A stretch of 48,945 bases of DNA, from positions 1 through 48,945 of the forward strand of contig NZ_CAMJUE010000009.1 of assembly GCF_946408925.1 (NCBI RefSeq). The letters run 5' to 3'. Of the stretch, positions 1 through 48,945 are shown in pieces; positions within the stretch are counted from its first letter, which is position 1, and each line of letters begins with the position of its first letter. The notes under the pieces were generated by a model. That model searched no databases and was not told the origin of the DNA. It saw only the letters and a program-made list of their open reading frames with translations. The position numbers and the translations under genes were made by a program. The DNA is from an uncultured Methanobrevibacter sp. GTDB taxonomy: Archaea > Methanobacteriota > Methanobacteria > Methanobacteriales > Methanobacteriaceae.

Positions 1-222
1 GATCAAATCACATCAAAATATGACAATACTATTGAATTAACCCCAAATGAAATTTCTGTATTGACTCTTCTTGAAGAAAAAAAGCATATTCAAAATAAGG
101 ATATTCAAGAGATGTTAAACATTTCCCCTCAGGCCAGTTATAAAATTATTAGAAAATTAAAAAATAAAGAATTAATTAAAAGCACTGGAAAAGGTAGAAA
201 TACAGAATATAATTTAAGATAA
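1..222 (+). CDS. C-terminal end of a winged-helix DNA-binding protein (5' truncated)
   Basis: The window opens inside a reading frame that runs through 73 codons to a TAA. The visible part contains a typical winged helix-turn-helix: a first helix starting at 'LTPNEISVLTLLEEK', a recognition-helix region around 'LNISPQASYKIIRKLKNK', and a wing ending 'GKGRNTEYNLR'. This ending is common in archaeal MarR-like regulators and at the C-terminus of AlbA_2 (Schlafen-type) ATP-binding proteins. The N-terminus lies outside the window, so the full family cannot be decided. A direct role in DNA binding is inferred from the fold only. The next intact gene is more than 800 bp away, so no operon partner is visible downstream. 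Confidence 0.7.
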   Translation, partial: DQITSKYDNTIELTPNEISVLTLLEEKKHIQNKDIQEMLNISPQASYKIIRKLKNKELIKSTGKGRNTEYNLR

Positions 223-240
223 ATTTTTGATTAAAACATT

Positions 241-371
241 AATCATCAACCACAATCATCAACCAACACCATTTTTTTATTTTCCATAAAAATGCTTTAA
301 ATCATAAAATAAGTAATTTAAGGAATTTAAAAAAATTAATCATCAACCAAAAAATATCTTAATCATCAACC
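241..371. repeat. Four copies of the 11-mer AATCATCAACC
   Basis: The exact 11-mer occurs at 241-251, 254-264, 338-348 and 361-371, three of the copies preceded by TT. Spacing is 13, 84 and 23 bp. They lie between the winged-helix gene end and the DUF3800 remnant. Clustered identical copies outside coding sequence suggest a protein-binding site set or a scar of an inserted element. The spacing is irregular and the spacers differ in length, so this is not a CRISPR array. Confidence 0.6.
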
Positions 372-380
372 GGATTATGA

Positions 381-623
381 ATTTATCATTCTTTTAGTGT
401 TGTCAAATCAATAGGTATATTATATCCAATTAATATAACTCATGCAAATTCCATTAAAGAAAAAGGATTACAAATAGTGGATTTGCTGGTATGGTCAATC
501 TTTCAAAGTTTAGAACATAATAATTCTGATCTTATTGATTTAATTCTAAATAAGAAGGTAATTGAAGTTTTTAAGAATATTAAACTAGAAAATATGAAGA
601 CTGAAGAACCTGCAGCCAACTAA
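381..623 (+). pseudogene. Remnant of a DUF3800 protein gene (C-terminal part only)
   Basis: An open frame after a TGA at 378-380 encodes about 80 residues without a credible start codon. From about position 420 the translation resembles the C-terminus of DUF3800 proteins, an RNase H-like family often found with mobile DNA: 'IKEKGLQIVDLLVWSIFQ' matches the family's usual '..GLQxADLxxxA..' helix, followed by 'SLEHNNSDLIDLI' and an end in 'TEEPAAN'. The catalytic N-terminal part is missing, so the protein cannot be functional. The family call rests on memory of the motif, without a profile search. The stop codon lies inside the foldable element at 609-683. Confidence 0.5.
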
Positions 624-683
624 TTGGCCTATGAAATAAGATTTCATGGAAAATCGCCACCAGCGGTGACAATGACATGCAGG
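609..683 (+). ncRNA. Candidate structured RNA overlapping the DUF3800 remnant stop codon
   Basis: The segment can fold into a junction of three hairpins closed by one helix. The closing helix is CCTGCA 609-614 with TGCAGG 678-683. Arm 1 is GCCAA 615-619 with TTGGC 624-628 and a 4-nt loop. Arm 2 is ATGAAAT 631-637 with ATTTCAT 641-647 and a 3-nt loop. Arm 3 is CACC 658-661 with GGTG 665-668. Four short complementary pairs nested this way in 75 nt are unlikely by chance. Conserved RNAs named DUF3800-I and onward have been described beside DUF3800 genes, which fits this position. Membership in one of those families is inference. Confidence 0.4.
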
Positions 684-1084
684 CTAAACCAAAATAATGG
701 CTTTTACCTTCTAATCTTTAATTTAATATGTAAGTATTTGGATGTATATAAACATTTTCATAATTAATTTGAATATATTGGGCACCGACCCATTCTTATT
801 ATTATACTTCTAAGTGTTTGGATTCTTTTATTTTTAAAAATAATTATTTTAATTTTGTTTTTGGTTTGATGGTTCATTTTTCATTGTGAAGTTGATAAGT
901 TTATAAATATCAGTTTATATGCCCAGCATTCTTCATTTTCGTTATATATATATATCTTTGTTGATAGACTTTTAAGCAAGAATTGAATGTTTTAAACCGG
1001 AAAACAGCCTTATAGATTGTTTGTCTAGAATAAAACAAAATTCTTGAAAAATATTTATTACAATAACGGGGAGAATGAGTAACT
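684..1084 (+). promoter_or_regulatory. AT-rich leader and promoter region of the first adhesin
   Basis: No gene is visible in this stretch. Two near-copies of 'TAAGTRTTTGGAT' lie at about 731-743 and 811-823. Possible TATA boxes are TTTATAAAT near 899-907 and TTATATATATATA near 942-955, so the transcript would carry a leader of roughly 100-150 nt. A ribosome binding site, GGGGAG at 1068-1073, precedes the ATG at 1085. A small inverted repeat TGGG/CCCA sits at 779-792. Confidence 0.35.
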
Positions 1085-4000
1085 ATGAAATACAAGAAAA
1101 GCATGATTATACTTATGCTTGCTATTTTTCTGTTCAGTTTATCTGGCGTATTTGCAAGTGAAATAGATGTTCCTGTGGCCAATGAGGATACTGGTCAACT
1201 GGAGGCATCTGTTAATGGGGAAAGTATTGAAGTTAATCTGCAGACAGATGAAGAAAATCCTACATTGGTAGTAGATGAAAATGATGAAACTTTAAGCTCT
1301 GAAATCGATTCGGAAATATTAACTGCTGATCAATTAACTTACTCTGACTTAAGAGAACAAATCGGCTCAGGAGGAAATATTAACTTAACTAAAGGCACTT
1401 ACACTTATAATGATGATGGTGACACCATCGAAATCAGTACTTCTGGTGTAATTAATGGTAACGGTGCAGTTATTGACATGGCCCAATCAGGTCATAGAGC
1501 ATTTTATGTAACTACATCTGATGTAACTATTAAAAATCTAACCATAAAAAATGCTAATTATGGTGGAGCGGGTGGAGCAATTTACTTTAGTAGTTCAGGT
1601 GCTGTGTCAGATTGTAATTTCACTAACAACAAAGCAACAACTTATGCTGGTGCAGTTTACTTCTACTTTAATGGTGTTGTGTCAGATTGTACTTTTACTG
1701 AAAACTCCGCATACCATGGAGGTGCTGTCTTGATGTATTCGGGTAGTGTTGTAAATTGTAATTTTACTTATAACTCTGCATCATATTCTGGTGGTGCTAT
1801 CTACATGACTTCTGGTAGTGTTGAAAATTGTAATTTTGCTGATAACACTGCAAACCAACAGGGTGGTGCTATTTTTAGCCAGGGGTCTATTACTGCGGAT
1901 ACTTGTATTTTTAAAACATCTTCTGATACAACAAGTATCAATACAGTTATTCGTTCACCTACACTTAATGTGGATAATTTCACAACGTTTTATGGTTCTG
2001 GTGAGAAATTAACATTTGATTTAAGAACAAACCTCTCAAGTATTCCTATAACCAATAGAAATATCGCAATAAGAGTATACTCTAAAGATAAGGGTATTTT
2101 GGTTGGTAATTATAACTGTTTGAGTGGCGAAGGATGGATTCCAAATTTGCCTGTTGGATATTATTATGCTATTTTTGATACTGAATATCCTGAATTCCAA
2201 CCAATCAACAGGACATTAACAGTTGCTGCTCCTGAGCATACATTTTGGTTTTTGGATTATACAATCAAAGGCAATGATAATCCTATGATTGAATTATCTC
2301 ATGATTATTATTTTGATTCTGATTATGATGCTGCTTTCGTAAATGGTATAGTGATTAATAGACAGGTAACAATCAGAGGTAATGGAAGTACAATTGATGC
2401 TAAAGGACAGGCAAGAATATTCAATGTTCAAGCAGAGGACACAATAATTGAAAATTTAACACTTAAAAATGCACATGCTAGTGATGGTGGTGCGATTTAC
2501 TTTAATGGTAATGGTAATGTGATAAATTGTAATTTCAAAGATAACATTGCAACATCTAGTGGTGGGGCAGTGGTATTTATGGGTAAGGGTATTTTGACTA
2601 ACTGTAACTTTAATAATAATGTTGGAAAGTCAGGTAGTGGTGGTGCTATTTACTTTATTAATGGTACGGTGTCAGATTGTAATTTCACTAACAACAAAGC
2701 ATGTTATGGTGGTGCAGTTTACTTTTACATTAATGGTAGTGTGACTGATTGTTGTTTTACTAAGAACCAAGCAGTTGGAAACTCCGGTTACGGGGGTGCT
2801 GTTCATTTTGAAAAAAGATCTTCTGGTATAGCTGTAAATTGTAATTTTACTAATAACTCTGCTAATTATGGGGGTGCTGTTTTTGTTGATGGAAGTAATT
2901 TAACTATAATTAAGTCTGTTTTGCTGAATAATTTTGCAATTTATGGTGGTGGAGCAGTTTATGTAAACGATGGTATTTTAAGTGTCATCAACTCCACATT
3001 TATGGACAATCGTGTAAATGAGTGTGGTGGAGCGATTTATATATATGATGGCGGTCTGGAAATATTCAATTCCACATTAAGCAGCAATTTTGCAAGAAAG
3101 GAGGGTGGAGCGATTTATAGCAATAGAAACAAGTTATCAATCTATAACTCTACCTTGGACAATAACATAGCGAATGGCGGTTATGGTGGAGCTGTCCATA
3201 ATGGTCAGGGCGCTTTGACAATAACTGGTTCTAGAATAAGAAACAATGCTGCTGAAGATTATGTTGCTGTTTGCACTGGAAACAGTGAAAATGTTGTTTT
3301 CAGGAATAATGAAATTTTCAACAATTATGTGAAGGGATTCCCTGTGGATGATTCAAATACATTTATTGTTCCTCCAAGATTTGGATTAATGCCGGTTTTC
3401 GATTCCTCTTTAAGAATTCGGGTATTTGAAAGAGAGGGTAAAAGATTCAATGGTGATGTCACTTTGACTATTGGTGGTGAAGATTTTGTTGTTCATGTGG
3501 TTAATGGTACAGGTAAAACCGATGTAATTACTTCAATTATGGCTTCTGGAGATTATTATGCCGACATCACTTTCATTGGAAATGATGAATATTCTGCGGT
3601 AGATTATGAAGATGTTGGATTTTCATTGTCTATAAATTCATTTGCTAATCTGTATGCTTTATTTATTGAAGGTATGATTGACCATAATGATGTAATATTG
3701 AATCGGGATTATATTTATGATGACGATGATGATTTTGACTTCATTGATGAGTATTATGATCTTTTGGATGAAAATGAGTTAATCATTGATGGTAAAGGTC
3801 ACACTATTGACTGTGATTATGAGGCAAATTTCTTGAATATTAATTCCGGTGCGAAGGCAACGGTCAAAAATCTGATTATCATAAATGGTAATGGGTATGA
3901 CCATGGTGGAGCAATATCTAATGAGGGCAATTTGACTGTCATTAACTCCACTTTCTGCAATAACACTGCTTATGGTGACGGTGGTGCAATATACAGTTAT

Positions 4001-6547
4001 CACGGCTATGTGACAATAATCGGATCTATTTTCAGTTTAAACAATGCAAATGCTGGGGGTGCAATAGTTAATGATAAATCATATTTAACTGTAATTAACT
4101 CTACATTCACAGGCAACCGTGCAAATCGTGGTGGTGCAATACTTAATTTTGATGGTAATGCTGTTATGGACAATGCCATTTTCATAAATAACAGTGCAAG
4201 GTATGGTGGAGCAATTAGTATATTGAGTGGTGATTTTTCAATTACTGCTTCAAAGTTTAACAATAACTCTGCAGATCACTGTGGTGGTGCAATAGATGTT
4301 AGCGAATTTAATGAAATTATGGGCTCTGCAAACCCTTCAAAGAACCTCTTCATTCTCAATGCACAGGCAAATAATAATGAATATCTTCATGCCGAATCAA
4401 AGAGTAATGCTCTTGTTTTAACAGTGAATGATTCAATATTTGACAGCAATACTGCGCGGGAGATTGGTGGTGCAATCCGTATTGGAAATGGCAATGCTAT
4501 AGCAATAGATAAGTCTTTATTTAATAAAAACAATGCAAATATGGGTGGATCTATTCATAATCGTGGTGTTTTAACTGTTTTAGATTCTAATTTGACTAAT
4601 AACTTTGTATTTGTAGATTTTGTACCTCTTGGCGGAGCAATCTTTAGTTCAGGTGATGTTACTATGCATAATGCCAATTTCGTAAATAACTCTGCTTATG
4701 AAAATGGGGAGAGTTATGGTGGAGCGATTTATATTTTAAGTGGCAATTTTGAAATAACTGAATCAACATTTATCAATAACTCCGCATTTTCTGGTGGTGC
4801 GATATATGTTGATGTGGACAACACAGTGCCTACGGCTCCAAATCCTTTAGCAAATGATGTTCTTGGATCATCACAAGATGAATCCATTTTAGGTGCATTG
4901 ATTCCTAATGATTCATTTTTGAAAGTAACTGGCTCCACATTTAAAGGCAATCATGCATATGGTGAGGGCGGTGCGATATTTAATGTAGGTGTCGTATCAT
5001 TAACAGGCTCCAGGTTTGAAAACAATATGGCAAATGAGGGTGGCGCAATATATAGCACTCATCTTTTGACAATGACCGATTCAATTTTAAGAAATAATTT
5101 GGCAAACAAATCATCTAACGCTTATGGCGGAGCCATATATAATGATAAAGAGGGTATTTTGAGAATAATTGCCTGTGATTTATCATACAATACTGTAAAC
5201 GGTCGTTCAGCTTTTGGTGGAGCAATCTATAATGTTGGTGAAACACATGTGAGGGATTCAACTTTAACATTCAACAGGGCAATAGGAACTGATTTTGCAA
5301 CAGCGGGAGCAATTTATAATCAGAATAAGTTATATGTGATAAACACTACATTTACCAATAACACTGCAACAGCGACTTCAGTTGCAGAGGGAGGTGCAAT
5401 TTTATCTGCAATGGGTGGATTGATGGTAGATAACTCCACATTTTCAGGCAATGTTGCATCCGGAAATCAGTCTGCTGGTGGAGCGATAGTTAACTTATAT
5501 GCTAATGCAACAATAAAAAATACTACATTCCAAAGTAATGGTGCAAATAATGGTAGTGCAGTAATATCTGCAAATCATGAGGGCATGCCTCCGGCCAATG
5601 TCAATATTGAAGATTCCAAATTCATTGACGATTCCATTGAAGGTGTGGTATTGGATGATTCAAATGAGGTAATGACAACACCTGAATTTGAAATTTATGT
5701 TCCTGATGCGGTTAGCGGAGAATCTGTTGAAATAACAGTAAATGAAATTAAAATGGGCAATAAATTTAACGGAACAGTTACTGTGATAATTGGAAGTGTT
5801 GATTATTCAGTGAAGGTCGTTGAAGGTCAGGGAAATACAACAATTGCTCTTGAAATGGATTCTGGAAGTTATACTGCTACATTAATCTATCCGGGTGATT
5901 TGAATTACAGGGAAGTAACTATTGAAAGCAATAGTTTCGTGGTTAGCCCTGCTAAACCTAATGTCATCATTCCATCCTTGGATGGTCTTTCAAGCAATGG
6001 GGCATTTACAATTCTGTTGTCTGATGATGCTACTGGTAATGTTACATTAACAATTAATGGCAAGAATTATGTCTTTGATGTAGCAGAGGGTAAGACTAGT
6101 GTTAAACTTCCTGAATTGGTTGATGGTGAGTATGATTATGTTATTTCATACTCCGGTGATGGTAGATATTCCCCTTTCACATCATCCGGAAGTTTAAAGG
6201 TCAGTAACCCTTCAAAACCAGTTAATCCGGTTAACCCAGTTAAACCAGCAGTCCCAACTAAACCTGTGAAAACAACTTTAACACTTAAAAAGGTTACTGT
6301 TAAGAGATCTGCTAAGAAATTAACTATTCAGGCAACACTTAAAGTAAATGGTAAGGCGGTTAAAGGTAAGATTATTAAATTTAAGTTTAATAAGAAAACC
6401 TATAAGGCTAGAACTAATGCTAAAGGTGTTGCTAAGATCACTGTTAAAAAATCAGTTCTCAAAAAACTCAAAAAGGGCAAAAAGGTAACATATAGTGCAA
6501 CATATGGTAAAATTACCAAGAAAGTAAAAGTGAAAGTTAAAAAGTAG
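1085..6547 (+). CDS. Large secreted adhesin-like protein with beta-helix repeats and Ig-like domains
   Basis: The 1820-residue product starts with a signal peptide (about residues 1-25, 'MIILMLAIFLFSLSGVFA'). Three blocks of parallel beta-helix repeats follow at about 95-285, 420-750 and 896-1520, rich in 'GGAIY' and 'NCNFTNNSA' units like those of Chlamydia polymorphic membrane proteins. Ig-like or linker modules lie at about 296-400, 760-880 and 1540-1705. A proline-rich linker at about 1709-1728 ('NPVNPVKPAVPTKP') leads to a lysine-rich C-terminal domain of about 90 residues. This architecture is typical of Methanobrevibacter adhesin-like proteins, thought to sit on the cell surface and mediate contact. 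No sortase signal or C-terminal membrane helix is seen, so attachment through the basic domain to the wall is inferred. The ligand is unknown. Confidence 0.85.
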   Translation: MKYKKSMIILMLAIFLFSLSGVFASEIDVPVANEDTGQLEASVNGESIEVNLQTDEENPTLVVDENDETLSSEIDSEILTADQLTYSDLREQIGSGGNINLTKGTYTYNDDGDTIEISTSGVINGNGAVIDMAQSGHRAFYVTTSDVTIKNLTIKNANYGGAGGAIYFSSSGAVSDCNFTNNKATTYAGAVYFYFNGVVSDCTFTENSAYHGGAVLMYSGSVVNCNFTYNSASYSGGAIYMTSGSVENCNFADNTANQQGGAIFSQGSITADTCIFKTSSDTTSINTVIRSPTLNVDNFTTFYGSGEKLTFDLRTNLSSIPITNRNIAIRVYSKDKGILVGNYNCLSGEGWIPNLPVGYYYAIFDTEYPEFQPINRTLTVAAPEHTFWFLDYTIKGNDNPMIELSHDYYFDSDYDAAFVNGIVINRQVTIRGNGSTIDAKGQARIFNVQAEDTIIENLTLKNAHASDGGAIYFNGNGNVINCNFKDNIATSSGGAVVFMGKGILTNCNFNNNVGKSGSGGAIYFINGTVSDCNFTNNKACYGGAVYFYINGSVTDCCFTKNQAVGNSGYGGAVHFEKRSSGIAVNCNFTNNSANYGGAVFVDGSNLTIIKSVLLNNFAIYGGGAVYVNDGILSVINSTFMDNRVNECGGAIYIYDGGLEIFNSTLSSNFARKEGGAIYSNRNKLSIYNSTLDNNIANGGYGGAVHNGQGALTITGSRIRNNAAEDYVAVCTGNSENVVFRNNEIFNNYVKGFPVDDSNTFIVPPRFGLMPVFDSSLRIRVFEREGKRFNGDVTLTIGGEDFVVHVVNGTGKTDVITSIMASGDYYADITFIGNDEYSAVDYEDVGFSLSINSFANLYALFIEGMIDHNDVILNRDYIYDDDDDFDFIDEYYDLLDENELIIDGKGHTIDCDYEANFLNINSGAKATVKNLIIINGNGYDHGGAISNEGNLTVINSTFCNNTAYGDGGAIYSYHGYVTIIGSIFSLNNANAGGAIVNDKSYLTVINSTFTGNRANRGGAILNFDGNAVMDNAIFINNSARYGGAISILSGDFSITASKFNNNSADHCGGAIDVSEFNEIMGSANPSKNLFILNAQANNNEYLHAESKSNALVLTVNDSIFDSNTAREIGGAIRIGNGNAIAIDKSLFNKNNANMGGSIHNRGVLTVLDSNLTNNFVFVDFVPLGGAIFSSGDVTMHNANFVNNSAYENGESYGGAIYILSGNFEITESTFINNSAFSGGAIYVDVDNTVPTAPNPLANDVLGSSQDESILGALIPNDSFLKVTGSTFKGNHAYGEGGAIFNVGVVSLTGSRFENNMANEGGAIYSTHLLTMTDSILRNNLANKSSNAYGGAIYNDKEGILRIIACDLSYNTVNGRSAFGGAIYNVGETHVRDSTLTFNRAIGTDFATAGAIYNQNKLYVINTTFTNNTATATSVAEGGAILSAMGGLMVDNSTFSGNVASGNQSAGGAIVNLYANATIKNTTFQSNGANNGSAVISANHEGMPPANVNIEDSKFIDDSIEGVVLDDSNEVMTTPEFEIYVPDAVSGESVEITVNEIKMGNKFNGTVTVIIGSVDYSVKVVEGQGNTTIALEMDSGSYTATLIYPGDLNYREVTIESNSFVVSPAKPNVIIPSLDGLSSNGAFTILLSDDATGNVTLTINGKNYVFDVAEGKTSVKLPELVDGEYDYVISYSGDGRYSPFTSSGSLKVSNPSKPVNPVNPVKPAVPTKPVKTTLTLKKVTVKRSAKKLTIQATLKVNGKAVKGKIIKFKFNKKTYKARTNAKGVAKITVKKSVLKKLKKGKKVTYSATYGKITKKVKVKVKK
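1554..5580 (+). repeat. In-frame DNA repeats coding for beta-helix turns
   Basis: Short units meaning roughly 'GGTGGTGCTATTTAC' followed by 'AATTGTAATTTTACTAATAAC' variants recur about every 60-75 bp, with the closest copies at 1560-1880 and 2490-2900. For example, the block around 1605-1640 (gtgtcagattgtaatttc) recurs at 2669-2686. Near-identical units within one gene allow unequal recombination and length variation of the adhesin. Confidence 0.6.
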
Positions 6548-6580
6548 GTGCAACACGCACCTACAAATTTCTTTTTTTTA
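6544..6580 (+). terminator. Intrinsic-type terminator overlapping the adhesin stop codon
   Basis: A perfect 8-bp stem, GTAGGTGC 6544-6551 and GCACCTAC 6557-6564 with loop AACAC, contains the TAG stop (6545-6547) in its left arm and is followed by a T-rich run at 6568-6580. Confidence 0.75.
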
Positions 6581-6827
6581 CAAATTCATAGAGAGTAATC
6601 ATCAGGAACAAACCTATTTTTATATGCACATTCTCCGTCTATCACAAATGATTAATATTTTAACTACTATGAATGTAACTATACAAATATTTAATCGTTA
6701 AAGTAAGAATCGATGCACTTATAGTGTGGGAAATGTTGGAAAAAATCTGTTTTTATGTCAAATCAATTGGTATATTAATATCAGTTTATATGTGATAATA
6801 ATTTAATTAATTAAAAATAAATAAGAA
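6581..6827. other. Intergenic stretch between convergent genes, no gene seen
   Basis: No coding frame with start, ribosome binding site and family resemblance is visible. The stretch contains a 37-bp segment at 6756-6792 whose two halves also occur apart at 401-425 and 906-921 (see findings). The rest is AT-rich and unremarkable. Confidence 0.5.
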
Positions 6828-6855
6828 CACTAAATATTCTTGGAATTATTTAGTG
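6828..6855 (-). terminator. Hairpin terminator of the MFS gene
   Basis: CACTAAATA 6828-6836 pairs with TATTTAGTG 6847-6855 (9 bp). Read on the minus strand it lies about 20 nt after the MFS stop codon and is followed by a U-rich stretch (complement of 6805-6827). Confidence 0.6.
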
Positions 6856-6873
6856 AGGGTACTTGCCAATAAT

Positions 6874-8259
6874 TTAATTAATGTCTTCTTTCTCTTTAAT
6901 GAAAATTATTGACATGATGAATATTGCAGCAGTTAAAACAACCAATATCAATGAAGTTTGGCTAAATGCAACTTCGGAAACTAAATTTTGTCCAACTTCC
7001 CCACCTGCCAAAGCGGAAGTGATTACAACAAGAACGGAAGAGCCGATTGAACCTGCAATTTCCCGTGAGGTATTATAGACTGTAGATGCATCTTCACTAT
7101 TGTTTGAAACCATTGATATTGCCCAAGTTGAAATTGGAATAAACAACAACCCAAAACCTACATAACGAATGAATTGTGAGGCGGCAAGAAAAATAACTGA
7201 TGAATCTCTGGTAAAAAATATCATGAATATGTGGCCAATCATCAATCCGGCACAACCGAGGATAATTGGAGTTTTTATGCTGAATCGGGTTGCCAGAAGT
7301 GGTCCGACAAAATTGAATATGATTAATGCAACTCCTCCCGGAAAAACAATTAGGGAGGTTGTTATTGCATCATGGCCTGCAATTCCCTGAACAAAAATTG
7401 GAATCAGTGCTGTACATCCGTTGTACATGAAATACCCGATTACCAAAACCAGTATTCCTATTGCAAAATATCTATTTTTAAGAATATTCATGTTAATCAA
7501 TGGTTTTTCAAGTTTATTTTGCCTTTTGAAAAATAGGATTAGGCAAATTGCACCGGTAATAATCGGCATCAGTACATAAATGCTCATCAGAGAATACTGT
7601 GAAATATTTGTAAATCCGAAAATCACGCCAAAACAACCTATAAATGATAAAATTGCAGAGAAAATGTCTAAAGGATAGTCTTCACAGCCGAAGTCTATTT
7701 TAACAAATAATAATCCTAAAATCAATGTCATGAATGACAATATTATGAATACTGAAAATATGTTTTTCCACCCATAGAAATCAATTATATATCCCCCCAG
7801 TATCATTCCCAACACGGGAGTGAATGCAATCGAAATTCCATAAATTCCCATAAACATTTGCCATTGGTCTTCGGGAGTTATTTTTAAAAGAAGTATTTGT
7901 GTATAAGGCATTATAATTCCATAGGCAATAGCCTGTAAAATCCTACCCATAATTAGGCTAATGATACTCCAGGAAAAGCAACACAATAATGACCCCAGTA
8001 TAAAAGTGACCACACTGAACAGATAAACAGTTCTGGCTTTAAATCTTCGAGAAATGAATGCATTAAGAGGAATGACAACTCCTAATGTGAGCAGAAATAT
8101 TGAATATGCCCATTGCGCCATGATTGAAGTGACATGAAAATCTTCCATTATGGGCACTAAAGCTGTTGTAACGATTGATTGCGAGGTTGCAAAAATAGAA
8201 CTTGCAATTAAAAAGATAAATAAAACTTTTAGATAATCTCGTCTTATATTTTCAAACAT
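6874..8259 (-). CDS. MFS drug-exporter-like transporter (DHA2, 14-helix type)
   Basis: The product of about 461 residues is almost entirely hydrophobic helices. It has the MFS signature region near 'ISRRFKARTVYLFS' after the second helix and a long central loop near 'FFKRQNKLEKPLINMNIL', as in EmrB/QacA-type proton-driven exporters. The likely role is efflux of toxic compounds across the cytoplasmic membrane; the substrate is unknown. The ATG at 8259 is preferred to the TTG one codon upstream because AGGT (minus strand, 8269-8266) then has a 6-nt spacer. The gene faces an HxlR-type regulator gene across about 195 bp, the usual layout of a regulator controlling its exporter. Length is normal for the family and no defects are seen. 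Confidence 0.85.
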   Translation of the reverse strand: MFENIRRDYLKVLFIFLIASSIFATSQSIVTTALVPIMEDFHVTSIMAQWAYSIFLLTLGVVIPLNAFISRRFKARTVYLFSVVTFILGSLLCCFSWSIISLIMGRILQAIAYGIIMPYTQILLLKITPEDQWQMFMGIYGISIAFTPVLGMILGGYIIDFYGWKNIFSVFIILSFMTLILGLLFVKIDFGCEDYPLDIFSAILSFIGCFGVIFGFTNISQYSLMSIYVLMPIITGAICLILFFKRQNKLEKPLINMNILKNRYFAIGILVLVIGYFMYNGCTALIPIFVQGIAGHDAITTSLIVFPGGVALIIFNFVGPLLATRFSIKTPIILGCAGLMIGHIFMIFFTRDSSVIFLAASQFIRYVGFGLLFIPISTWAISMVSNNSEDASTVYNTSREIAGSIGSSVLVVITSALAGGEVGQNLVSEVAFSQTSLILVVLTAAIFIMSIIFIKEKEDIN

Positions 8260-8297
8260 CAAAAAACCTCAGCATTCAAATTTTTTATTTTTCACTG

Positions 8298-8366
8298 CTG
8301 CATGTAATGCAGATTTTAGGTATTGTGTCGGTTTTGAACAATTGAGACCCTATAGGGTTTGAACAG
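8298..8366. promoter_or_regulatory. Operator-like palindromes between the exporter and its regulator
   Basis: Three signals lie close together: an inverted repeat CTGCAT-GTA-ATGCAG (8298-8312); a perfect 12-bp palindrome ACCCTATAGGGT (8347-8358); and a direct repeat TTTGAACA at 8333-8340 and 8358-8365. Their position in a divergent promoter region fits binding by the adjacent HxlR-type regulator. For the + strand gene, a TATA-like ctaaaaatatt near 8418-8428 is about 28-38 nt before the ATG, suggesting a leaderless or near-leaderless transcript. Confidence 0.45.
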
Positions 8367-8455
8367 TATATTTGTTATATTTTCCATAATAAAAATATTT
8401 ATTGTGACATTTTTGCCACTAAAAATATTAAAGACATGATTAATAAAATATTATC

Positions 8456-8845
8456 ATGGTTTTAAAAGATAAATTGTATGGGAATCAATTTGAAAGAAAT
8501 GTTGTGGGCAAAGCCATTAAATCTATAAGTAACAAATGGACATTTTACATATTAAAAGACTTGTTTTTAGGAAAAAAACATTTCACGCAATTTCAGGAAA
8601 ATCGTCCAAACCTGGACAATAAATCCCTTACAAGATGCCTTAAATCCATGGAAAAGAATGATTTAATTGAAAAAAATGTTAAAAATCATGAAACTGAATA
8701 TGTTTTAACTTCAAAAGGAAGAAAATTAAATAAGGTGTTCTATGAATTAATTATTTTCTCATTGGATACTCATGAAGGAGATTTTTACACGGATGAGGAA
8801 ATTGATTTCATTAAAAAATCATATGTAAATATTCTTGAATTATGA
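8456..8845 (+). CDS. HxlR-family winged-helix transcriptional regulator
   Basis: The 129-residue product has the HxlR/MarR-like pattern: 'ISNKWTFYILKDLFLGKKHF' for the first helices, then 'NLDNKSLTRCLKSMEKNDLI' for the recognition helix, then a wing near 'ETEYVLTSKGRKL'. Many family members carry a Cys before the 'GKW' motif that senses redox state. Here that position has no Cys (the only one is in the recognition region), so thiol sensing of the classical kind is unlikely. It probably represses the divergent exporter. The downstream secreted protein starts just after this stop codon and is likely co-transcribed. Confidence 0.8.
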   Translation: MVLKDKLYGNQFERNVVGKAIKSISNKWTFYILKDLFLGKKHFTQFQENRPNLDNKSLTRCLKSMEKNDLIEKNVKNHETEYVLTSKGRKLNKVFYELIIFSLDTHEGDFYTDEEIDFIKKSYVNILEL

Positions 8846-8856
8846 TCGGTGAAAAT

Positions 8857-9291
8857 ATGATGTATAAAAGCATTATTCTTGTAATTATTTTAAGTTTAAT
8901 AACTTGCACTGCAGTTAGCGGAGATGAAAGTATGGGCGGCATGATTAAAATAAAGATTAATGATGTGGCATTTGATGTGAAGTTGGAGAATAATTCTGCA
9001 ACACAGGAACTGGTTAAGGAATTGGAGAAAGGAAACATCACTGTTAATGCAACAGAATATGGGGGCTTTGAGAAAGTTGGTGATTTGGGTTTATCACTTC
9101 CGACAACTGATGAAAATATCAATACTTCTCCTGGAGATATAGTGTTGTATCAGGGAAATCAAATATCTCTCTTTTACGGTTCACATTCATGGAGCTATAC
9201 AAAATTGGGCAAAATAGAAAATATTGATTCCAATCAGCTTAAAGAGGTTTTAGGCTCAGGTAATGCCACATTAGTTTTGAGTTTGAAATGA
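8857..9291 (+). CDS. Secreted cyclophilin-like fold protein
   Basis: The product has 144 residues from the ATG at 8857, which has GGTG at 8848-8851 with a 5-nt spacer; an earlier in-frame ATG at 8842 overlaps the regulator stop. A signal peptide ('SIILVIILSLITCTAVSG') is followed by a domain with the hallmarks of the small cyclophilin-like family (Cyclophil_like2): 'PGDIVLYQGNQISLFYG', 'SHSWSYTKLGKIE' and a C-terminal 'LVLSL' strand. The fold is shared with peptidyl-prolyl isomerases, but these small members have no established activity. It sits outside the cell or anchored in the membrane. Co-transcription with the HxlR regulator is inferred from the 11-nt gap. Confidence 0.75.
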   Translation: MMYKSIILVIILSLITCTAVSGDESMGGMIKIKINDVAFDVKLENNSATQELVKELEKGNITVNATEYGGFEKVGDLGLSLPTTDENINTSPGDIVLYQGNQISLFYGSHSWSYTKLGKIENIDSNQLKEVLGSGNATLVLSLK

Positions 9292-9352
9292 TATGTTGTT
9301 CTAAATGGAGAATAAGGGGATGTAATGTTATTTTTAGACAGGAATATTTAAG

Positions 9353-9360
9353 TTTATATA
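9353..9360 (+). promoter_or_regulatory. TATA box TTTATATA of a possible small RNA
   Basis: TTTATATA lies about 25 bp before the first hairpin of the candidate RNA starting near 9384. An A-rich upstream element (gaatattta) precedes it. No start codon follows at a suitable distance with an open frame, which argues for a non-coding transcript. Confidence 0.4.
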
Positions 9361-9383
9361 TGTTATTCAATAATAGAATTATA

Positions 9384-9500
9384 CAAGGGATTTACTTTTA
9401 AGTAAACCTCTATTAAGACGCAAAAAATGTTTTATGATTAATGTCTAATACGGGATATTGCAGGGATTTTTCTCTGCAATAGGACATTATCTTATTTTTT
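9384..9500 (+). ncRNA. Candidate small structured RNA with two hairpins and a T-run end
   Basis: Hairpin 1: TTTACTT 9391-9397 pairs with AAGTAAA 9400-9406, extended by AGGG/CTCT-type pairs to 9386-9411. Hairpin 2: inner stem TATTGCAG 9456-9463 with CTGCAATA 9474-9481, plus outer stem TAATGTC 9439-9445 with GACATTA 9483-9489 and a one-sided internal loop (9446-9455, 'taatacggga'). T6 at 9495-9500 could end transcription. A TATA box lies at the right distance upstream. It could be a free small RNA or a long leader element. I do not recognise a known family. Confidence 0.4.
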
Positions 9501-9935
9501 AAAACTTGATTAATTTAATTCTTATCTAGTTTTTGTTAAGAAACCATATAATTTAAACATATTATCACCATCCGATTTAAAATAGTTTAGGTTAATATAT
9601 CATGTTGACTATTTTTTTTTACGGGGTTTGTCAATAAATCCTTAATTTGATAATTTTACTTATTTTTTCTATTTGACTATTAAATTATCCTCTATTTTCT
9701 TTTTATTCCTTTTAAAATTCTCATTTTTAATTTTTTCAAAAATTTTTATTTTGGCATTTTTTGATGTTTGTTAAGTTTGCCTATTTCTTTTTTCAATTAT
9801 TTCAAAATCTTATTTCAATTTGGGATGTCCTGTTGAACTGCATCTTTTTTATTCAGTGATGTGCGGATAATTATTATTCTTTTTTTAAGAGCATTTAATT
9901 ATAATTAATTAAATATATATAATATAATACAATGA
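9501..9935 (+). other. Very AT-rich intergenic region with promoter of the next adhesin
   Basis: Many T-runs and no open frame with a ribosome binding site. Near its end, ttaaatatatataatataat (9909-9928) can serve as TATA box for the adhesin start at 9936, only about 15-25 nt away, so that transcript may be leaderless or start at a downstream TTG. Confidence 0.4.
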
Positions 9936-12900
9936 TTGTGGGGCAGGATTTTGAAAAACATTAAATTCATTGCATTTATTTCGCTATTGTTATTCCTATT
10001 GGTTGTTCCGGTCAGCTGTGCTATGGATAGTGAAACATTAATTGCAGATGATAATAACTCAACTGACTACTATTTTGATATTGGCGCTGACAAGGATGGG
10101 GATGGTCAAAAGGAAACACCATTCAATAATTTTACTTCAATAAGAGTCAATGACAACTCAACAATCCACATGGCCAAGGGTGAATATGTTTTAAATGAAA
10201 GCAGGGAATTTTCAAACATCTCATTTTATGGTGAAAGTCCCCAAAAAACCGTTCTCAACGGTAATGGAACAGCTTTAACAATCAATGGTGTTGTAAACTT
10301 TAAAAATCTCACACTGACCAACTTCAAAATCAGCAATGCAGGAGATTTGAACGGATTCAATGTCATATTCAATAACCTGATTTCCACACCAGTTAAAAAC
10401 AATGATTTTGGAGGGGCAATCTATGCGCCATCAAATAAAAACATTTATCTCGACAACTGCACATTTTTTGATAATCACGCCCAATATGGCGGAGCAATCT
10501 ATGCAAACGGCGGAAATCTGACAATTGTCAACTCACTGTTCCATAATGTTTATGCCTTCAATTACGGAGGGGCTATTGTTGGAAATTCAAGACTTAAGGC
10601 AATAATCAACAATACCCGTTTTTTCAATGTCAAATCAATAGATGATGCCGGAGGAGCAATATATCTTCTATCATCAAGCTTAATTGCTTATAACTTGACA
10701 ATAGCAAATGCATCATCAACATTCGGCCCTGCAATAACTGCGCTAAGATCAGATTTGAACATTTCAAACTCCTTATTTGAAAACAACACCGCAAGATATG
10801 AAGGGGGAGCAGTTTATGCAGTCTATGGTTCCGTTTCACTGAATTCATCCAGATTCATCAGCAACTCCGCACGCAATGGTGGGGCAGTATTTATTGATGA
10901 TGCGACTGTCTTAAACATTACAAATAATGATTTCATCAATAATTCCGCAACAAGCTATGCCGGTGCGATATATTGTCTTTTGAAAAGCACTCTAAATCTT
11001 TCAGGCAACAATTTTAACAATAATTCAGCGGAATTATATGATGATATATACAATTCCACAATGGTTAATCTCGATATAGGCAATGGAAACTATACATTAT
11101 ACATTTACAATCAAACCTATAACTTAACAATGGCTGACAAATATGATTTAAGGGATTACGGATGGGTGACACCTGTCAAAAACCAGTATGATGGCGGAAA
11201 CTGCTGGGCATTTGCGGCAATGGCTTCACTTGAATCATGTATCTTGAAGGCATCCGGTGAGGTTCTTGATTTGTCTGAAGAGAACATGAAAAACCTGATG
11301 GCATACTATTCAGATTATGGACGCAACATCAGGGCTCCAAATGATGGTGGAGACAATGACATGCCTGTGGGCTATCTTGTAAGCTGGCTTGGACCGGTAA
11401 GTGAGGATGATGAAAAATACGATGATTTAAGTCACATCTCACCGGTGCTCAAAAGCCTGATGCATGTTCAAAACGTGCTGTTTTTAAAAAGGGATAATTT
11501 CACAGACAACAATCCAATCAAGCAGGCCATACTGAAATATGGTGCCGTTGCAACTACTATGTTTTATAATATTTCTTATGTTTACAAATACGGCGGTAAG
11601 AATATTGTTTATCATTGCTATGAAGGTAACTCTTCCACAAATCATGCTGTAGCCATTGTCGGATGGGATGATACTTTAAATGTCAATGGCAAAGCAGGTG
11701 CTTGGATTGTTAAAAACAGTTGGGGTCCAAATTGGCCTGAAAAGTTTGATGGTGATGGATACTTCTATGTTTCATATTATGATGTGGCATTTGCAAGGCC
11801 TGGAAACTATGCTTCATACACTTTCATTCTAAACGATACCCAAAGATTTGACAGGAATTACCAATATGACATTTCAGGGGTCACCGATTATTTCTGGTTT
11901 ACCTCCAATCAGGTTTGGTATGAAAACGCTTATCATGCAACAGACAACGAATTTTTATCTGCAGTTTCAACATATTTCAACAAGAACACCCAATGGGAAA
12001 TAAACGTCTATGTCAACAGCAGACTGCAGACCGTACAGAACGGAACCGCAGCTCCGGGCTATTACACCATCAACCTGGACAGTCCGATTCCATTGGCTAA
12101 GGGAGATCTATTTGAGATAATGTTCAAGATAAAGGTTGACGGTGATGTTGCTTTTCCAATTTCCGAGGACATGTCACTTACAAAATGCACATACATGCCC
12201 AATGTGTCATTTGTAAGCTACGACTTTGGGAGTCACTGGTATGACCTGTATGATTTGGTGCACTACTATCCAAGCATTTATGCATTCAATCACCATTATG
12301 CATCCCAAGTGGCTTGCATTAAAGGATTTACACAGTTCAAGACATTAAATTCAACCATTAAAAGCATCAACGTTACATATGACAGTCTGGATTTGTTTAA
12401 CATTGTTGCAAGTCTTTTTGATGAGGATAACAATACAGTTAAAAACGGCAATGTCACATTCACAATTGACGGTGAAAACCATACTGTTGAGGTTTATAGA
12501 GGATTAGCTTCTCTTCAAATATCTCTGGGTCTTGGCTGCCATAACATTTCAGCATCATTCAGCTCACCAAATTACTATTCCTCATATTCAATCACCGCCT
12601 ATAAAGTGCTGCCGGTGAATCTGGATGTGAATGTCACAGTTGCTCAGGACTTCAACAATGCATTCATCACCTTTAACATTTCACAGCCGATAAACGAGAC
12701 ACTCCTAATCAGTATCAATTGCATTAACACTACTGTTAACTCAACTGATGGTGTATACGTCCTGAATTTAACAGACCTTGACTATGGTAATTATAAAATC
12801 AGCATTAAGGTAGTTAATGAGTTTTATAACTGCACAAATTCAACATCTTTCTTTGTAAATGTCAAAAGGACTCAGGTAATTCTCGATAATCTGACCACTT

Positions 12901-14669
12901 TCTATAAAAGTGGTGAAGGATTAAATATCATTTTGCTTGATGAGTTAGGCCAAAAATTAAACAGCACTCAAGTAAAAATAGTTTTAAATAATGAAACTTA
13001 TCTGAAAACCACAGATGGTGATGGCAACCTCTTTTTGGATATTGATTTGGATGTGGGAAACTATACATTGGAGGTTTACTTTGAAGGGGATGGCCTGCAT
13101 GTCAAATCACAAAACTCCTCTCAAATAAATATCACTCCATCAAAAACAAGGATAGATATTGCCGGTATCTCCTATGATTCATTTAATCTCTTTAACATTA
13201 CAGTTAATGTATATGATCAGTTAAACAGAATTTTAGGAAATGACAATTTGACACTTACAGTCAATGGTCATATATATTCTCCAGATAAGCTGATTCCATT
13301 CGTTGTTGGATTGAACAATATTTCAGCACTCTTTAACTCTTCAAATTACTATTCATCATATCTGAACACTACGTTTAATGTATCTCCTGTGCTTTTGAAT
13401 GTTGAAATCAGTGTCGTTCAGGACTTTAACAGAGCTTATGTCACATTCACTCTTTCACAGAAAGTAAATGAAACACTCTTAATTAATATTAATCATGATA
13501 ATTGTTCTGCTAAATCATTCAATGGGGTTTATGTTTTGAATCTGACTGATATGGATTACGGTGAGTACAGAATTGATGCTTTAATTGACAGTGACTTTTA
13601 TGATGGTGAAAATTCAACCACATTATTTGTAAATGTTAAAAGAACTCATATTGAAGTGGAAAACATGACAACAATCTACAACAGTGGTGATTTCTTCATT
13701 GCTAAACTTAAAGACCAGTTCGGCCAGCCTGTCGCAAATAGGACTGTCAGGTTCAATTTAAATAATGAATTCTATTATAATCTCACCAATGATGAGGGGA
13801 TTGCCGTTTTATCTGTCAGTATAACAAATTCCGTTCGCGCTGATGTTTCATTTGAAAGCGATGAGTTGTATGTGGGATGTGTGAACTCATCAAAAATCAC
13901 AGTCAAATCATCAGTCAGTCTGCCGGCAACTAAGAAATATGCCTTAAATTCAGTATATGAAGTTTCACTACTTGATAAAAAGGGAAATCCTTTAAACAGC
14001 ACTCAAATTACAATAAGAATTAACAATGTTGACTATTCGGTTAAAACCGATATTAAAGGCAATGCTGAGTTTACTATACCTCTCCATTATGGTAATTATG
14101 ATGTTTATATTAAAAACCCTGATACCGATGAAATCCTATCTCAAAATATTGATGTTGTCAAAAGAATAACTGAAAACAGAGACATGTCAGTATATTACGG
14201 CAAATGTCCTTATTATAAAGTCCGTGTCTGTGATGACAATGGCAATTATATAAGTGGAATATTGGTCAAGTTCACCATCAACAAAAAAGTTTACAATCTA
14301 AAAACGGATAGTAAAGGTTATGCTTCACTTAAAATAAATTTGAAATCAGGAAAATATACAATAACTGCAACATATAAGGGATACTCTGTATCAAACAAGA
14401 TCACTGTCAAACCAACACTGATAACCAAAAACAAATCAATCAAAAAGGGTAAAACTCTCAAGTTCACAGCCAAACTTTTAAACAAGAACGGCAAAGCATT
14501 GAAAAACAAGAAAATCACATTCAAAATCAAAGGTAAAATCTATAAGGCTAAAACCAACAAGAAAGGTATCGCCACCATTAAAATAAAGAACTTAAAACGT
14601 GGTAAATACACTATAACCACCAAATATGGAAAACTTAAAAACACCAATAGAATTACAGTTAAAAAATAA
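9936..14669 (+). CDS. Adhesin-like protein with papain-like (C1A) cysteine peptidase domain, copy 1
   Basis: The 1577-residue product has a signal peptide (ends near residue 30, 'PVSCAMD'), beta-helix repeats with 'GGAIY' units (about 45-385), and a C1A peptidase domain (about 399-630). The peptidase has the oxyanion Gln in 'VTPVKNQYDGGNCWAFA' and catalytic Cys423, His570 ('NHAVAIVGWDD') and Asn594 ('VKNSWGPNWP'). A lectin-like module (about 650-790, 'TDNEFLSAVSTYF') follows, then Ig-like modules and a lysine-rich C-terminal domain. All residues needed for catalysis are present. Substrate is unknown: surface proteins, its own array or peptide cross-links are possibilities. The TTG at 9936 is the first in-frame start; a TTG at 9951 is an alternative. 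First of three tandem paralogues. Confidence 0.85.
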   Translation: MWGRILKNIKFIAFISLLLFLLVVPVSCAMDSETLIADDNNSTDYYFDIGADKDGDGQKETPFNNFTSIRVNDNSTIHMAKGEYVLNESREFSNISFYGESPQKTVLNGNGTALTINGVVNFKNLTLTNFKISNAGDLNGFNVIFNNLISTPVKNNDFGGAIYAPSNKNIYLDNCTFFDNHAQYGGAIYANGGNLTIVNSLFHNVYAFNYGGAIVGNSRLKAIINNTRFFNVKSIDDAGGAIYLLSSSLIAYNLTIANASSTFGPAITALRSDLNISNSLFENNTARYEGGAVYAVYGSVSLNSSRFISNSARNGGAVFIDDATVLNITNNDFINNSATSYAGAIYCLLKSTLNLSGNNFNNNSAELYDDIYNSTMVNLDIGNGNYTLYIYNQTYNLTMADKYDLRDYGWVTPVKNQYDGGNCWAFAAMASLESCILKASGEVLDLSEENMKNLMAYYSDYGRNIRAPNDGGDNDMPVGYLVSWLGPVSEDDEKYDDLSHISPVLKSLMHVQNVLFLKRDNFTDNNPIKQAILKYGAVATTMFYNISYVYKYGGKNIVYHCYEGNSSTNHAVAIVGWDDTLNVNGKAGAWIVKNSWGPNWPEKFDGDGYFYVSYYDVAFARPGNYASYTFILNDTQRFDRNYQYDISGVTDYFWFTSNQVWYENAYHATDNEFLSAVSTYFNKNTQWEINVYVNSRLQTVQNGTAAPGYYTINLDSPIPLAKGDLFEIMFKIKVDGDVAFPISEDMSLTKCTYMPNVSFVSYDFGSHWYDLYDLVHYYPSIYAFNHHYASQVACIKGFTQFKTLNSTIKSINVTYDSLDLFNIVASLFDEDNNTVKNGNVTFTIDGENHTVEVYRGLASLQISLGLGCHNISASFSSPNYYSSYSITAYKVLPVNLDVNVTVAQDFNNAFITFNISQPINETLLISINCINTTVNSTDGVYVLNLTDLDYGNYKISIKVVNEFYNCTNSTSFFVNVKRTQVILDNLTTFYKSGEGLNIILLDELGQKLNSTQVKIVLNNETYLKTTDGDGNLFLDIDLDVGNYTLEVYFEGDGLHVKSQNSSQINITPSKTRIDIAGISYDSFNLFNITVNVYDQLNRILGNDNLTLTVNGHIYSPDKLIPFVVGLNNISALFNSSNYYSSYLNTTFNVSPVLLNVEISVVQDFNRAYVTFTLSQKVNETLLININHDNCSAKSFNGVYVLNLTDMDYGEYRIDALIDSDFYDGENSTTLFVNVKRTHIEVENMTTIYNSGDFFIAKLKDQFGQPVANRTVRFNLNNEFYYNLTNDEGIAVLSVSITNSVRADVSFESDELYVGCVNSSKITVKSSVSLPATKKYALNSVYEVSLLDKKGNPLNSTQITIRINNVDYSVKTDIKGNAEFTIPLHYGNYDVYIKNPDTDEILSQNIDVVKRITENRDMSVYYGKCPYYKVRVCDDNGNYISGILVKFTINKKVYNLKTDSKGYASLKINLKSGKYTITATYKGYSVSNKITVKPTLITKNKSIKKGKTLKFTAKLLNKNGKALKNKKITFKIKGKIYKAKTNKKGIATIKIKNLKRGKYTITTKYGKLKNTNRITVKK

Positions 14670-14676
14670 TATTTAA

Positions 14677-14704
14677 ACTCTATTTTTTCTTTTTTTATCT
14701 TTTA
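14677..14704 (+). terminator. T-rich archaeal terminator after adhesin copy 1
   Basis: Poly-T tracts (ctattttttctttttttatc and following) start about 10 nt after the stop codon, without a strong hairpin. Oligo-T alone is sufficient for termination in archaea. Confidence 0.5.
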
Positions 14705-14716
14705 ATTAAATACCTA

Positions 14717-14802
14717 TTTATATCATAAAAAACTTAAATACTATTATTCTATACATTTAACCAATTTTTAGTGTTTAAATTGGTATAATGGAGGTAAATT
14801 AT
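14717..14802 (+). promoter_or_regulatory. Promoter and ribosome binding site deciding a TTG start
   Basis: A TATA-like tttatatca lies near 14717-14725. GGAGGT at 14790-14795 overlaps the upstream ATG (14788) and is 7 nt before TTG 14803, so TTG 14803 is the better start. Confidence 0.5.
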
Positions 14803-17800
14803 TTGAAGAGAATGCAATTTATTACATTAACATCAATTTTGCTTTTTACATTGATTCTCATACCTGCCACTTTTGCGGTTGAAAATCAGACAGTAATGGC
14901 AAGCGGTAATGAAACCATTTCATCTGATGTTAATGAGGATATGCTAAGCAATCATTATTATTTCGATGCATCACTTGACAATGATAAAGGAGACGGCTCA
15001 ATGTACAATCCATACCAGAAATTGACTCCCTATAGGGTTAAAGCCAATTCAGTTCTTCATTTGGATGATGGAGAATATAATTTCAACAGCAATGCGGAAT
15101 TCAATAATGTGACAATGATTGGTGAAGGTTCACAAAACACCATCATAAAAAATGCAGTCATTACCTCTTCAAATTCTTTGACACTCTATAATCTTACCTT
15201 TGCAGATTCCACATTTAAAATGCGCAATGATCTAACCGCAGTTAACTGCATATTCACCAATTCATCTTCTACAAAGTATGGTGGTGTAATTTTCCCGGAA
15301 GAGGGTAAGGTTGTTGAAATCACTCTTGACGGATGTACCTTTTCAGGTAATGATGCGGTTTGCGGAGGGGCAATCTATATGAACGAGGGTGTTTTAAACA
15401 TTAAAAATTCACTGTTCATTAATAACCATGCCCAATTATTCGGCGGAGCCATCGCATCTCTAAGATCCAGTGTAACCTTTGATAATGTCACTGCTAGAAA
15501 CAATAAGGCAGGAGGAGATGGAGGAGTGGTCTGGTCCCTTTATGGTGATTTCAAAATGTATAATTCTACCTTAACAGGCAATCATGCGGAAAATGGTGCC
15601 GGACTGTTCATAGATGAGGCAGATTATAACATAATAATTAATAACAGGTTTATTGATAATGTTCCGCTGATTCGTGCAAGCTTATTTTCATTCTATAATT
15701 CCAATTCAACAATCAGGGACAATGAATATTCGGACAGTGGTGATTTATATGAGACATCTGATTTGGATTTCATCGGAAACGGCAACTATACATTATACAA
15801 TTCACCTTCCATTGAAATTACAGACATTCCATCAAAATATGATTTGCGTCAGCTTGGTTATGTCACTCCTGTCAAAAACCAGGGAAATGACGGTAACTGC
15901 TGGGCTTTTGCAACATTAGCCACACTTGAGTCCTGCATACTTAAGGCATTGGGAGAAAGCTTTGATCTGTCAGAATCCAATGTCAAGAATCTTTTCGGAA
16001 GATACAGTGACTATGGCTGGACTCTGGAAACCAATAAGGGAGCATATGCATCATCCGGATATAACCATTTAATAAGCTGGCTGGGTCCTGTTTTGGAAAA
16101 GGATGACCCATATATTGTTGGAACAATATACTCAAAAGTATTTAACAGTTTGATGCATGTTCAAAATGTATTATATCTCCAAAGAAACAATTTCACAGAC
16201 AATGATGAAATCAAAAAGGCTATAATGACCTATGGTGCGGTATACACTCCGGTTTATGCTAACTTTGATGGTAATGGTCATCAGTATTATAATGGAGAAA
16301 AAAGCGCAAACCATGCTATTGTAATTGTCGGATGGGATGATGACATGACATTCAGCGGAGCTCCCGGAAAAGGAGGATGGATTATCAAAAACAGTTGGGG
16401 CGCTTCATGGAGAGGTACCGGGTATGGATATGTCTCATATTATGATGTTACCTGTGCTCCAATTGGAAAAGCGGATTCCGTATTCACATTTATCCTGAAT
16501 GATACCATGAAATATGACAAGAACTATCAGCATGACGTTCAGGGAAAATCAGATTTCTTTTTAAACTCATCAAGCTCAGTCTGGTATAAGAATAAATTCA
16601 CATCAACAGAAAACGAGTATCTTGCGGCGGTTTCAACAATGTTTGACAAGCAGGCAAACTACACCTTTTCAGTTTATGTCAACGGTGAATTGAAACTCAC
16701 ACAATCCGGCAGTACAAAACCGGGCTACTACACTTTTAACCTTGATGAAATAATTCCTTTAAGCAAAGGGGATGTTTTTGAAGTCGTATTTAATATAACT
16801 GTTGTTGGCGATGCAGGTGTTCCAATCGCAGAAAAGGTCAGCTTCAATAAATATTACTATAAGCAAAACATTTCATTTATAAGCTATGATGGCGTAAACT
16901 GGGCTGATTTATTTGACTTGAAATGGAAATACACTACCCATTCATATGATTCATCCGTAGCATGTATCAAGGCATTCACTTATTTAAAAAAAATAGGCAC
17001 CAATGTCAAACTAAGTTTGGACAACATCAGAGACACCACTTTGGATTTGATTGCCGCTGTATATAACCAATGGGGATATGCTGTAAATCATGGAACTGTC
17101 ACTTTCAATGTTTCAGGAACCGAACATGCCGTCAGTGTTGTAAACGGAGTTGCCAAATTATGTGATGTCATGTTTAATGTGGGAGTTAATAATTTCACTG
17201 CCGCATTCAGCAATTCAGGATATGAAGATTCCTTAAATTATACACTATTCGACAAGAATCCAATCAATACAACAATCGAATTCAATGAAATAGGCCAACA
17301 TAATGAAGTGACAATTTCAGCTTGTGTGAGGGATGATAAGGGAATGCCTGTGAATTATGGTGATGTCACATTCAATATTGAAGGCATGAACTATACAGTC
17401 AGAATCACAGACGGAATGGCAAGCATAAATCATACATTCGCAAATCTCGGGGAAAATAACATAACCGCATACTACAACGGTAATTATTCATACTGCAAGT
17501 CAAATGTTACCAAATCCATTTTCGTTTTATTGATAAACACAGAAATCTCATTAACAGTACTAAGCGATTACAATCCGTTTAATATTGTTGCAGAAATAGT
17601 TGATGAGAATGGAAATCCGGTGAAAAAAGGCTTTGTGGTATTTTCAGTTGATGGTCAGGCTTACCTTATTGATGTGACTGACGGTAGGGCCAATTTCACA
17701 TATTCCTTTACAAAAATGGGCATTAATAATGTATCAGCGGTTTATGGGGATAACGGCTACATTTACAATTCCTCAAAAACCAACAGATCAATTGAAGTTT

Positions 17801-19347
17801 CAAAAATAAACACAGAACTGGAAATAATCGTCAATCAGAACACCAATAATCCTGTGGAGATTGTTGTAACAGTAAAAGACCAGTTTGGCAATGCTGTTGA
17901 TGTCGGAGAGGTAACCTTCAATTTGAATGGTAAAACAGTCACTGCCAATGTGAATGAAGGAATTGCAATTGTCACTCATGTATTTAGCTCAATGGGAAAT
18001 AATTCTATAACTGCTTATTATAATGACAACTCAAACAGGTTCAATTCATCAAATGCCACTTCAAGCGTAAATGTTTCCAAAATCAAAGTTGAAATGACAT
18101 TAAACATTACAGACAATATCAATATCACAGTTGAATTCAACCAAACAGTAAACGGATATGTCAACTTGCTTATTGACGCTAAGGTATACAAGCAGAAGGT
18201 AACAGGAGAAAAATGCATATTCGGTTTAACCAACCTTGAAAGCAGAATCAATAGGGTTACAGCATATCTTGACAGTTCCACATATGAATGTGAAAATAAA
18301 TCCGGCGAATTCTATGTTTACTATACCTCTCAACTAACACTCAACGATTTGTCAGTATATTACGGCAATCCGTTCACTGTTGTTTTGAGTGATATTTATA
18401 ACAATGTTCCAATCAGGAATCATGAAGTGGATTTCATCATTAACGATCATCTATTCACCAACACCACTGACAAAAACGGTAAGGTGATGTTCTATATTAA
18501 TTTCATAGGCGATTATGATGTTAAAATCAGATTTAACGGTGATGATGATTACGATTCATGTTCCCTAAGTTCATCCGTTCAAATCAAATCAACAATAATT
18601 TCTTCTTATGAGGTTAAAACCATAAATTCACAATATGAATTCCAATTGCTTGATGGATACGGAAATCCATTGAACAACACAAATGTAAGTGTATTTATGA
18701 ACTATAGGACCTACAGTTTAAGCACTGATAAAGACGGTATGGTTCAATTGAATATTAATTTAAATCCCGGAAACAATGCGTTGGTAATCACCAATCCCGT
18801 CACAAATGAAATTAAAACTCAAAACATTAAGATTATGCCAAGAATATGTGAAAATCATGACTTGACAATGTATTACGGTGCGGGGAAATACTTTAAAGCC
18901 AAATTCCTGGATGATGACGGAAATGCTGCAAAAGGAGTTACTGTAAGATTCACCTTCAACGGCAAGACATACATTAAAACCACAGACAGCAAAGGTTATG
19001 CTTCTCTAAAAATTTCCGCAAATCCTTTAAAATCCACTGTAACTGCAGAATATAAAGGATTCCGGATATCAAATAATATAATCATTAAATCAACAATTAT
19101 TACAAAAAATATTAACGTTAAAAAAGGAAAAACCATTAAGTTCACTGCCAAACTTTTAAACAAAAACGGTAAAATCCTTAAATATAAAAAGATAACATTC
19201 AAGTTCAAGGGCAAAACATATAAGGTAAAGACAAATAAGTATGGTAAGGCAACTCTGAAAATTACCAAAAAGTACAAAAAAGGAAAATACACCATAACCT
19301 CCAGTTATGGAAAGCTTAAAATCAAAAATACTATAAGAATCAGGTAG
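14803..19347 (+). CDS. Adhesin-like protein with papain-like (C1A) cysteine peptidase domain, copy 2
   Basis: From TTG 14803 the product has 1514 residues; from the in-frame ATG at 14788 it would have 1519. After the signal peptide ('LTSILLFTLILIPATFA') come short beta-helix repeats (to about 345), then the C1A domain: 'VTPVKNQGNDGNCWAFA' with Cys366, His504 ('NHAIVIVGWDD') and Asn530 ('IKNSWGASW'). A lectin-like module, several Ig-like modules ('GNPVKKGFVVFSVDG' type) and the shared C-terminal lysine-rich domain follow. The segment 'ENHDLTMYYG' before the last modules is conserved in all three copies. Its beta-helix part is shorter and less regular than in copy 1. The next paralogue starts 11 nt after its stop, so the two are surely co-transcribed. 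Confidence 0.85.
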   Translation: MKRMQFITLTSILLFTLILIPATFAVENQTVMASGNETISSDVNEDMLSNHYYFDASLDNDKGDGSMYNPYQKLTPYRVKANSVLHLDDGEYNFNSNAEFNNVTMIGEGSQNTIIKNAVITSSNSLTLYNLTFADSTFKMRNDLTAVNCIFTNSSSTKYGGVIFPEEGKVVEITLDGCTFSGNDAVCGGAIYMNEGVLNIKNSLFINNHAQLFGGAIASLRSSVTFDNVTARNNKAGGDGGVVWSLYGDFKMYNSTLTGNHAENGAGLFIDEADYNIIINNRFIDNVPLIRASLFSFYNSNSTIRDNEYSDSGDLYETSDLDFIGNGNYTLYNSPSIEITDIPSKYDLRQLGYVTPVKNQGNDGNCWAFATLATLESCILKALGESFDLSESNVKNLFGRYSDYGWTLETNKGAYASSGYNHLISWLGPVLEKDDPYIVGTIYSKVFNSLMHVQNVLYLQRNNFTDNDEIKKAIMTYGAVYTPVYANFDGNGHQYYNGEKSANHAIVIVGWDDDMTFSGAPGKGGWIIKNSWGASWRGTGYGYVSYYDVTCAPIGKADSVFTFILNDTMKYDKNYQHDVQGKSDFFLNSSSSVWYKNKFTSTENEYLAAVSTMFDKQANYTFSVYVNGELKLTQSGSTKPGYYTFNLDEIIPLSKGDVFEVVFNITVVGDAGVPIAEKVSFNKYYYKQNISFISYDGVNWADLFDLKWKYTTHSYDSSVACIKAFTYLKKIGTNVKLSLDNIRDTTLDLIAAVYNQWGYAVNHGTVTFNVSGTEHAVSVVNGVAKLCDVMFNVGVNNFTAAFSNSGYEDSLNYTLFDKNPINTTIEFNEIGQHNEVTISACVRDDKGMPVNYGDVTFNIEGMNYTVRITDGMASINHTFANLGENNITAYYNGNYSYCKSNVTKSIFVLLINTEISLTVLSDYNPFNIVAEIVDENGNPVKKGFVVFSVDGQAYLIDVTDGRANFTYSFTKMGINNVSAVYGDNGYIYNSSKTNRSIEVSKINTELEIIVNQNTNNPVEIVVTVKDQFGNAVDVGEVTFNLNGKTVTANVNEGIAIVTHVFSSMGNNSITAYYNDNSNRFNSSNATSSVNVSKIKVEMTLNITDNINITVEFNQTVNGYVNLLIDAKVYKQKVTGEKCIFGLTNLESRINRVTAYLDSSTYECENKSGEFYVYYTSQLTLNDLSVYYGNPFTVVLSDIYNNVPIRNHEVDFIINDHLFTNTTDKNGKVMFYINFIGDYDVKIRFNGDDDYDSCSLSSSVQIKSTIISSYEVKTINSQYEFQLLDGYGNPLNNTNVSVFMNYRTYSLSTDKDGMVQLNINLNPGNNALVITNPVTNEIKTQNIKIMPRICENHDLTMYYGAGKYFKAKFLDDDGNAAKGVTVRFTFNGKTYIKTTDSKGYASLKISANPLKSTVTAEYKGFRISNNIIIKSTIITKNINVKKGKTIKFTAKLLNKNGKILKYKKITFKFKGKTYKVKTNKYGKATLKITKKYKKGKYTITSSYGKLKIKNTIRIR

Positions 19348-19358
19348 GATTTGATAAG

Positions 19359-22300
19359 ATGTTCAACAAAAGATTATTGCTGTTGTTTTCAATGGTTCTA
19401 ATTTTAATCATGATTCCGCAGGTTTTTGGTGAGGAAAATGTCACTGACAGCCTGTCTGCCGATTTTAATGAAACGCTTTTATCGGATTCACAGGATATCT
19501 ATTTCGACTCAAATGCCTCACATGACCATGGTGAGGGAACTTTGGATAATCCTTATAGGCAGTTGCGCGACGGCAGAATCCTTGACGGCTCAGTGATTCA
19601 TCTTAAAAACGGTGAATATAATTATACATGTTTAAATTCACATAATGACATTTCATTCATTGGTCAGGATGCATCAAAAACCATCATCAACGGTAATGGG
19701 GGAGTCCTGCTTGTAAACAACAGAATCACCCTGACAAATGTAACAATTTGCAATCTTGTTATTTTCAATCAGGCGGACCTGACAGCCTCAAACACATTTT
19801 TTGTTAACTCATCCGGAACAAAAATAAACTCCAACAGTTTCGGAGGCGCAATCTATTGTGTGGACAAGACTCATAATGCCAATTTGGTCAACTGTACTTT
19901 TATGAATAATTATGCTGATTTTGGCGGAGCAATTTATTTAAATGGGGGCAATATCGAAATTGATGACTGCTCATTTATAAACAACACTGCCTATAACTAT
20001 GGCGGAGCTATAGCCTGTGAAGGCAGTGATTCAAAAACTCCAAGAGTCACAATTAAAAAATCAAGATTCATTTCAGACTCATCATTAAGTGATGCGGGAG
20101 GAGCAATATATCTCAAATCCGTGATTTTCAATGCCCTGGATTTAAATATCTCCTCAGCTAATGCAACTTTCGGCGGAGCGATGTGCCTTTTAAAATCAAA
20201 TTCAAATATAACCGGTCTTAATGCTTATAACAATACTGCAGGTTTCAACGGCGGTGCAATCTATCAGATGTATGGCAATCTGTCCGTGCACAATTCTCAT
20301 TTTCAAAAAAACCATGCAAAAAACGGGGCAGGAATATTCAGTGACAATGCACACTTTATCGATGCTCAAAATAACCGGTTCATAAATAACTCAGCTTCAA
20401 TGCATGCCGGTGCATTCTATCTGCTTTTCAACAACAATTCAAGTGTCAAAAACAACACATATCTTAACAATAATGCCGGTAAGTATGATGACTTTTTAAA
20501 TCAGTCTGTGTTATCTGTAATAGTTCATGATTCAGATTATATATTATTTAATAATGAAATCTATGATTCCGCTTTGCCTTCCCGTTACACCAGCCCTGCA
20601 ACACCATCCAAAAACCAGATTAATGGTGGAAACTGCTGGGCATTTGCAACCATAGCTGCTCTTGAATCGGCCATTTTAAAGGCTTCAGGCGAGGAGATAG
20701 ACTTATCTGAAGAGAACATGAAAAACATAGCCGCATTATACTCAACATATGGCTGGAATATGGAAACCAATCAGGGAGGTTATGACAATATGGGTCTTGG
20801 ATATCTTGTAAGCTGGATTGGGCCTGTATTTGACAGTCAGGATCCTTATAAAGGCAACACTGTTTTATCTCCATTGCTGGATGCAGTTATGCATGTTCAA
20901 AACATTGAATTTTTAAAAAGAACCAGTGTTAATGATTTGAATTCCATTAAAAAGGCCATTAGGGATTATGGAGGAGTATATTCAAGTATTTACATGATGG
21001 CATACTACAACCCGCAGGCAGGTGCATATGTGCAGTGCTACAGAGGCAATTTGCCTGGAGATCATGCCGTTGAACTGGTGGGATGGGATGATAATTTCTA
21101 TATTCCTGGAGCTCCCGGAAGAGGTGCATGGATTGCTAAAAACAGCTGGGGTGAAGACTGGGGCAGTAACGGTTACTTTTATGTTTCATATTATGATACT
21201 TCATGTCCGAAACTTAATGTAGACGAAGCAGCTTTTGCTTTCATATTGAATGACACCATGAAATATGATAAGAATTACCAGTATGATATAGCTAAAACCG
21301 ATTACTTCATGAATACCACAAAAACCGTATGGTATAAAAACATCTTCAAAGCAACAGACAATGAATATCTTGCTGCGGTTTCCACATATTTCCAAAAGGA
21401 AACCTCATGGGATTTAACCATTAAAATAAACAATGTTTTAAAGCTTACAAAATCTGGAAAATCAAATCCAGGATATTACACACTGGATTTGGGTCAGATG
21501 ATTCCAATGAATGTTGGTGATGTTTTTGAGGTAATGTTTAGGATAACTGTCGATAAGGATGCTGGCGTTCCAATTTCAGAAAAACTGAGCCTCAACAATT
21601 ATTTCTATCATGAAAACATTTCATATATAAGCTACGACGGCAACAACTGGAAAGACCTCTACAGCCTGCCCGGGGAATATCCGGACCATTACTATGAATC
21701 TCAGGTTGCATGCATTAAGGCATTCACAATCCTAAACCCGATTCAAACCACCTTGACATTATCAATTGAAAACAGATCACCTGATAAGGCAGATGTTGTA
21801 GCGGAGGTTTTAAATCAATGGGGCTATGCGGTAAACTGTGGAGAGGTTACATTTAAAGTGGATGGGCAAACCTATACAGTAAATGTCTCTAGTGGAAAAG
21901 CATTAATGGAGATACCATTTAAATCATGCAACATTTCTGCCCAGTTCAACGCAGTAGGTTACAATTCATCAGGCATGAAAATAGAACTCGCAAATCCGTT
22001 AGTCAACACTCACATTACCTTAAATGTCACAGGAAACTACAATCCAATCAACATCACCGCAAACATCACAGATGAGTATGGAAAACCGGTAAAATACGGA
22101 TATGTCGTATTCATTGTTGGCGGTGAAGAGTATGTTGCTGATGTAAAAGACGGAATTGCCGGATTGGAAAACATTTATGTTCAGCCGGTGGAATTTGAAA
22201 TTGAAGCATATTATGAAGATTCATTTTACTATAACTCATCATATGCAATCAAATCTCATCAGCTGTCCAGAATCAATACAAGAATCTATCTCGATATTAC

Positions 22301-23828
22301 AGGCAATGAATTCAACAATCCGGTAAGTATCAAAGCGCAAGTTGTCGATGAGAACAACAATCCTGTCAAAAGAGGATTTGTCGTATTTTTAGTGTCAGAT
22401 GAATACTATACAGTTGATGTTGGAAACGGAACTGCATATTTAAATCATACCTTCACTGAAATAGGTGAAAATGAGGTTTTTGCAGGATTCACAGATTATT
22501 ACTTATATAATATGTCCATATCTAACTCAACAGTCAACGTTTCAAAAATGAAAATCAATCTTACATTCAGCAGGATAATTAATGAATGTGATGCAATTTT
22601 TGGTATCGGCATTAGGGACTGCGCCCGTGGATTCAGAATAATCATTGACTTAAACGGAACAGTGTCATATTACACCTCAACTGAAGGATATGTATTGGCG
22701 GAAATGAAAAACCTTGAAAAAGGCCATTACAACTACACTGTCAGACTTGCAAGCCCAATATATGATGCAGAGGATATTAAAGGGGAATTTGACATTGTCC
22801 ATCAAAGGACAAGCCTGATTGCAAGGGATGCAAATATATATTATGGCGGCCAATACCAGGTAATCCTAAAGGATAATTCAGGAAAAATAATTTCCAGTCG
22901 TGATGTTTACCTTACAATCAACGGTCATACCTACAAAAAACGAACTGATGAAAACGGGGTTGCACTTTTTGATATTTCCGTACCTGCCGGTGCTTATGAT
23001 GCAAAAATCAACTTTATAGGGGATGACGAATACCTAAAATCATCAGATATTGTTAAAATCATTTCAATTTCCACAATTGAATTCAAGTCAACAAAGTATC
23101 CTACAGATTCCAATTATCAGGCTACATTGCGTGATTCAAACGGTAAGCTATTGGTAAATCAGAAAGTGGAAGTTTCAATAAATGGAAAAACCTATAATTC
23201 AATTTCAGATAAAAACGGACAGGTTTCAGTAAACCTCAATTTGGCTGTTGGGCCATGCAGTGTTAAGATAACAAATCCTCTAACTGGTGAAGTCAGACTC
23301 CAAACGGTCAGCATAATAGAAAGAATAGTCCAAAACAGGGATTTGACAATATACTATGGCTCAACTACCTTATTCAAGGTTAGGGTATATGATGATTCGG
23401 CCAAATTTTCAAAAGGCCTTAAGGTAACATTCAGGATAAGCGGTAAAACATATTATGGAGTTACCGACAAAAACGGCTATGCATCAGTTAAACTGACTCA
23501 AAAACCGGGAACATACAATATTGTTGTTCAATATAAAAATTATAAGGTCTCCAATAAAATTAAAATCAAATCCACTATAATAACCAAGGACATTAAGGTT
23601 AAAAAATCAAAGACAATAAAGTTCACCGCAAAACTTGTGAATTCCAAGGGAAAAATCCTTAAAAACAAGAAGATCACTTTCAAGTTCAAGGGTAAAGTCT
23701 ATAAGGTTAAAACCAACAAGAAGGGAAATGCTGTTTTAAAAATCACCAAAAAATACAGGAAAGGAAAATATACAATAACTTCCAGATATGGAAAATTAAC
23801 AATAAAAAATAAGATAAGGATAATATGA
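19359..23828 (+). CDS. Adhesin-like protein with papain-like (C1A) cysteine peptidase domain, copy 3
   Basis: The 1489-residue product follows the same plan: signal peptide ('LLLFSMVLILIMIPQVFG'), beta-helix repeats (about 45-390), and a C1A domain with 'PSKNQINGGNCWAFATI'. Catalytic residues are Cys426, His569 ('GDHAVELVGWDD') and Asn595 ('AKNSWGEDWG'). A lectin-like module, Ig-like modules and a lysine-rich C-terminus complete it. The usual 'YDLR..G.VTPVKNQ' before the active site is altered to 'SRYTSPATPSKNQ', so the start of the mature peptidase differs from its paralogues. Translation may be coupled to copy 2 (11-nt gap; an AGGTAGG-like site overlaps the preceding stop). It ends 3 nt from the convergent thymidylate synthase gene. 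Confidence 0.85.
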   Translation: MFNKRLLLLFSMVLILIMIPQVFGEENVTDSLSADFNETLLSDSQDIYFDSNASHDHGEGTLDNPYRQLRDGRILDGSVIHLKNGEYNYTCLNSHNDISFIGQDASKTIINGNGGVLLVNNRITLTNVTICNLVIFNQADLTASNTFFVNSSGTKINSNSFGGAIYCVDKTHNANLVNCTFMNNYADFGGAIYLNGGNIEIDDCSFINNTAYNYGGAIACEGSDSKTPRVTIKKSRFISDSSLSDAGGAIYLKSVIFNALDLNISSANATFGGAMCLLKSNSNITGLNAYNNTAGFNGGAIYQMYGNLSVHNSHFQKNHAKNGAGIFSDNAHFIDAQNNRFINNSASMHAGAFYLLFNNNSSVKNNTYLNNNAGKYDDFLNQSVLSVIVHDSDYILFNNEIYDSALPSRYTSPATPSKNQINGGNCWAFATIAALESAILKASGEEIDLSEENMKNIAALYSTYGWNMETNQGGYDNMGLGYLVSWIGPVFDSQDPYKGNTVLSPLLDAVMHVQNIEFLKRTSVNDLNSIKKAIRDYGGVYSSIYMMAYYNPQAGAYVQCYRGNLPGDHAVELVGWDDNFYIPGAPGRGAWIAKNSWGEDWGSNGYFYVSYYDTSCPKLNVDEAAFAFILNDTMKYDKNYQYDIAKTDYFMNTTKTVWYKNIFKATDNEYLAAVSTYFQKETSWDLTIKINNVLKLTKSGKSNPGYYTLDLGQMIPMNVGDVFEVMFRITVDKDAGVPISEKLSLNNYFYHENISYISYDGNNWKDLYSLPGEYPDHYYESQVACIKAFTILNPIQTTLTLSIENRSPDKADVVAEVLNQWGYAVNCGEVTFKVDGQTYTVNVSSGKALMEIPFKSCNISAQFNAVGYNSSGMKIELANPLVNTHITLNVTGNYNPINITANITDEYGKPVKYGYVVFIVGGEEYVADVKDGIAGLENIYVQPVEFEIEAYYEDSFYYNSSYAIKSHQLSRINTRIYLDITGNEFNNPVSIKAQVVDENNNPVKRGFVVFLVSDEYYTVDVGNGTAYLNHTFTEIGENEVFAGFTDYYLYNMSISNSTVNVSKMKINLTFSRIINECDAIFGIGIRDCARGFRIIIDLNGTVSYYTSTEGYVLAEMKNLEKGHYNYTVRLASPIYDAEDIKGEFDIVHQRTSLIARDANIYYGGQYQVILKDNSGKIISSRDVYLTINGHTYKKRTDENGVALFDISVPAGAYDAKINFIGDDEYLKSSDIVKIISISTIEFKSTKYPTDSNYQATLRDSNGKLLVNQKVEVSINGKTYNSISDKNGQVSVNLNLAVGPCSVKITNPLTGEVRLQTVSIIERIVQNRDLTIYYGSTTLFKVRVYDDSAKFSKGLKVTFRISGKTYYGVTDKNGYASVKLTQKPGTYNIVVQYKNYKVSNKIKIKSTIITKDIKVKKSKTIKFTAKLVNSKGKILKNKKITFKFKGKVYKVKTNKKGNAVLKITKKYRKGKYTITSRYGKLTIKNKIRII

Positions 23829-23835
23829 TCCTTAT
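23814..23835. terminator. Two-way terminator hairpin spanning both convergent stop codons
   Basis: ATAAGGAT 23814-23821 pairs with ATCCTTAT 23828-23835 (8 bp, 6-nt loop). The hairpin covers the TGA of the adhesin (23826-23828) and the stop of the minus-strand gene (23832-23834). Both flanks are A/T rich, so it can work in both directions. Confidence 0.55.
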
Positions 23836-24530
23836 TTGTTTGCTTTAATAAGTTTACGTGCTGCTTTCAGGTCGGTATTGTAGATATGGCCTGAGGTGGA
23901 GTGGTAATGAACTCCTCCGAAGTTCAGCTTTTCACCAATTATTTCTTTGTTCACTTCCTCTTTCATTTTAAGTCCGAGATAAGCTATAAAGAACATGTTT
24001 GAGTAGAATGCACCGAAAATGTCGTTGCTTCTGAATATGCAGTGTATGGTCAGTTCGTTGTCACGTACAATGCACTGTAAAAATTGAAGGCATGGAATGT
24101 CTTCACGGTCTGCATCCAGCTGAGGGTCAATTGTAACTGCCACTGCACGGTTTGAACCGGTAGCGGTCAGTATCCTTTGCTTCATTGTATTGAACTGGTC
24201 AATGTCGAAATGGGCATAGATACGGTTGGGATATGTGTATACGAATCCCTGGTCATCCGGATTTTCTGCTGATTTGACGTATTCGTATAGGGCATCGCTT
24301 TTTATTGGGCATCCTTCCATGTCGAACTTTCCTGACTTGATGTCATCGAGTAGCTGTTCTCGAGTGTAGTGCTGATATTTTGCCCTGAATTTCAGGTTGA
24401 ACGGATCGTCAATGATGTAAAAATTTCCCAGACTTTCGACTAAATGATGATTTGAGTCTTTGTATGTTTCTTTTCCGCTTTTCAAGATTTTATCAACAAA
24501 ATCTAAATAGCATTGATTAATTGTTAACAT
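23832..24530 (-). CDS. thyA: Archaeal-type thymidylate synthase
   Basis: The 232-residue product resembles the short thymidylate synthases of methanogens, which methylate dUMP to dTMP. Visible motifs are the nucleophile in 'DREDIPCLQFLQ' (Cys147), the phosphate-binding 'FRSNDIFGAFYSN' (Arg167, Asn169, Asp170) and the nucleotide-binding 'SGHIYNTD' (His215, Tyr217), in the order expected for ThyA. The protein lacks the extended N-terminal regions of bacterial enzymes. In methanogens the carbon donor is thought to be a tetrahydromethanopterin derivative rather than a folate. The ATG at 24530 has GGTG with a 9-nt spacer; a GTG at 24542 would overlap that site. A TATA-like stretch lies near 24572-24585. 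The gene is monocistronic. Confidence 0.75.
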   Translation of the reverse strand: MLTINQCYLDFVDKILKSGKETYKDSNHHLVESLGNFYIIDDPFNLKFRAKYQHYTREQLLDDIKSGKFDMEGCPIKSDALYEYVKSAENPDDQGFVYTYPNRIYAHFDIDQFNTMKQRILTATGSNRAVAVTIDPQLDADREDIPCLQFLQCIVRDNELTIHCIFRSNDIFGAFYSNMFFIAYLGLKMKEEVNKEIIGEKLNFGGVHYHSTSGHIYNTDLKAARKLIKANK

Positions 24531-24742
24531 AATAAATCGCACCTTTAACTAATTAAGTTTTGTTTTTGTTAATATATAATAGTAGTTATTTGGCAATGTC
24601 GGCCGTTTAATGTAGATAGCAGTATTTCATATTGGAGGTTTTGATATATCAAGTTAATATCTTAAAGAATCGCATGATTATTCTGATATTTGGTTGTTGA
24701 AATTGATTTTAATTGATGCTAAAATTAATATTATTGAAGTTA

Positions 24743-25312
24743 TTAGTCGTCAACATTTTTGATGAATTTTGCCGGAACGCCTCCGACAACAGTTCCAGGC
24801 TCAACATCCTTTGTAACCACGGCACCTGCAGCAACAATGGCGCCTTCACCGATTCTCACACCGGGCAGGACTGTAACGTTGGAGCCAAGCCAGGCCTTAT
24901 CCTCAATGTGGACAGGTTCCGGATACATGTCTGCCCTTGATTCCGGATCTGAGACATGATTTAAAGTCAAAAGACATGCGTTATGTCCAATCAGAACGTC
25001 ATCTCCAATGTATATTCCGCCCTGATCCTGCATTTTGCATCCCGAATTTATGAAAACGTTTTCACCGATGTGGATATTCTTACCGCAATCTGTGTTGAAA
25101 GGTGGCATTAAACCTAAAGTCTTATTTACCGGTTTGTTTGTAAGTTCGGCAAAAAGCTCCTGGATTTCATCGGGAGTGTGGTACTCGTTGTTGATTTTAT
25201 GTGTTATTTTTAAGGCATCATGAAGAAGGCCGGTCATGAATTCATGCTCGGCTGAGCCTCCATAAATCCTTTTTCCGCTATTTACATAATTTAAATATTC
25301 TTCTAGTTCCAT
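24743..25312 (-). CDS. Hexapeptide-repeat sugar O-acetyltransferase (maltose/galactoside acetyltransferase type)
   Basis: The 189-residue product shows the Maa/LacA layout: an N-terminal helical part with 'YGGSAEHEFM', then a left-handed beta-helix of hexapeptide repeats ('IHIGENVFINSGCKMQDQ', 'IYIGDDVLIGHNACLL'). The catalytic His region is 'LTLNHVSDPESRADM', and the end is typical: 'AAGAVVTKDVEPGTVVGGVP'. It likely transfers an acetyl group from acetyl-CoA to a sugar in the cytoplasm. In this setting, cell-surface polysaccharide precursors or sugar detoxification are plausible, but the acceptor is unknown. No clear ribosome binding site precedes the ATG. The adjacent minus-strand genes have their own gaps, so an operon is uncertain. 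Confidence 0.85.
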   Translation of the reverse strand: MELEEYLNYVNSGKRIYGGSAEHEFMTGLLHDALKITHKINNEYHTPDEIQELFAELTNKPVNKTLGLMPPFNTDCGKNIHIGENVFINSGCKMQDQGGIYIGDDVLIGHNACLLTLNHVSDPESRADMYPEPVHIEDKAWLGSNVTVLPGVRIGEGAIVAAGAVVTKDVEPGTVVGGVPAKFIKNVDD

Positions 25313-25359
25313 GGTTTATTGTTTATTTGAACTAATTAAAAAAAGTAGCTGGTAAAATA

Positions 25360-26052
25360 TCAGCAGGCATATTTTACCATCAAATCGAATAAATCCTTTG
25401 CCCAGTCGGTTGAATCCTGTTTGGTGATATTTTCCGGAATCTCATATACAAAAGTCGGATAACCTGCTTTTGCAATCGGACATGACACCAGCACTGCTGA
25501 AGTTGATTTGTATGATTCGTTACCGGTTTTCGGATAGTATCCGAAATCGCTTGTTTTATTTATTTGCTCAGCAATCTTTACTGAAGCATTATCCATTTCC
25601 GGGGTGGCCAGGTAAAATCCTTCACCATACCATTCAACATGTGAGTGGCTTATGATTACACAGTCTGTGTCTGTTCTGTTCACTTCGGGATTAACAAAGT
25701 CATGAACAAGACTTTCACCGTTTGCCCTTCCCTTTTCGTAATTTTTTGCATCTTTTGTCACATTGACCTGATAATGTATGATTTTAACATCCGGATGCTC
25801 ATTTGCATATTCCTTTGCCGCTTTAATTTCCGGATTTATTGCAAGTTTTTCCCTTGGATGAATTCCGGTAATTAAAGAAATAGAGTTTTCTGCACTTTCA
25901 TTACCATAAACGATTTTTTCAACAGTTCCCAGACTGTTGTTTCCAAGTATTTTGTATGTTGCATGTTCATCCCGGTACTGTTCACTGACTATTGCAACTG
26001 CAAGTACTAGTAAAAGTGCAAAAATAAGAATGATTTTTGTTTTTCTTTTCAA
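25360..26052 (-). CDS. Membrane-anchored protein with M14-type zinc peptidase-like residues
   Basis: The 230-residue product begins at a TTG with AGGTG 5 nt upstream. An N-terminal membrane helix or signal (about 6-23) is followed by an exported domain. 'LITGIHPREKL' carries an HxxE pair (His65, Glu68). 'GRANGESLVHDFVNPEVN' resembles the substrate-binding stretch of carboxypeptidase/AstE-like proteins. 'IISHSHVEW' offers the second zinc His (136 or 138), and 'FVYEIPE' the catalytic Glu (204). The order and spacing fit a shortened M14-like metallopeptidase or desuccinylase fold. If active, it would trim peptides or amides outside the cell. The family call is inference from motifs; overall similarity is not obvious. 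Confidence 0.5.
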   Translation of the reverse strand: MKRKTKIILIFALLLVLAVAIVSEQYRDEHATYKILGNNSLGTVEKIVYGNESAENSISLITGIHPREKLAINPEIKAAKEYANEHPDVKIIHYQVNVTKDAKNYEKGRANGESLVHDFVNPEVNRTDTDCVIISHSHVEWYGEGFYLATPEMDNASVKIAEQINKTSDFGYYPKTGNESYKSTSAVLVSCPIAKAGYPTFVYEIPENITKQDSTDWAKDLFDLMVKYAC

Positions 26053-26416
26053 AATTTCACCTATATAATGTAATATATTTTTTTAATTATAATATAATTT
26101 TTGGCAAATTCTTGAAAATATTAAAGAATAAGGCCAGATTGCTCCAACCTTATCCGCCAATTTTACATGTCTCATCCATTAATATAGTTTTCTATAATTT
26201 ATTGTAAAGAACGGGGAAACTTCTCTACATTATTCTCTTAGTTCTCAAAGTATATATTATTTTTCTTATTTTTAAGGTCAATTTTTCAATATTAAATCAA
26301 TTTGACAAACACAAACCGTTAATTTTATATATGATGTTTCAGTCATGACAATTTTACAAAGTGGGGTCAATTTTGAGCCCTAAACTTTAAATAGATTAAG
26401 CAGAATAGATTTTCAT
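26053..26416. promoter_or_regulatory. Divergent promoter region
   Basis: No gene is seen. For the minus-strand gene, a TATA-like block lies near 26070-26095. For the plus-strand gene, aactttaaata (26384-26394) lies about 23-33 nt before the ATG at 26417, suggesting a leaderless transcript. An imperfect inverted repeat GGGTCA/TGAGCCC lies just upstream of that box (about 26363-26379). A 6-bp stem ATAAGG 26128-26133 with CCTTAT 26148-26153 is also present. Confidence 0.4.
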
Positions 26417-26818
26417 ATGTACTACTATAAGTTTGAATCAATAGATTTTGAAGAGCAATATGCATTTGAACTGATGCACTGGAGGAAATTCAGCCGGGAG
26501 GAGCTTGATTTGATGGTTAAAAAGGCAATAAGAATATTCATTGAGCAGGATTTTAAAATATCCTATGTAATTCCATGCCATCTTGATATCGGTAATCTGT
26601 TTTTAGACGATTCACTTATGGAAACTCTGATTCGGGAATTCGGTTTTACCAAAATAGATTTTGAAAGCAAAGTAAGCTATGGCGGTGAAGCTCTCTTCAG
26701 TGATGATTTTCGCCACAGGGACGGTGTCAATTTCCGGGAGATTTTTCGTGATGTTAAAGTTCCAAAATGCGATTCATGCATTGAGGATGAATGTTTGATT
26801 GATAATCAGAGGTTTTAG
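26417..26818 (+). CDS. Small hypothetical protein with C-terminal Cys cluster
   Basis: The 133-residue soluble protein is not recognised. It begins 'MYYYKFESIDFEEQYAFEL', has a mixed alpha/beta pattern, and ends with 'KCDSCIEDECLIDN', three closely spaced cysteines (CxxCx4C) that could bind a metal or serve in redox. The ATG has no ribosome binding site, but a TATA box lies 23-33 nt upstream, fitting leaderless transcription. It stands alone between a divergent gene and the XRE-cupin regulator. Confidence 0.65.
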   Translation: MYYYKFESIDFEEQYAFELMHWRKFSREELDLMVKKAIRIFIEQDFKISYVIPCHLDIGNLFLDDSLMETLIREFGFTKIDFESKVSYGGEALFSDDFRHRDGVNFREIFRDVKVPKCDSCIEDECLIDNQRF

Positions 26819-26998
26819 ATGATTTCATCATGACTCTATTTTTCTGTTGAATGAAACAATACTTTTTGTTTAATTTTCCTTTTAAAATTAAATATTTTTA
26901 ATCTAAATCCCAAAATTAGGATACTTTTATATATTTAATTGAATATATCTATTCATACTTAAATCTTTAAGTAATAAAATCCAAGATGTGAAAAAGAT

Positions 26999-27571
26999 AT
27001 GACAAACGAAGATTTTGCACAAAAAATAAAAGATATTAGAGCTAGACAGGACATGTCTATAGAAGACCTTGCTGAGAGAAGCGGAGTGAAACTTGAAGTT
27101 TTACAGGCAATGGAAAACGGAGAAGTAATCCCGTCCCTTACACCATTAACAAAAATGGCAAGGGCATTAGGAGTTCGCTTAGGTACATTTTTAGATGACA
27201 CACCTGAACTCGGACCGGTGGTAACCCGTGGAGGAAAAACCCAAAACTCACTGTACTTCTCAGGAAGAGAAGATGTGACAAATGCAACCAACCTTGAATT
27301 CCACTCATTAGGTGCAGGTAAAATCGACAGAAACATCGACCCTTTCATGATTGACATCGACTATGAGGAAGGAGAAAAGGAACTCTCATCACACGAAGGG
27401 GAAGAGTTCATATACGTACTTGAAGGAGAAATCGAACTGATTTACGGAAAGGACACTTTCACAATCGGCGAGGGCGACACAATTTTTTATGACTCTGTAG
27501 TGCCACACCACCTTCACGCAAGTGGTGAGAAAAAGGCAAAAATACTCGCTGTATTATACACACCATACTAG
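26999..27571 (+). CDS. XRE-family regulator with C-terminal cupin domain
   Basis: The 190-residue product has a helix-turn-helix of the XRE/Cro type (about 5-62, 'MSIEDLAERSGVKLEVLQAM') and a small-ligand-binding cupin (about 110-188, 'SSHEGEEFIYVLEGEIEL' and 'DSVVPHHLHASG'). This fusion is a known class of regulators that sense a metabolite through the cupin. It stands directly upstream of a broken small membrane protein gene and an acyl-CoA ligase, suggesting control of organic acid or acyl-CoA metabolism. A TATA box (ttttatatatt) lies near 26926-26936. Confidence 0.85.
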   Translation: MTNEDFAQKIKDIRARQDMSIEDLAERSGVKLEVLQAMENGEVIPSLTPLTKMARALGVRLGTFLDDTPELGPVVTRGGKTQNSLYFSGREDVTNATNLEFHSLGAGKIDRNIDPFMIDIDYEEGEKELSSHEGEEFIYVLEGEIELIYGKDTFTIGEGDTIFYDSVVPHHLHASGEKKAKILAVLYTPY

Positions 27572-27583
27572 GAGAGGAAAAAT

Positions 27584-27723
27584 ATGAGTAAAATAACTTT
27601 AAAACCAAAAACTGATAGATTTTTCACAGCTGGTTTGGATTTGAACTTAAAAACATTGCAATTGGAATTGCATTAATGATTTGTATTTTGGTTAGTTATT
27701 TTATTAAATTAATATTGAGGTGA
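27584..27723 (+). pseudogene. Small membrane protein gene broken by a -1 frameshift
   Basis: A good ribosome binding site (GGAGAGG at 27571-27577) precedes ATG 27584. The frame stops after 30 codons at 27676. If the frame is shifted by one base near 27650-27655 (aacttaaaaac), it continues as a clear membrane helix ('NIAIGIALMICILVSYFIKL') and ends at TGA 27721-27723, just before the ligase start. The intact protein would be about 46 residues with one helix. A single lost T or A would explain it. Either the gene is decayed or the base is a sequencing error. Confidence 0.55.
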
Positions 27724-27727
27724 AAAT

Positions 27728-29392
27728 ATGAGCGAATTATTTACAGAATTATCATTAGGTAAATTCTTTGAGTCAATGGTTGAAAAACAGCCTGACCATG
27801 AATTTATCGTTTATCCGGACAGAAACTTAAGATTCACATACAAGGAATTTGATGAAAGAATAGACAATCTTGCAAAAGGAATGCTGGCTATCGGAATTGA
27901 AAAAGGAGATCATGTAGGAATATGGGCTAAAAACGTACCGGAATGGCTCACATACATGTTTGCAACAGCAAAAATCGGTGCCACCATAGTTACAGTAAAC
28001 ACCGCATACCAGTCACATGAACTGGAATATGTGCTCAAGCAGTCAGACATGAAGGCACTGGCAATGACTGACGGATTCAGGGACACAAGCTATTTTGACA
28101 TTATAAACGAACTTGTTCCCGAACTTAAAAGCTGTGCAAGAGGACATCTCGTTTCTGAAAAATTCCCACGTTTAAAGTTTATTTTCCACGTCGGTCAGGA
28201 AAAGCACCGTGGAATGTTCAACACCAACGAACTCCTGCTTTTAGGTATGAACTACGATGACGATGAATACCAGAAGGTGAAGGACTCAGTAACACAGCAT
28301 GATGTAATCAACATGCAGTACACCTCCGGAACCGAAGGATTCCCTAAGGGAGTCATGCTTACATCACGTAATATAGTCAATGACGGATACTACATTGGAG
28401 AAAATATGTATTATACTCCTGAAGACAGATTACTTCTTCAAGTGCCTTTATTCCATTGTTTTGGTACAGTACTTGGTGTTATGGCAGTAATCACACACGG
28501 ATCAACCATGGTTGTTCTTGAGGAATATGATCCTCTTTTAGCAATATCCTCAATCCAAAAGGAAAAGTGTACTTCAATCTATGGTGTGCCGACAATGTTT
28601 ATCGGTATGATGAACCATCCGATGTTTGACATGTTTGACATGAGCTCCCTTCGTACCGGAATCATGGCAGGTTCAACTTGCCCTGTTGAAACCATGAAGG
28701 ATGCGATTGAGAAAATGAACATGAAAGGAATTACAAGCGTATATGGACTTACTGAAGCCGCACCCGGTTTTACACAAACAAACGCAAAGGATTCCTTCGA
28801 GAAAAAAATCAACACAGTCGGACGTAAATTCCCAAATATCGAAGTTAAAATCGTTGACCCTGACACCGGTGAGGAGTTAGGTCCCGGCGAGAAGGGTGAA
28901 ATCATGTGCAGAGGTTTCAATGTCATGAAAGGTTACTATAACATGCCTGAAAAGACCGCCGAGACAATCGAGCCGGACGGATGGCTTCACTCAGGAGACC
29001 TTGCAACAGTCGATGAGGACGGATACTACTCAATTGTAGGACGTATCAAGGACATGATTATCAGGGGTGGGGAAAACATTTATCCACGTGAAATCGAGGA
29101 GTTCCTCTTTACCCATGAGTGCGTACAGGATGTTCAGGTTGCAGGAATCCCTGATGAGAAATACGGTGAAATCGTAGGAGCATTCATCATCAGGGAAGAA
29201 GGATTTGATGATGTAACAGAAGCAGACATCCGTGACTTCTGTATAGGTTCAATAGCAAGATATAAGGTGCCTAAATATGTATTCTTTGTGGACAAATTCC
29301 CACTCACAACCAGTGGTAAAATCCAGAAGTATAAATTAGGCGATTTAGGTCTTGAACTTCTTGAACAAAGACGTAAAAATGGAGAATTATAA
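27728..29392 (+). CDS. AMP-forming acyl-CoA synthetase (FadD/AMP-binding family)
   Basis: The 554-residue product carries all core motifs of the adenylate-forming family: '[15 protein letters not shown]' (phosphate loop), '[11 protein letters not shown]', '[19 protein letters not shown]', '[20 protein letters not shown]' and the C-terminal lysine motif '[13 protein letters not shown]'. It activates a carboxylic acid with ATP and joins it to CoA in the cytoplasm. The substrate, short to medium or aromatic acids, cannot be read from the sequence. The ATG has AGGTG 5 nt upstream. The gene follows the XRE-cupin regulator, and both are probably transcribed together. Confidence 0.85.
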
Positions 29393-29414
29393 ATTCTCCC
29401 AATCTATTTTTTTT
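29381..29414 (+). terminator. Intrinsic-type terminator overlapping the ligase stop codon
   Basis: GGAGAATT 29381-29388 pairs with AATTCTCC 29392-29399 (8 bp, 3-nt loop). The TAA stop (29390-29392) is at the loop and start of the right arm. A T8 run follows at 29407-29414. Confidence 0.75.
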
Positions 29415-29553
29415 ACAAGTTGAAAACAATATTTGTTTGAACTTGAAAACTTATTTTAGAAAGTTTTATTGTATGTAAAATATTTTTTTAAATCATGAAA
29501 TTTTTCATCATCATAACAAAATTGCTGTCAAAAAAACTGATTTTACCAAAAAC

Positions 29554-29562
29554 TTTATATAG
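29554..29562 (+). promoter_or_regulatory. Strong TATA box upstream of the decayed locus
   Basis: tttatatag with A-rich upstream bases. Transcription would start near 29585, giving a leader of about 85 nt before the ribosome binding site AAAGGAG (29655-29661). Confidence 0.45.
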
Positions 29563-29668
29563 AATATCAATATAATATAATACTACACTTTAAATTGTAG
29601 GTATAAATTAACCACATCATTATAAGAAATTGACTCTATACAAACTTTTTCACAAAGGAGCTGATAAA

Positions 29669-29719
29669 ATGACACCACAGGCAAAACCAACTACTGCATG
29701 GAGCGTAGTATTCTTTTAA
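29669..29719 (+). CDS. 16-codon open frame with strong ribosome binding site, probably a truncated gene start
   Basis: AAAGGAG is 7 nt before ATG 29669. The frame codes 'MTPQAKPTTAWSVVFF' and stops at 29719. It has a full promoter and leader, so it is either a true micro-peptide or the 5' end of a larger gene whose body was lost. The end 'WSVVFF' looks like the start of a membrane helix, which favours a truncated membrane protein. Confidence 0.35.
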   Translation: MTPQAKPTTAWSVVFF

Positions 29720-29724
29720 GCTAA

Positions 29725-29883
29725 TATGCTGTAATACATTTACCAGGTATTAGGCAACTTTATCAATCATTTAGAGATTCTGTTGATTATAGTAAAGATG
29801 CTTTTTCAATAGAATCCAGTTACACGACAGAGCTTCCGATTAATTCGGGAATTGACCATAAAATTCAAACTATCATCATTTAG
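29725..29883 (+). pseudogene. Coding remnant without a start codon
   Basis: An open frame of 52 codons reads like real protein ('LYQSFRDSVDYSKDAFS', 'TELPINSGIDHKIQT') but has no start codon, and a stop precedes it. It is probably the C-terminus of a lost gene. I do not recognise the family. A ribosome binding site-like AGAGGAA for the next gene overlaps its end. Confidence 0.4.
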
Positions 29884-29894
29884 AGGAAAAAATA

Positions 29895-30416
29895 ATGGAA
29901 ATAAAAAGAGATATTGAAATAGACATTAAAAAGACTGTTGAAAACTCCGTATGCGGAAATGAGGAATTTCATTTCTATGTTGATGAGCTCACATCAAAAG
30001 ATTACATGCCGACCTATGCGGGGGAGGCTGACGAAAAATATTCATTTGATGAAATGGATGAGGAATTTTTCAGATTCCTAAACCAAAAGGCCATAAAAGA
30101 CGGCATTTACATAAGGCTTGTTTATGCCACTGCCAGTGAAAGGGATGGTGAAGCTGTATTCGAATTGGAATATGGTGGTAACAGGGAAGTATTTAAAACA
30201 AGAGACATTGATGACGTTTTGGTATTTGAATTTGCAGACTTTGGAGTTAAAGTGAAGGGAAACTCCGTGACATTTGGTGCAACAATAGATGGAGGTTGTG
30301 CGCATACGCCTTACTTTGCCGAGTTTGGCTCAAGCAAGGCCAATGATGAATTCATTTCACTTGAAAATCCTTTAAACCAAAGGATAATTAAGATTATGGA
30401 GGGGATGATTAAATGA
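29895..30416 (+). CDS. Hypothetical acidic soluble protein
   Basis: The 173-residue protein is not recognised. It is acidic, without membrane helices or signal, and rich in beta-strand patterns ('GIYIRLVYATASERDGE', 'FGVKVKGNSVTFGATIDGG'). AGAGGAA lies about 6 nt before the ATG. The next small gene overlaps its stop by 4 nt (ATGA), so translation is coupled. Confidence 0.7.
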   Translation: MEIKRDIEIDIKKTVENSVCGNEEFHFYVDELTSKDYMPTYAGEADEKYSFDEMDEEFFRFLNQKAIKDGIYIRLVYATASERDGEAVFELEYGGNREVFKTRDIDDVLVFEFADFGVKVKGNSVTFGATIDGGCAHTPYFAEFGSSKANDEFISLENPLNQRIIKIMEGMIK

Positions 30417-30568
30417 TCAATAATTTTGTATCAGCTTTGCAGCTGATTTTAATACTTATTTCAGTATTTCTGCTGATTTATTTGATAATAATTAAGGGGG
30501 ACAATAATCGAAGTTCGTATATGATGTTTTTAATAAATTTGTGCATGTTATGGACAGTATTGATTTAA
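30413..30568 (+). CDS. Small two-helix membrane protein
   Basis: The product has 51 residues from ATG 30413, which overlaps the previous stop (ATGA) and has GGAGGGG with a good spacer. Two hydrophobic segments ('LILILISVFLLIYLIII' and 'MMFLINLCMLWTVLI') flank a short charged loop ('KGDNNRSS'). Function unknown. Coupling to the acidic protein upstream and the next gene downstream suggests a small operon. Confidence 0.6.
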   Translation: MINNFVSALQLILILISVFLLIYLIIIKGDNNRSSYMMFLINLCMLWTVLI

Positions 30569-30577
30569 GAGGTTTCA

Positions 30578-30925
30578 ATGGTGCTTAACTGGGTTAAATA
30601 TTCACGGGATATTGTTGAATTTTTAAATGCAAAGACATTAATGGAAATTGATTACGGAATATTGGATCTGTCAATGATTAAGGATTTTGAACTGAAGGAG
30701 GTTCTTCTCTTTTTTGAGGAACTTCTCACAATGGAACTGAAGATAAATTACATGGAAAACGACACAGGACTTTTCAGGGTTCACTCTGTTGGTGACGGGT
30801 ATTGCTACAGGGAATTTGGACATGTTATTGAAGCCGACTCCATTGAGGAGTTGAAAAAGTTGGTTTTGGATGACGGCAGGATTTGGTATGTCTTCGATGA
30901 CATATTGGCATGTAAAATAATTTAA
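30578..30925 (+). CDS. Hypothetical soluble protein
   Basis: The 115-residue product is not recognised. It begins 'MVLNWVKYSRDIVEFLNAK', has an acidic alpha-helical middle and ends 'DGRIWYVFDDILACKII'. AGAGGT lies 5 nt before the ATG. It belongs to the run of short genes between 29895 and 31023, all on the plus strand with gaps under 15 nt. Confidence 0.65.
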   Translation: MVLNWVKYSRDIVEFLNAKTLMEIDYGILDLSMIKDFELKEVLLFFEELLTMELKINYMENDTGLFRVHSVGDGYCYREFGHVIEADSIEELKKLVLDDGRIWYVFDDILACKII

Positions 30926-30930
30926 AGGAG

Positions 30931-31023
30931 GTGAAAATCTTTAAACAATTATTATTTATGGTAGGTTATTTGTTGGCTTGCATTGTATTTGGATTGGCGC
31001 TTAAAGAGGCATTGGTGATTTAA
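30931..31023 (+). CDS. Possible 30-residue single-helix membrane peptide
   Basis: The frame from GTG 30931 codes one membrane helix ('LLFMVGYLLACIVFGLALK'). A perfect ribosome binding site AAAGGAGG touches the GTG, leaving no proper spacer, and no ATG follows at the right distance; the next in-frame ATG is at 30958. Either the start codon has mutated or a rare start is used. Position within the short-gene run supports a real gene. Confidence 0.35.
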   Translation: MKIFKQLLFMVGYLLACIVFGLALKEALVI

Positions 31024-31035
31024 TCGGAAGTTATA

Positions 31036-31145
31036 ATGAATATTTGTCCTTACGGTCTTAAAAGGTTAATGAGAATTTCGCATACTGCAATGGATGCGGT
31101 AGCACTATGATGGGGAACGAACAGGGAATTTCAAAACAAATTTAG
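31036..31145 (+). pseudogene. Broken small zinc-ribbon gene
   Basis: From ATG 31036 the frame reads 'MNICPYGLKR', then leaves the zinc-ribbon frame. After a one-base shift near the A4 run at 31062-31066 the second half reads 'NENFAYCNGCGSTMMG' to TAG 31143-31145. Together these make a usual N-terminal zinc ribbon (CPxCG...CxxCG) in which the second Cys of the first pair is also lost. Two lesions in a short gene argue for real decay. Confidence 0.5.
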
Positions 31146-31174
31146 ATAAAATGTTTAAATAATCATGCTGACAG

Positions 31175-31254
31175 CTGTTTAACTGGGTTTTTTGCAAACT
31201 CATATATATTCACCTTTTCATTTCTCCTTTAAGTCATTTTTCCCAGTTAAACAG
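31175..31254. repeat. Perfect 13-bp inverted repeat with 54-nt loop
   Basis: CTGTTTAACTGGG at 31175-31187 is the exact reverse complement of CCCAGTTAAACAG at 31242-31254. It lies in the noncoding region before the helicase operon, about 60 bp upstream of its first ATG. It could form a large hairpin in RNA or serve as a paired protein-binding site. Confidence 0.6.
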
Positions 31255-31315
31255 TAATAATATATTATTCGGATAATTAATTATTTATCTTATTTTAAAC
31301 AAAATATTAACAAAT

Positions 31316-32164
31316 ATGATTAATGAAGTTATTATAGATAGGCTGGATGAACTCGTTGGGGATTATGACACTCCATTTTTCAATTACCTTCTCTACTCTT
31401 ACGACTTGAGTTTGAATGATTGTGAACAGATTATTGAAGAGTTGAAAAGTGATATAAATTCCGGCAAACTCATTACTGATAATGTTGCATCCTCTTTGGA
31501 GGATTATTTCAAATCAAAAGTAATTGAGCTTGAAAAACAGGAAAAAATCAAATTTTTATCTGGCCTAATACAGGAGGATAATGACTTCTATATAAAATAC
31601 CTTAAGCGATATGATTTAACACGGGATGACGTCAATCTGATTTATGACCGTGTGGAATCCAAAATCCTTGAGGATAACATCAGTGATTTTGAAATAAAAA
31701 GATATCTTGACTATTACTTCTCAAATTCCGTAAAGCAGGTTTCATATATAAATGAGCTGAACAGCATTGTGGGACGGGCCTATGATACATTAATCATCAG
31801 GAATACCTTAAAAAAATATCCCATTTTAGTTGAAAAGGACATTATTGAGATTGTATTCAGGATTCACGGTGAAATAATAGAAGCGCGTGAATTTAAAAAT
31901 GGAATAAAACATGAATTCAAAAGGCTGTGTCTAATCAGGAGTGAGGATAAGAAGGCCCAATGCAGACGCAGGCTGAATGAATTTGTTGAGGGAAGCGGAG
32001 ATTCATTTTCCAAGCTGATCAAATTTAAAAAGCTGACAAAAAGGGATGGGGACATCATAGTTTCACAGATACAGGATGACATTTCAAAGGGTCTGATTCA
32101 GCCAGACCGAATCGACAGTGTTTTTATAACAAAACGTTTTAATGATTACAATGAGAGACAGTAG
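31316..32164 (+). CDS. Hypothetical protein of four degenerate alpha-helical repeats, helicase partner
   Basis: The 282-residue product has no recognised domain, but four units of about 70 residues align by eye, starting near residues 3, 74, 143 and 212. Each has the pattern 'F..YL..YDLT..D...I...V...I', then 'I.D..I...L..YF' (for example 'YIKYLKRYDLTRDDVNLIYD' in unit 2). Unit 3 is the most diverged. The repeats are probably alpha-helical pairs forming a scaffold. Its gene overlaps the start of the UvrD-type helicase gene by 23 nt, a strong sign that the two proteins are made together and may act in one complex. No ribosome binding site is seen before the ATG. Confidence 0.7.
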   Translation: MINEVIIDRLDELVGDYDTPFFNYLLYSYDLSLNDCEQIIEELKSDINSGKLITDNVASSLEDYFKSKVIELEKQEKIKFLSGLIQEDNDFYIKYLKRYDLTRDDVNLIYDRVESKILEDNISDFEIKRYLDYYFSNSVKQVSYINELNSIVGRAYDTLIIRNTLKKYPILVEKDIIEIVFRIHGEIIEAREFKNGIKHEFKRLCLIRSEDKKAQCRRRLNEFVEGSGDSFSKLIKFKKLTKRDGDIIVSQIQDDISKGLIQPDRIDSVFITKRFNDYNERQ

Positions 32165-35100
32165 TGTTTTTACTTTTCTAAAAAGCAAATTCGGCAATTT
32201 ATATGGCCTGTGCAGTGTCATGGAAAAACTGATTGTTTTAAAAAAATACAATCTTGCCATGGCATGCGCAAAGGTGATTCTTGATGTGTTTTGCCGTCAG
32301 ACCAAAAAGCAGCTTGTATTCACTATTGATGTTTTCAACGACCCTCAGCTGACAATAACACTTGATGATATGAAAAGCGTTCACCAGATACTGTTTGAGT
32401 ATATCTATGACGATTATTTTTTAGGTATCGAGGAGTTCCTGCAGGTCGACTATGAATTCGACTTCTCTTTTTTGAGCCACAGTCCGAAAATCACCAACGA
32501 CGACATTTACATGATTGTGGACAATCTTGAGGTCAACTCAATAACACCCTCACTCATAGGCCTTGAAGGTGATGAGCTGATCTCCATTGAGGATTTAAGC
32601 TCTGAAGATAAGGAAAACGTTTTGAATATGGTTGAAGGCAATCTGAATCAGTTCATAAAAAAGCATATTCTCACATTGAATCTATTTGACAGTGAAGGAA
32701 ACCTCCTGACAAAGCCGTTAAACTTTGAGGCAGTCAGAAAAGCCGACCGTTGCATTGTAGGTGAGATTCCTCCTGAAGTTGAACTGGACGAGTATCAAAG
32801 CGACGCTGTCACATACACCGGAAAGCCGCTGGTAATAAATGCAGGTCCCGGAGCCGGAAAGACACGCGTGATAATCGAAAGGGTGCTTTATCTTATTGAA
32901 AACGGTGCATCACCGGAATCTATTCTTGTGATTACATTTACAAACAAGGCTGCAGATGAGCTTCGCGAGAGATTTAAAAAGGATACAAAACTTGAACTCA
33001 ATGTGATAAATCAGATGAGGATAAGTACAATTCACAGTTTCTGCAGATCAATTCTATCAGATTTCTCAGACATTCCATACAATCTTCTTAAAAGGGAATC
33101 GGAAAGGAATCTCTTTTTCAACAAGCACAGACAAGACCTCGGATTTAAGGGACCTGCATTTTTGAGAAATTACGAATCAGGCCAGGTTCTTAAAAAATAT
33201 GATGAATTCGCACTCTTTGAAGTTGATTCGGAAGGCCTTATAGGATATATTGAGTCTAAATACCATCCAAGCGATGAATATCTCAAATACATTGATGAAT
33301 ACTACAAAACTCATCCCGACACCCAATACCCGACCAAAAAGGAGATAAAGGCACTGGGCTTCAGGTGTGATGTTTACAAGGCAAGGTATCTTCAGATTGC
33401 CAGGTCATACACCGACTGGATAGATTTGATGGAATCCGAACATGTCTGTGACCAGAACTATCTTCTTGTTAAGGCGCTGGAACTTCTATCGGACAGGGAC
33501 AATTTAAACAGGGTTCAGTACCGCAATGTCCTCATTGATGAGTTTCAGGACACCGATGCAATTCAGATGCAGATATTTGAACTTTTAAGATGTATTGCAG
33601 ATACATTCACGGTTGTGGGTGATGCTGACCAGAGCATATACTCATTCAGGGCTGCCAATCCCAAATTTTTCAACGATTATTCAAGAAGCGATGAGTTTGA
33701 AAAGAAAATCCTTGTGAACAATTACCGTTCAACATCAGACATTGTCGAGTTCAATGAGAAATTCATAAGCAAGAAGCGTTCAAACCCTAAGGACTTAAAA
33801 ACAGTCAATGAATCAAAGATGCCTGTCTACATGCTTGAAAACAAGCGTGATGATGATGAGTACCGGGGAATAGCATATATCATTAAAAACCTTAAAAGCT
33901 CCGGTAAGATCACCAAATACAGTGATGTCTGCATACTTTTCAGAAGCCATAAGGACAAAAAGGACATTCTTGAGGAATTTGAAAAGGAAAACATTCCATA
34001 TTACCTTAAGGGAATCGACGATTTGATTTATCAGGATGAGGTCAAGGCGGTTCTGGCACTTTTATGGTATATGATGCCGTTCAACCCTTCACTGATTGCA
34101 TATTACGGTGACGGAGGCCAATGGATAAACCTGTCCTCATTCACAGACAAGTATTACGAATCATCAAAGGTATTTCACCTGTCAGCTAAAACCCAGGAGG
34201 TATTAAACGACATCGAGCAGAGATACCATTATAATGTGGTCAATGTTAAAAACAACTTCAAGCCATTGGACTCCAATGCCAAATCCTCTTCAATAATGGA
34301 TGTTGTCCGGGACTATGCAGATGATACTCTGGATGAAATATTCAAACAGGCAGGCATAATAGACTTAAGCACATACTCCCGTGATGAGCTTAAATCCATC
34401 GGCATTACAGATGAACATGACCTTGACTTTTTCACCGGCCTCAACGAGCTTAAATCATCACTGGGTGATGTCAGACTGACCTCACTGCAGGTGTATTATG
34501 AGCTTTTGAAAATAACAGGCTACGGCGATGAGCTCTTTTCAAGAAAGGACTTCGAGGCCAAAAAGGCGGCTCTCAACCTTGCACTGATATCGGAAATAAT
34601 CTCCGATTATGAAAACATCATGGGAAAATATGATCTTATAGGACTGTTTAACTACATATACCGCTCACTGAAGTATTATTCATGTCCGATCAACGAGGAG
34701 GAGGACAACTCACAGAAGGTCCATATCATGACAGTCCACAAGGCAAAGGGACTTGAGTATCCGGTTGTAATCACCGCTTCAATCAAGGACCGAAGTTTTC
34801 CCCTTAAGTTCTCAGCCCAGAGAAAGGCCCATGTCTTTAACAACTATCCGGTTTACCCGACACCGAACAGGTTTTTAAAGTATAAGATTTCAGAGGATGA
34901 GGAACCCTTTGAATTTGACCGTGAAGAGGAACGGGTGGTTTATGTTGCAAATACTCGTGCTGAGGAATTGCTTATACTGTCGACTGTACTTCCAAGAACC
35001 GGAAGCAAAACACCTGCTGTTTTAAGGGATTATGAAAATGATTTGGTTAAAATCGAGCCTGCCGATGTATTCGCCATGAAAAAGGTGACTTCACATATGA

Positions 35101-35825
35101 TTCGTGACACCAGTCTCTTCAATCAGATAGAGTTTGAGGATATCCTGGAGGATTATCTTTTCTGTCCTTTAAAATTCAATCTCGAAAGCAACCTCAAGTT
35201 TAAAAATCCGAAAAACATCAACAAGTTCATCGATTCCAAACTGCGCGTCATTGTAAACCGTCTTCACAATGACAAGTTCATGACAGACTGGGACAGTGAA
35301 AGCATTGAAAATCTGGTTTCGGAAGTGATAAAATCATACTCATTTGCATCAAGCGAAAAGAAACTGAAAAAGCTGTTTGGCAATTTCACCGAATACTGGA
35401 GTGATTACGGAAGAAACTTCGATGTGGTGAAAACCTCCCATGATGTGAGCCTTGAAGTTGGAGGCTATGACATCAACGGAGTTATCGATTTGATCATCAC
35501 AGACGGTGAGGGCGTGAGTCTGGTTCACTTCATACGAACACGTGACGGCATGAAAAACTACCATTCATTTTACATGGAACTTTTAGGCTATTATGCACTT
35601 GCCCTGAAGGAGAGGGAGGATATTGATGTTGAAAACCTGATGCTTTATGTTCTCGACGAGGCAAAACTCTACGAAAAGCAATTTGTCAGGGATGAGTTCA
35701 TAATGGAGTATCTTGAAGGTGTGGTCGGCAAGATTTCAGATGATGACTACTCAAAACATTTCGTAAACTGCGGTGAATGTGAATTCAGCGGACTGATCTG
35801 CCAGCATGACAATCTATTTAACTGA
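32142..35825 (+). CDS. UvrD/PcrA-type helicase with N-terminal extension and Cas4/AddB-like C-terminus
   Basis: The 1227-residue product is a superfamily 1A helicase. A helical N-terminal extension of about 215 residues comes first. The helicase motifs follow: 'LDEYQSDAV', Walker A 'AGPGAGKT' (Lys240), 'TIHSFCRSIL', motif II 'LIDEFQDTD' (Asp466, Glu467), 'GDADQSIYSFRAANP', 'VHKAKGLEYP' (866-875) and 'VVYVANTRAEE' (motif VI, Arg939). The C-terminal part resembles the RecB/AddB/Cas4 nuclease fold with a four-Cys iron-sulfur pattern: Cys1008 in 'YLFCPLKF' and Cys1210, Cys1213, Cys1220 in 'CGECEFSGLIC'. The nuclease core keeps 'GVIDLI' (Asp1116), but the expected '(D/E)xK' strand reads 'SLVHFIRTRDG', so cleavage is probably lost. 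ATP-driven DNA unwinding in repair or defence is inferred. Confidence 0.85.
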   Translation: MITMRDSSVFTFLKSKFGNLYGLCSVMEKLIVLKKYNLAMACAKVILDVFCRQTKKQLVFTIDVFNDPQLTITLDDMKSVHQILFEYIYDDYFLGIEEFLQVDYEFDFSFLSHSPKITNDDIYMIVDNLEVNSITPSLIGLEGDELISIEDLSSEDKENVLNMVEGNLNQFIKKHILTLNLFDSEGNLLTKPLNFEAVRKADRCIVGEIPPEVELDEYQSDAVTYTGKPLVINAGPGAGKTRVIIERVLYLIENGASPESILVITFTNKAADELRERFKKDTKLELNVINQMRISTIHSFCRSILSDFSDIPYNLLKRESERNLFFNKHRQDLGFKGPAFLRNYESGQVLKKYDEFALFEVDSEGLIGYIESKYHPSDEYLKYIDEYYKTHPDTQYPTKKEIKALGFRCDVYKARYLQIARSYTDWIDLMESEHVCDQNYLLVKALELLSDRDNLNRVQYRNVLIDEFQDTDAIQMQIFELLRCIADTFTVVGDADQSIYSFRAANPKFFNDYSRSDEFEKKILVNNYRSTSDIVEFNEKFISKKRSNPKDLKTVNESKMPVYMLENKRDDDEYRGIAYIIKNLKSSGKITKYSDVCILFRSHKDKKDILEEFEKENIPYYLKGIDDLIYQDEVKAVLALLWYMMPFNPSLIAYYGDGGQWINLSSFTDKYYESSKVFHLSAKTQEVLNDIEQRYHYNVVNVKNNFKPLDSNAKSSSIMDVVRDYADDTLDEIFKQAGIIDLSTYSRDELKSIGITDEHDLDFFTGLNELKSSLGDVRLTSLQVYYELLKITGYGDELFSRKDFEAKKAALNLALISEIISDYENIMGKYDLIGLFNYIYRSLKYYSCPINEEEDNSQKVHIMTVHKAKGLEYPVVITASIKDRSFPLKFSAQRKAHVFNNYPVYPTPNRFLKYKISEDEEPFEFDREEERVVYVANTRAEELLILSTVLPRTGSKTPAVLRDYENDLVKIEPADVFAMKKVTSHMIRDTSLFNQIEFEDILEDYLFCPLKFNLESNLKFKNPKNINKFIDSKLRVIVNRLHNDKFMTDWDSESIENLVSEVIKSYSFASSEKKLKKLFGNFTEYWSDYGRNFDVVKTSHDVSLEVGGYDINGVIDLIITDGEGVSLVHFIRTRDGMKNYHSFYMELLGYYALALKEREDIDVENLMLYVLDEAKLYEKQFVRDEFIMEYLEGVVGKISDDDYSKHFVNCGECEFSGLICQHDNLFN

Positions 35826-35846
35826 CCGTTTTTAAAAGTATATGTG

Positions 35847-36743
35847 ATGAGATTTAATGTTCCCGATGAGCTTGAATTTGAAGTTTCAGATAACCGTGTA
35901 AGATTCACAGTTGATGATTTGTCAACCGGCTGGATGGGTGTGGATGATTCATTCATAAGAAGAGTTGAAAAGGATAAGTTAAACCCTGATCGTCTGGTTA
36001 AACATCTCAAAAAGGAAATTGAGATGAAAAATGTTCTTGATGAGGGAATCTCTTTTTTGAAAGCTGAAAAATACCTGAAAGCCATTGAAAAGTTTGATGA
36101 GGTGCTTTTCTATGATCCATGTTATGGCGAGGCATTGCTTCAAAAGTCATTTTCTCTTCGCCGTCAAAGGCATTTTGTTAAGTCACTCAGATATTATAAA
36201 AAGGCGATAAAATCCGATGAAACATTGAGTGATATTGAATATCACAAGGCCCTTTTAAGAAATGCCAATGAGGAGCGGGACAATTTTCCCAAACTGAAAC
36301 TTAACATATATGCAGGGGATGAGTACTTCTCCAGGGGAGATTTTGAAAGTGCCGTTAAAAAGTATGATGTGGCCCTTGCAAACCCTTCAAAATTCAAGGA
36401 TAAGATACTTTCCAAATTGCTGAATAAAAAGGCAACTGCGCTTTTGAGATTAAATGACTATGATGGAGCATTGGAATGCTTTTTGAAATCCCTGGATGTT
36501 GGTGAAAATGACTATGCAGTATTCGGTGAAGGATATTGTCAGTATAAGTTGGGATTAAATGTGGATGATAAGTTTTTAAAGCCTTTGAATATTACCAAAA
36601 AAGAGATGCTGACTCAGGCCATTGTTTTAGGTGATTTGGGATATTCTAAACAGTCTTTGGATATCTGTGAGTATCTATTGGAAAACCATTTCACCCAGGA
36701 TGAATTCTATATGAAACTGATGCACATCATGGGCAATGTCTAG
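35847..36743 (+). CDS. TPR-repeat protein, third gene of the helicase operon
   Basis: The 298-residue product begins with a beta-rich N-terminus ('FNVPDELEFEVSDNRVRF'). Tetratricopeptide repeats follow from about residue 65 ('YLKAIEKFDEVLFYDPCYG', 'HFVKSLRYYKKAIKSDE', 'DFESAVKKYDVALANPS', 'DYDGALECFLKSLDVG'). TPRs form a scaffold for protein contacts. The ATG at 35847 has a GTG just before it as alternative. Only 21 nt separate it from the helicase stop, so co-transcription and a shared complex are likely. Partner and function are not known. Confidence 0.8.
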   Translation: MRFNVPDELEFEVSDNRVRFTVDDLSTGWMGVDDSFIRRVEKDKLNPDRLVKHLKKEIEMKNVLDEGISFLKAEKYLKAIEKFDEVLFYDPCYGEALLQKSFSLRRQRHFVKSLRYYKKAIKSDETLSDIEYHKALLRNANEERDNFPKLKLNIYAGDEYFSRGDFESAVKKYDVALANPSKFKDKILSKLLNKKATALLRLNDYDGALECFLKSLDVGENDYAVFGEGYCQYKLGLNVDDKFLKPLNITKKEMLTQAIVLGDLGYSKQSLDICEYLLENHFTQDEFYMKLMHIMGNV

Positions 36744-36834
36744 ATGATTTTTTCAATGTGCTTTAAGTATTTTAATTATAGCTATTGTAATTTTAGTAAA
36801 AAATCTATTGTATACACTTTTAATTAAGTGTCTT

Positions 36835-37287
36835 TTATTGGAAATGCCTCTTGAATTTTTCAAGCATGTTCGCATCAGCCTTTAGTTTCACCAATATTTT
36901 GAACTCATCACCTTCAAATTCAATTTCAATTTTTCTGATAATATCTTCAAAGCCCATGAACCTTGATGAAAAATCAGCAAATTCCTCTTTCTTGATTGCA
37001 TATTCATATTCAAAGGATTTTATCTCAGTTTTTTCTTTATCTCTGTCTTCTTTAAGATGCTCGCTGAGGAAGTTGTTGCAGGTGAATATGTCTGATAGAT
37101 AGTAATTGTTGCTCAGCGGATCCTTTTCAACCAGGCCATTTTTGATTAAGGAGTCAAGCAATTTGTTCGCATCATTGAATCTTGTGAACAGTTCTTCAGC
37201 GCTGAATTCACATCCGAAACCATAGATATTAATCAGCCGATTTAAATTTTTTGCAGTCTCTTCAATGTTATGTAATTTGAAACGCAT
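36835..37287 (-). CDS. Hypothetical protein with N-terminal winged-helix-like segment
   Basis: The 150-residue product starts 'MRFKLHNIEETAKNLNRL' and contains a stretch like a small winged helix ('FNDANKLLDSLIKNGLVEK' then 'NNYYLSD'). A highly charged helical middle and a C-terminal 'KLKADANMLEKFKRHF' follow. It may bind DNA, but the match is weak. It is convergent with the TPR gene and divergent from the winged-helix gene at 37512. Confidence 0.6.
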   Translation of the reverse strand: MRFKLHNIEETAKNLNRLINIYGFGCEFSAEELFTRFNDANKLLDSLIKNGLVEKDPLSNNYYLSDIFTCNNFLSEHLKEDRDKEKTEIKSFEYEYAIKKEEFADFSSRFMGFEDIIRKIEIEFEGDEFKILVKLKADANMLEKFKRHFQ

Positions 37288-37322
37288 GACATATTACATA
37301 TCCTATTAGTTTAAATATGATT

Positions 37323-37335
37323 AAATTATATATTA
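37323..37335 (+). promoter_or_regulatory. TATA-like box of the winged-helix/MazG pair
   Basis: aattatatattaa lies about 180 bp before the ATG at 37512. A start of transcription near 37360 would place the large hairpin at 37410-37466 in the leader. Confidence 0.3.
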
Positions 37336-37409
37336 AATTGGAAAAGCATTTTTATGTTTTTCTCAAATTTTTTTAGAATTTGCAAAAAACACGTTAAAAA
37401 CTATGTTAT

Positions 37410-37490
37410 CAGTATTAAATGGATTATTGCCTGGTTTTACATGATGGCTGGGCAATATTAATACTGTTTTGTAACTTTTTTTTATTATTA
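37410..37490 (+). promoter_or_regulatory. Long bulged inverted repeat followed by a T-run in the leader
   Basis: CAGTATTAA 37410-37418 pairs with TTAATACTG 37458-37466, and TATTGCC 37425-37431 pairs with GGCAATA 37451-37457. The right arm is continuous and the left arm has a 6-nt bulge, 16 bp in all. T-runs follow (37467-37488). It could be a leader terminator controlling the downstream gene, or a protein-binding palindrome. Confidence 0.45.
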
Positions 37491-37511
37491 ATAATATTTA
37501 AGGTGAATATG

Positions 37512-37781
37512 ATGGATGATGAAACACTGAAAGTATTTGCTTATGTAAACATATCTTCCTACAGGGTAAGGTCTGTAAAAGCCCTTAAAGGAGAGATTAA
37601 AACACCAACTCAAATTGCAAAAGATGCAAATATCAAATTGAATCATATTTCTAAAATCTTGCATCAGTTAAAAGACTGCGGTGTTGCCGTTTGTCTAAAT
37701 GAGGAGGCTCATCGTGGACGATTGTACCGTCTGACCTCTCTTGGTGAAGAGATTGTTGACCATTTGGATAAGTTTGAGTAA
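37512..37781 (+). CDS. Small winged-helix transcriptional regulator
   Basis: From ATG 37512 the 89-residue product is one winged helix: 'VRSVKALKGEIKTPTQIAKD', recognition helix 'LNHISKILHQLKDCGVAVCL', wing 'RGRLYRLTSLGEEIVDHL'. AGGTG at 37501-37505 has a 6-nt spacer to this ATG; ATG 37509 is the alternative. A longer in-frame start at 37419 lies inside the hairpin and has no ribosome binding site. The fold is of the ArsR/MarR-like class common in archaea. It is followed by a MazG-like gene after 34 nt, probably in one transcript. Confidence 0.7.
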   Translation: MDDETLKVFAYVNISSYRVRSVKALKGEIKTPTQIAKDANIKLNHISKILHQLKDCGVAVCLNEEAHRGRLYRLTSLGEEIVDHLDKFE

Positions 37782-37815
37782 TGTTGAAATTATCAAAAAA
37801 GACTCAGGTGATATT

Positions 37816-38097
37816 GTGGACGGGCTGATTAGAGATTTGAAGAAATTCCAGAAGCAAAGGGATTGGGAAAAGTTTCACACTCCTGAAAATCTTGCAAAAT
37901 CAATTAGCATTGAAGCGGCTGAGCTTTTGGAACATTTTCAATGGCAAAAGGAATATGACAGTTCAGAGGTGGCCGATGAACTTGCCGATGTGTTGATATA
38001 CTGCATCTATATGGCAGATGCAATGGATTTTGACATCAGAGAGATAATATATGATAAAATGAGGAAAAATGCTGTCAAATATCCCGTTAAACCATAA
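37816..38097 (+). CDS. MazG-like nucleotide pyrophosphohydrolase
   Basis: The 93-residue product from GTG 37816 is chosen because AGGTG (37806-37810) has a 5-nt spacer; upstream in-frame TTG codons lack such a site. It shows the all-alpha pyrophosphatase pattern 'FHTPENLAKSISIEAAELLE' and 'VADELADVLIYCIYMADAM', with the ExxE and ExxD acidic pairs that bind magnesium. Such enzymes cleave nucleoside triphosphates to monophosphates and clear damaged or excess nucleotides. Length is normal for the short MazG-like family. Confidence 0.8.
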   Translation: MDGLIRDLKKFQKQRDWEKFHTPENLAKSISIEAAELLEHFQWQKEYDSSEVADELADVLIYCIYMADAMDFDIREIIYDKMRKNAVKYPVKP

Positions 38098-38212
38098 CAT
38101 TTTTTATATTTTTTAAATAATGTTCATTAATATCCTATTGTATAAAATATATTACTATAATATTTATATGTTGATTTATCCTATAATATATTGAAAATAT
38201 TGTAGGTTGATT

Positions 38213-39646
38213 ATGAGATATATTAATAAGTCCGATTTGTTAATAATCGCAAGAAATTTGGCAATCCTTATGATTGGAATAGGATTTATGTGTCTAGTTC
38301 CGATAATCATAGATTTGGTATATCTTGAAGTTAACGCAATAAGTTATCTGGTTCCCTCATTATTCTCCATATTGTTGGGTTTATTGATTTATCAGTCTCT
38401 GGATAAATATACAATTAATAAGCTGCGTTTAAAGCATGCAATGCTGGTGTCTTCACTTGCCTGGCTATGGGCGGGCCTTATTTGTGGAGTGATTCTTTTT
38501 TTTGTAACGGACATAAGCATTATAGATGCCATTTTTGAAAGCATCTCTGCCCTGACAGGCAGCGGGATAACAATTTATGCTGATGTGGAATCATTGCCTT
38601 ACAGCATATTATTTTTCAGGGGTTTTCAACAATGGATTGGCGGTTTGGGTGTAGTTGTCATGATTATATCAGTTTTGGCAAAGCCCGGTACCGTATCAAG
38701 TAAACTGTATATTTCCGAGGCCCGTGAGGACCGTCTTAAACCGTCAACCAAAGCCACAATCAAACAGACAATACTGATCTATTTAATCTATACCGTTTTT
38801 GGAATTTTTTTATATGTCCTTGCCGGAATGCCTGTTTTTGATTCCATCGCAAATACGTTCAGCATCATCTCAACCGGGGGAATGAGTGTAAAAAATGCGA
38901 ATATGGGATTTTACAATGATGATTTAATTTACTTCATATCAATTATTCTAATGATACTGGGTGCAACAAGCTTTTTGGTTCATTTTAAGTTTATCAAAAC
39001 ACGTGGAAGGTCATTAATTCATGATTCTCAATTTAAGACAATGATCTGTCTGATAGCTATTTCAGTATTGCTGATATATTTCACATCATCCGTTGTTCCT
39101 ATGGATAACCTGTTTGTTGTAGTTTCGGCCATTACCACCACCGGAGCAAGTATCCAAAGTCCGATTGTAATGGGCGGGTGGCCTCCTTTTGTAATATTTA
39201 TCATAATGATGCTCATGATTGTCGGAGGTTCCACAGGTTCTACTGTAGGTGCTATTAAACTGATGAGGGTAATTCTGTTTTTTAAAGGAATCTACCGCAA
39301 TTCCCGAAAGATATGGTCTCCTGAGGGGACTGTGCTTCCGTTAAAAAATGACGGCAAAAAACTCTCTGAAAAAGTTGTGGAACAAAGCGGAAACTATATT
39401 GCCCTTTATTTCATGCTGATACTGGTTACATGGTCACTATTGTGCCTGTATGGTCATGACCCTTTAGATTCATTGTTTTTCACAATATCCATGCAGGGAA
39501 ATGTTGGTTTGGAAATTGGTCAGATGTCCTCGGTCTTGGAGCCTTCCCTAAAAGTTTTGGGTATCTTTAACATGCTGACCGGAAGGCTGGAGATATATCC
39601 GATTCTAATAACATTAAGGGCACTGTTTGAAGTCTTTAAAAGTTGA
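38213..39646 (+). CDS. TrkH-type potassium transporter membrane subunit
   Basis: The 477-residue product is an integral membrane protein with four selectivity-filter loops typical of TrkH/KtrB: 'ISALTGSGITIY', 'SIISTGGMSV', 'TTTGASIQSP' and 'GNVGLEIGQM'. The conserved 'FQQWIGGLGVVVM' follows the first loop, and 'VGGSTGSTVGAIKL' lies between the third and fourth. It moves potassium into the cell, normally gated by a TrkA NAD-binding subunit, which is not encoded next to it here. ATG 38213 has AGGT with a 5-nt spacer; the TTG two codons earlier is less likely. Length is normal. Confidence 0.85.
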   Translation: MRYINKSDLLIIARNLAILMIGIGFMCLVPIIIDLVYLEVNAISYLVPSLFSILLGLLIYQSLDKYTINKLRLKHAMLVSSLAWLWAGLICGVILFFVTDISIIDAIFESISALTGSGITIYADVESLPYSILFFRGFQQWIGGLGVVVMIISVLAKPGTVSSKLYISEAREDRLKPSTKATIKQTILIYLIYTVFGIFLYVLAGMPVFDSIANTFSIISTGGMSVKNANMGFYNDDLIYFISIILMILGATSFLVHFKFIKTRGRSLIHDSQFKTMICLIAISVLLIYFTSSVVPMDNLFVVVSAITTTGASIQSPIVMGGWPPFVIFIIMMLMIVGGSTGSTVGAIKLMRVILFFKGIYRNSRKIWSPEGTVLPLKNDGKKLSEKVVEQSGNYIALYFMLILVTWSLLCLYGHDPLDSLFFTISMQGNVGLEIGQMSSVLEPSLKVLGIFNMLTGRLEIYPILITLRALFEVFKS

Positions 39647-39718
39647 TTTTTGCATTTATTTTCACTTTGAAAATTTGGTCCGAAATTCCTGAGTTTAAAC
39701 ACAATATAACAACAAAGT

Positions 39719-39766
39719 TTATTAACAAGTTATTAACAAATAATAGTTTATGGTGATCATCACCAT
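39719..39766. promoter_or_regulatory. Palindrome and 11-bp direct repeats upstream of the TPR/nuclease operon
   Basis: ATGGTGAT-C-ATCACCAT at 39750-39766 is a perfect 17-bp palindrome. Two copies of TTATTAACAA at 39719-39728 and 39730-39739 are 11 bp apart, one turn of the helix. A TATA-like attataaaaa follows at 39765-39774. The arrangement fits a regulated promoter for the operon starting at 39797. Confidence 0.5.
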
Positions 39767-39796
39767 TATAAAAAAATCCAATTTCGAGGTGAAAAA

Positions 39797-40708
39797 ATGC
39801 TTGAAGAATTACTTGACTTATGCGAATACCAATACGTCATGGGAGATTATAAAAATCTCATCGAGACATGTGATGAAGTATTGAAAATCAAAAAAGACGA
39901 ACCTGTAAGCCTGAATTATAAAGCAATATCTCTGTACTATCTTCAAAGATATGATGAATCTCTTGAATTGTTGGATTACTGTTTAAACCTGCATCCAACC
40001 AATCACTACACACTAAACAACAAGGCATTGGTATATATTGCTTTAAAGGATTATGAAAATGCATTGAAATGTGCTGAAGAAGGCCTTAAAAGCAGAAATC
40101 TGGACTGGCTTCAAATAAACAAGATCGAATCACTGATTTATCTTGGAAGAGTTGACGAAGCATACGAATACTACCAAAGCGTAAACATTCCCAATTATAC
40201 CTTTGAGGAGGCACTGGACAACTGTGGAGTAGCCGACAATCCGTTAAAAATCCAATATGAAAAGTTAAATGAACTTTTCAACGATAAAAAATACGAAAAA
40301 GTAGTTGAGCTATGCGATAGTGCAAAAACAGATGAAAAAATCCTTAATTATAAAATAGTGGCACTTATCTATCTGGAAAGGTTTGATGAGGCATTGGAAT
40401 CTGTTGAAAGGGCAATCGAATCATATCCATATAATCCTGATTTTCATTTTATAAAAGCAAGGATATATGTCATCACCAAAAATCTGGATGGTGCAATCAA
40501 AAGCTATGAAGAGGCATTTGGGATTGATGGGCTGAGTAACAACCGTCTTGAGATAAACAGATACAATAACTGTCTGGACATCAAATCAAAACAGATGATT
40601 GATTCCGGGGATTATGACGGAGCCATAACAAACCTTGAAAAAATCATAAAAACCAAACAGGGAAAGTTCGAATCAATTATGGGGGGGGTGATTGAATGGC
40701 AATTGTGA
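39797..40708 (+). CDS. TPR-repeat protein, first gene of the DUF2779 nuclease operon
   Basis: The 303-residue product is built of tetratricopeptide repeats ('DYKNLIETCDEVLKIKKDE', 'RYDESLELLDYCLNLHP', 'DYENALKCAEEGLKSR', 'RFDEALESVERAIESYP', 'NLDGAIKSYEEAFGID'), giving a scaffold for protein contacts. GAGGTG lies 5 nt before the ATG. A G8 run at 40681-40688 lies in the last codons: with seven G the protein would end at once ('SIMGG'), with eight it continues through 'VIEWQL'. The next gene overlaps its end by 13 nt. Confidence 0.8.
   Translation: MLEELLDLCEYQYVMGDYKNLIETCDEVLKIKKDEPVSLNYKAISLYYLQRYDESLELLDYCLNLHPTNHYTLNNKALVYIALKDYENALKCAEEGLKSRNLDWLQINKIESLIYLGRVDEAYEYYQSVNIPNYTFEEALDNCGVADNPLKIQYEKLNELFNDKKYEKVVELCDSAKTDEKILNYKIVALIYLERFDEALESVERAIESYPYNPDFHFIKARIYVITKNLDGAIKSYEEAFGIDGLSNNRLEINRYNNCLDIKSKQMIDSGDYDGAITNLEKIIKTKQGKFESIMGGVIEWQL
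40681..40688 (+). repeat. G8 homopolymer at a gene junction
   Basis: Eight consecutive G in a very AT-rich genome, placed in the last codons of the TPR gene and in the ribosome binding site of the next gene (ATG 40696). Loss of one G moves the stop to TGA 40689-40691 in present numbering. Confidence 0.8.
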
Positions 40709-41388
40709 ATGAGTGTATATGTGCCGATTGCGATTTGGAACTTGTTGATGACGAAAGGCTGTTTTATTATGACTCCGATTCGGAGCAAACAATAGATTAT
40801 CTCCTGTTGATGTCAACAGTTGGATGGGGAGACACTTCCAGGATAAGGGGAAAGGTAACTGAAACATACTGCAGCAGGTGTGATAAACACATAAGAATCT
40901 ATTCAATCCGTGAAATCATTGGGGAAGTTGAAAATCCCTGCAGCATAATAGAAAAGGGAATAGCCAGGCGCATCAGCAATCATCTTGAAAGATTAAATGA
41001 ACTGAATGAAATCAAAAAAAGAGAAAAATACGAGTTGATTCAAAAGGAAAATCATTATGGGGTGATATTTCCTGATTTTGAAAATTTACACTTTTCATAT
41101 TCTTATTTCCCTCAGATGACAAAAGAAGATGTTATTGAAGATGCATTAAAAAGCTTTCATGAGGAAATTGATGGGGAACTGGAATCATTAACCGAAAAAT
41201 ATAAACGGGCAGAAAAAGCATTATCTCTGATAATTGATGAAAGGGACAGGCCATATGACGATGATGATGCCTTAGAAAAGATCAGTTGTCCCGAATGCGG
41301 ATCAAAAATCAGTAAAAACATTAATTATACTGAATGTCCGAGATGTGGCGGAAATAATCTGATGTATAGTACAATATGCTATGACTAG
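40696..41388 (+). CDS. Zinc-ribbon protein with a HicB-like middle segment
   Basis: The 230-residue product has an N-terminal Cys set ('CICADCDLE' and 'YCSRCDKHIR') and a C-terminal zinc ribbon ('ISCPECGSK' and 'TECPRCGGNN'). The middle ('YGVIFPDFENLHFSYSYF' then 'KEDVIEDALKSFHEEI') resembles the HicB/UPF0150 fold, in which a strand ending '.FPD' is followed by a helix with 'EA...A...L'. That resemblance is weak. The strong G-rich ribosome binding site overlaps the previous gene. Role unknown; in the operon it may link the TPR protein and the nuclease. Confidence 0.7.
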   Translation: MAIVNECICADCDLELVDDERLFYYDSDSEQTIDYLLLMSTVGWGDTSRIRGKVTETYCSRCDKHIRIYSIREIIGEVENPCSIIEKGIARRISNHLERLNELNEIKKREKYELIQKENHYGVIFPDFENLHFSYSYFPQMTKEDVIEDALKSFHEEIDGELESLTEKYKRAEKALSLIIDERDRPYDDDDALEKISCPECGSKISKNINYTECPRCGGNNLMYSTICYD

Positions 41389-41395
41389 GTGAATT

Positions 41396-42055
41396 ATGGA
41401 CAAATTAAAGATGTTTTCGGGAAATGCATGCTTTCTTGTAAAAAATACCTCAGATACAATGTCTCGAAAGGATTTTGAAAAATACCTCTCCGATGAGGGA
41501 TTTGAAAAGTTCAAAAAATACTCATGGTGTGACAGAGGATCATTCTACATCAATGTTAACAGTCTCAGATATTCTGCAGGGGTTTGCAAAGCGGCGCCCC
41601 TTACAGGCACTATAGTCGGCGAAAGCATAAAAAACCCCCTCAGCATCGATGAGTTCAGGATCATATGGAACATATTGAAAGGACACATTCAGGAATTCAC
41701 ACCCTCAAATGAGATTAGAAAAGGCTGTTCAACAATATTTGTGGCTGATGAAATACTTGACGGATATCACAATGAATTCATTGATTATCTTGAAGAGGAA
41801 GACTTCAAGGCACTTGCCGATGACAGTTACGGTGGAAGGGGATTTGTGGCCGTGAATGTTAAAAGTAGGGTCTATTCAAAAGGTAATATGGCAAACATGA
41901 TTATGTCAGGTCATCTTGGAAGCAATTCAAATTGCGCCCTGACTGCTGATGAGTTCAAAACAGTTTGGAGGATACTTAAAAAACACTGGATGGATAAATC
42001 CCCTCAAAAGGCCTTAAAACATCAAACTCCATCTGATGAATTAATGAACGGTTAG
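41396..42055 (+). CDS. Hypothetical protein with internal duplication
   Basis: The 219-residue product is not recognised. Two halves of about 90 residues resemble each other: 'CFLVKNTSD..FEKYLSDEGFEKF' with 'RGSFYINVNSLRYSAG' and 'LSIDEFRIIWNILKGH' in the first, and 'STIFVADEI..FIDYLEEEDFKAL' with 'RGFVAVNVKSRVYSKG' and 'LTADEFKTVWRILKKH' in the second. AGGTG precedes the ATG by 5 nt. A one-base change near its end would join it to the following 66-codon fragment, so the annotated C-terminus may be an artefact. Confidence 0.65.
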   Translation: MDKLKMFSGNACFLVKNTSDTMSRKDFEKYLSDEGFEKFKKYSWCDRGSFYINVNSLRYSAGVCKAAPLTGTIVGESIKNPLSIDEFRIIWNILKGHIQEFTPSNEIRKGCSTIFVADEILDGYHNEFIDYLEEEDFKALADDSYGGRGFVAVNVKSRVYSKGNMANMIMSGHLGSNSNCALTADEFKTVWRILKKHWMDKSPQKALKHQTPSDELMNG

Positions 42056-42258
42056 CAAAATGCAGTAAGTTTGGTGATTACTCGGGCATTGGAGAATACA
42101 TTGAGGATGTTAAATTCTGTCTTGTTCATCTTTCCCGTTTCAGCAGGGAAGATGCCAAAAATTTCGCTGAAAATAAAAAGGATGAGATTATAAATTATTA
42201 TAACAGTAAAATTTCTGCAGAGGATTTGGCATTTGATTATTACAGTATCTGTGGCTGA
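42040..42258 (+). pseudogene. Coding fragment without a start, probable C-terminal extension of the preceding gene
   Basis: An open frame of 72 codons without ATG, GTG or TTG in its first two thirds reads like real protein ('GDYSGIGEYIEDVKFCLV', 'FSREDAKNFAENKKDEI', 'ISAEDLAFDYYSICG'). It is in the -1 frame relative to the duplicated protein and begins just where that protein ends. One extra base near 42047-42050 (aacgg to aaccgg) would fuse them into about 285 residues. Family not recognised. Confidence 0.5.
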
Positions 42259-42279
42259 CTTAAAACTGGAGGTGATATC

Positions 42280-43764
42280 ATGAATGAATTATTTTTAACA
42301 AAATCCGGCTATTGCCACTGTGTTCAATGCAAAAAGATTTTCTGGCTGGATAAATACAAAAAAGATGCGGCAGTGGAAGAGGACAGTGATTCCATTTTAA
42401 AAACAGGTATGGAAGTTGGTGAGCTTGCAAAAGGACTGTTTGGAGACTATCATGACATTCCCTTTAACGAGGATATTAGTGTCCGGATAGAACAAACAAG
42501 AAAGTTAGCTAAAAAAGGCAATGTCATTGCAGAAGCATCGTTCAGTTATAACAACAACTTCTGCAGTGTGGATATCCTTAAAAATGATGATGACGGCGTT
42601 GAAATATACGAGGTCAAAAGTTCCACCAAAATCAAGGACATATACCTGGACGATATTTCATACCAGTACTTTGTCGTGTCCAATCTTGGATATAATGTTA
42701 AAAAAGCTTGCATTGTATATATAAACAATGAATATGTAAGGGGAGATGATTTGGACTTGACCTGGCTGTTCAGGATTGAAGATGTAACCGGCACTGTTCT
42801 TGAAAAGCAGGATGAGATAAAAAACAATATCGATGCAATCAATGGGTTCATGGAAAAACACGGCATCGACAGTGAACCTGAAACGGATTTGGGAATGCAC
42901 TGCTTTAATCCATACCACTGCAGGTTCTGGGATTACTGCACCCGTGATCTTCCAAAGCCAAATGTATTTGACATCTCAGGAATGTTCAAGTCAAAGAAAA
43001 TCGAAAAGTACCATGAAGGCAAAGTTTCCTTTGAGGATCTGGCCGGTGAAAAACTGAATGCGAAATACCTTGAACAGATCGATTTTGAGCTCAACAACAG
43101 GCCTCCAAAAATCATCAAAGGAGCAATCAGTGCCATTTTGGACTCTCTTGAATATCCGTTATACTTTATCGATTATGAAAGCTGCCAATATGCAGTTCCT
43201 GAAATCATTGGCACAAAGCCATACCAGCAGATACCGTTCCAGTACTCTCTCCATATAATCCGTGAGGAGGGCGCTCCGGTGGAACATAAGGAGTTTCTCG
43301 CACAGGAGGATGATGAAAATCTAATCAGACACTTTGCCGAAAGCATGATTGGAGACATGCCTGAAAACGGCAGTGTAATAGTATACAATAAGGGCTTTGA
43401 AGCAAGCAGAAACAAGGAAATAGCCAGAATGTATCCTGATTTGGCACCTGAAATGGAAAGAATCAACTCCAACATCGTTGATTTGATGGTTCCTTTCAGA
43501 GCGAGGGACTACTATACCCGTGAAATGAAGGGTTCATATTCAATCAAGTATGTGCTTCCTGCGCTGTATCCTGATGATGAGGAACTTGATTATTCCAACC
43601 TTCCTGTTGTTCATAATGGTGGTGAGGCATCCGAAGCATTTTTAAGCCTTAAAGACAAGACATCCGATGAACGGGAAAAAATCAGAGATGGGCTGCTTGA
43701 ATACTGCAGGCTGGATACCTTGGCAATGGTGAAGATTTGGGAGAAATTCCTTGAAGTTGCATGA
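42280..43764 (+). CDS. DUF2779 protein: Cas4-like Fe-S nuclease fused to a DEDD exonuclease
   Basis: The 494-residue product has two nuclease parts. The first is a PD-(D/E)xK domain with Asp98 and 'YEVKSST' (Glu111, Lys113), all present, plus an iron-sulfur Cys pattern: N-terminal 'CHCVQCKKIFWL' and 'HCFNPYHCRFWDYC' (Cys208, 214, 220), as in Cas4. The second is an RNase H-like exonuclease (DUF2779) with 'YFIDYESCQ' (Asp298, Glu300), 'NIVDLMVPF' (Asp401) and 'LEYCRLDTL' (Tyr475, Asp479), a complete DEDDy set. It is likely a cytoplasmic DNA- or RNA-trimming enzyme. No cas genes are in the window. GGAGGTGAT precedes the ATG. It is the last gene of the operon from 39797. Confidence 0.85.
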   Translation: MNELFLTKSGYCHCVQCKKIFWLDKYKKDAAVEEDSDSILKTGMEVGELAKGLFGDYHDIPFNEDISVRIEQTRKLAKKGNVIAEASFSYNNNFCSVDILKNDDDGVEIYEVKSSTKIKDIYLDDISYQYFVVSNLGYNVKKACIVYINNEYVRGDDLDLTWLFRIEDVTGTVLEKQDEIKNNIDAINGFMEKHGIDSEPETDLGMHCFNPYHCRFWDYCTRDLPKPNVFDISGMFKSKKIEKYHEGKVSFEDLAGEKLNAKYLEQIDFELNNRPPKIIKGAISAILDSLEYPLYFIDYESCQYAVPEIIGTKPYQQIPFQYSLHIIREEGAPVEHKEFLAQEDDENLIRHFAESMIGDMPENGSVIVYNKGFEASRNKEIARMYPDLAPEMERINSNIVDLMVPFRARDYYTREMKGSYSIKYVLPALYPDDEELDYSNLPVVHNGGEASEAFLSLKDKTSDEREKIRDGLLEYCRLDTLAMVKIWEKFLEVA

Positions 43765-43810
43765 TTGTGAATGTTTATAAAAAGATTACATGTTAATTCC
43801 TTTAAAATCA

Positions 43811-43823
43811 CCAATTATATATA
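43811..43823 (+). promoter_or_regulatory. TATA box of the zinc-ribbon cluster
   Basis: ccaattatatata lies about 25-35 nt before ATG 43847, which has no ribosome binding site, fitting a leaderless transcript. Confidence 0.45.
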
Positions 43824-43846
43824 TCTTCTTAACAAAAGTGTATAAT

Positions 43847-44617
43847 ATGTTTTGTGAAAAATGTGGAAAGGAAATTCCTGACGGTGTGAAATTCTGTCCC
43901 TCATGCGGACATGATAACCAAAATCACATTAATGCGGGCAAATCTCCTTCAAAAGATAAAAATCTGATTTTAGCTTTAGTCATTTCATTTCTTTTAACCG
44001 GTCTTGGAATAGTATATGCCGGCGATAAGAAAAAAGGGATAATACTGTTTATTGTGGGATTGGTATTGAATATTATTGGAAGAGCAATACCTATACTGAC
44101 AGTTGCCGGAATTATAGTCTGGGCATATGGATTGTATGAAACCTACAATCAGGCAAAAATTGCAAATGGTGTGGCAAATCCGAATCTTATTGAAGACATC
44201 AAATCTCTTCCGACACCCAAAAAAGTTGCGGCGATTGCAGTCATCGCAATAATCTTTTTACTGGTTGTTGGAGGATGTGTTGGAGCATTGATGCCAAAAA
44301 CTTACACATCAAACGATAATAATTATAATTATGATGTCGGCAGTGCGGATGATTCATCATCAAGCGGCGGTTCAGGCAGTGGATTAAGCTATTCATCTTC
44401 TGATTCCTCCAAAGGATATGATACTCATACACACTATGAGGGAGAATATGGATCCTCAGATACCTACGGAACCGTGAATGATGATGGAAGTGTTGATTCA
44501 TATCAGAAAGGGACAACCGATTATGGAGACTATGAAATAAATTCCCACATGGATAGTGACGGAAACATTCACGGCACTGTTGATGTCGGTGGAAAAACAT
44601 ACCATGTTGACACATAA
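43847..44617 (+). CDS. Zinc-ribbon membrane protein with TM2-like helices and extracellular tail
   Basis: The 256-residue product begins with a zinc ribbon ('MFCEKCGKEIPDGVKFCPSC', Cys3, 6, 17, 20). Helices resembling a TM2-like module follow ('LILALVISFLLTGLGIVYAG', 'GIILFIVGLVLNIIGRAI', 'LTVAGIIVWAYGLYETYN'), then a further helix ('VAAIAVIAIIFLLVVGG') and a Ser/Tyr/Asp-rich tail of about 95 residues likely outside the cell. ATG 43847 is preferred to an upstream in-frame start because of the TATA spacing and because the zinc ribbon starts there. Function unknown; such proteins often act in membrane stress or signalling. Confidence 0.75.
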   Translation: MFCEKCGKEIPDGVKFCPSCGHDNQNHINAGKSPSKDKNLILALVISFLLTGLGIVYAGDKKKGIILFIVGLVLNIIGRAIPILTVAGIIVWAYGLYETYNQAKIANGVANPNLIEDIKSLPTPKKVAAIAVIAIIFLLVVGGCVGALMPKTYTSNDNNYNYDVGSADDSSSSGGSGSGLSYSSSDSSKGYDTHTHYEGEYGSSDTYGTVNDDGSVDSYQKGTTDYGDYEINSHMDSDGNIHGTVDVGGKTYHVDT

Positions 44618-44630
44618 ATAAGTGATTTTT

Positions 44631-45104
44631 ATGGTAAAATGTCAGAATTGTGGAAGTGAAATGGAAGAGGGGGCAAAGTTCTGCAGGAACTGCGGAAGTG
44701 AAATTGCTGCTGAGACAGAAACAAATGTTAAGTACTGCAGAAAATGCGGTTTTGAGTTACCTGATGAAAACATTAAATTCTGCCCGTCATGCGGAGCATC
44801 AACCTCTTCTGAATTACAGGAAATTGCTGCTGATTTGGTTTTAAATGCTCATAAAAACCCTATATTGGCGGCAATATTGTCCTTTTTCATCATTGGGTTA
44901 GGTCAGATATATATTGGTTTGACAAAAAAAGGAATAATATTGTTTGTCTCAGCAATAGTCTGTGGAATTTTGGGACTTATAATTATCGGATGGATTTTAT
45001 GGATTATTGTTTGGATTTATGGTATATATGATGCATACAATTCCGCAAACAAGATGAGCATGGGAATTGGTGTAAAAGACACAATAGACTTCAACGATTT
45101 GTAG
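44631..45104 (+). CDS. Double zinc-ribbon TM2-like membrane protein
   Basis: The 157-residue product starts at ATG 44631 (GTGAT just upstream). It has two zinc ribbons ('CQNCGSEMEEGAKFCRNCG', then 'CRKCGFELPDENIKFCPSCG') and a TM2-like pair of helices ('ILAAILSFFIIGLGQIYIG', 'GIILFVSAIVCGILGLIIIG') with a third ('WILWIIVWIYGIYDAYN'). It is clearly a relative of the preceding gene, so this is a local duplication with loss of the tail. The gap to it is 13 nt and to the next gene 13 nt. Confidence 0.8.
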   Translation: MVKCQNCGSEMEEGAKFCRNCGSEIAAETETNVKYCRKCGFELPDENIKFCPSCGASTSSELQEIAADLVLNAHKNPILAAILSFFIIGLGQIYIGLTKKGIILFVSAIVCGILGLIIIGWILWIIVWIYGIYDAYNSANKMSMGIGVKDTIDFNDL

Positions 45105-45117
45105 CGGAGGAAATAAT

Positions 45118-45642
45118 ATGGTGAAATACTGCACCGAATGTGGAACTCAACTTGATGACAGTGCAATTTTCTGCACTAACTGTGGAACTAAAATCGATTT
45201 CGGGCCGGAAACCAGAAGTAATAGGTATATGAAGCATCTTGAAAAGACAGGTCGAAAAAGGGCCAATATTCCACGTCTTGGTGGCATAGATGAATTCAGA
45301 GATGATTCCATTGTCATCAAAAAGACAGGTGAAGTAATCATGATCAGGGATATTGAAAACTTCAGTCTCCACCAGAGTTCCCGCAGTCTGTGGAGTGATG
45401 TCAAGGTCGATTTTGACTATAACGGCCTTCATTACAGAACACAGCAGGCCGGGTCTGATAAAGGTAAACTGCAAACTTTGGAAAACAAAATCAAAGCAAG
45501 GGACATGCAGAAATATGCCAATGCTGAAAGCAATCCCGAAAATAAAATCGATAAGCTTAAGGAACTGAAGGAATTGCGGGATGCCGGAATTGTAAATGAT
45601 GAGGAGTTCCTTAAATTAAAAGATGAGATAATAAACGGATGA
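45118..45642 (+). CDS. Zinc-ribbon protein with PH-like middle and SHOCT C-terminus
   Basis: The 174-residue soluble product has a zinc ribbon ('YCTECGTQLDDSAIFCTNCG'). A beta-rich middle ('GEVIMIRDIENFSLHQSS', 'KVDFDYNGLHYRTQQAG') resembles small bacterial PH-like domains, and a SHOCT motif closes it ('KIDKLKELKELRDAGIVNDE' then 'EFLKLKDEII'). SHOCT segments are short helical oligomerisation elements. GGAGG lies 8 nt before the ATG. It is in one transcript with the two membrane zinc-ribbon genes upstream. Confidence 0.75.
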   Translation: MVKYCTECGTQLDDSAIFCTNCGTKIDFGPETRSNRYMKHLEKTGRKRANIPRLGGIDEFRDDSIVIKKTGEVIMIRDIENFSLHQSSRSLWSDVKVDFDYNGLHYRTQQAGSDKGKLQTLENKIKARDMQKYANAESNPENKIDKLKELKELRDAGIVNDEEFLKLKDEIING

Positions 45643-45698
45643 TTTTAGGTATTTATTTATAATCTTTTTTTTAAATTTAAAACCAATGGAGGTAAAAG

Positions 45699-46526
45699 AT
45701 GGATAATCTTGAAGAGTTGAAAAAACAGACTCAAGTTGATAATTCAAAACTTGAGGAAATGATGAAAGAGGAAATAACACCTCAAATGCAGATAAGATTC
45801 TTTAACTTGCTTAGAAAGTCACAATTGTACCTGCCGATAACTCCATCGGCAAACATGTTTGAAGGAATCGAGAATGCAAAGGAAGGGGATGTTTTTCAAA
45901 CAGACGGGCCTGCAGGATTTGACATCAACTATCTCAGTGATGAAGATGGAAACAGGGCAGTGCCATTGTTTACAAGCGAGGAAGCTATGGATAAAGCGAA
46001 TATGAGATCATCTGTAATGGTGATGTTTGCGCCGGACATTGCAGACCTGCTCAAGCAGTCAGACAGATACAGCGTAGTTGCAGTAAACCCCTTCACCGAG
46101 CATGATATCTTCATGCCGATTGAAGGTTTTCTCGGAATTTTTGATGAGGATGCTCATGAAGAGGAAGAGATGATAGAAGCAATCAATGAAATTCTTGAAG
46201 TTTTAAGGAATCATTCCTATGTTCTTGAAAATGAAATGGCATTCATGGTAAGGCTTGATGAAAACTCAATGAGGGACAATGCCGTTGACGGGGTTTTCAT
46301 ACCTGACATGCCGATGAACATGAGCACTGATAAGGATTTCCGTACAGATTTGAAATATGCCAACATCATCATTTTTGAGAAAGGCAAAAAGGTTCTGCCC
46401 CTGGGAAAAACCGAAAATGACGTATATGACACCATTGTGGCACCGGGTACAGAATTTATATTGGAAAGAGAAATTGATGAGTTCACTACACTTTGGAGAT
46501 GCGGAAATCAGCCGTTCTATGACTAA
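45699..46526 (+). CDS. SseB-family protein
   Basis: The 275-residue product carries an SseB-like N-terminal domain: 'QIRFFNLLRKSQLYLPI', then 'VPLFTSEEAMDKANM', the usual signature in which the protein 'stores' a small residue-binding fold. A second domain with a similar pattern ends 'EIDEFTTLWRCGNQPFYD'. SseB was named for enhanced serine sensitivity in E. coli, and the molecular role in archaea is not known. GGAGGT lies 7 nt before the ATG. A T-rich stretch (45663-45672) before it may end the upstream transcript. Confidence 0.7.
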   Translation: MDNLEELKKQTQVDNSKLEEMMKEEITPQMQIRFFNLLRKSQLYLPITPSANMFEGIENAKEGDVFQTDGPAGFDINYLSDEDGNRAVPLFTSEEAMDKANMRSSVMVMFAPDIADLLKQSDRYSVVAVNPFTEHDIFMPIEGFLGIFDEDAHEEEEMIEAINEILEVLRNHSYVLENEMAFMVRLDENSMRDNAVDGVFIPDMPMNMSTDKDFRTDLKYANIIIFEKGKKVLPLGKTENDVYDTIVAPGTEFILEREIDEFTTLWRCGNQPFYD

Positions 46527-46544
46527 AAATCCTGAGGGAGTATT

Positions 46545-47159
46545 ATGGATAATCAGAAAATCATTATAATCCTGTTATGTGTAATCATTGCAATCCTTGC
46601 TGTTGGAATACTGGCGTTTTCACCATTAATGGCAAAAGAGGATTCCAATATGGCTATTTCCAATAAAAATATATATGTGGGAGATTCGCTGGTGGTTAAA
46701 CTCACAGACAGCAATGGAAATCCGATTTCCAACCGAACAGTTAATGTCAAGCTGACCGATAAGGATGGAACCGTAAGGGATGAGGATGTAATTACAAACT
46801 CCAAGGGCGAAGCTAAATTCAGGATGGATGAAAAAGGAAATTATTCGGTTGAATGCAGGTTCAACGGAGACGATAAGCATTCATCAAGTGCAACTGCAGG
46901 AAACATCACTGTTAAGGATGTCAAAACAGAAGTTGTAAATAATGATAAATCTCAAAATTCCGTTTCCCAGTCACAGAATAGTGAAAAAGATGAATCTCGC
47001 CAAAGGGAGGAATACCAGATTACTCCGGATGGATGGGATCCCAAAGAACATGAGGTGTCACGTGAGCCTCTTGATAACGGACATGAAAGGGTAAGATATG
47101 ATGACGGATACATGAGGGTGGTCGATAAGGACGGAAATATTATTACTCATGGATGGTAG
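46545..47159 (+). CDS. Membrane-anchored Ig-like domain protein
   Basis: The 204-residue product has an N-terminal membrane helix ('IIIILLCVIIAILAVGILAF'). An extracellular Ig-like module follows ('NIYVGDSLVVKLTDSNGNPI' to 'GDDKHSSSATAGNITVKD'), similar to the modules of the big adhesins in this window. A Gln/Ser linker and a small C-terminal segment ('HERVRYDDGYMRVVDKDGN') complete it. GAGGGAG lies 5 nt before the ATG. It shares the transcript with the SseB-like gene (18-nt gap). Confidence 0.75.
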   Translation: MDNQKIIIILLCVIIAILAVGILAFSPLMAKEDSNMAISNKNIYVGDSLVVKLTDSNGNPISNRTVNVKLTDKDGTVRDEDVITNSKGEAKFRMDEKGNYSVECRFNGDDKHSSSATAGNITVKDVKTEVVNNDKSQNSVSQSQNSEKDESRQREEYQITPDGWDPKEHEVSREPLDNGHERVRYDDGYMRVVDKDGNIITHGW

Positions 47160-47168
47160 GCAATTAGA

Positions 47169-47190
47169 TAATCCTCAAATGAGGGATTTT
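47169..47190 (+). terminator. Weak hairpin between convergent genes
   Basis: AATCCTC 47170-47176 pairs with GAGGGATT 47181-47188 with one bulged G, followed by TTTT. Confidence 0.4.
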
Positions 47191-47210
47191 ACCTATCATT
47201 ATCCAATTTT

Positions 47211-47408
47211 TCAAATCATTCTTTTTTTATCACTGTTTTTTAAGGATTCTTCATATGATTGGCGAATTTCCTCTGCAAGTTCATCATTTCCCTCTATTAT
47301 TGGTCCAGTGTAGTCACAATCTCTGCAAATGCACTGTGACCAGTTTTGAGGGATAATCCAGTCAACATTTCTAGACCCGCATCTTGGACAAATTTTATGC
47401 ATCTTCAT
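47211..47408 (-). CDS. Small zinc-ribbon protein
   Basis: The 65-residue product from ATG 47408 (minus strand; GGTG with a good spacer) starts 'MKMHKICPRCGSRNVDWI' and has a second pair 'SQCICRDCDYTG', giving a complete four-Cys zinc ribbon. An acidic tail follows. Such small proteins are common in methanogens and may bind nucleic acid. Upstream in-frame ATG codons exist but lie before the ribosome binding site. Confidence 0.75.
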   Translation of the reverse strand: MKMHKICPRCGSRNVDWIIPQNWSQCICRDCDYTGPIIEGNDELAEEIRQSYEESLKNSDKKRMI

Positions 47409-47452
47409 TTTAATCACCTTAATTTTAATATTCATATTATATCATAAGGAAA

Positions 47453-47471
47453 TGTAGAACTCTGTTCTACA
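47453..47471. promoter_or_regulatory. Operator-like palindrome TGTAGAAC-TCT-GTTCTACA
   Basis: A perfect 8-bp inverted repeat with a 3-bp centre lies about 45 bp before the minus-strand zinc-ribbon start. A TATA-like ATATAATAT (complement of about 47434-47443) lies between them. The position just upstream of the TATA box fits a regulator-binding site. Confidence 0.5.
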
Positions 47472-47745
47472 ATTGATATTGATTGAAAATTGATTCTATT
47501 TTTTTTTTAAAACTATTGATGTTTATCTCTCTAATTTTGATAATTGATATATGTAACTGATTTTTAAATTTTTTGCAGTTTTTTCCATATGTTTAAAGAA
47601 TTTGATTTGAATTATATTATTTTTAAATTTTACCAAAAAGTTTAAATATTCATAACATTAAATATATTACTGTAAAAACAATTCACCAAAGTTTTTACAA
47701 TTAATTAAATTTTTTTTAAAATAAACTAAAAAGGAGACCGTTACC
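47472..47745 (+). other. AT-rich leader of the last gene
   Basis: No gene is visible. TATA-like stretches lie near 47635-47665 (aaaagtttaaatattc, aaatatatta). AAAAGGAG at about 47729-47736 serves the ATG at 47746. Confidence 0.4.
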
Positions 47746-48945
47746 ATGTTGGAATTGGAAAAACAAAAACATAATGAACCCAGATTTGACGAACTTGGAA
47801 GAATGATTTCTGATTTAAAAGATTTTCTAGATGAGGATGCAACTCCAAAGGATAATCTATGGAAGGAAAACCTTGAAATCATCCTGGACTTTCAGGATCC
47901 AGACGGAAGCTTCAAGCTTTTCGATTCATATGACATTCCCTCAGATGCAAGAGCTGACTTCTGTTATCTTCCCACATACGTCTGCACAGCAATACTTATG
48001 AAGGCATTCCTTACAGACTCATCATTCAGTGCAAAAACAGCCCTGTTGGAGGGCCTTGAAAGTTCATGTGCAAGAAACCTCAGGGGACACGGATACGAAG
48101 CCCTTAAAGGACAAATCACAGCACTGAACATATTCATGAAAGCGGGCCTCAGGGAATTCATGGACATTCACAATGATTTCTGCCCGCAATTCTCTGAGAT
48201 GATTGAAAAGACAATCGGCCAGTACGCCGAAATGGAATCTCAAGGCAAGTTCCTGGGACCTTGGGGCGAAAGCTATGAGGATGAAATAAGGGCCGTCAAC
48301 GAATACTTCCGCAAAAGGAACGTCTTTGTCTACGGAACGCTGATGAAGGGTGAGACCAATCACAGCTATCTTAAAAACAGCAAATGCTGTGGCAGTGCAA
48401 CTGTCGAAGGCTATGACATGTATGACTGCGGATGGTATCCGGCAATAGTTGACGGAGACGGCCTGATTGTCGGCGAGCTCTATGAGGTTTCAGCTGATGA
48501 CATGCCGTCAATCGACATGCTTGAATGTGAAGGAAGCCTCTATGCCAAAAGATGCGAAATGGTAAATATTGAAGGAAGGACAGTTCAGGCATTCATATAC
48601 GTTTACCTTGATGACTTGACAGGTCTTGAAAGGATACCTGCATGGAAAAGGGAGTACGTATGGTATGTATCCTACGGAAGCAACATGCTCAGGGAAAGAT
48701 TCATGTGCTATCTCAAGGGAGGATCATTTGAAAAAAGCAGACACCATCCTCCATGTAGGGACATGACACCTCCGGTTGCAGTCAGGGCCATTGAACTTCC
48801 ATACGGAATGTATTTTGCAAACACTTCCGCTTCATGGCAGAATGGTGGAGTGTCATTTCTTGACGTTTCAAAAAGGGGAAAATCACTTGCAGTGGCATAT
48901 CTCATCACCAAGGAGCAGTTCGAGCATGTGGTGCTTTGTGAAAAC
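47746..48945 (+). CDS. Protein with two gamma-glutamylcyclotransferase-like domains (3' truncated)
   Basis: The frame is open from ATG 47746 to the window edge, giving 400 residues. The N-terminal third (about 1-185) is helical with 'LEIILDFQDPDGSFKLFDSY', reminiscent of terpenoid-cyclase-like or prenyltransferase helices. The first GGCT/AIG2 domain starts near 187 ('NVFVYGTLMKGETNHSYL', with 'GELYEVSADDMPSIDMLE' carrying the acidic residues). A second starts near 304 ('VWYVSYGSNMLRERFMCYL', 'YGSNM' type). These folds release 5-oxoproline from gamma-glutamyl compounds or resolve gamma-glutamyl amides. Pseudomurein peptides contain glutamate links, so a wall role is possible but is only inference. 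The C-terminus is outside the window. Confidence 0.7.
   Translation, partial: MLELEKQKHNEPRFDELGRMISDLKDFLDEDATPKDNLWKENLEIILDFQDPDGSFKLFDSYDIPSDARADFCYLPTYVCTAILMKAFLTDSSFSAKTALLEGLESSCARNLRGHGYEALKGQITALNIFMKAGLREFMDIHNDFCPQFSEMIEKTIGQYAEMESQGKFLGPWGESYEDEIRAVNEYFRKRNVFVYGTLMKGETNHSYLKNSKCCGSATVEGYDMYDCGWYPAIVDGDGLIVGELYEVSADDMPSIDMLECEGSLYAKRCEMVNIEGRTVQAFIYVYLDDLTGLERIPAWKREYVWYVSYGSNMLRERFMCYLKGGSFEKSRHHPPCRDMTPPVAVRAIELPYGMYFANTSASWQNGGVSFLDVSKRGKSLAVAYLITKEQFEHVVLCEN

Follow-up and report, generated by a model that had tools for sequence, protein, structure and literature searches.

The AddB subunit of AddAB combines an active nuclease with a helicase domain that is an inactive reader, while RecC has an inactive nuclease fold and no working motor. 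Fusions of an SF1 UvrD-like helicase to a following Cas4-like domain (UvrD-Cas4, pfam12705 branch) have been described in bacteria and mesophilic archaea, with nuclease activity predicted and some members found in defence contexts (Hudaiberdiev et al., 2017; PMC5704561). Furthermore, bacterial RNA polymerase is known as a site of action of motors of the UvrD family, namely PcrA/UvrD and HelD (PMC8318588, PMC7749165).

Here, a window of 48,945 nucleotides from an uncultured Methanobrevibacter sp. was analyzed, which encodes a helicase that sequence comparison supports well as an inactivated branch of the UvrD-Cas4 fusions. With this family, the protein shares the SF1 UvrD core and a C-terminal Cas4-like domain with four cysteines, but it differs by the loss of the catalytic D and K, by an N-terminus of 210 aa, by an obligate repeat protein partner and by a link to RpoA1 in a sister lineage. 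The initial annotation had suggested an undescribed helicase system, and this stands for the inactivated branch and its unrecognised partner, whereas the UvrD-Cas4 family as such is known (PMC5704561). No description of a dead UvrD-Cas4 branch or of an RpoA1 fusion was found in the open-access papers searched.

Comparison with related helicase systems

A helicase-type fold and a RecB-family nuclease domain, the latter inactive in RecC as well, are shared with AddB and RecC. However, the AddB-like logic that had been suggested for the locus is turned around: AddB joins an active nuclease to a dead motor, whereas the window protein has an intact motor, a dead nuclease and no AddA or RecB partner. 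RecC is nearer, but has no working motor. Because of the opposite active and dead halves and the missing partner subunit, membership in AddB was rejected; no second helicase-nuclease subunit of AddAB or RecBCD was found among the neighbouring genes, and the helicase scores far below the AddA and RecB cut-offs. With GajB of the Gabija system, the window helicase has a UvrD-type core and possibly a defence context in common. PADLOC reported many matches to GajB and DRT-helicase profiles, the GajB matches covering just the shared UvrD core. As a GajA OLD-type nuclease partner was not detected among the neighbours either, membership in Gabija was also rejected. GajB is not known to have a Cas4-like tail.

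Gene organization and co-occurrence

Three open reading frames are tightly linked, as had been claimed; the repeat protein gene overlaps the helicase gene by 23 nt, and a gap of 18 nt (previously given as about 20 nt) separates the helicase gene from the TPR gene.

27728..29392, + strand: acyl-CoA ligase-like gene that borders the variable locus on its upstream side; most relatives carry it at 90-98% identity and with the same downstream position
31316..32164, + strand: repeat protein ORF, 282 aa, obligate partner of the helicase by co-occurrence
32142..35825, + strand: 1227-aa UvrD-type SF1 helicase whose Cas4/AddB-like Fe-S nuclease domain is inactivated (ORF, profiles, alignments, tree)
35844..36743, + strand: TPR protein, 299 aa, GTG start, non-obligate neighbour

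Of the 67 genus genomes, 21 contain the repeat protein, 21 the helicase of the window's clade (clade A) and 20 both (Fisher p=7e-15, phylogenetically uncorrected). The exceptions, one each way (G121 and G079), both lie at contig ends. A Pfam scan confirmed that the TPR protein is real. Its gene occurs in 31/67 genomes, 14 of which do not have the helicase, and many of these copies occupy this same locus. Some helicases, in turn, have no TPR gene beside them, or one that is broken or has been moved away by the insertion of another gene. The three genes are thus not equally co-conserved, contrary to the initial annotation, and a three-gene system was rejected. The co-occurrence of the pair and the independence of the TPR gene argue that the system consists of repeat protein and helicase. 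The repeat protein is the dedicated partner of the helicase, and the TPR gene belongs to the surrounding variable locus.

The segment between the ligase gene and the downstream genes varies among genomes. In the window, positions 29392-31316 and the region 3' of 36743 are variable, and other genomes have in this place a HEPN-like pair of genes or very large ORFs of up to 3000 aa. The proposal of a defence or repair island, made from a placement among short and broken genes, agrees in part: the locus after the ligase gene is variable, but the helicase and partner genes themselves are intact. Positions 1085-23828 of the window harbor four very large ORFs of 1489-1820 aa, possibly adhesin-like.

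An AF2 model of the repeat protein (pLDDT 88) displays an N-terminal helix followed by four three-helix units. No family match was obtained in Pfam or NCBIfam, nor any match at E<=0.001 in a fold search of the PDB, in line with the unrecognised four-repeat partner proposed earlier.

Helicase motor and N-terminal domain

In a Pfam scan, the helicase exceeded by far the cut-offs of the UvrD core profiles (PF00580, 187.7 bits; PF13361, 130.6 bits), and the curated families that match it best are PcrA, Rep, UvrD and AddA helicases. The ATPase motifs of the 1227-aa protein are complete, as had been noted, with Walker A GPGAGKT, IDEFQDTD, GDADQSIY and KGLEYPVV all kept.

32142..32771, + strand: helicase N-terminal domain, 210 aa, lacking a counterpart in most active paralogues
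32844..32864, + strand: Walker A GPGAGKT, residues 235-241, G-P-G-x-G-K-T invariant in the alignment

The N-terminus of the related helicase L071 matched DUF4145 with 22.9 bits, just under the cut-off of 23.1, and the window helicase N-terminus gave no direct DUF4145 match. DUF4145 is a member of the HEPN superfamily, and fusions of it to UvrD helicases are on record (PMC3710099). Possibly, the N-terminal 210 aa are a degenerate DUF4145/HEPN-like domain. Two UvrD-Cas4 helicases with active nuclease (L042 and L043, from G044 and G021) have a long N-terminus that includes coiled coil and looks DUF4145-like by eye.

Inactivation of the Cas4-like nuclease domain

35094..35822, + strand: inactivated Cas4-like domain, residues 985-1227 (sub-threshold PDDEXK_1 and Cas4 matches; AF2 beta-beta-beta-alpha-beta core)
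35163..35165, + strand: Cys1008, putative Fe-S ligand, invariant
35526..35534, + strand: lost DxK, H1129-F-I1131 versus D-F-K in active homologues (alignment)
35769..35801, + strand: Cys1210, Cys1213 and Cys1220, putative Fe-S ligands, invariant

Residues 1002-1216 matched PDDEXK_1 with 20.0 bits, just short of the cut-off of 22, and the Cas4 model TIGR00372 was matched with an E-value of 1.2e-7, yet well under the family cut-off. From 17 close homologues, AF2 gave a helicase model of low quality (mean pLDDT 53), which was therefore used solely for its C-terminal core. Clade-A orthologues that cover the DxK site (61-84% identity) were aligned together with two deeper relatives, L070 and L071. 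In this alignment, cysteines 1008, 1210, 1213 and 1220 are invariant throughout clade A and L070/L071. The Asp of the GxIDL motif is also kept, and the nuclease motif region aligns with active homologues. In contrast, the catalytic D-x-K is absent from the window helicase, where D is replaced by H1129 and K by I1131, so that the window reads LVHFIRTR versus VIDFKTT in active members of the same archaeal family. The loss is common to all site-covering clade-A orthologues, L070 and L071, with H (K in L071) at position 1129 and I at 1131 in all of them; the motif reads VHFIGSD in L070 and VKFIPSD in L071. The Glu of SE(V/Y)PF upstream of DxK and the QL..Y motif are gone as well in every site-covering clade-A sequence.

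The initial annotation had asked whether an acidic residue and a Lys occur at other positions in homologues, and no conserved [DE]xK was found near the lost motif in the orthologue alignment. The candidate 'DEMK' of some orthologues is replaced by DGMK in the window protein and by DDIR or DSMR elsewhere among the orthologues, and was rejected as a surviving catalytic site for this lack of conservation. The alignment thereby bears out a nuclease-dead, Fe-S-type C-terminus with four cysteines on an intact UvrD motor.

A maximum-likelihood tree groups the dead members into one clade (support 100/100), within which L070 and L071 form the sister group of clade A; on this tree, the predicted nuclease underwent a single inactivation, placed in the ancestor of the dead clade. 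Since active homologues of the same family keep DFK, the loss of DxK is a derived, maintained state. In each of the three domains (N-terminal, helicase and dead), dN remained much lower than dS, the ratios being rough because dS is near saturation; the dead domain is therefore maintained under purifying selection, and the conserved cysteines would presumably bind an Fe-S cluster. This maintained loss of catalysis with the Fe-S cysteines kept raises the question of which roles Cas4-like domains have besides cutting.

Probable RNA polymerase A'-repeat fusions in the sister lineage

In L070 (genome G132) and L071 (genome G083), which belong to two genera, an RNA polymerase A' (RpoA1) gene is located directly 5' of the dead helicase gene. 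Its identity follows from matches to NCBIfam PRK08566 (1070 and 1313 bits), and both A' genes run on into C-terminal extensions of 435 to 880 aa. When the last 300 aa were searched with an HMM of the repeat protein, scores of 28.7 bits (L070) and 23.3 bits (L071) were obtained, reached by 0/1000 shuffles each, and the best score among 203 other proteins of these loci was 13.2 bits. The L070 match runs almost co-linearly along the entire repeat protein. For the full 880-aa extension of L071, 3/1000 shuffles reached the observed score; identity to the repeat protein is about 22%, hhalign gave P=0.0026 with a probability of 11%, and the match was not significant in hmmsearch with default bias correction. 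The extension is thus likely, judged from these profile comparisons, to be homologous to the repeat protein.

The fusion was present in 2/139 genomes of the family, both fragmented MAGs in which the gene is cut by a contig end. In G083, the A' portion of the extended copy has 94-95% identity to the housekeeping A' and keeps NADFDGD; the housekeeping gene terminates as usual, with rpoA2 as the next gene. On a third G083 contig (L103:1-3237), an A' start adjoins a tyrosine integrase and a VRR-nuclease protein, not rpoB, which suggests that the extended copy resides in an island if, as seems plausible, the contigs join. The G132 copy (L070:2-4249) lacks 13 residues (TVISPDPNISINE or a close variant) present in all other site-covering aligned A' sequences, so this copy may not be functional; a housekeeping A' was not found in the G132 assembly. 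Within the window's clade, the neighbourhoods examined revealed no RpoA1 copy near the helicase. In viral contigs, searches for the RpoA1 fusion yielded distant viral RNA polymerases only, and scans for helicase relatives found none.

Possible function of the repeat protein-helicase pair

With a probability of about 0.42, we favor a two-gene accessory module, probably antiviral, in which the repeat protein would recruit the dead-nuclease helicase to RNA polymerase and the Fe-S domain would be structural. In the sister lineage, the fusion to RpoA1 hints at a helicase working at RNA polymerase, and it is from this fusion that recruitment by the repeat protein may be surmised; a possible physical link to RNA polymerase is indicated by the gene fusion in two relatives only. 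Once recruited, the motor might act on RNA polymerase at invading or damaged DNA by pushing, stripping or backtracking it, or might unwind R-loops there, while the dead Fe-S-type domain would clamp the DNA or guide a strand. PcrA/UvrD and HelD are bacterial, whereas the window module would be recruited via a separate repeat protein. A Pfam scan of the helicase revealed no C-terminal Tudor domain for RNA polymerase binding as in PcrA/UvrD, its C-terminus being Cas4-like instead.

Several other explanations have to be weighed against RNA polymerase recruitment. The protein could be a DNA-end or recombination helicase with no role at RNA polymerase, its dead Fe-S domain binding or reading DNA in a RecC-like manner and the repeat protein acting as scaffold. 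A Cas4-like domain that has lost catalysis and kept its four cysteines would suit such a role, as would the closeness to PcrA, Rep, UvrD and AddA, but there is no AddA/AddB or RecBCD partner nearby, the RpoA1 gene adjoining the sister helicases is left unexplained and the patchy spread is atypical of a core repair complex; we regard this explanation as rather unlikely. We consider it less probable still that the pair is a Gabija-like antiviral module with the repeat protein as effector or toxin, the helicase as sensor and the dead domain as passive remnant. The strong constraint on the dead domain speaks against a remnant, the repeat protein is without a recognisable family, and no GajA accompanies GajB matches confined to the UvrD core, even though these matches are many, the locus is variable and HEPN-like neighbours occur in some genomes.

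The patchy spread of the pair, at a locus that itself varies, points to a defence role more than to housekeeping. A lineage-specific housekeeping accessory helicase, serving in replication-transcription conflict or repair, would account for the purifying selection and for the fact that, where the pair occurs, it mostly keeps a stable position behind the ligase gene; however, about two thirds of the genus genomes yielded no such helicase, and several gains or losses of the pair are needed on the poorly resolved ligase tree. We regard this last explanation as quite improbable.

Other duplicated extended A' genes

A more general version of RNA polymerase recruitment would be that the Methanobacteriaceae possess a class of conflict systems whose helicase module is tethered to the transcription machinery of the host, so that transcription of foreign origin is attacked. 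The tether would be a spare, host-derived and C-terminally extended RpoA1 or, in the window's clade, the free repeat protein, and the motor a dead UvrD-Cas4 or a BrxHI-type helicase. We offer this class as a tentative and, on balance, doubtful proposal. If the RNA polymerase link is true, the host would have turned its own transcription machinery into a defence sensor or platform, and duplicated core RNA polymerase subunits would be components of defence systems; neither idea was found in the open-access papers searched.

A survey of A' genes detected a second A' with a C-terminal extension in G076 and G082, the latter copy being split over two contigs. Both are found downstream of a Zn-ribbon coiled-coil protein and homologues of BrxD/SngB and BrxHI/SngC (Shango-like).

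L115:4317-14001; L123:1555-6708; L116:3-7518; L124:12413-17619: extended A' and Shango-like loci of G076/G082

The likeness to Shango/BREX modules (SngB-SngC, BrxD-BrxHI) thus consists in their adjoining a duplicated extended RpoA1 in two relatives, whereas their helicase belongs to SF2 and such a module is absent from the window locus. With the repeat-protein model, the G076 and G082 extensions did not score above shuffles; they were dropped as repeat fusions, and the fusion claim is limited to G083 and G132. The A' copies of G083 and G076 are closest to the host's own A', which points to repeated capture or gene conversion, and both would fit a need to assemble into the host RNA polymerase. 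The G076 and G082 extensions are 46% identical to each other, and the extended A' of G076 adjoins an Mrr restriction enzyme.

Follow-up and report, generated by a model that had tools for sequence, protein, structure and literature searches.

The DUF2779 protein encoded at 42280-43764 of the analysed DNA (a 48,945-nt stretch from an uncultured Methanobrevibacter sp., here called the window) was found to join two predicted DNA-degrading folds in one chain, a Cas4-like domain and an exonuclease domain of the family-B-polymerase type. On balance, we favour the view that it is an accessory, horizontally spread enzyme that degrades DNA ends in defence islands and is sometimes paired with a helicase. 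The features of the region are the following:

31316-32164, + strand: 282-aa protein located 5' of the helicase, an order kept in genome G104
32142-35825, + strand: large helicase of the UvrD family that ends in a Cas4/RecB-like domain, in the same island as the nuclease
35844-36743, + strand: second TPR protein directly 3' of the helicase, with the same order in G104
39797-40708, + strand: TPR protein of 303 aa (ORF list, Pfam)
40696-41388, + strand: zinc-ribbon-like protein of 230 aa with two CxxC pairs, one per end (ORF list, Pfam)
41396-42055, + strand: ORF3, 219 aa, an internally duplicated domain without assigned function, frameshifted near its 3' end
42040-42258, + strand: rest of the ORF3 C-terminus in another frame, 72 codons followed by a stop
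42267-42279, + strand: strong Shine-Dalgarno-like stretch directly 5' of the nuclease start codon, read in the sequence
42280-43764, + strand: DUF2779 nuclease of 494 aa, with a Cas4-like PD-(D/E)XK domain (1-230) and a predicted 3'-5' exonuclease domain of the family-B-polymerase type (291-494)
45699-46526, + strand: SseB-like protein (Pfam SseB, E 1e-18)

Domain architecture and conserved residues of the nuclease

The four + strand open reading frames listed in the preliminary description, from the TPR gene to the nuclease gene, were found where it had placed them. The nuclease matched the complete Pfam DUF2779 profile (PF11074, positions 1-126 of 126) with 152 bits at a cut-off of 23.3, while the Pfam Cas4 family (PF01930) scored 16.7 bits, under its cut-off of 22.7. 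A weak match was returned by PADLOC Cas4 (E 5e-4); such weak Cas4 matches were the only ones in the PADLOC 2023 library, and none of its models for named defence systems matched the protein. RNase_H_2 (PF13482) remained without a hit up to E 1, and sequence searches of solved structures retrieved no true relative.

The structure was modelled with AlphaFold2 using a 55-sequence alignment, resulting in a pLDDT of 94.1 and a pTM of 0.87; an earlier model built from 16 close homologues was poor, with a pLDDT of 65. VIA-align comparison of the good model showed a Z score of 14.2 over 181 residues to chain 7mi5_A of a Cas4-Cas1-Cas2 complex, Z scores of 13.5-15.2 between residues 291-494 and the exonuclease domains of family-B polymerases, and extensive structural similarity to YprB-like proteins of giant viruses. 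In the model, residues 1-230 adopt the Cas4 fold and residues 291-494 an RNase H-like exonuclease fold of the family-B-polymerase type.

Residue conservation was evaluated in an alignment of 54 of 80 loci plus the window, from which broken, partial and near-redundant genes had been excluded. The PD-(D/E)XK core (E85, D98, E111, K113, Q129), previously described as complete, and the Cas4-type cysteine set (C17, C208, C214, C220) were invariant in 55/55 homologues, and the Cas4-like domain probably carries an iron-sulphur cluster. The DEDDy set, also described as complete, required a correction: D298, E300, Y475 and D479 were invariant in all 55, and each of these proteins has Glu (E374) in place of Asp as its second acid. 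This motif II was placed by pattern, because a profile alignment to the polymerase B of the same genome failed. The gene is under purifying selection, with dN/dS values of 0.08-0.12 in five pairs. The protein is predicted to be an active nuclease with DNA as its substrate. No biochemical test or tested function of the DUF2779 family was found in the literature.

A role as a CRISPR adaptation gene was rejected, since no CRISPR-like repeat array was present in 24000-48945 and Cas1 was not found in the assembly (G000, 88% complete), in agreement with the earlier remark that no CRISPR lies nearby.

Distribution, helicases and defence genes near the nuclease

The DUF2779 gene is patchy, occurring in 32/151 genomes of the phylum, and within the genus a match was present in 21/60 genomes, four of them with broken genes or mere fragments and a fifth with a gene cut by the contig end. 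This is not a housekeeping pattern. In a quick tree with SH-aLRT support, from which the broken or partial L038, L040, L041, L042, L086, L119, L131 and L134 were left out, the archaeal sequences were nested among rumen bacterial ones; the gene is horizontally shared between rumen bacteria and methanogens. Matches in phage records were restricted to 87 residues in six Helicobacter heilmannii phage records.

The helicase of the window (UvrD-helicase, E 4e-55; UvrD_C, E 1e-37), whose gene is overlapped by 23 nt by the 282-aa gene, has lost the [D/E]xK nuclease motif of its C-terminal domain, which reads HFIRT here and HFIK in G104; six relatives carry DYK or DFK. A large UvrD gene was located within 15 kb of DUF2779 in 8/35 genomes where 0.44 were expected (P 6e-9); these eight cases belong to about four lineages and are thus not eight independent events. 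As a control, the shorter Rep-like UvrD was found at this distance in 0/34 genomes having it. The UvrD and methylase lists were limited to hits with E values of roughly 1e-10 and below, and draft-genome sizes were rounded. These counts bore out the earlier proposal that nuclease and helicase belong to one DNA-processing island; the 4 kb said to separate the two groups of genes is 3 kb when measured from the end of the helicase-associated TPR gene (36743) to the first gene considered here. UvrD and DUF2779 genes lay on the same strand with spacings of 43 nt in G085 and 25 nt in G087. Across genomes, a large UvrD occurred in 22/32 with the nuclease and in 68/119 without it, and was not significantly commoner in the former (P 0.31). 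Its presence showed no dependence on the nuclease, so that partnership with the helicase is not obligatory.

Restriction and other defence genes were also found in the neighbourhood. McrBC lay within 15 kb of DUF2779 in 3/35 genomes (0.13 expected), the McrC gene of G009 running into the nuclease start, and Azaca ZacABC occurred in L028 with homologues in L035, PglX beside a nuclease remnant in L042 and GmrSD in L036. An association with restriction methylases in general was rejected, as N6-methylases, a restriction marker, were within 15 kb in 1/35 genomes against 1.05 expected. In bacterial loci, WYL proteins accounted for 11/106 adjacent proteins vs 1/106 distant ones in the same loci; none was detected in the 30 archaeal loci tested. 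Plasmid copies of DUF2779 were near WYL, PD-(D/E)XK, AAA and type I restriction genes. The SseB-like family adjoins DUF2779 in four Methanobrevibacter loci (L079, L085, L036, L083).

Characterised Cas4 enzymes have 5'-3' polarity. In the favoured reading, that of an end-degrading enzyme of defence islands, the Cas4-like domain is predicted to attack one strand with this polarity and the polymerase-proofreading-type domain to attack the other in the 3'-5' direction. DUF2779 is a widely shared family whose two DNA-degrading folds are expected to work with opposite polarities. Foreign DNA that is broken or unwound would be cleared in this way, after restriction by systems such as McrBC or after a UvrD helicase has opened the ends, and in bacteria the adjacent WYL regulator probably controls expression of the nuclease. 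The TPR, zinc-ribbon and ORF3 genes are, in this reading, separate accessory genes moving through the same variable regions, not required partners. Points that speak against the reading are the unenriched N6-methylases, the lack of genome-level dependence on UvrD, the small number of UvrD lineages, the missing match to a named PADLOC system, the absence of WYL from the archaeal loci tested and the Glu in the exonuclease set. The links to UvrD helicases, McrBC and WYL give DUF2779 a concrete, testable place in host-virus conflict.

The UvrD co-localisation and the same-strand neighbours in G085 and G087 would also fit a role in recombination and repair, in which the nuclease is loosely associated with UvrD-type helicases and, similar to AddAB/RecBCD, processes broken ends of the cell's DNA more than foreign DNA; the window helicase has no [D/E]xK motif of its own, and a separate nuclease could therefore supply that function. 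We consider this account possible but distinctly less probable, as a patchy, often broken gene does not fit core repair, dependence on UvrD is not seen at the genome level, and McrBC, Azaca, PglX and GmrSD neighbours argue against it. Rather doubtful, and slightly more so, is a bolder reading of a helicase-nuclease machine with two components. In it, a UvrD-type helicase, whose own nuclease domain is dead in the window, unwinds invading or restricted DNA, DUF2779 serves as the detachable nuclease that degrades both strands at once with opposite polarities, and the bacterial WYL protein is a sensor of nucleic acid or damage that switches the module on. If true, it would represent an uncharted RecBCD-like defence module common to archaea and rumen bacteria.

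Gene order around the nuclease

Of 88 loci, one was dropped as a duplicate (L137). The contexts of the nuclease differ widely across 18 relative loci, and at one site the set of neighbours changes between G000, G104 and G045. Such variation, together with a four-gene order found nowhere else, might indicate that the nuclease acts alone and that its neighbours merely share chromosome hot spots where accessory genes land. We regard this as improbable, since UvrD and McrBC are enriched while N6-methylases and the Rep-like UvrD are not, and the WYL adjacency in bacteria also speaks against it.

The overlapping or close spacing of the upstream genes, pointed out in the preliminary description, was retrieved. 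The domains and conserved residues go beyond chance; the order of the four genes is not conserved. The TPR and zinc-ribbon-like genes share 13 nt, and ORF3 begins 7 nt after the latter. A frameshift near 42040 truncates ORF3, whose homologous C-terminus can be read in another frame as far as 42258 and is 55-57% identical to its counterparts in G017, G044 and G052; the apparent 224-nt gap to the nuclease therefore corresponds to a true spacer of about 21 nt. The TPR gene matched Pfam TPR_2 (E 6e-22), all Pfam scores of zinc-ribbon families for 40696-41388 were below cut-off, and no Pfam family matched ORF3 (41396-42055). An Rfam search gave no match, no terminator-like site was found, and a promoter scan with a bacterial promoter model, which does not cover archaea, remained at chance level.

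All four genes occurred together in 0/18 relative loci and in 0/86 other non-redundant nuclease loci, and a TPR gene and a zinc-ribbon gene stand as a pair of their own in G059, G040 and G023, three other genomes that lack a DUF2779 gene; a conserved four-gene operon was thus rejected, and for the complete set this is the outcome that the preliminary description had named as refuting it, genes that are not neighbours elsewhere. Partly to the contrary, ORF3 and nuclease do pair in other genomes, as the ORF3 family adjoins the nuclease in G118, lies beside a nuclease remnant in G017 and is 2.4 kb upstream in G052. The tight spacing and this pairing would favour an operon in which all four genes work together and the TPR and zinc-ribbon proteins act as a sensor or scaffold. 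Such an operon is very unlikely and largely refuted by the absence of the set elsewhere, the independent TPR-zinc-ribbon pair and the broken ORF3. The genes around the nuclease look like a local assembly and not a fixed machine.

Comparison with known systems

The two-domain plan of the nuclease is also that of YprB-like Cas4 + RNase H_2 proteins and of COG2251, which is of the TM0106 type and has DUF83. The nuclease differs from both in lacking a PF13482 match and a helicase domain in the same chain.

With Cas4 and solo-Cas4, as presented in the relevant passages of PMC5704561, the nuclease shares the fold (Z 14.2), the PD-(D/E)XK residues, the four cysteines and a location with no CRISPR nearby. 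It differs in scoring below the Pfam Cas4 cut-off, in the fused exonuclease domain and in the lack of Cas1 in the assembly. The UvrD-Cas4 fusions treated in the same passages have the layout of the window helicase (32142-35825), and relatives of this helicase lie near DUF2779; however, the window fusion has lost [D/E]xK, and the type III restriction partners given there were not noted beside it.

A further close counterpart is family F.17 in Majorek et al. 2014 (PMC3985635); the DUF83+DUF2779 architecture was published in 2014. The passages of that paper on F.17 contain neither a tested function nor a gene neighbourhood or a structure, and presume a 3'-5' exonuclease. They assign DUF2779 (PF11074) to a DUF83 + RNase H-like architecture, and the nuclease of the window has the same Pfam domain (152 bits) and the same plan.

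The four-gene stretch and its relatives

The source assembly of the window is that of a methanogen (2.3 Mb, 88% complete; the window is its contig C9), with Methanobrevibacter and Methanosphaera as relatives. Four genes occupy the stretch 39797-43764:

39797-40708, + strand, TPR protein (Pfam)
40696-41388, + strand, 230-aa zinc-ribbon protein with CxxC pairs
41396-42055, + strand, 219-aa protein (ORF3), without Pfam match
42280-43764, + strand, DUF2779 protein (Pfam), the nuclease

The TPR gene and the 230-aa gene overlap by 13 nt, and a 7-nt gap follows before ORF3. The 224 nt between ORF3 and the nuclease are mostly ORF3 continuing in another frame; since this continuation is readable up to 42258, ORF3 is either frameshifted in the window or affected by an assembly error. 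Intact homologues exist in other genomes. The ORF3 family (41396-42258 in the window) shows an internal duplication by self-matches and no Pfam match, and the relative in genome G052 (locus L040) carries a TPR insert.

The preliminary description had proposed that these genes form an operon, and their co-occurrence was checked in other genomes. The full set was found in 0 of 18 relative loci and in none of 86 non-redundant nuclease loci (E 1e-3), which does not bear out a fixed four-gene operon; in the same 86 loci and at the same threshold, relatives of the TPR protein occurred in 6, of the zinc-ribbon protein in 1 and of ORF3 in 1. Full-length relatives of the zinc-ribbon protein are present in six genomes including the window's, four of which (the window's, G059, G040 and G023) have the TPR gene directly 5'; when 60 genomes of the genus were searched for DUF2779, G059, G040 and G023 gave none. 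ORF3 relatives occur in 5 of these 60 genomes, the window's included. The nuclease lies downstream of ORF3 in the window's genome and 2.4 kb on in G052, a 49-codon nuclease remnant follows ORF3 in G017, the nuclease does not follow it in G044, and G013 has no more than an ORF3 fragment, close to the end of a contig. A more distant relative of ORF3 (35-39%) stands one gene before DUF2779 in G118. Thus the pairs TPR-zinc-ribbon and ORF3-nuclease reappear in these genomes, and the four-gene set does not.

Three zinc-ribbon proteins in a row, two with membrane segments by eye, were seen 3' of the nuclease (43790-45642), and similar genes are scattered around many nuclease relatives. The translations of 9936-23828, judged by eye, show three consecutive very long secreted proteins that contain repeats and the signature GNCWAFA of papain-like peptidases.

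Fold and conserved residues of the nuclease

The nuclease was modeled from an alignment of 55 archaeal and bacterial sequences (pLDDT 94.1, pTM 0.87). Superposition of the predicted structure matches residues 1-230 to Cas4 7mi5_A (Z 14.2, 3.3 A, 181 residues) and residues 291-494 to the family-B polymerase exonuclease domain (Z 13.5-15.2, 2.5-3.7 A, 161-178 residues). E85, D98, E111, K113, Q129, C17, C208, C214 and C220 are identical in 55/55 sequences, in agreement with the PD-(D/E)xK core and Cas4-type cysteines described previously. The exonuclease half is likewise identical in 55/55 at D298, E300, N370, F373, E374, D401, Y475 and D479, and its putative motifs were assigned by pattern and fold as D298/E300, E374 and Y475/D479. 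By this assignment the second acid is Glu (E374), unlike the classical DEDDy set, and the "complete DEDDy set" has to be amended. A sequence-profile alignment did not align this half with the genome's own polymerase B. Majorek et al. 2014 already describe DUF83 together with DUF2779 and presume 3'-5' exonuclease activity (PMC3985635).

Distribution of the nuclease and nearness to the helicase

The dN/dS values of the nuclease were 0.08-0.12 (five pairs). A match was present in 21/60 genomes of the genus; the gene is broken in G013 and G055, present as fragments alone in G041 and G015, and truncated at a contig end in G052. The family occurs in 32/151 genomes of the phylum. Further remnants adjoin ORF3 in G017 and lie close to the intact copy of G104. 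Remnants alone or adjoining intact copies (L178 14723-14791, L162 1494-1643, L041 9783-9947, L042 7101-7178) indicate fast gain and loss. A quick tree was built from 84 sequences. It places its 24 archaeal rows together with 10 bacterial ones in one supported group of 34, itself within rumen Firmicutes, and requires at least 3 label changes. Misbinning may affect some of the bacterial contigs, an example being L069, labeled Erysipelotrichaceae, with 92% protein identity to L065 from Methanobrevibacter.

Nearness was evaluated in 35 genomes (the 32 positives plus G015, G041 and G052, with fragments), with expected values computed from genome size and copy number. A large UvrD lay <15 kb from DUF2779 in 8/35 genomes versus 0.44 expected (P 6e-9) and <5 kb in 3/35 versus 0.15 (P 4e-4), and McrBC <15 kb in 3 versus 0.13 (P 2e-4); the Rep-like UvrD used as control gave 0 versus 0.50 at <15 kb, and N6_Mtase showed no enrichment (1 versus 1.05). 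The eight UvrD cases represent about four lineages by identity (G009/G014/G047, G085/G087, G000/G104, G125; G000 is the window's genome). Large UvrD helicases lie close to the nuclease in more genomes than chance would give, which supports the proposal of one DNA-processing island. Presence of a large UvrD did not differ significantly between genomes with and without the nuclease (22/32 versus 68/119, P 0.31).

The helicase is directly 5' of the nuclease on the same strand in G085 (43 nt) and G087 (25 nt), and the order in G009 is McrB-McrC-nuclease-zinc-ribbon-UvrD. The helicase block of the window recurs in G104 at the corresponding chromosomal site, where the helicase is 62% identical and the nuclease lies about 13 kb further on; the TPR-zinc-ribbon-ORF3 genes are absent there. 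This three-gene block (window 31316-36743; L179 5091-10643), consisting of a 282-aa protein, a UvrD with an extra N-terminal region and a TPR protein, keeps its order at 46, 62 and 45% identity. The C-terminal Cas4/RecB-like domain of the window helicase (32142-35825) keeps its cysteines and has lost the [D/E]xK motif (HFIRT), as in G104 (HFIK); six relatives retain it. Judging from the lost motif, a nuclease supplied in trans would be an attractive idea.

Neighbors and possible function

An accessory gene under purifying selection, the nuclease sits in regions that are variable and rich in defence genes. ZacA, ZacB and ZacC, the genes of the Azaca system, lie near it in L028 (PADLOC, E 1e-85 or better, one 264-aa gene between), with homologues in L035. 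PglX adjoins the remnant of L042 (PADLOC), GmrSD is found in L036 and McrBC in L088, which is the G009 locus (both Pfam), and an ADP-ribosylglycohydrolase lies directly by the nuclease in L091 (Pfam). Clustering placed similar genes near DUF2779 in 7/87 archaeal and bacterial loci (L091 10233-11168, L076, L114, L040, L083, L123, L094), one member being checked by Pfam.

Accessory status, purifying selection, location and the nearby helicase fit degradation of foreign DNA ends; the same evidence fits repair, which is the main rival reading. A transposon insertion in a Mycoplasma bovis DUF2779 gene appears in a table of selected mutants in PMC7373297.

Across 57 bacterial loci, members of a WYL-type cluster (one of them checked by Pfam) occupied 9/105 adjacent gene places versus 16/723 others (P 0.002), and PADLOC's most frequent WYL model matched 11/106 adjacent versus 1/106 distant proteins (P 0.005); none of 30 archaeal loci had a cluster member. 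Matches occurred in 31 plasmid records. Among 11 plasmid regions inspected, the WYL gene is immediately 3' of the nuclease in Aliarcobacter butzleri, Rhodoferax and Diaphorobacter plasmids and farther away in others. Two betaproteobacterial plasmids (L171 5848-10462, L172 5733-10467) carry a double-AAA protein (IetA-like, PADLOC), DUF2779 and WYL in a row, possibly a three-gene system. WYL proteins are known to regulate phage defence (PMC9122601).
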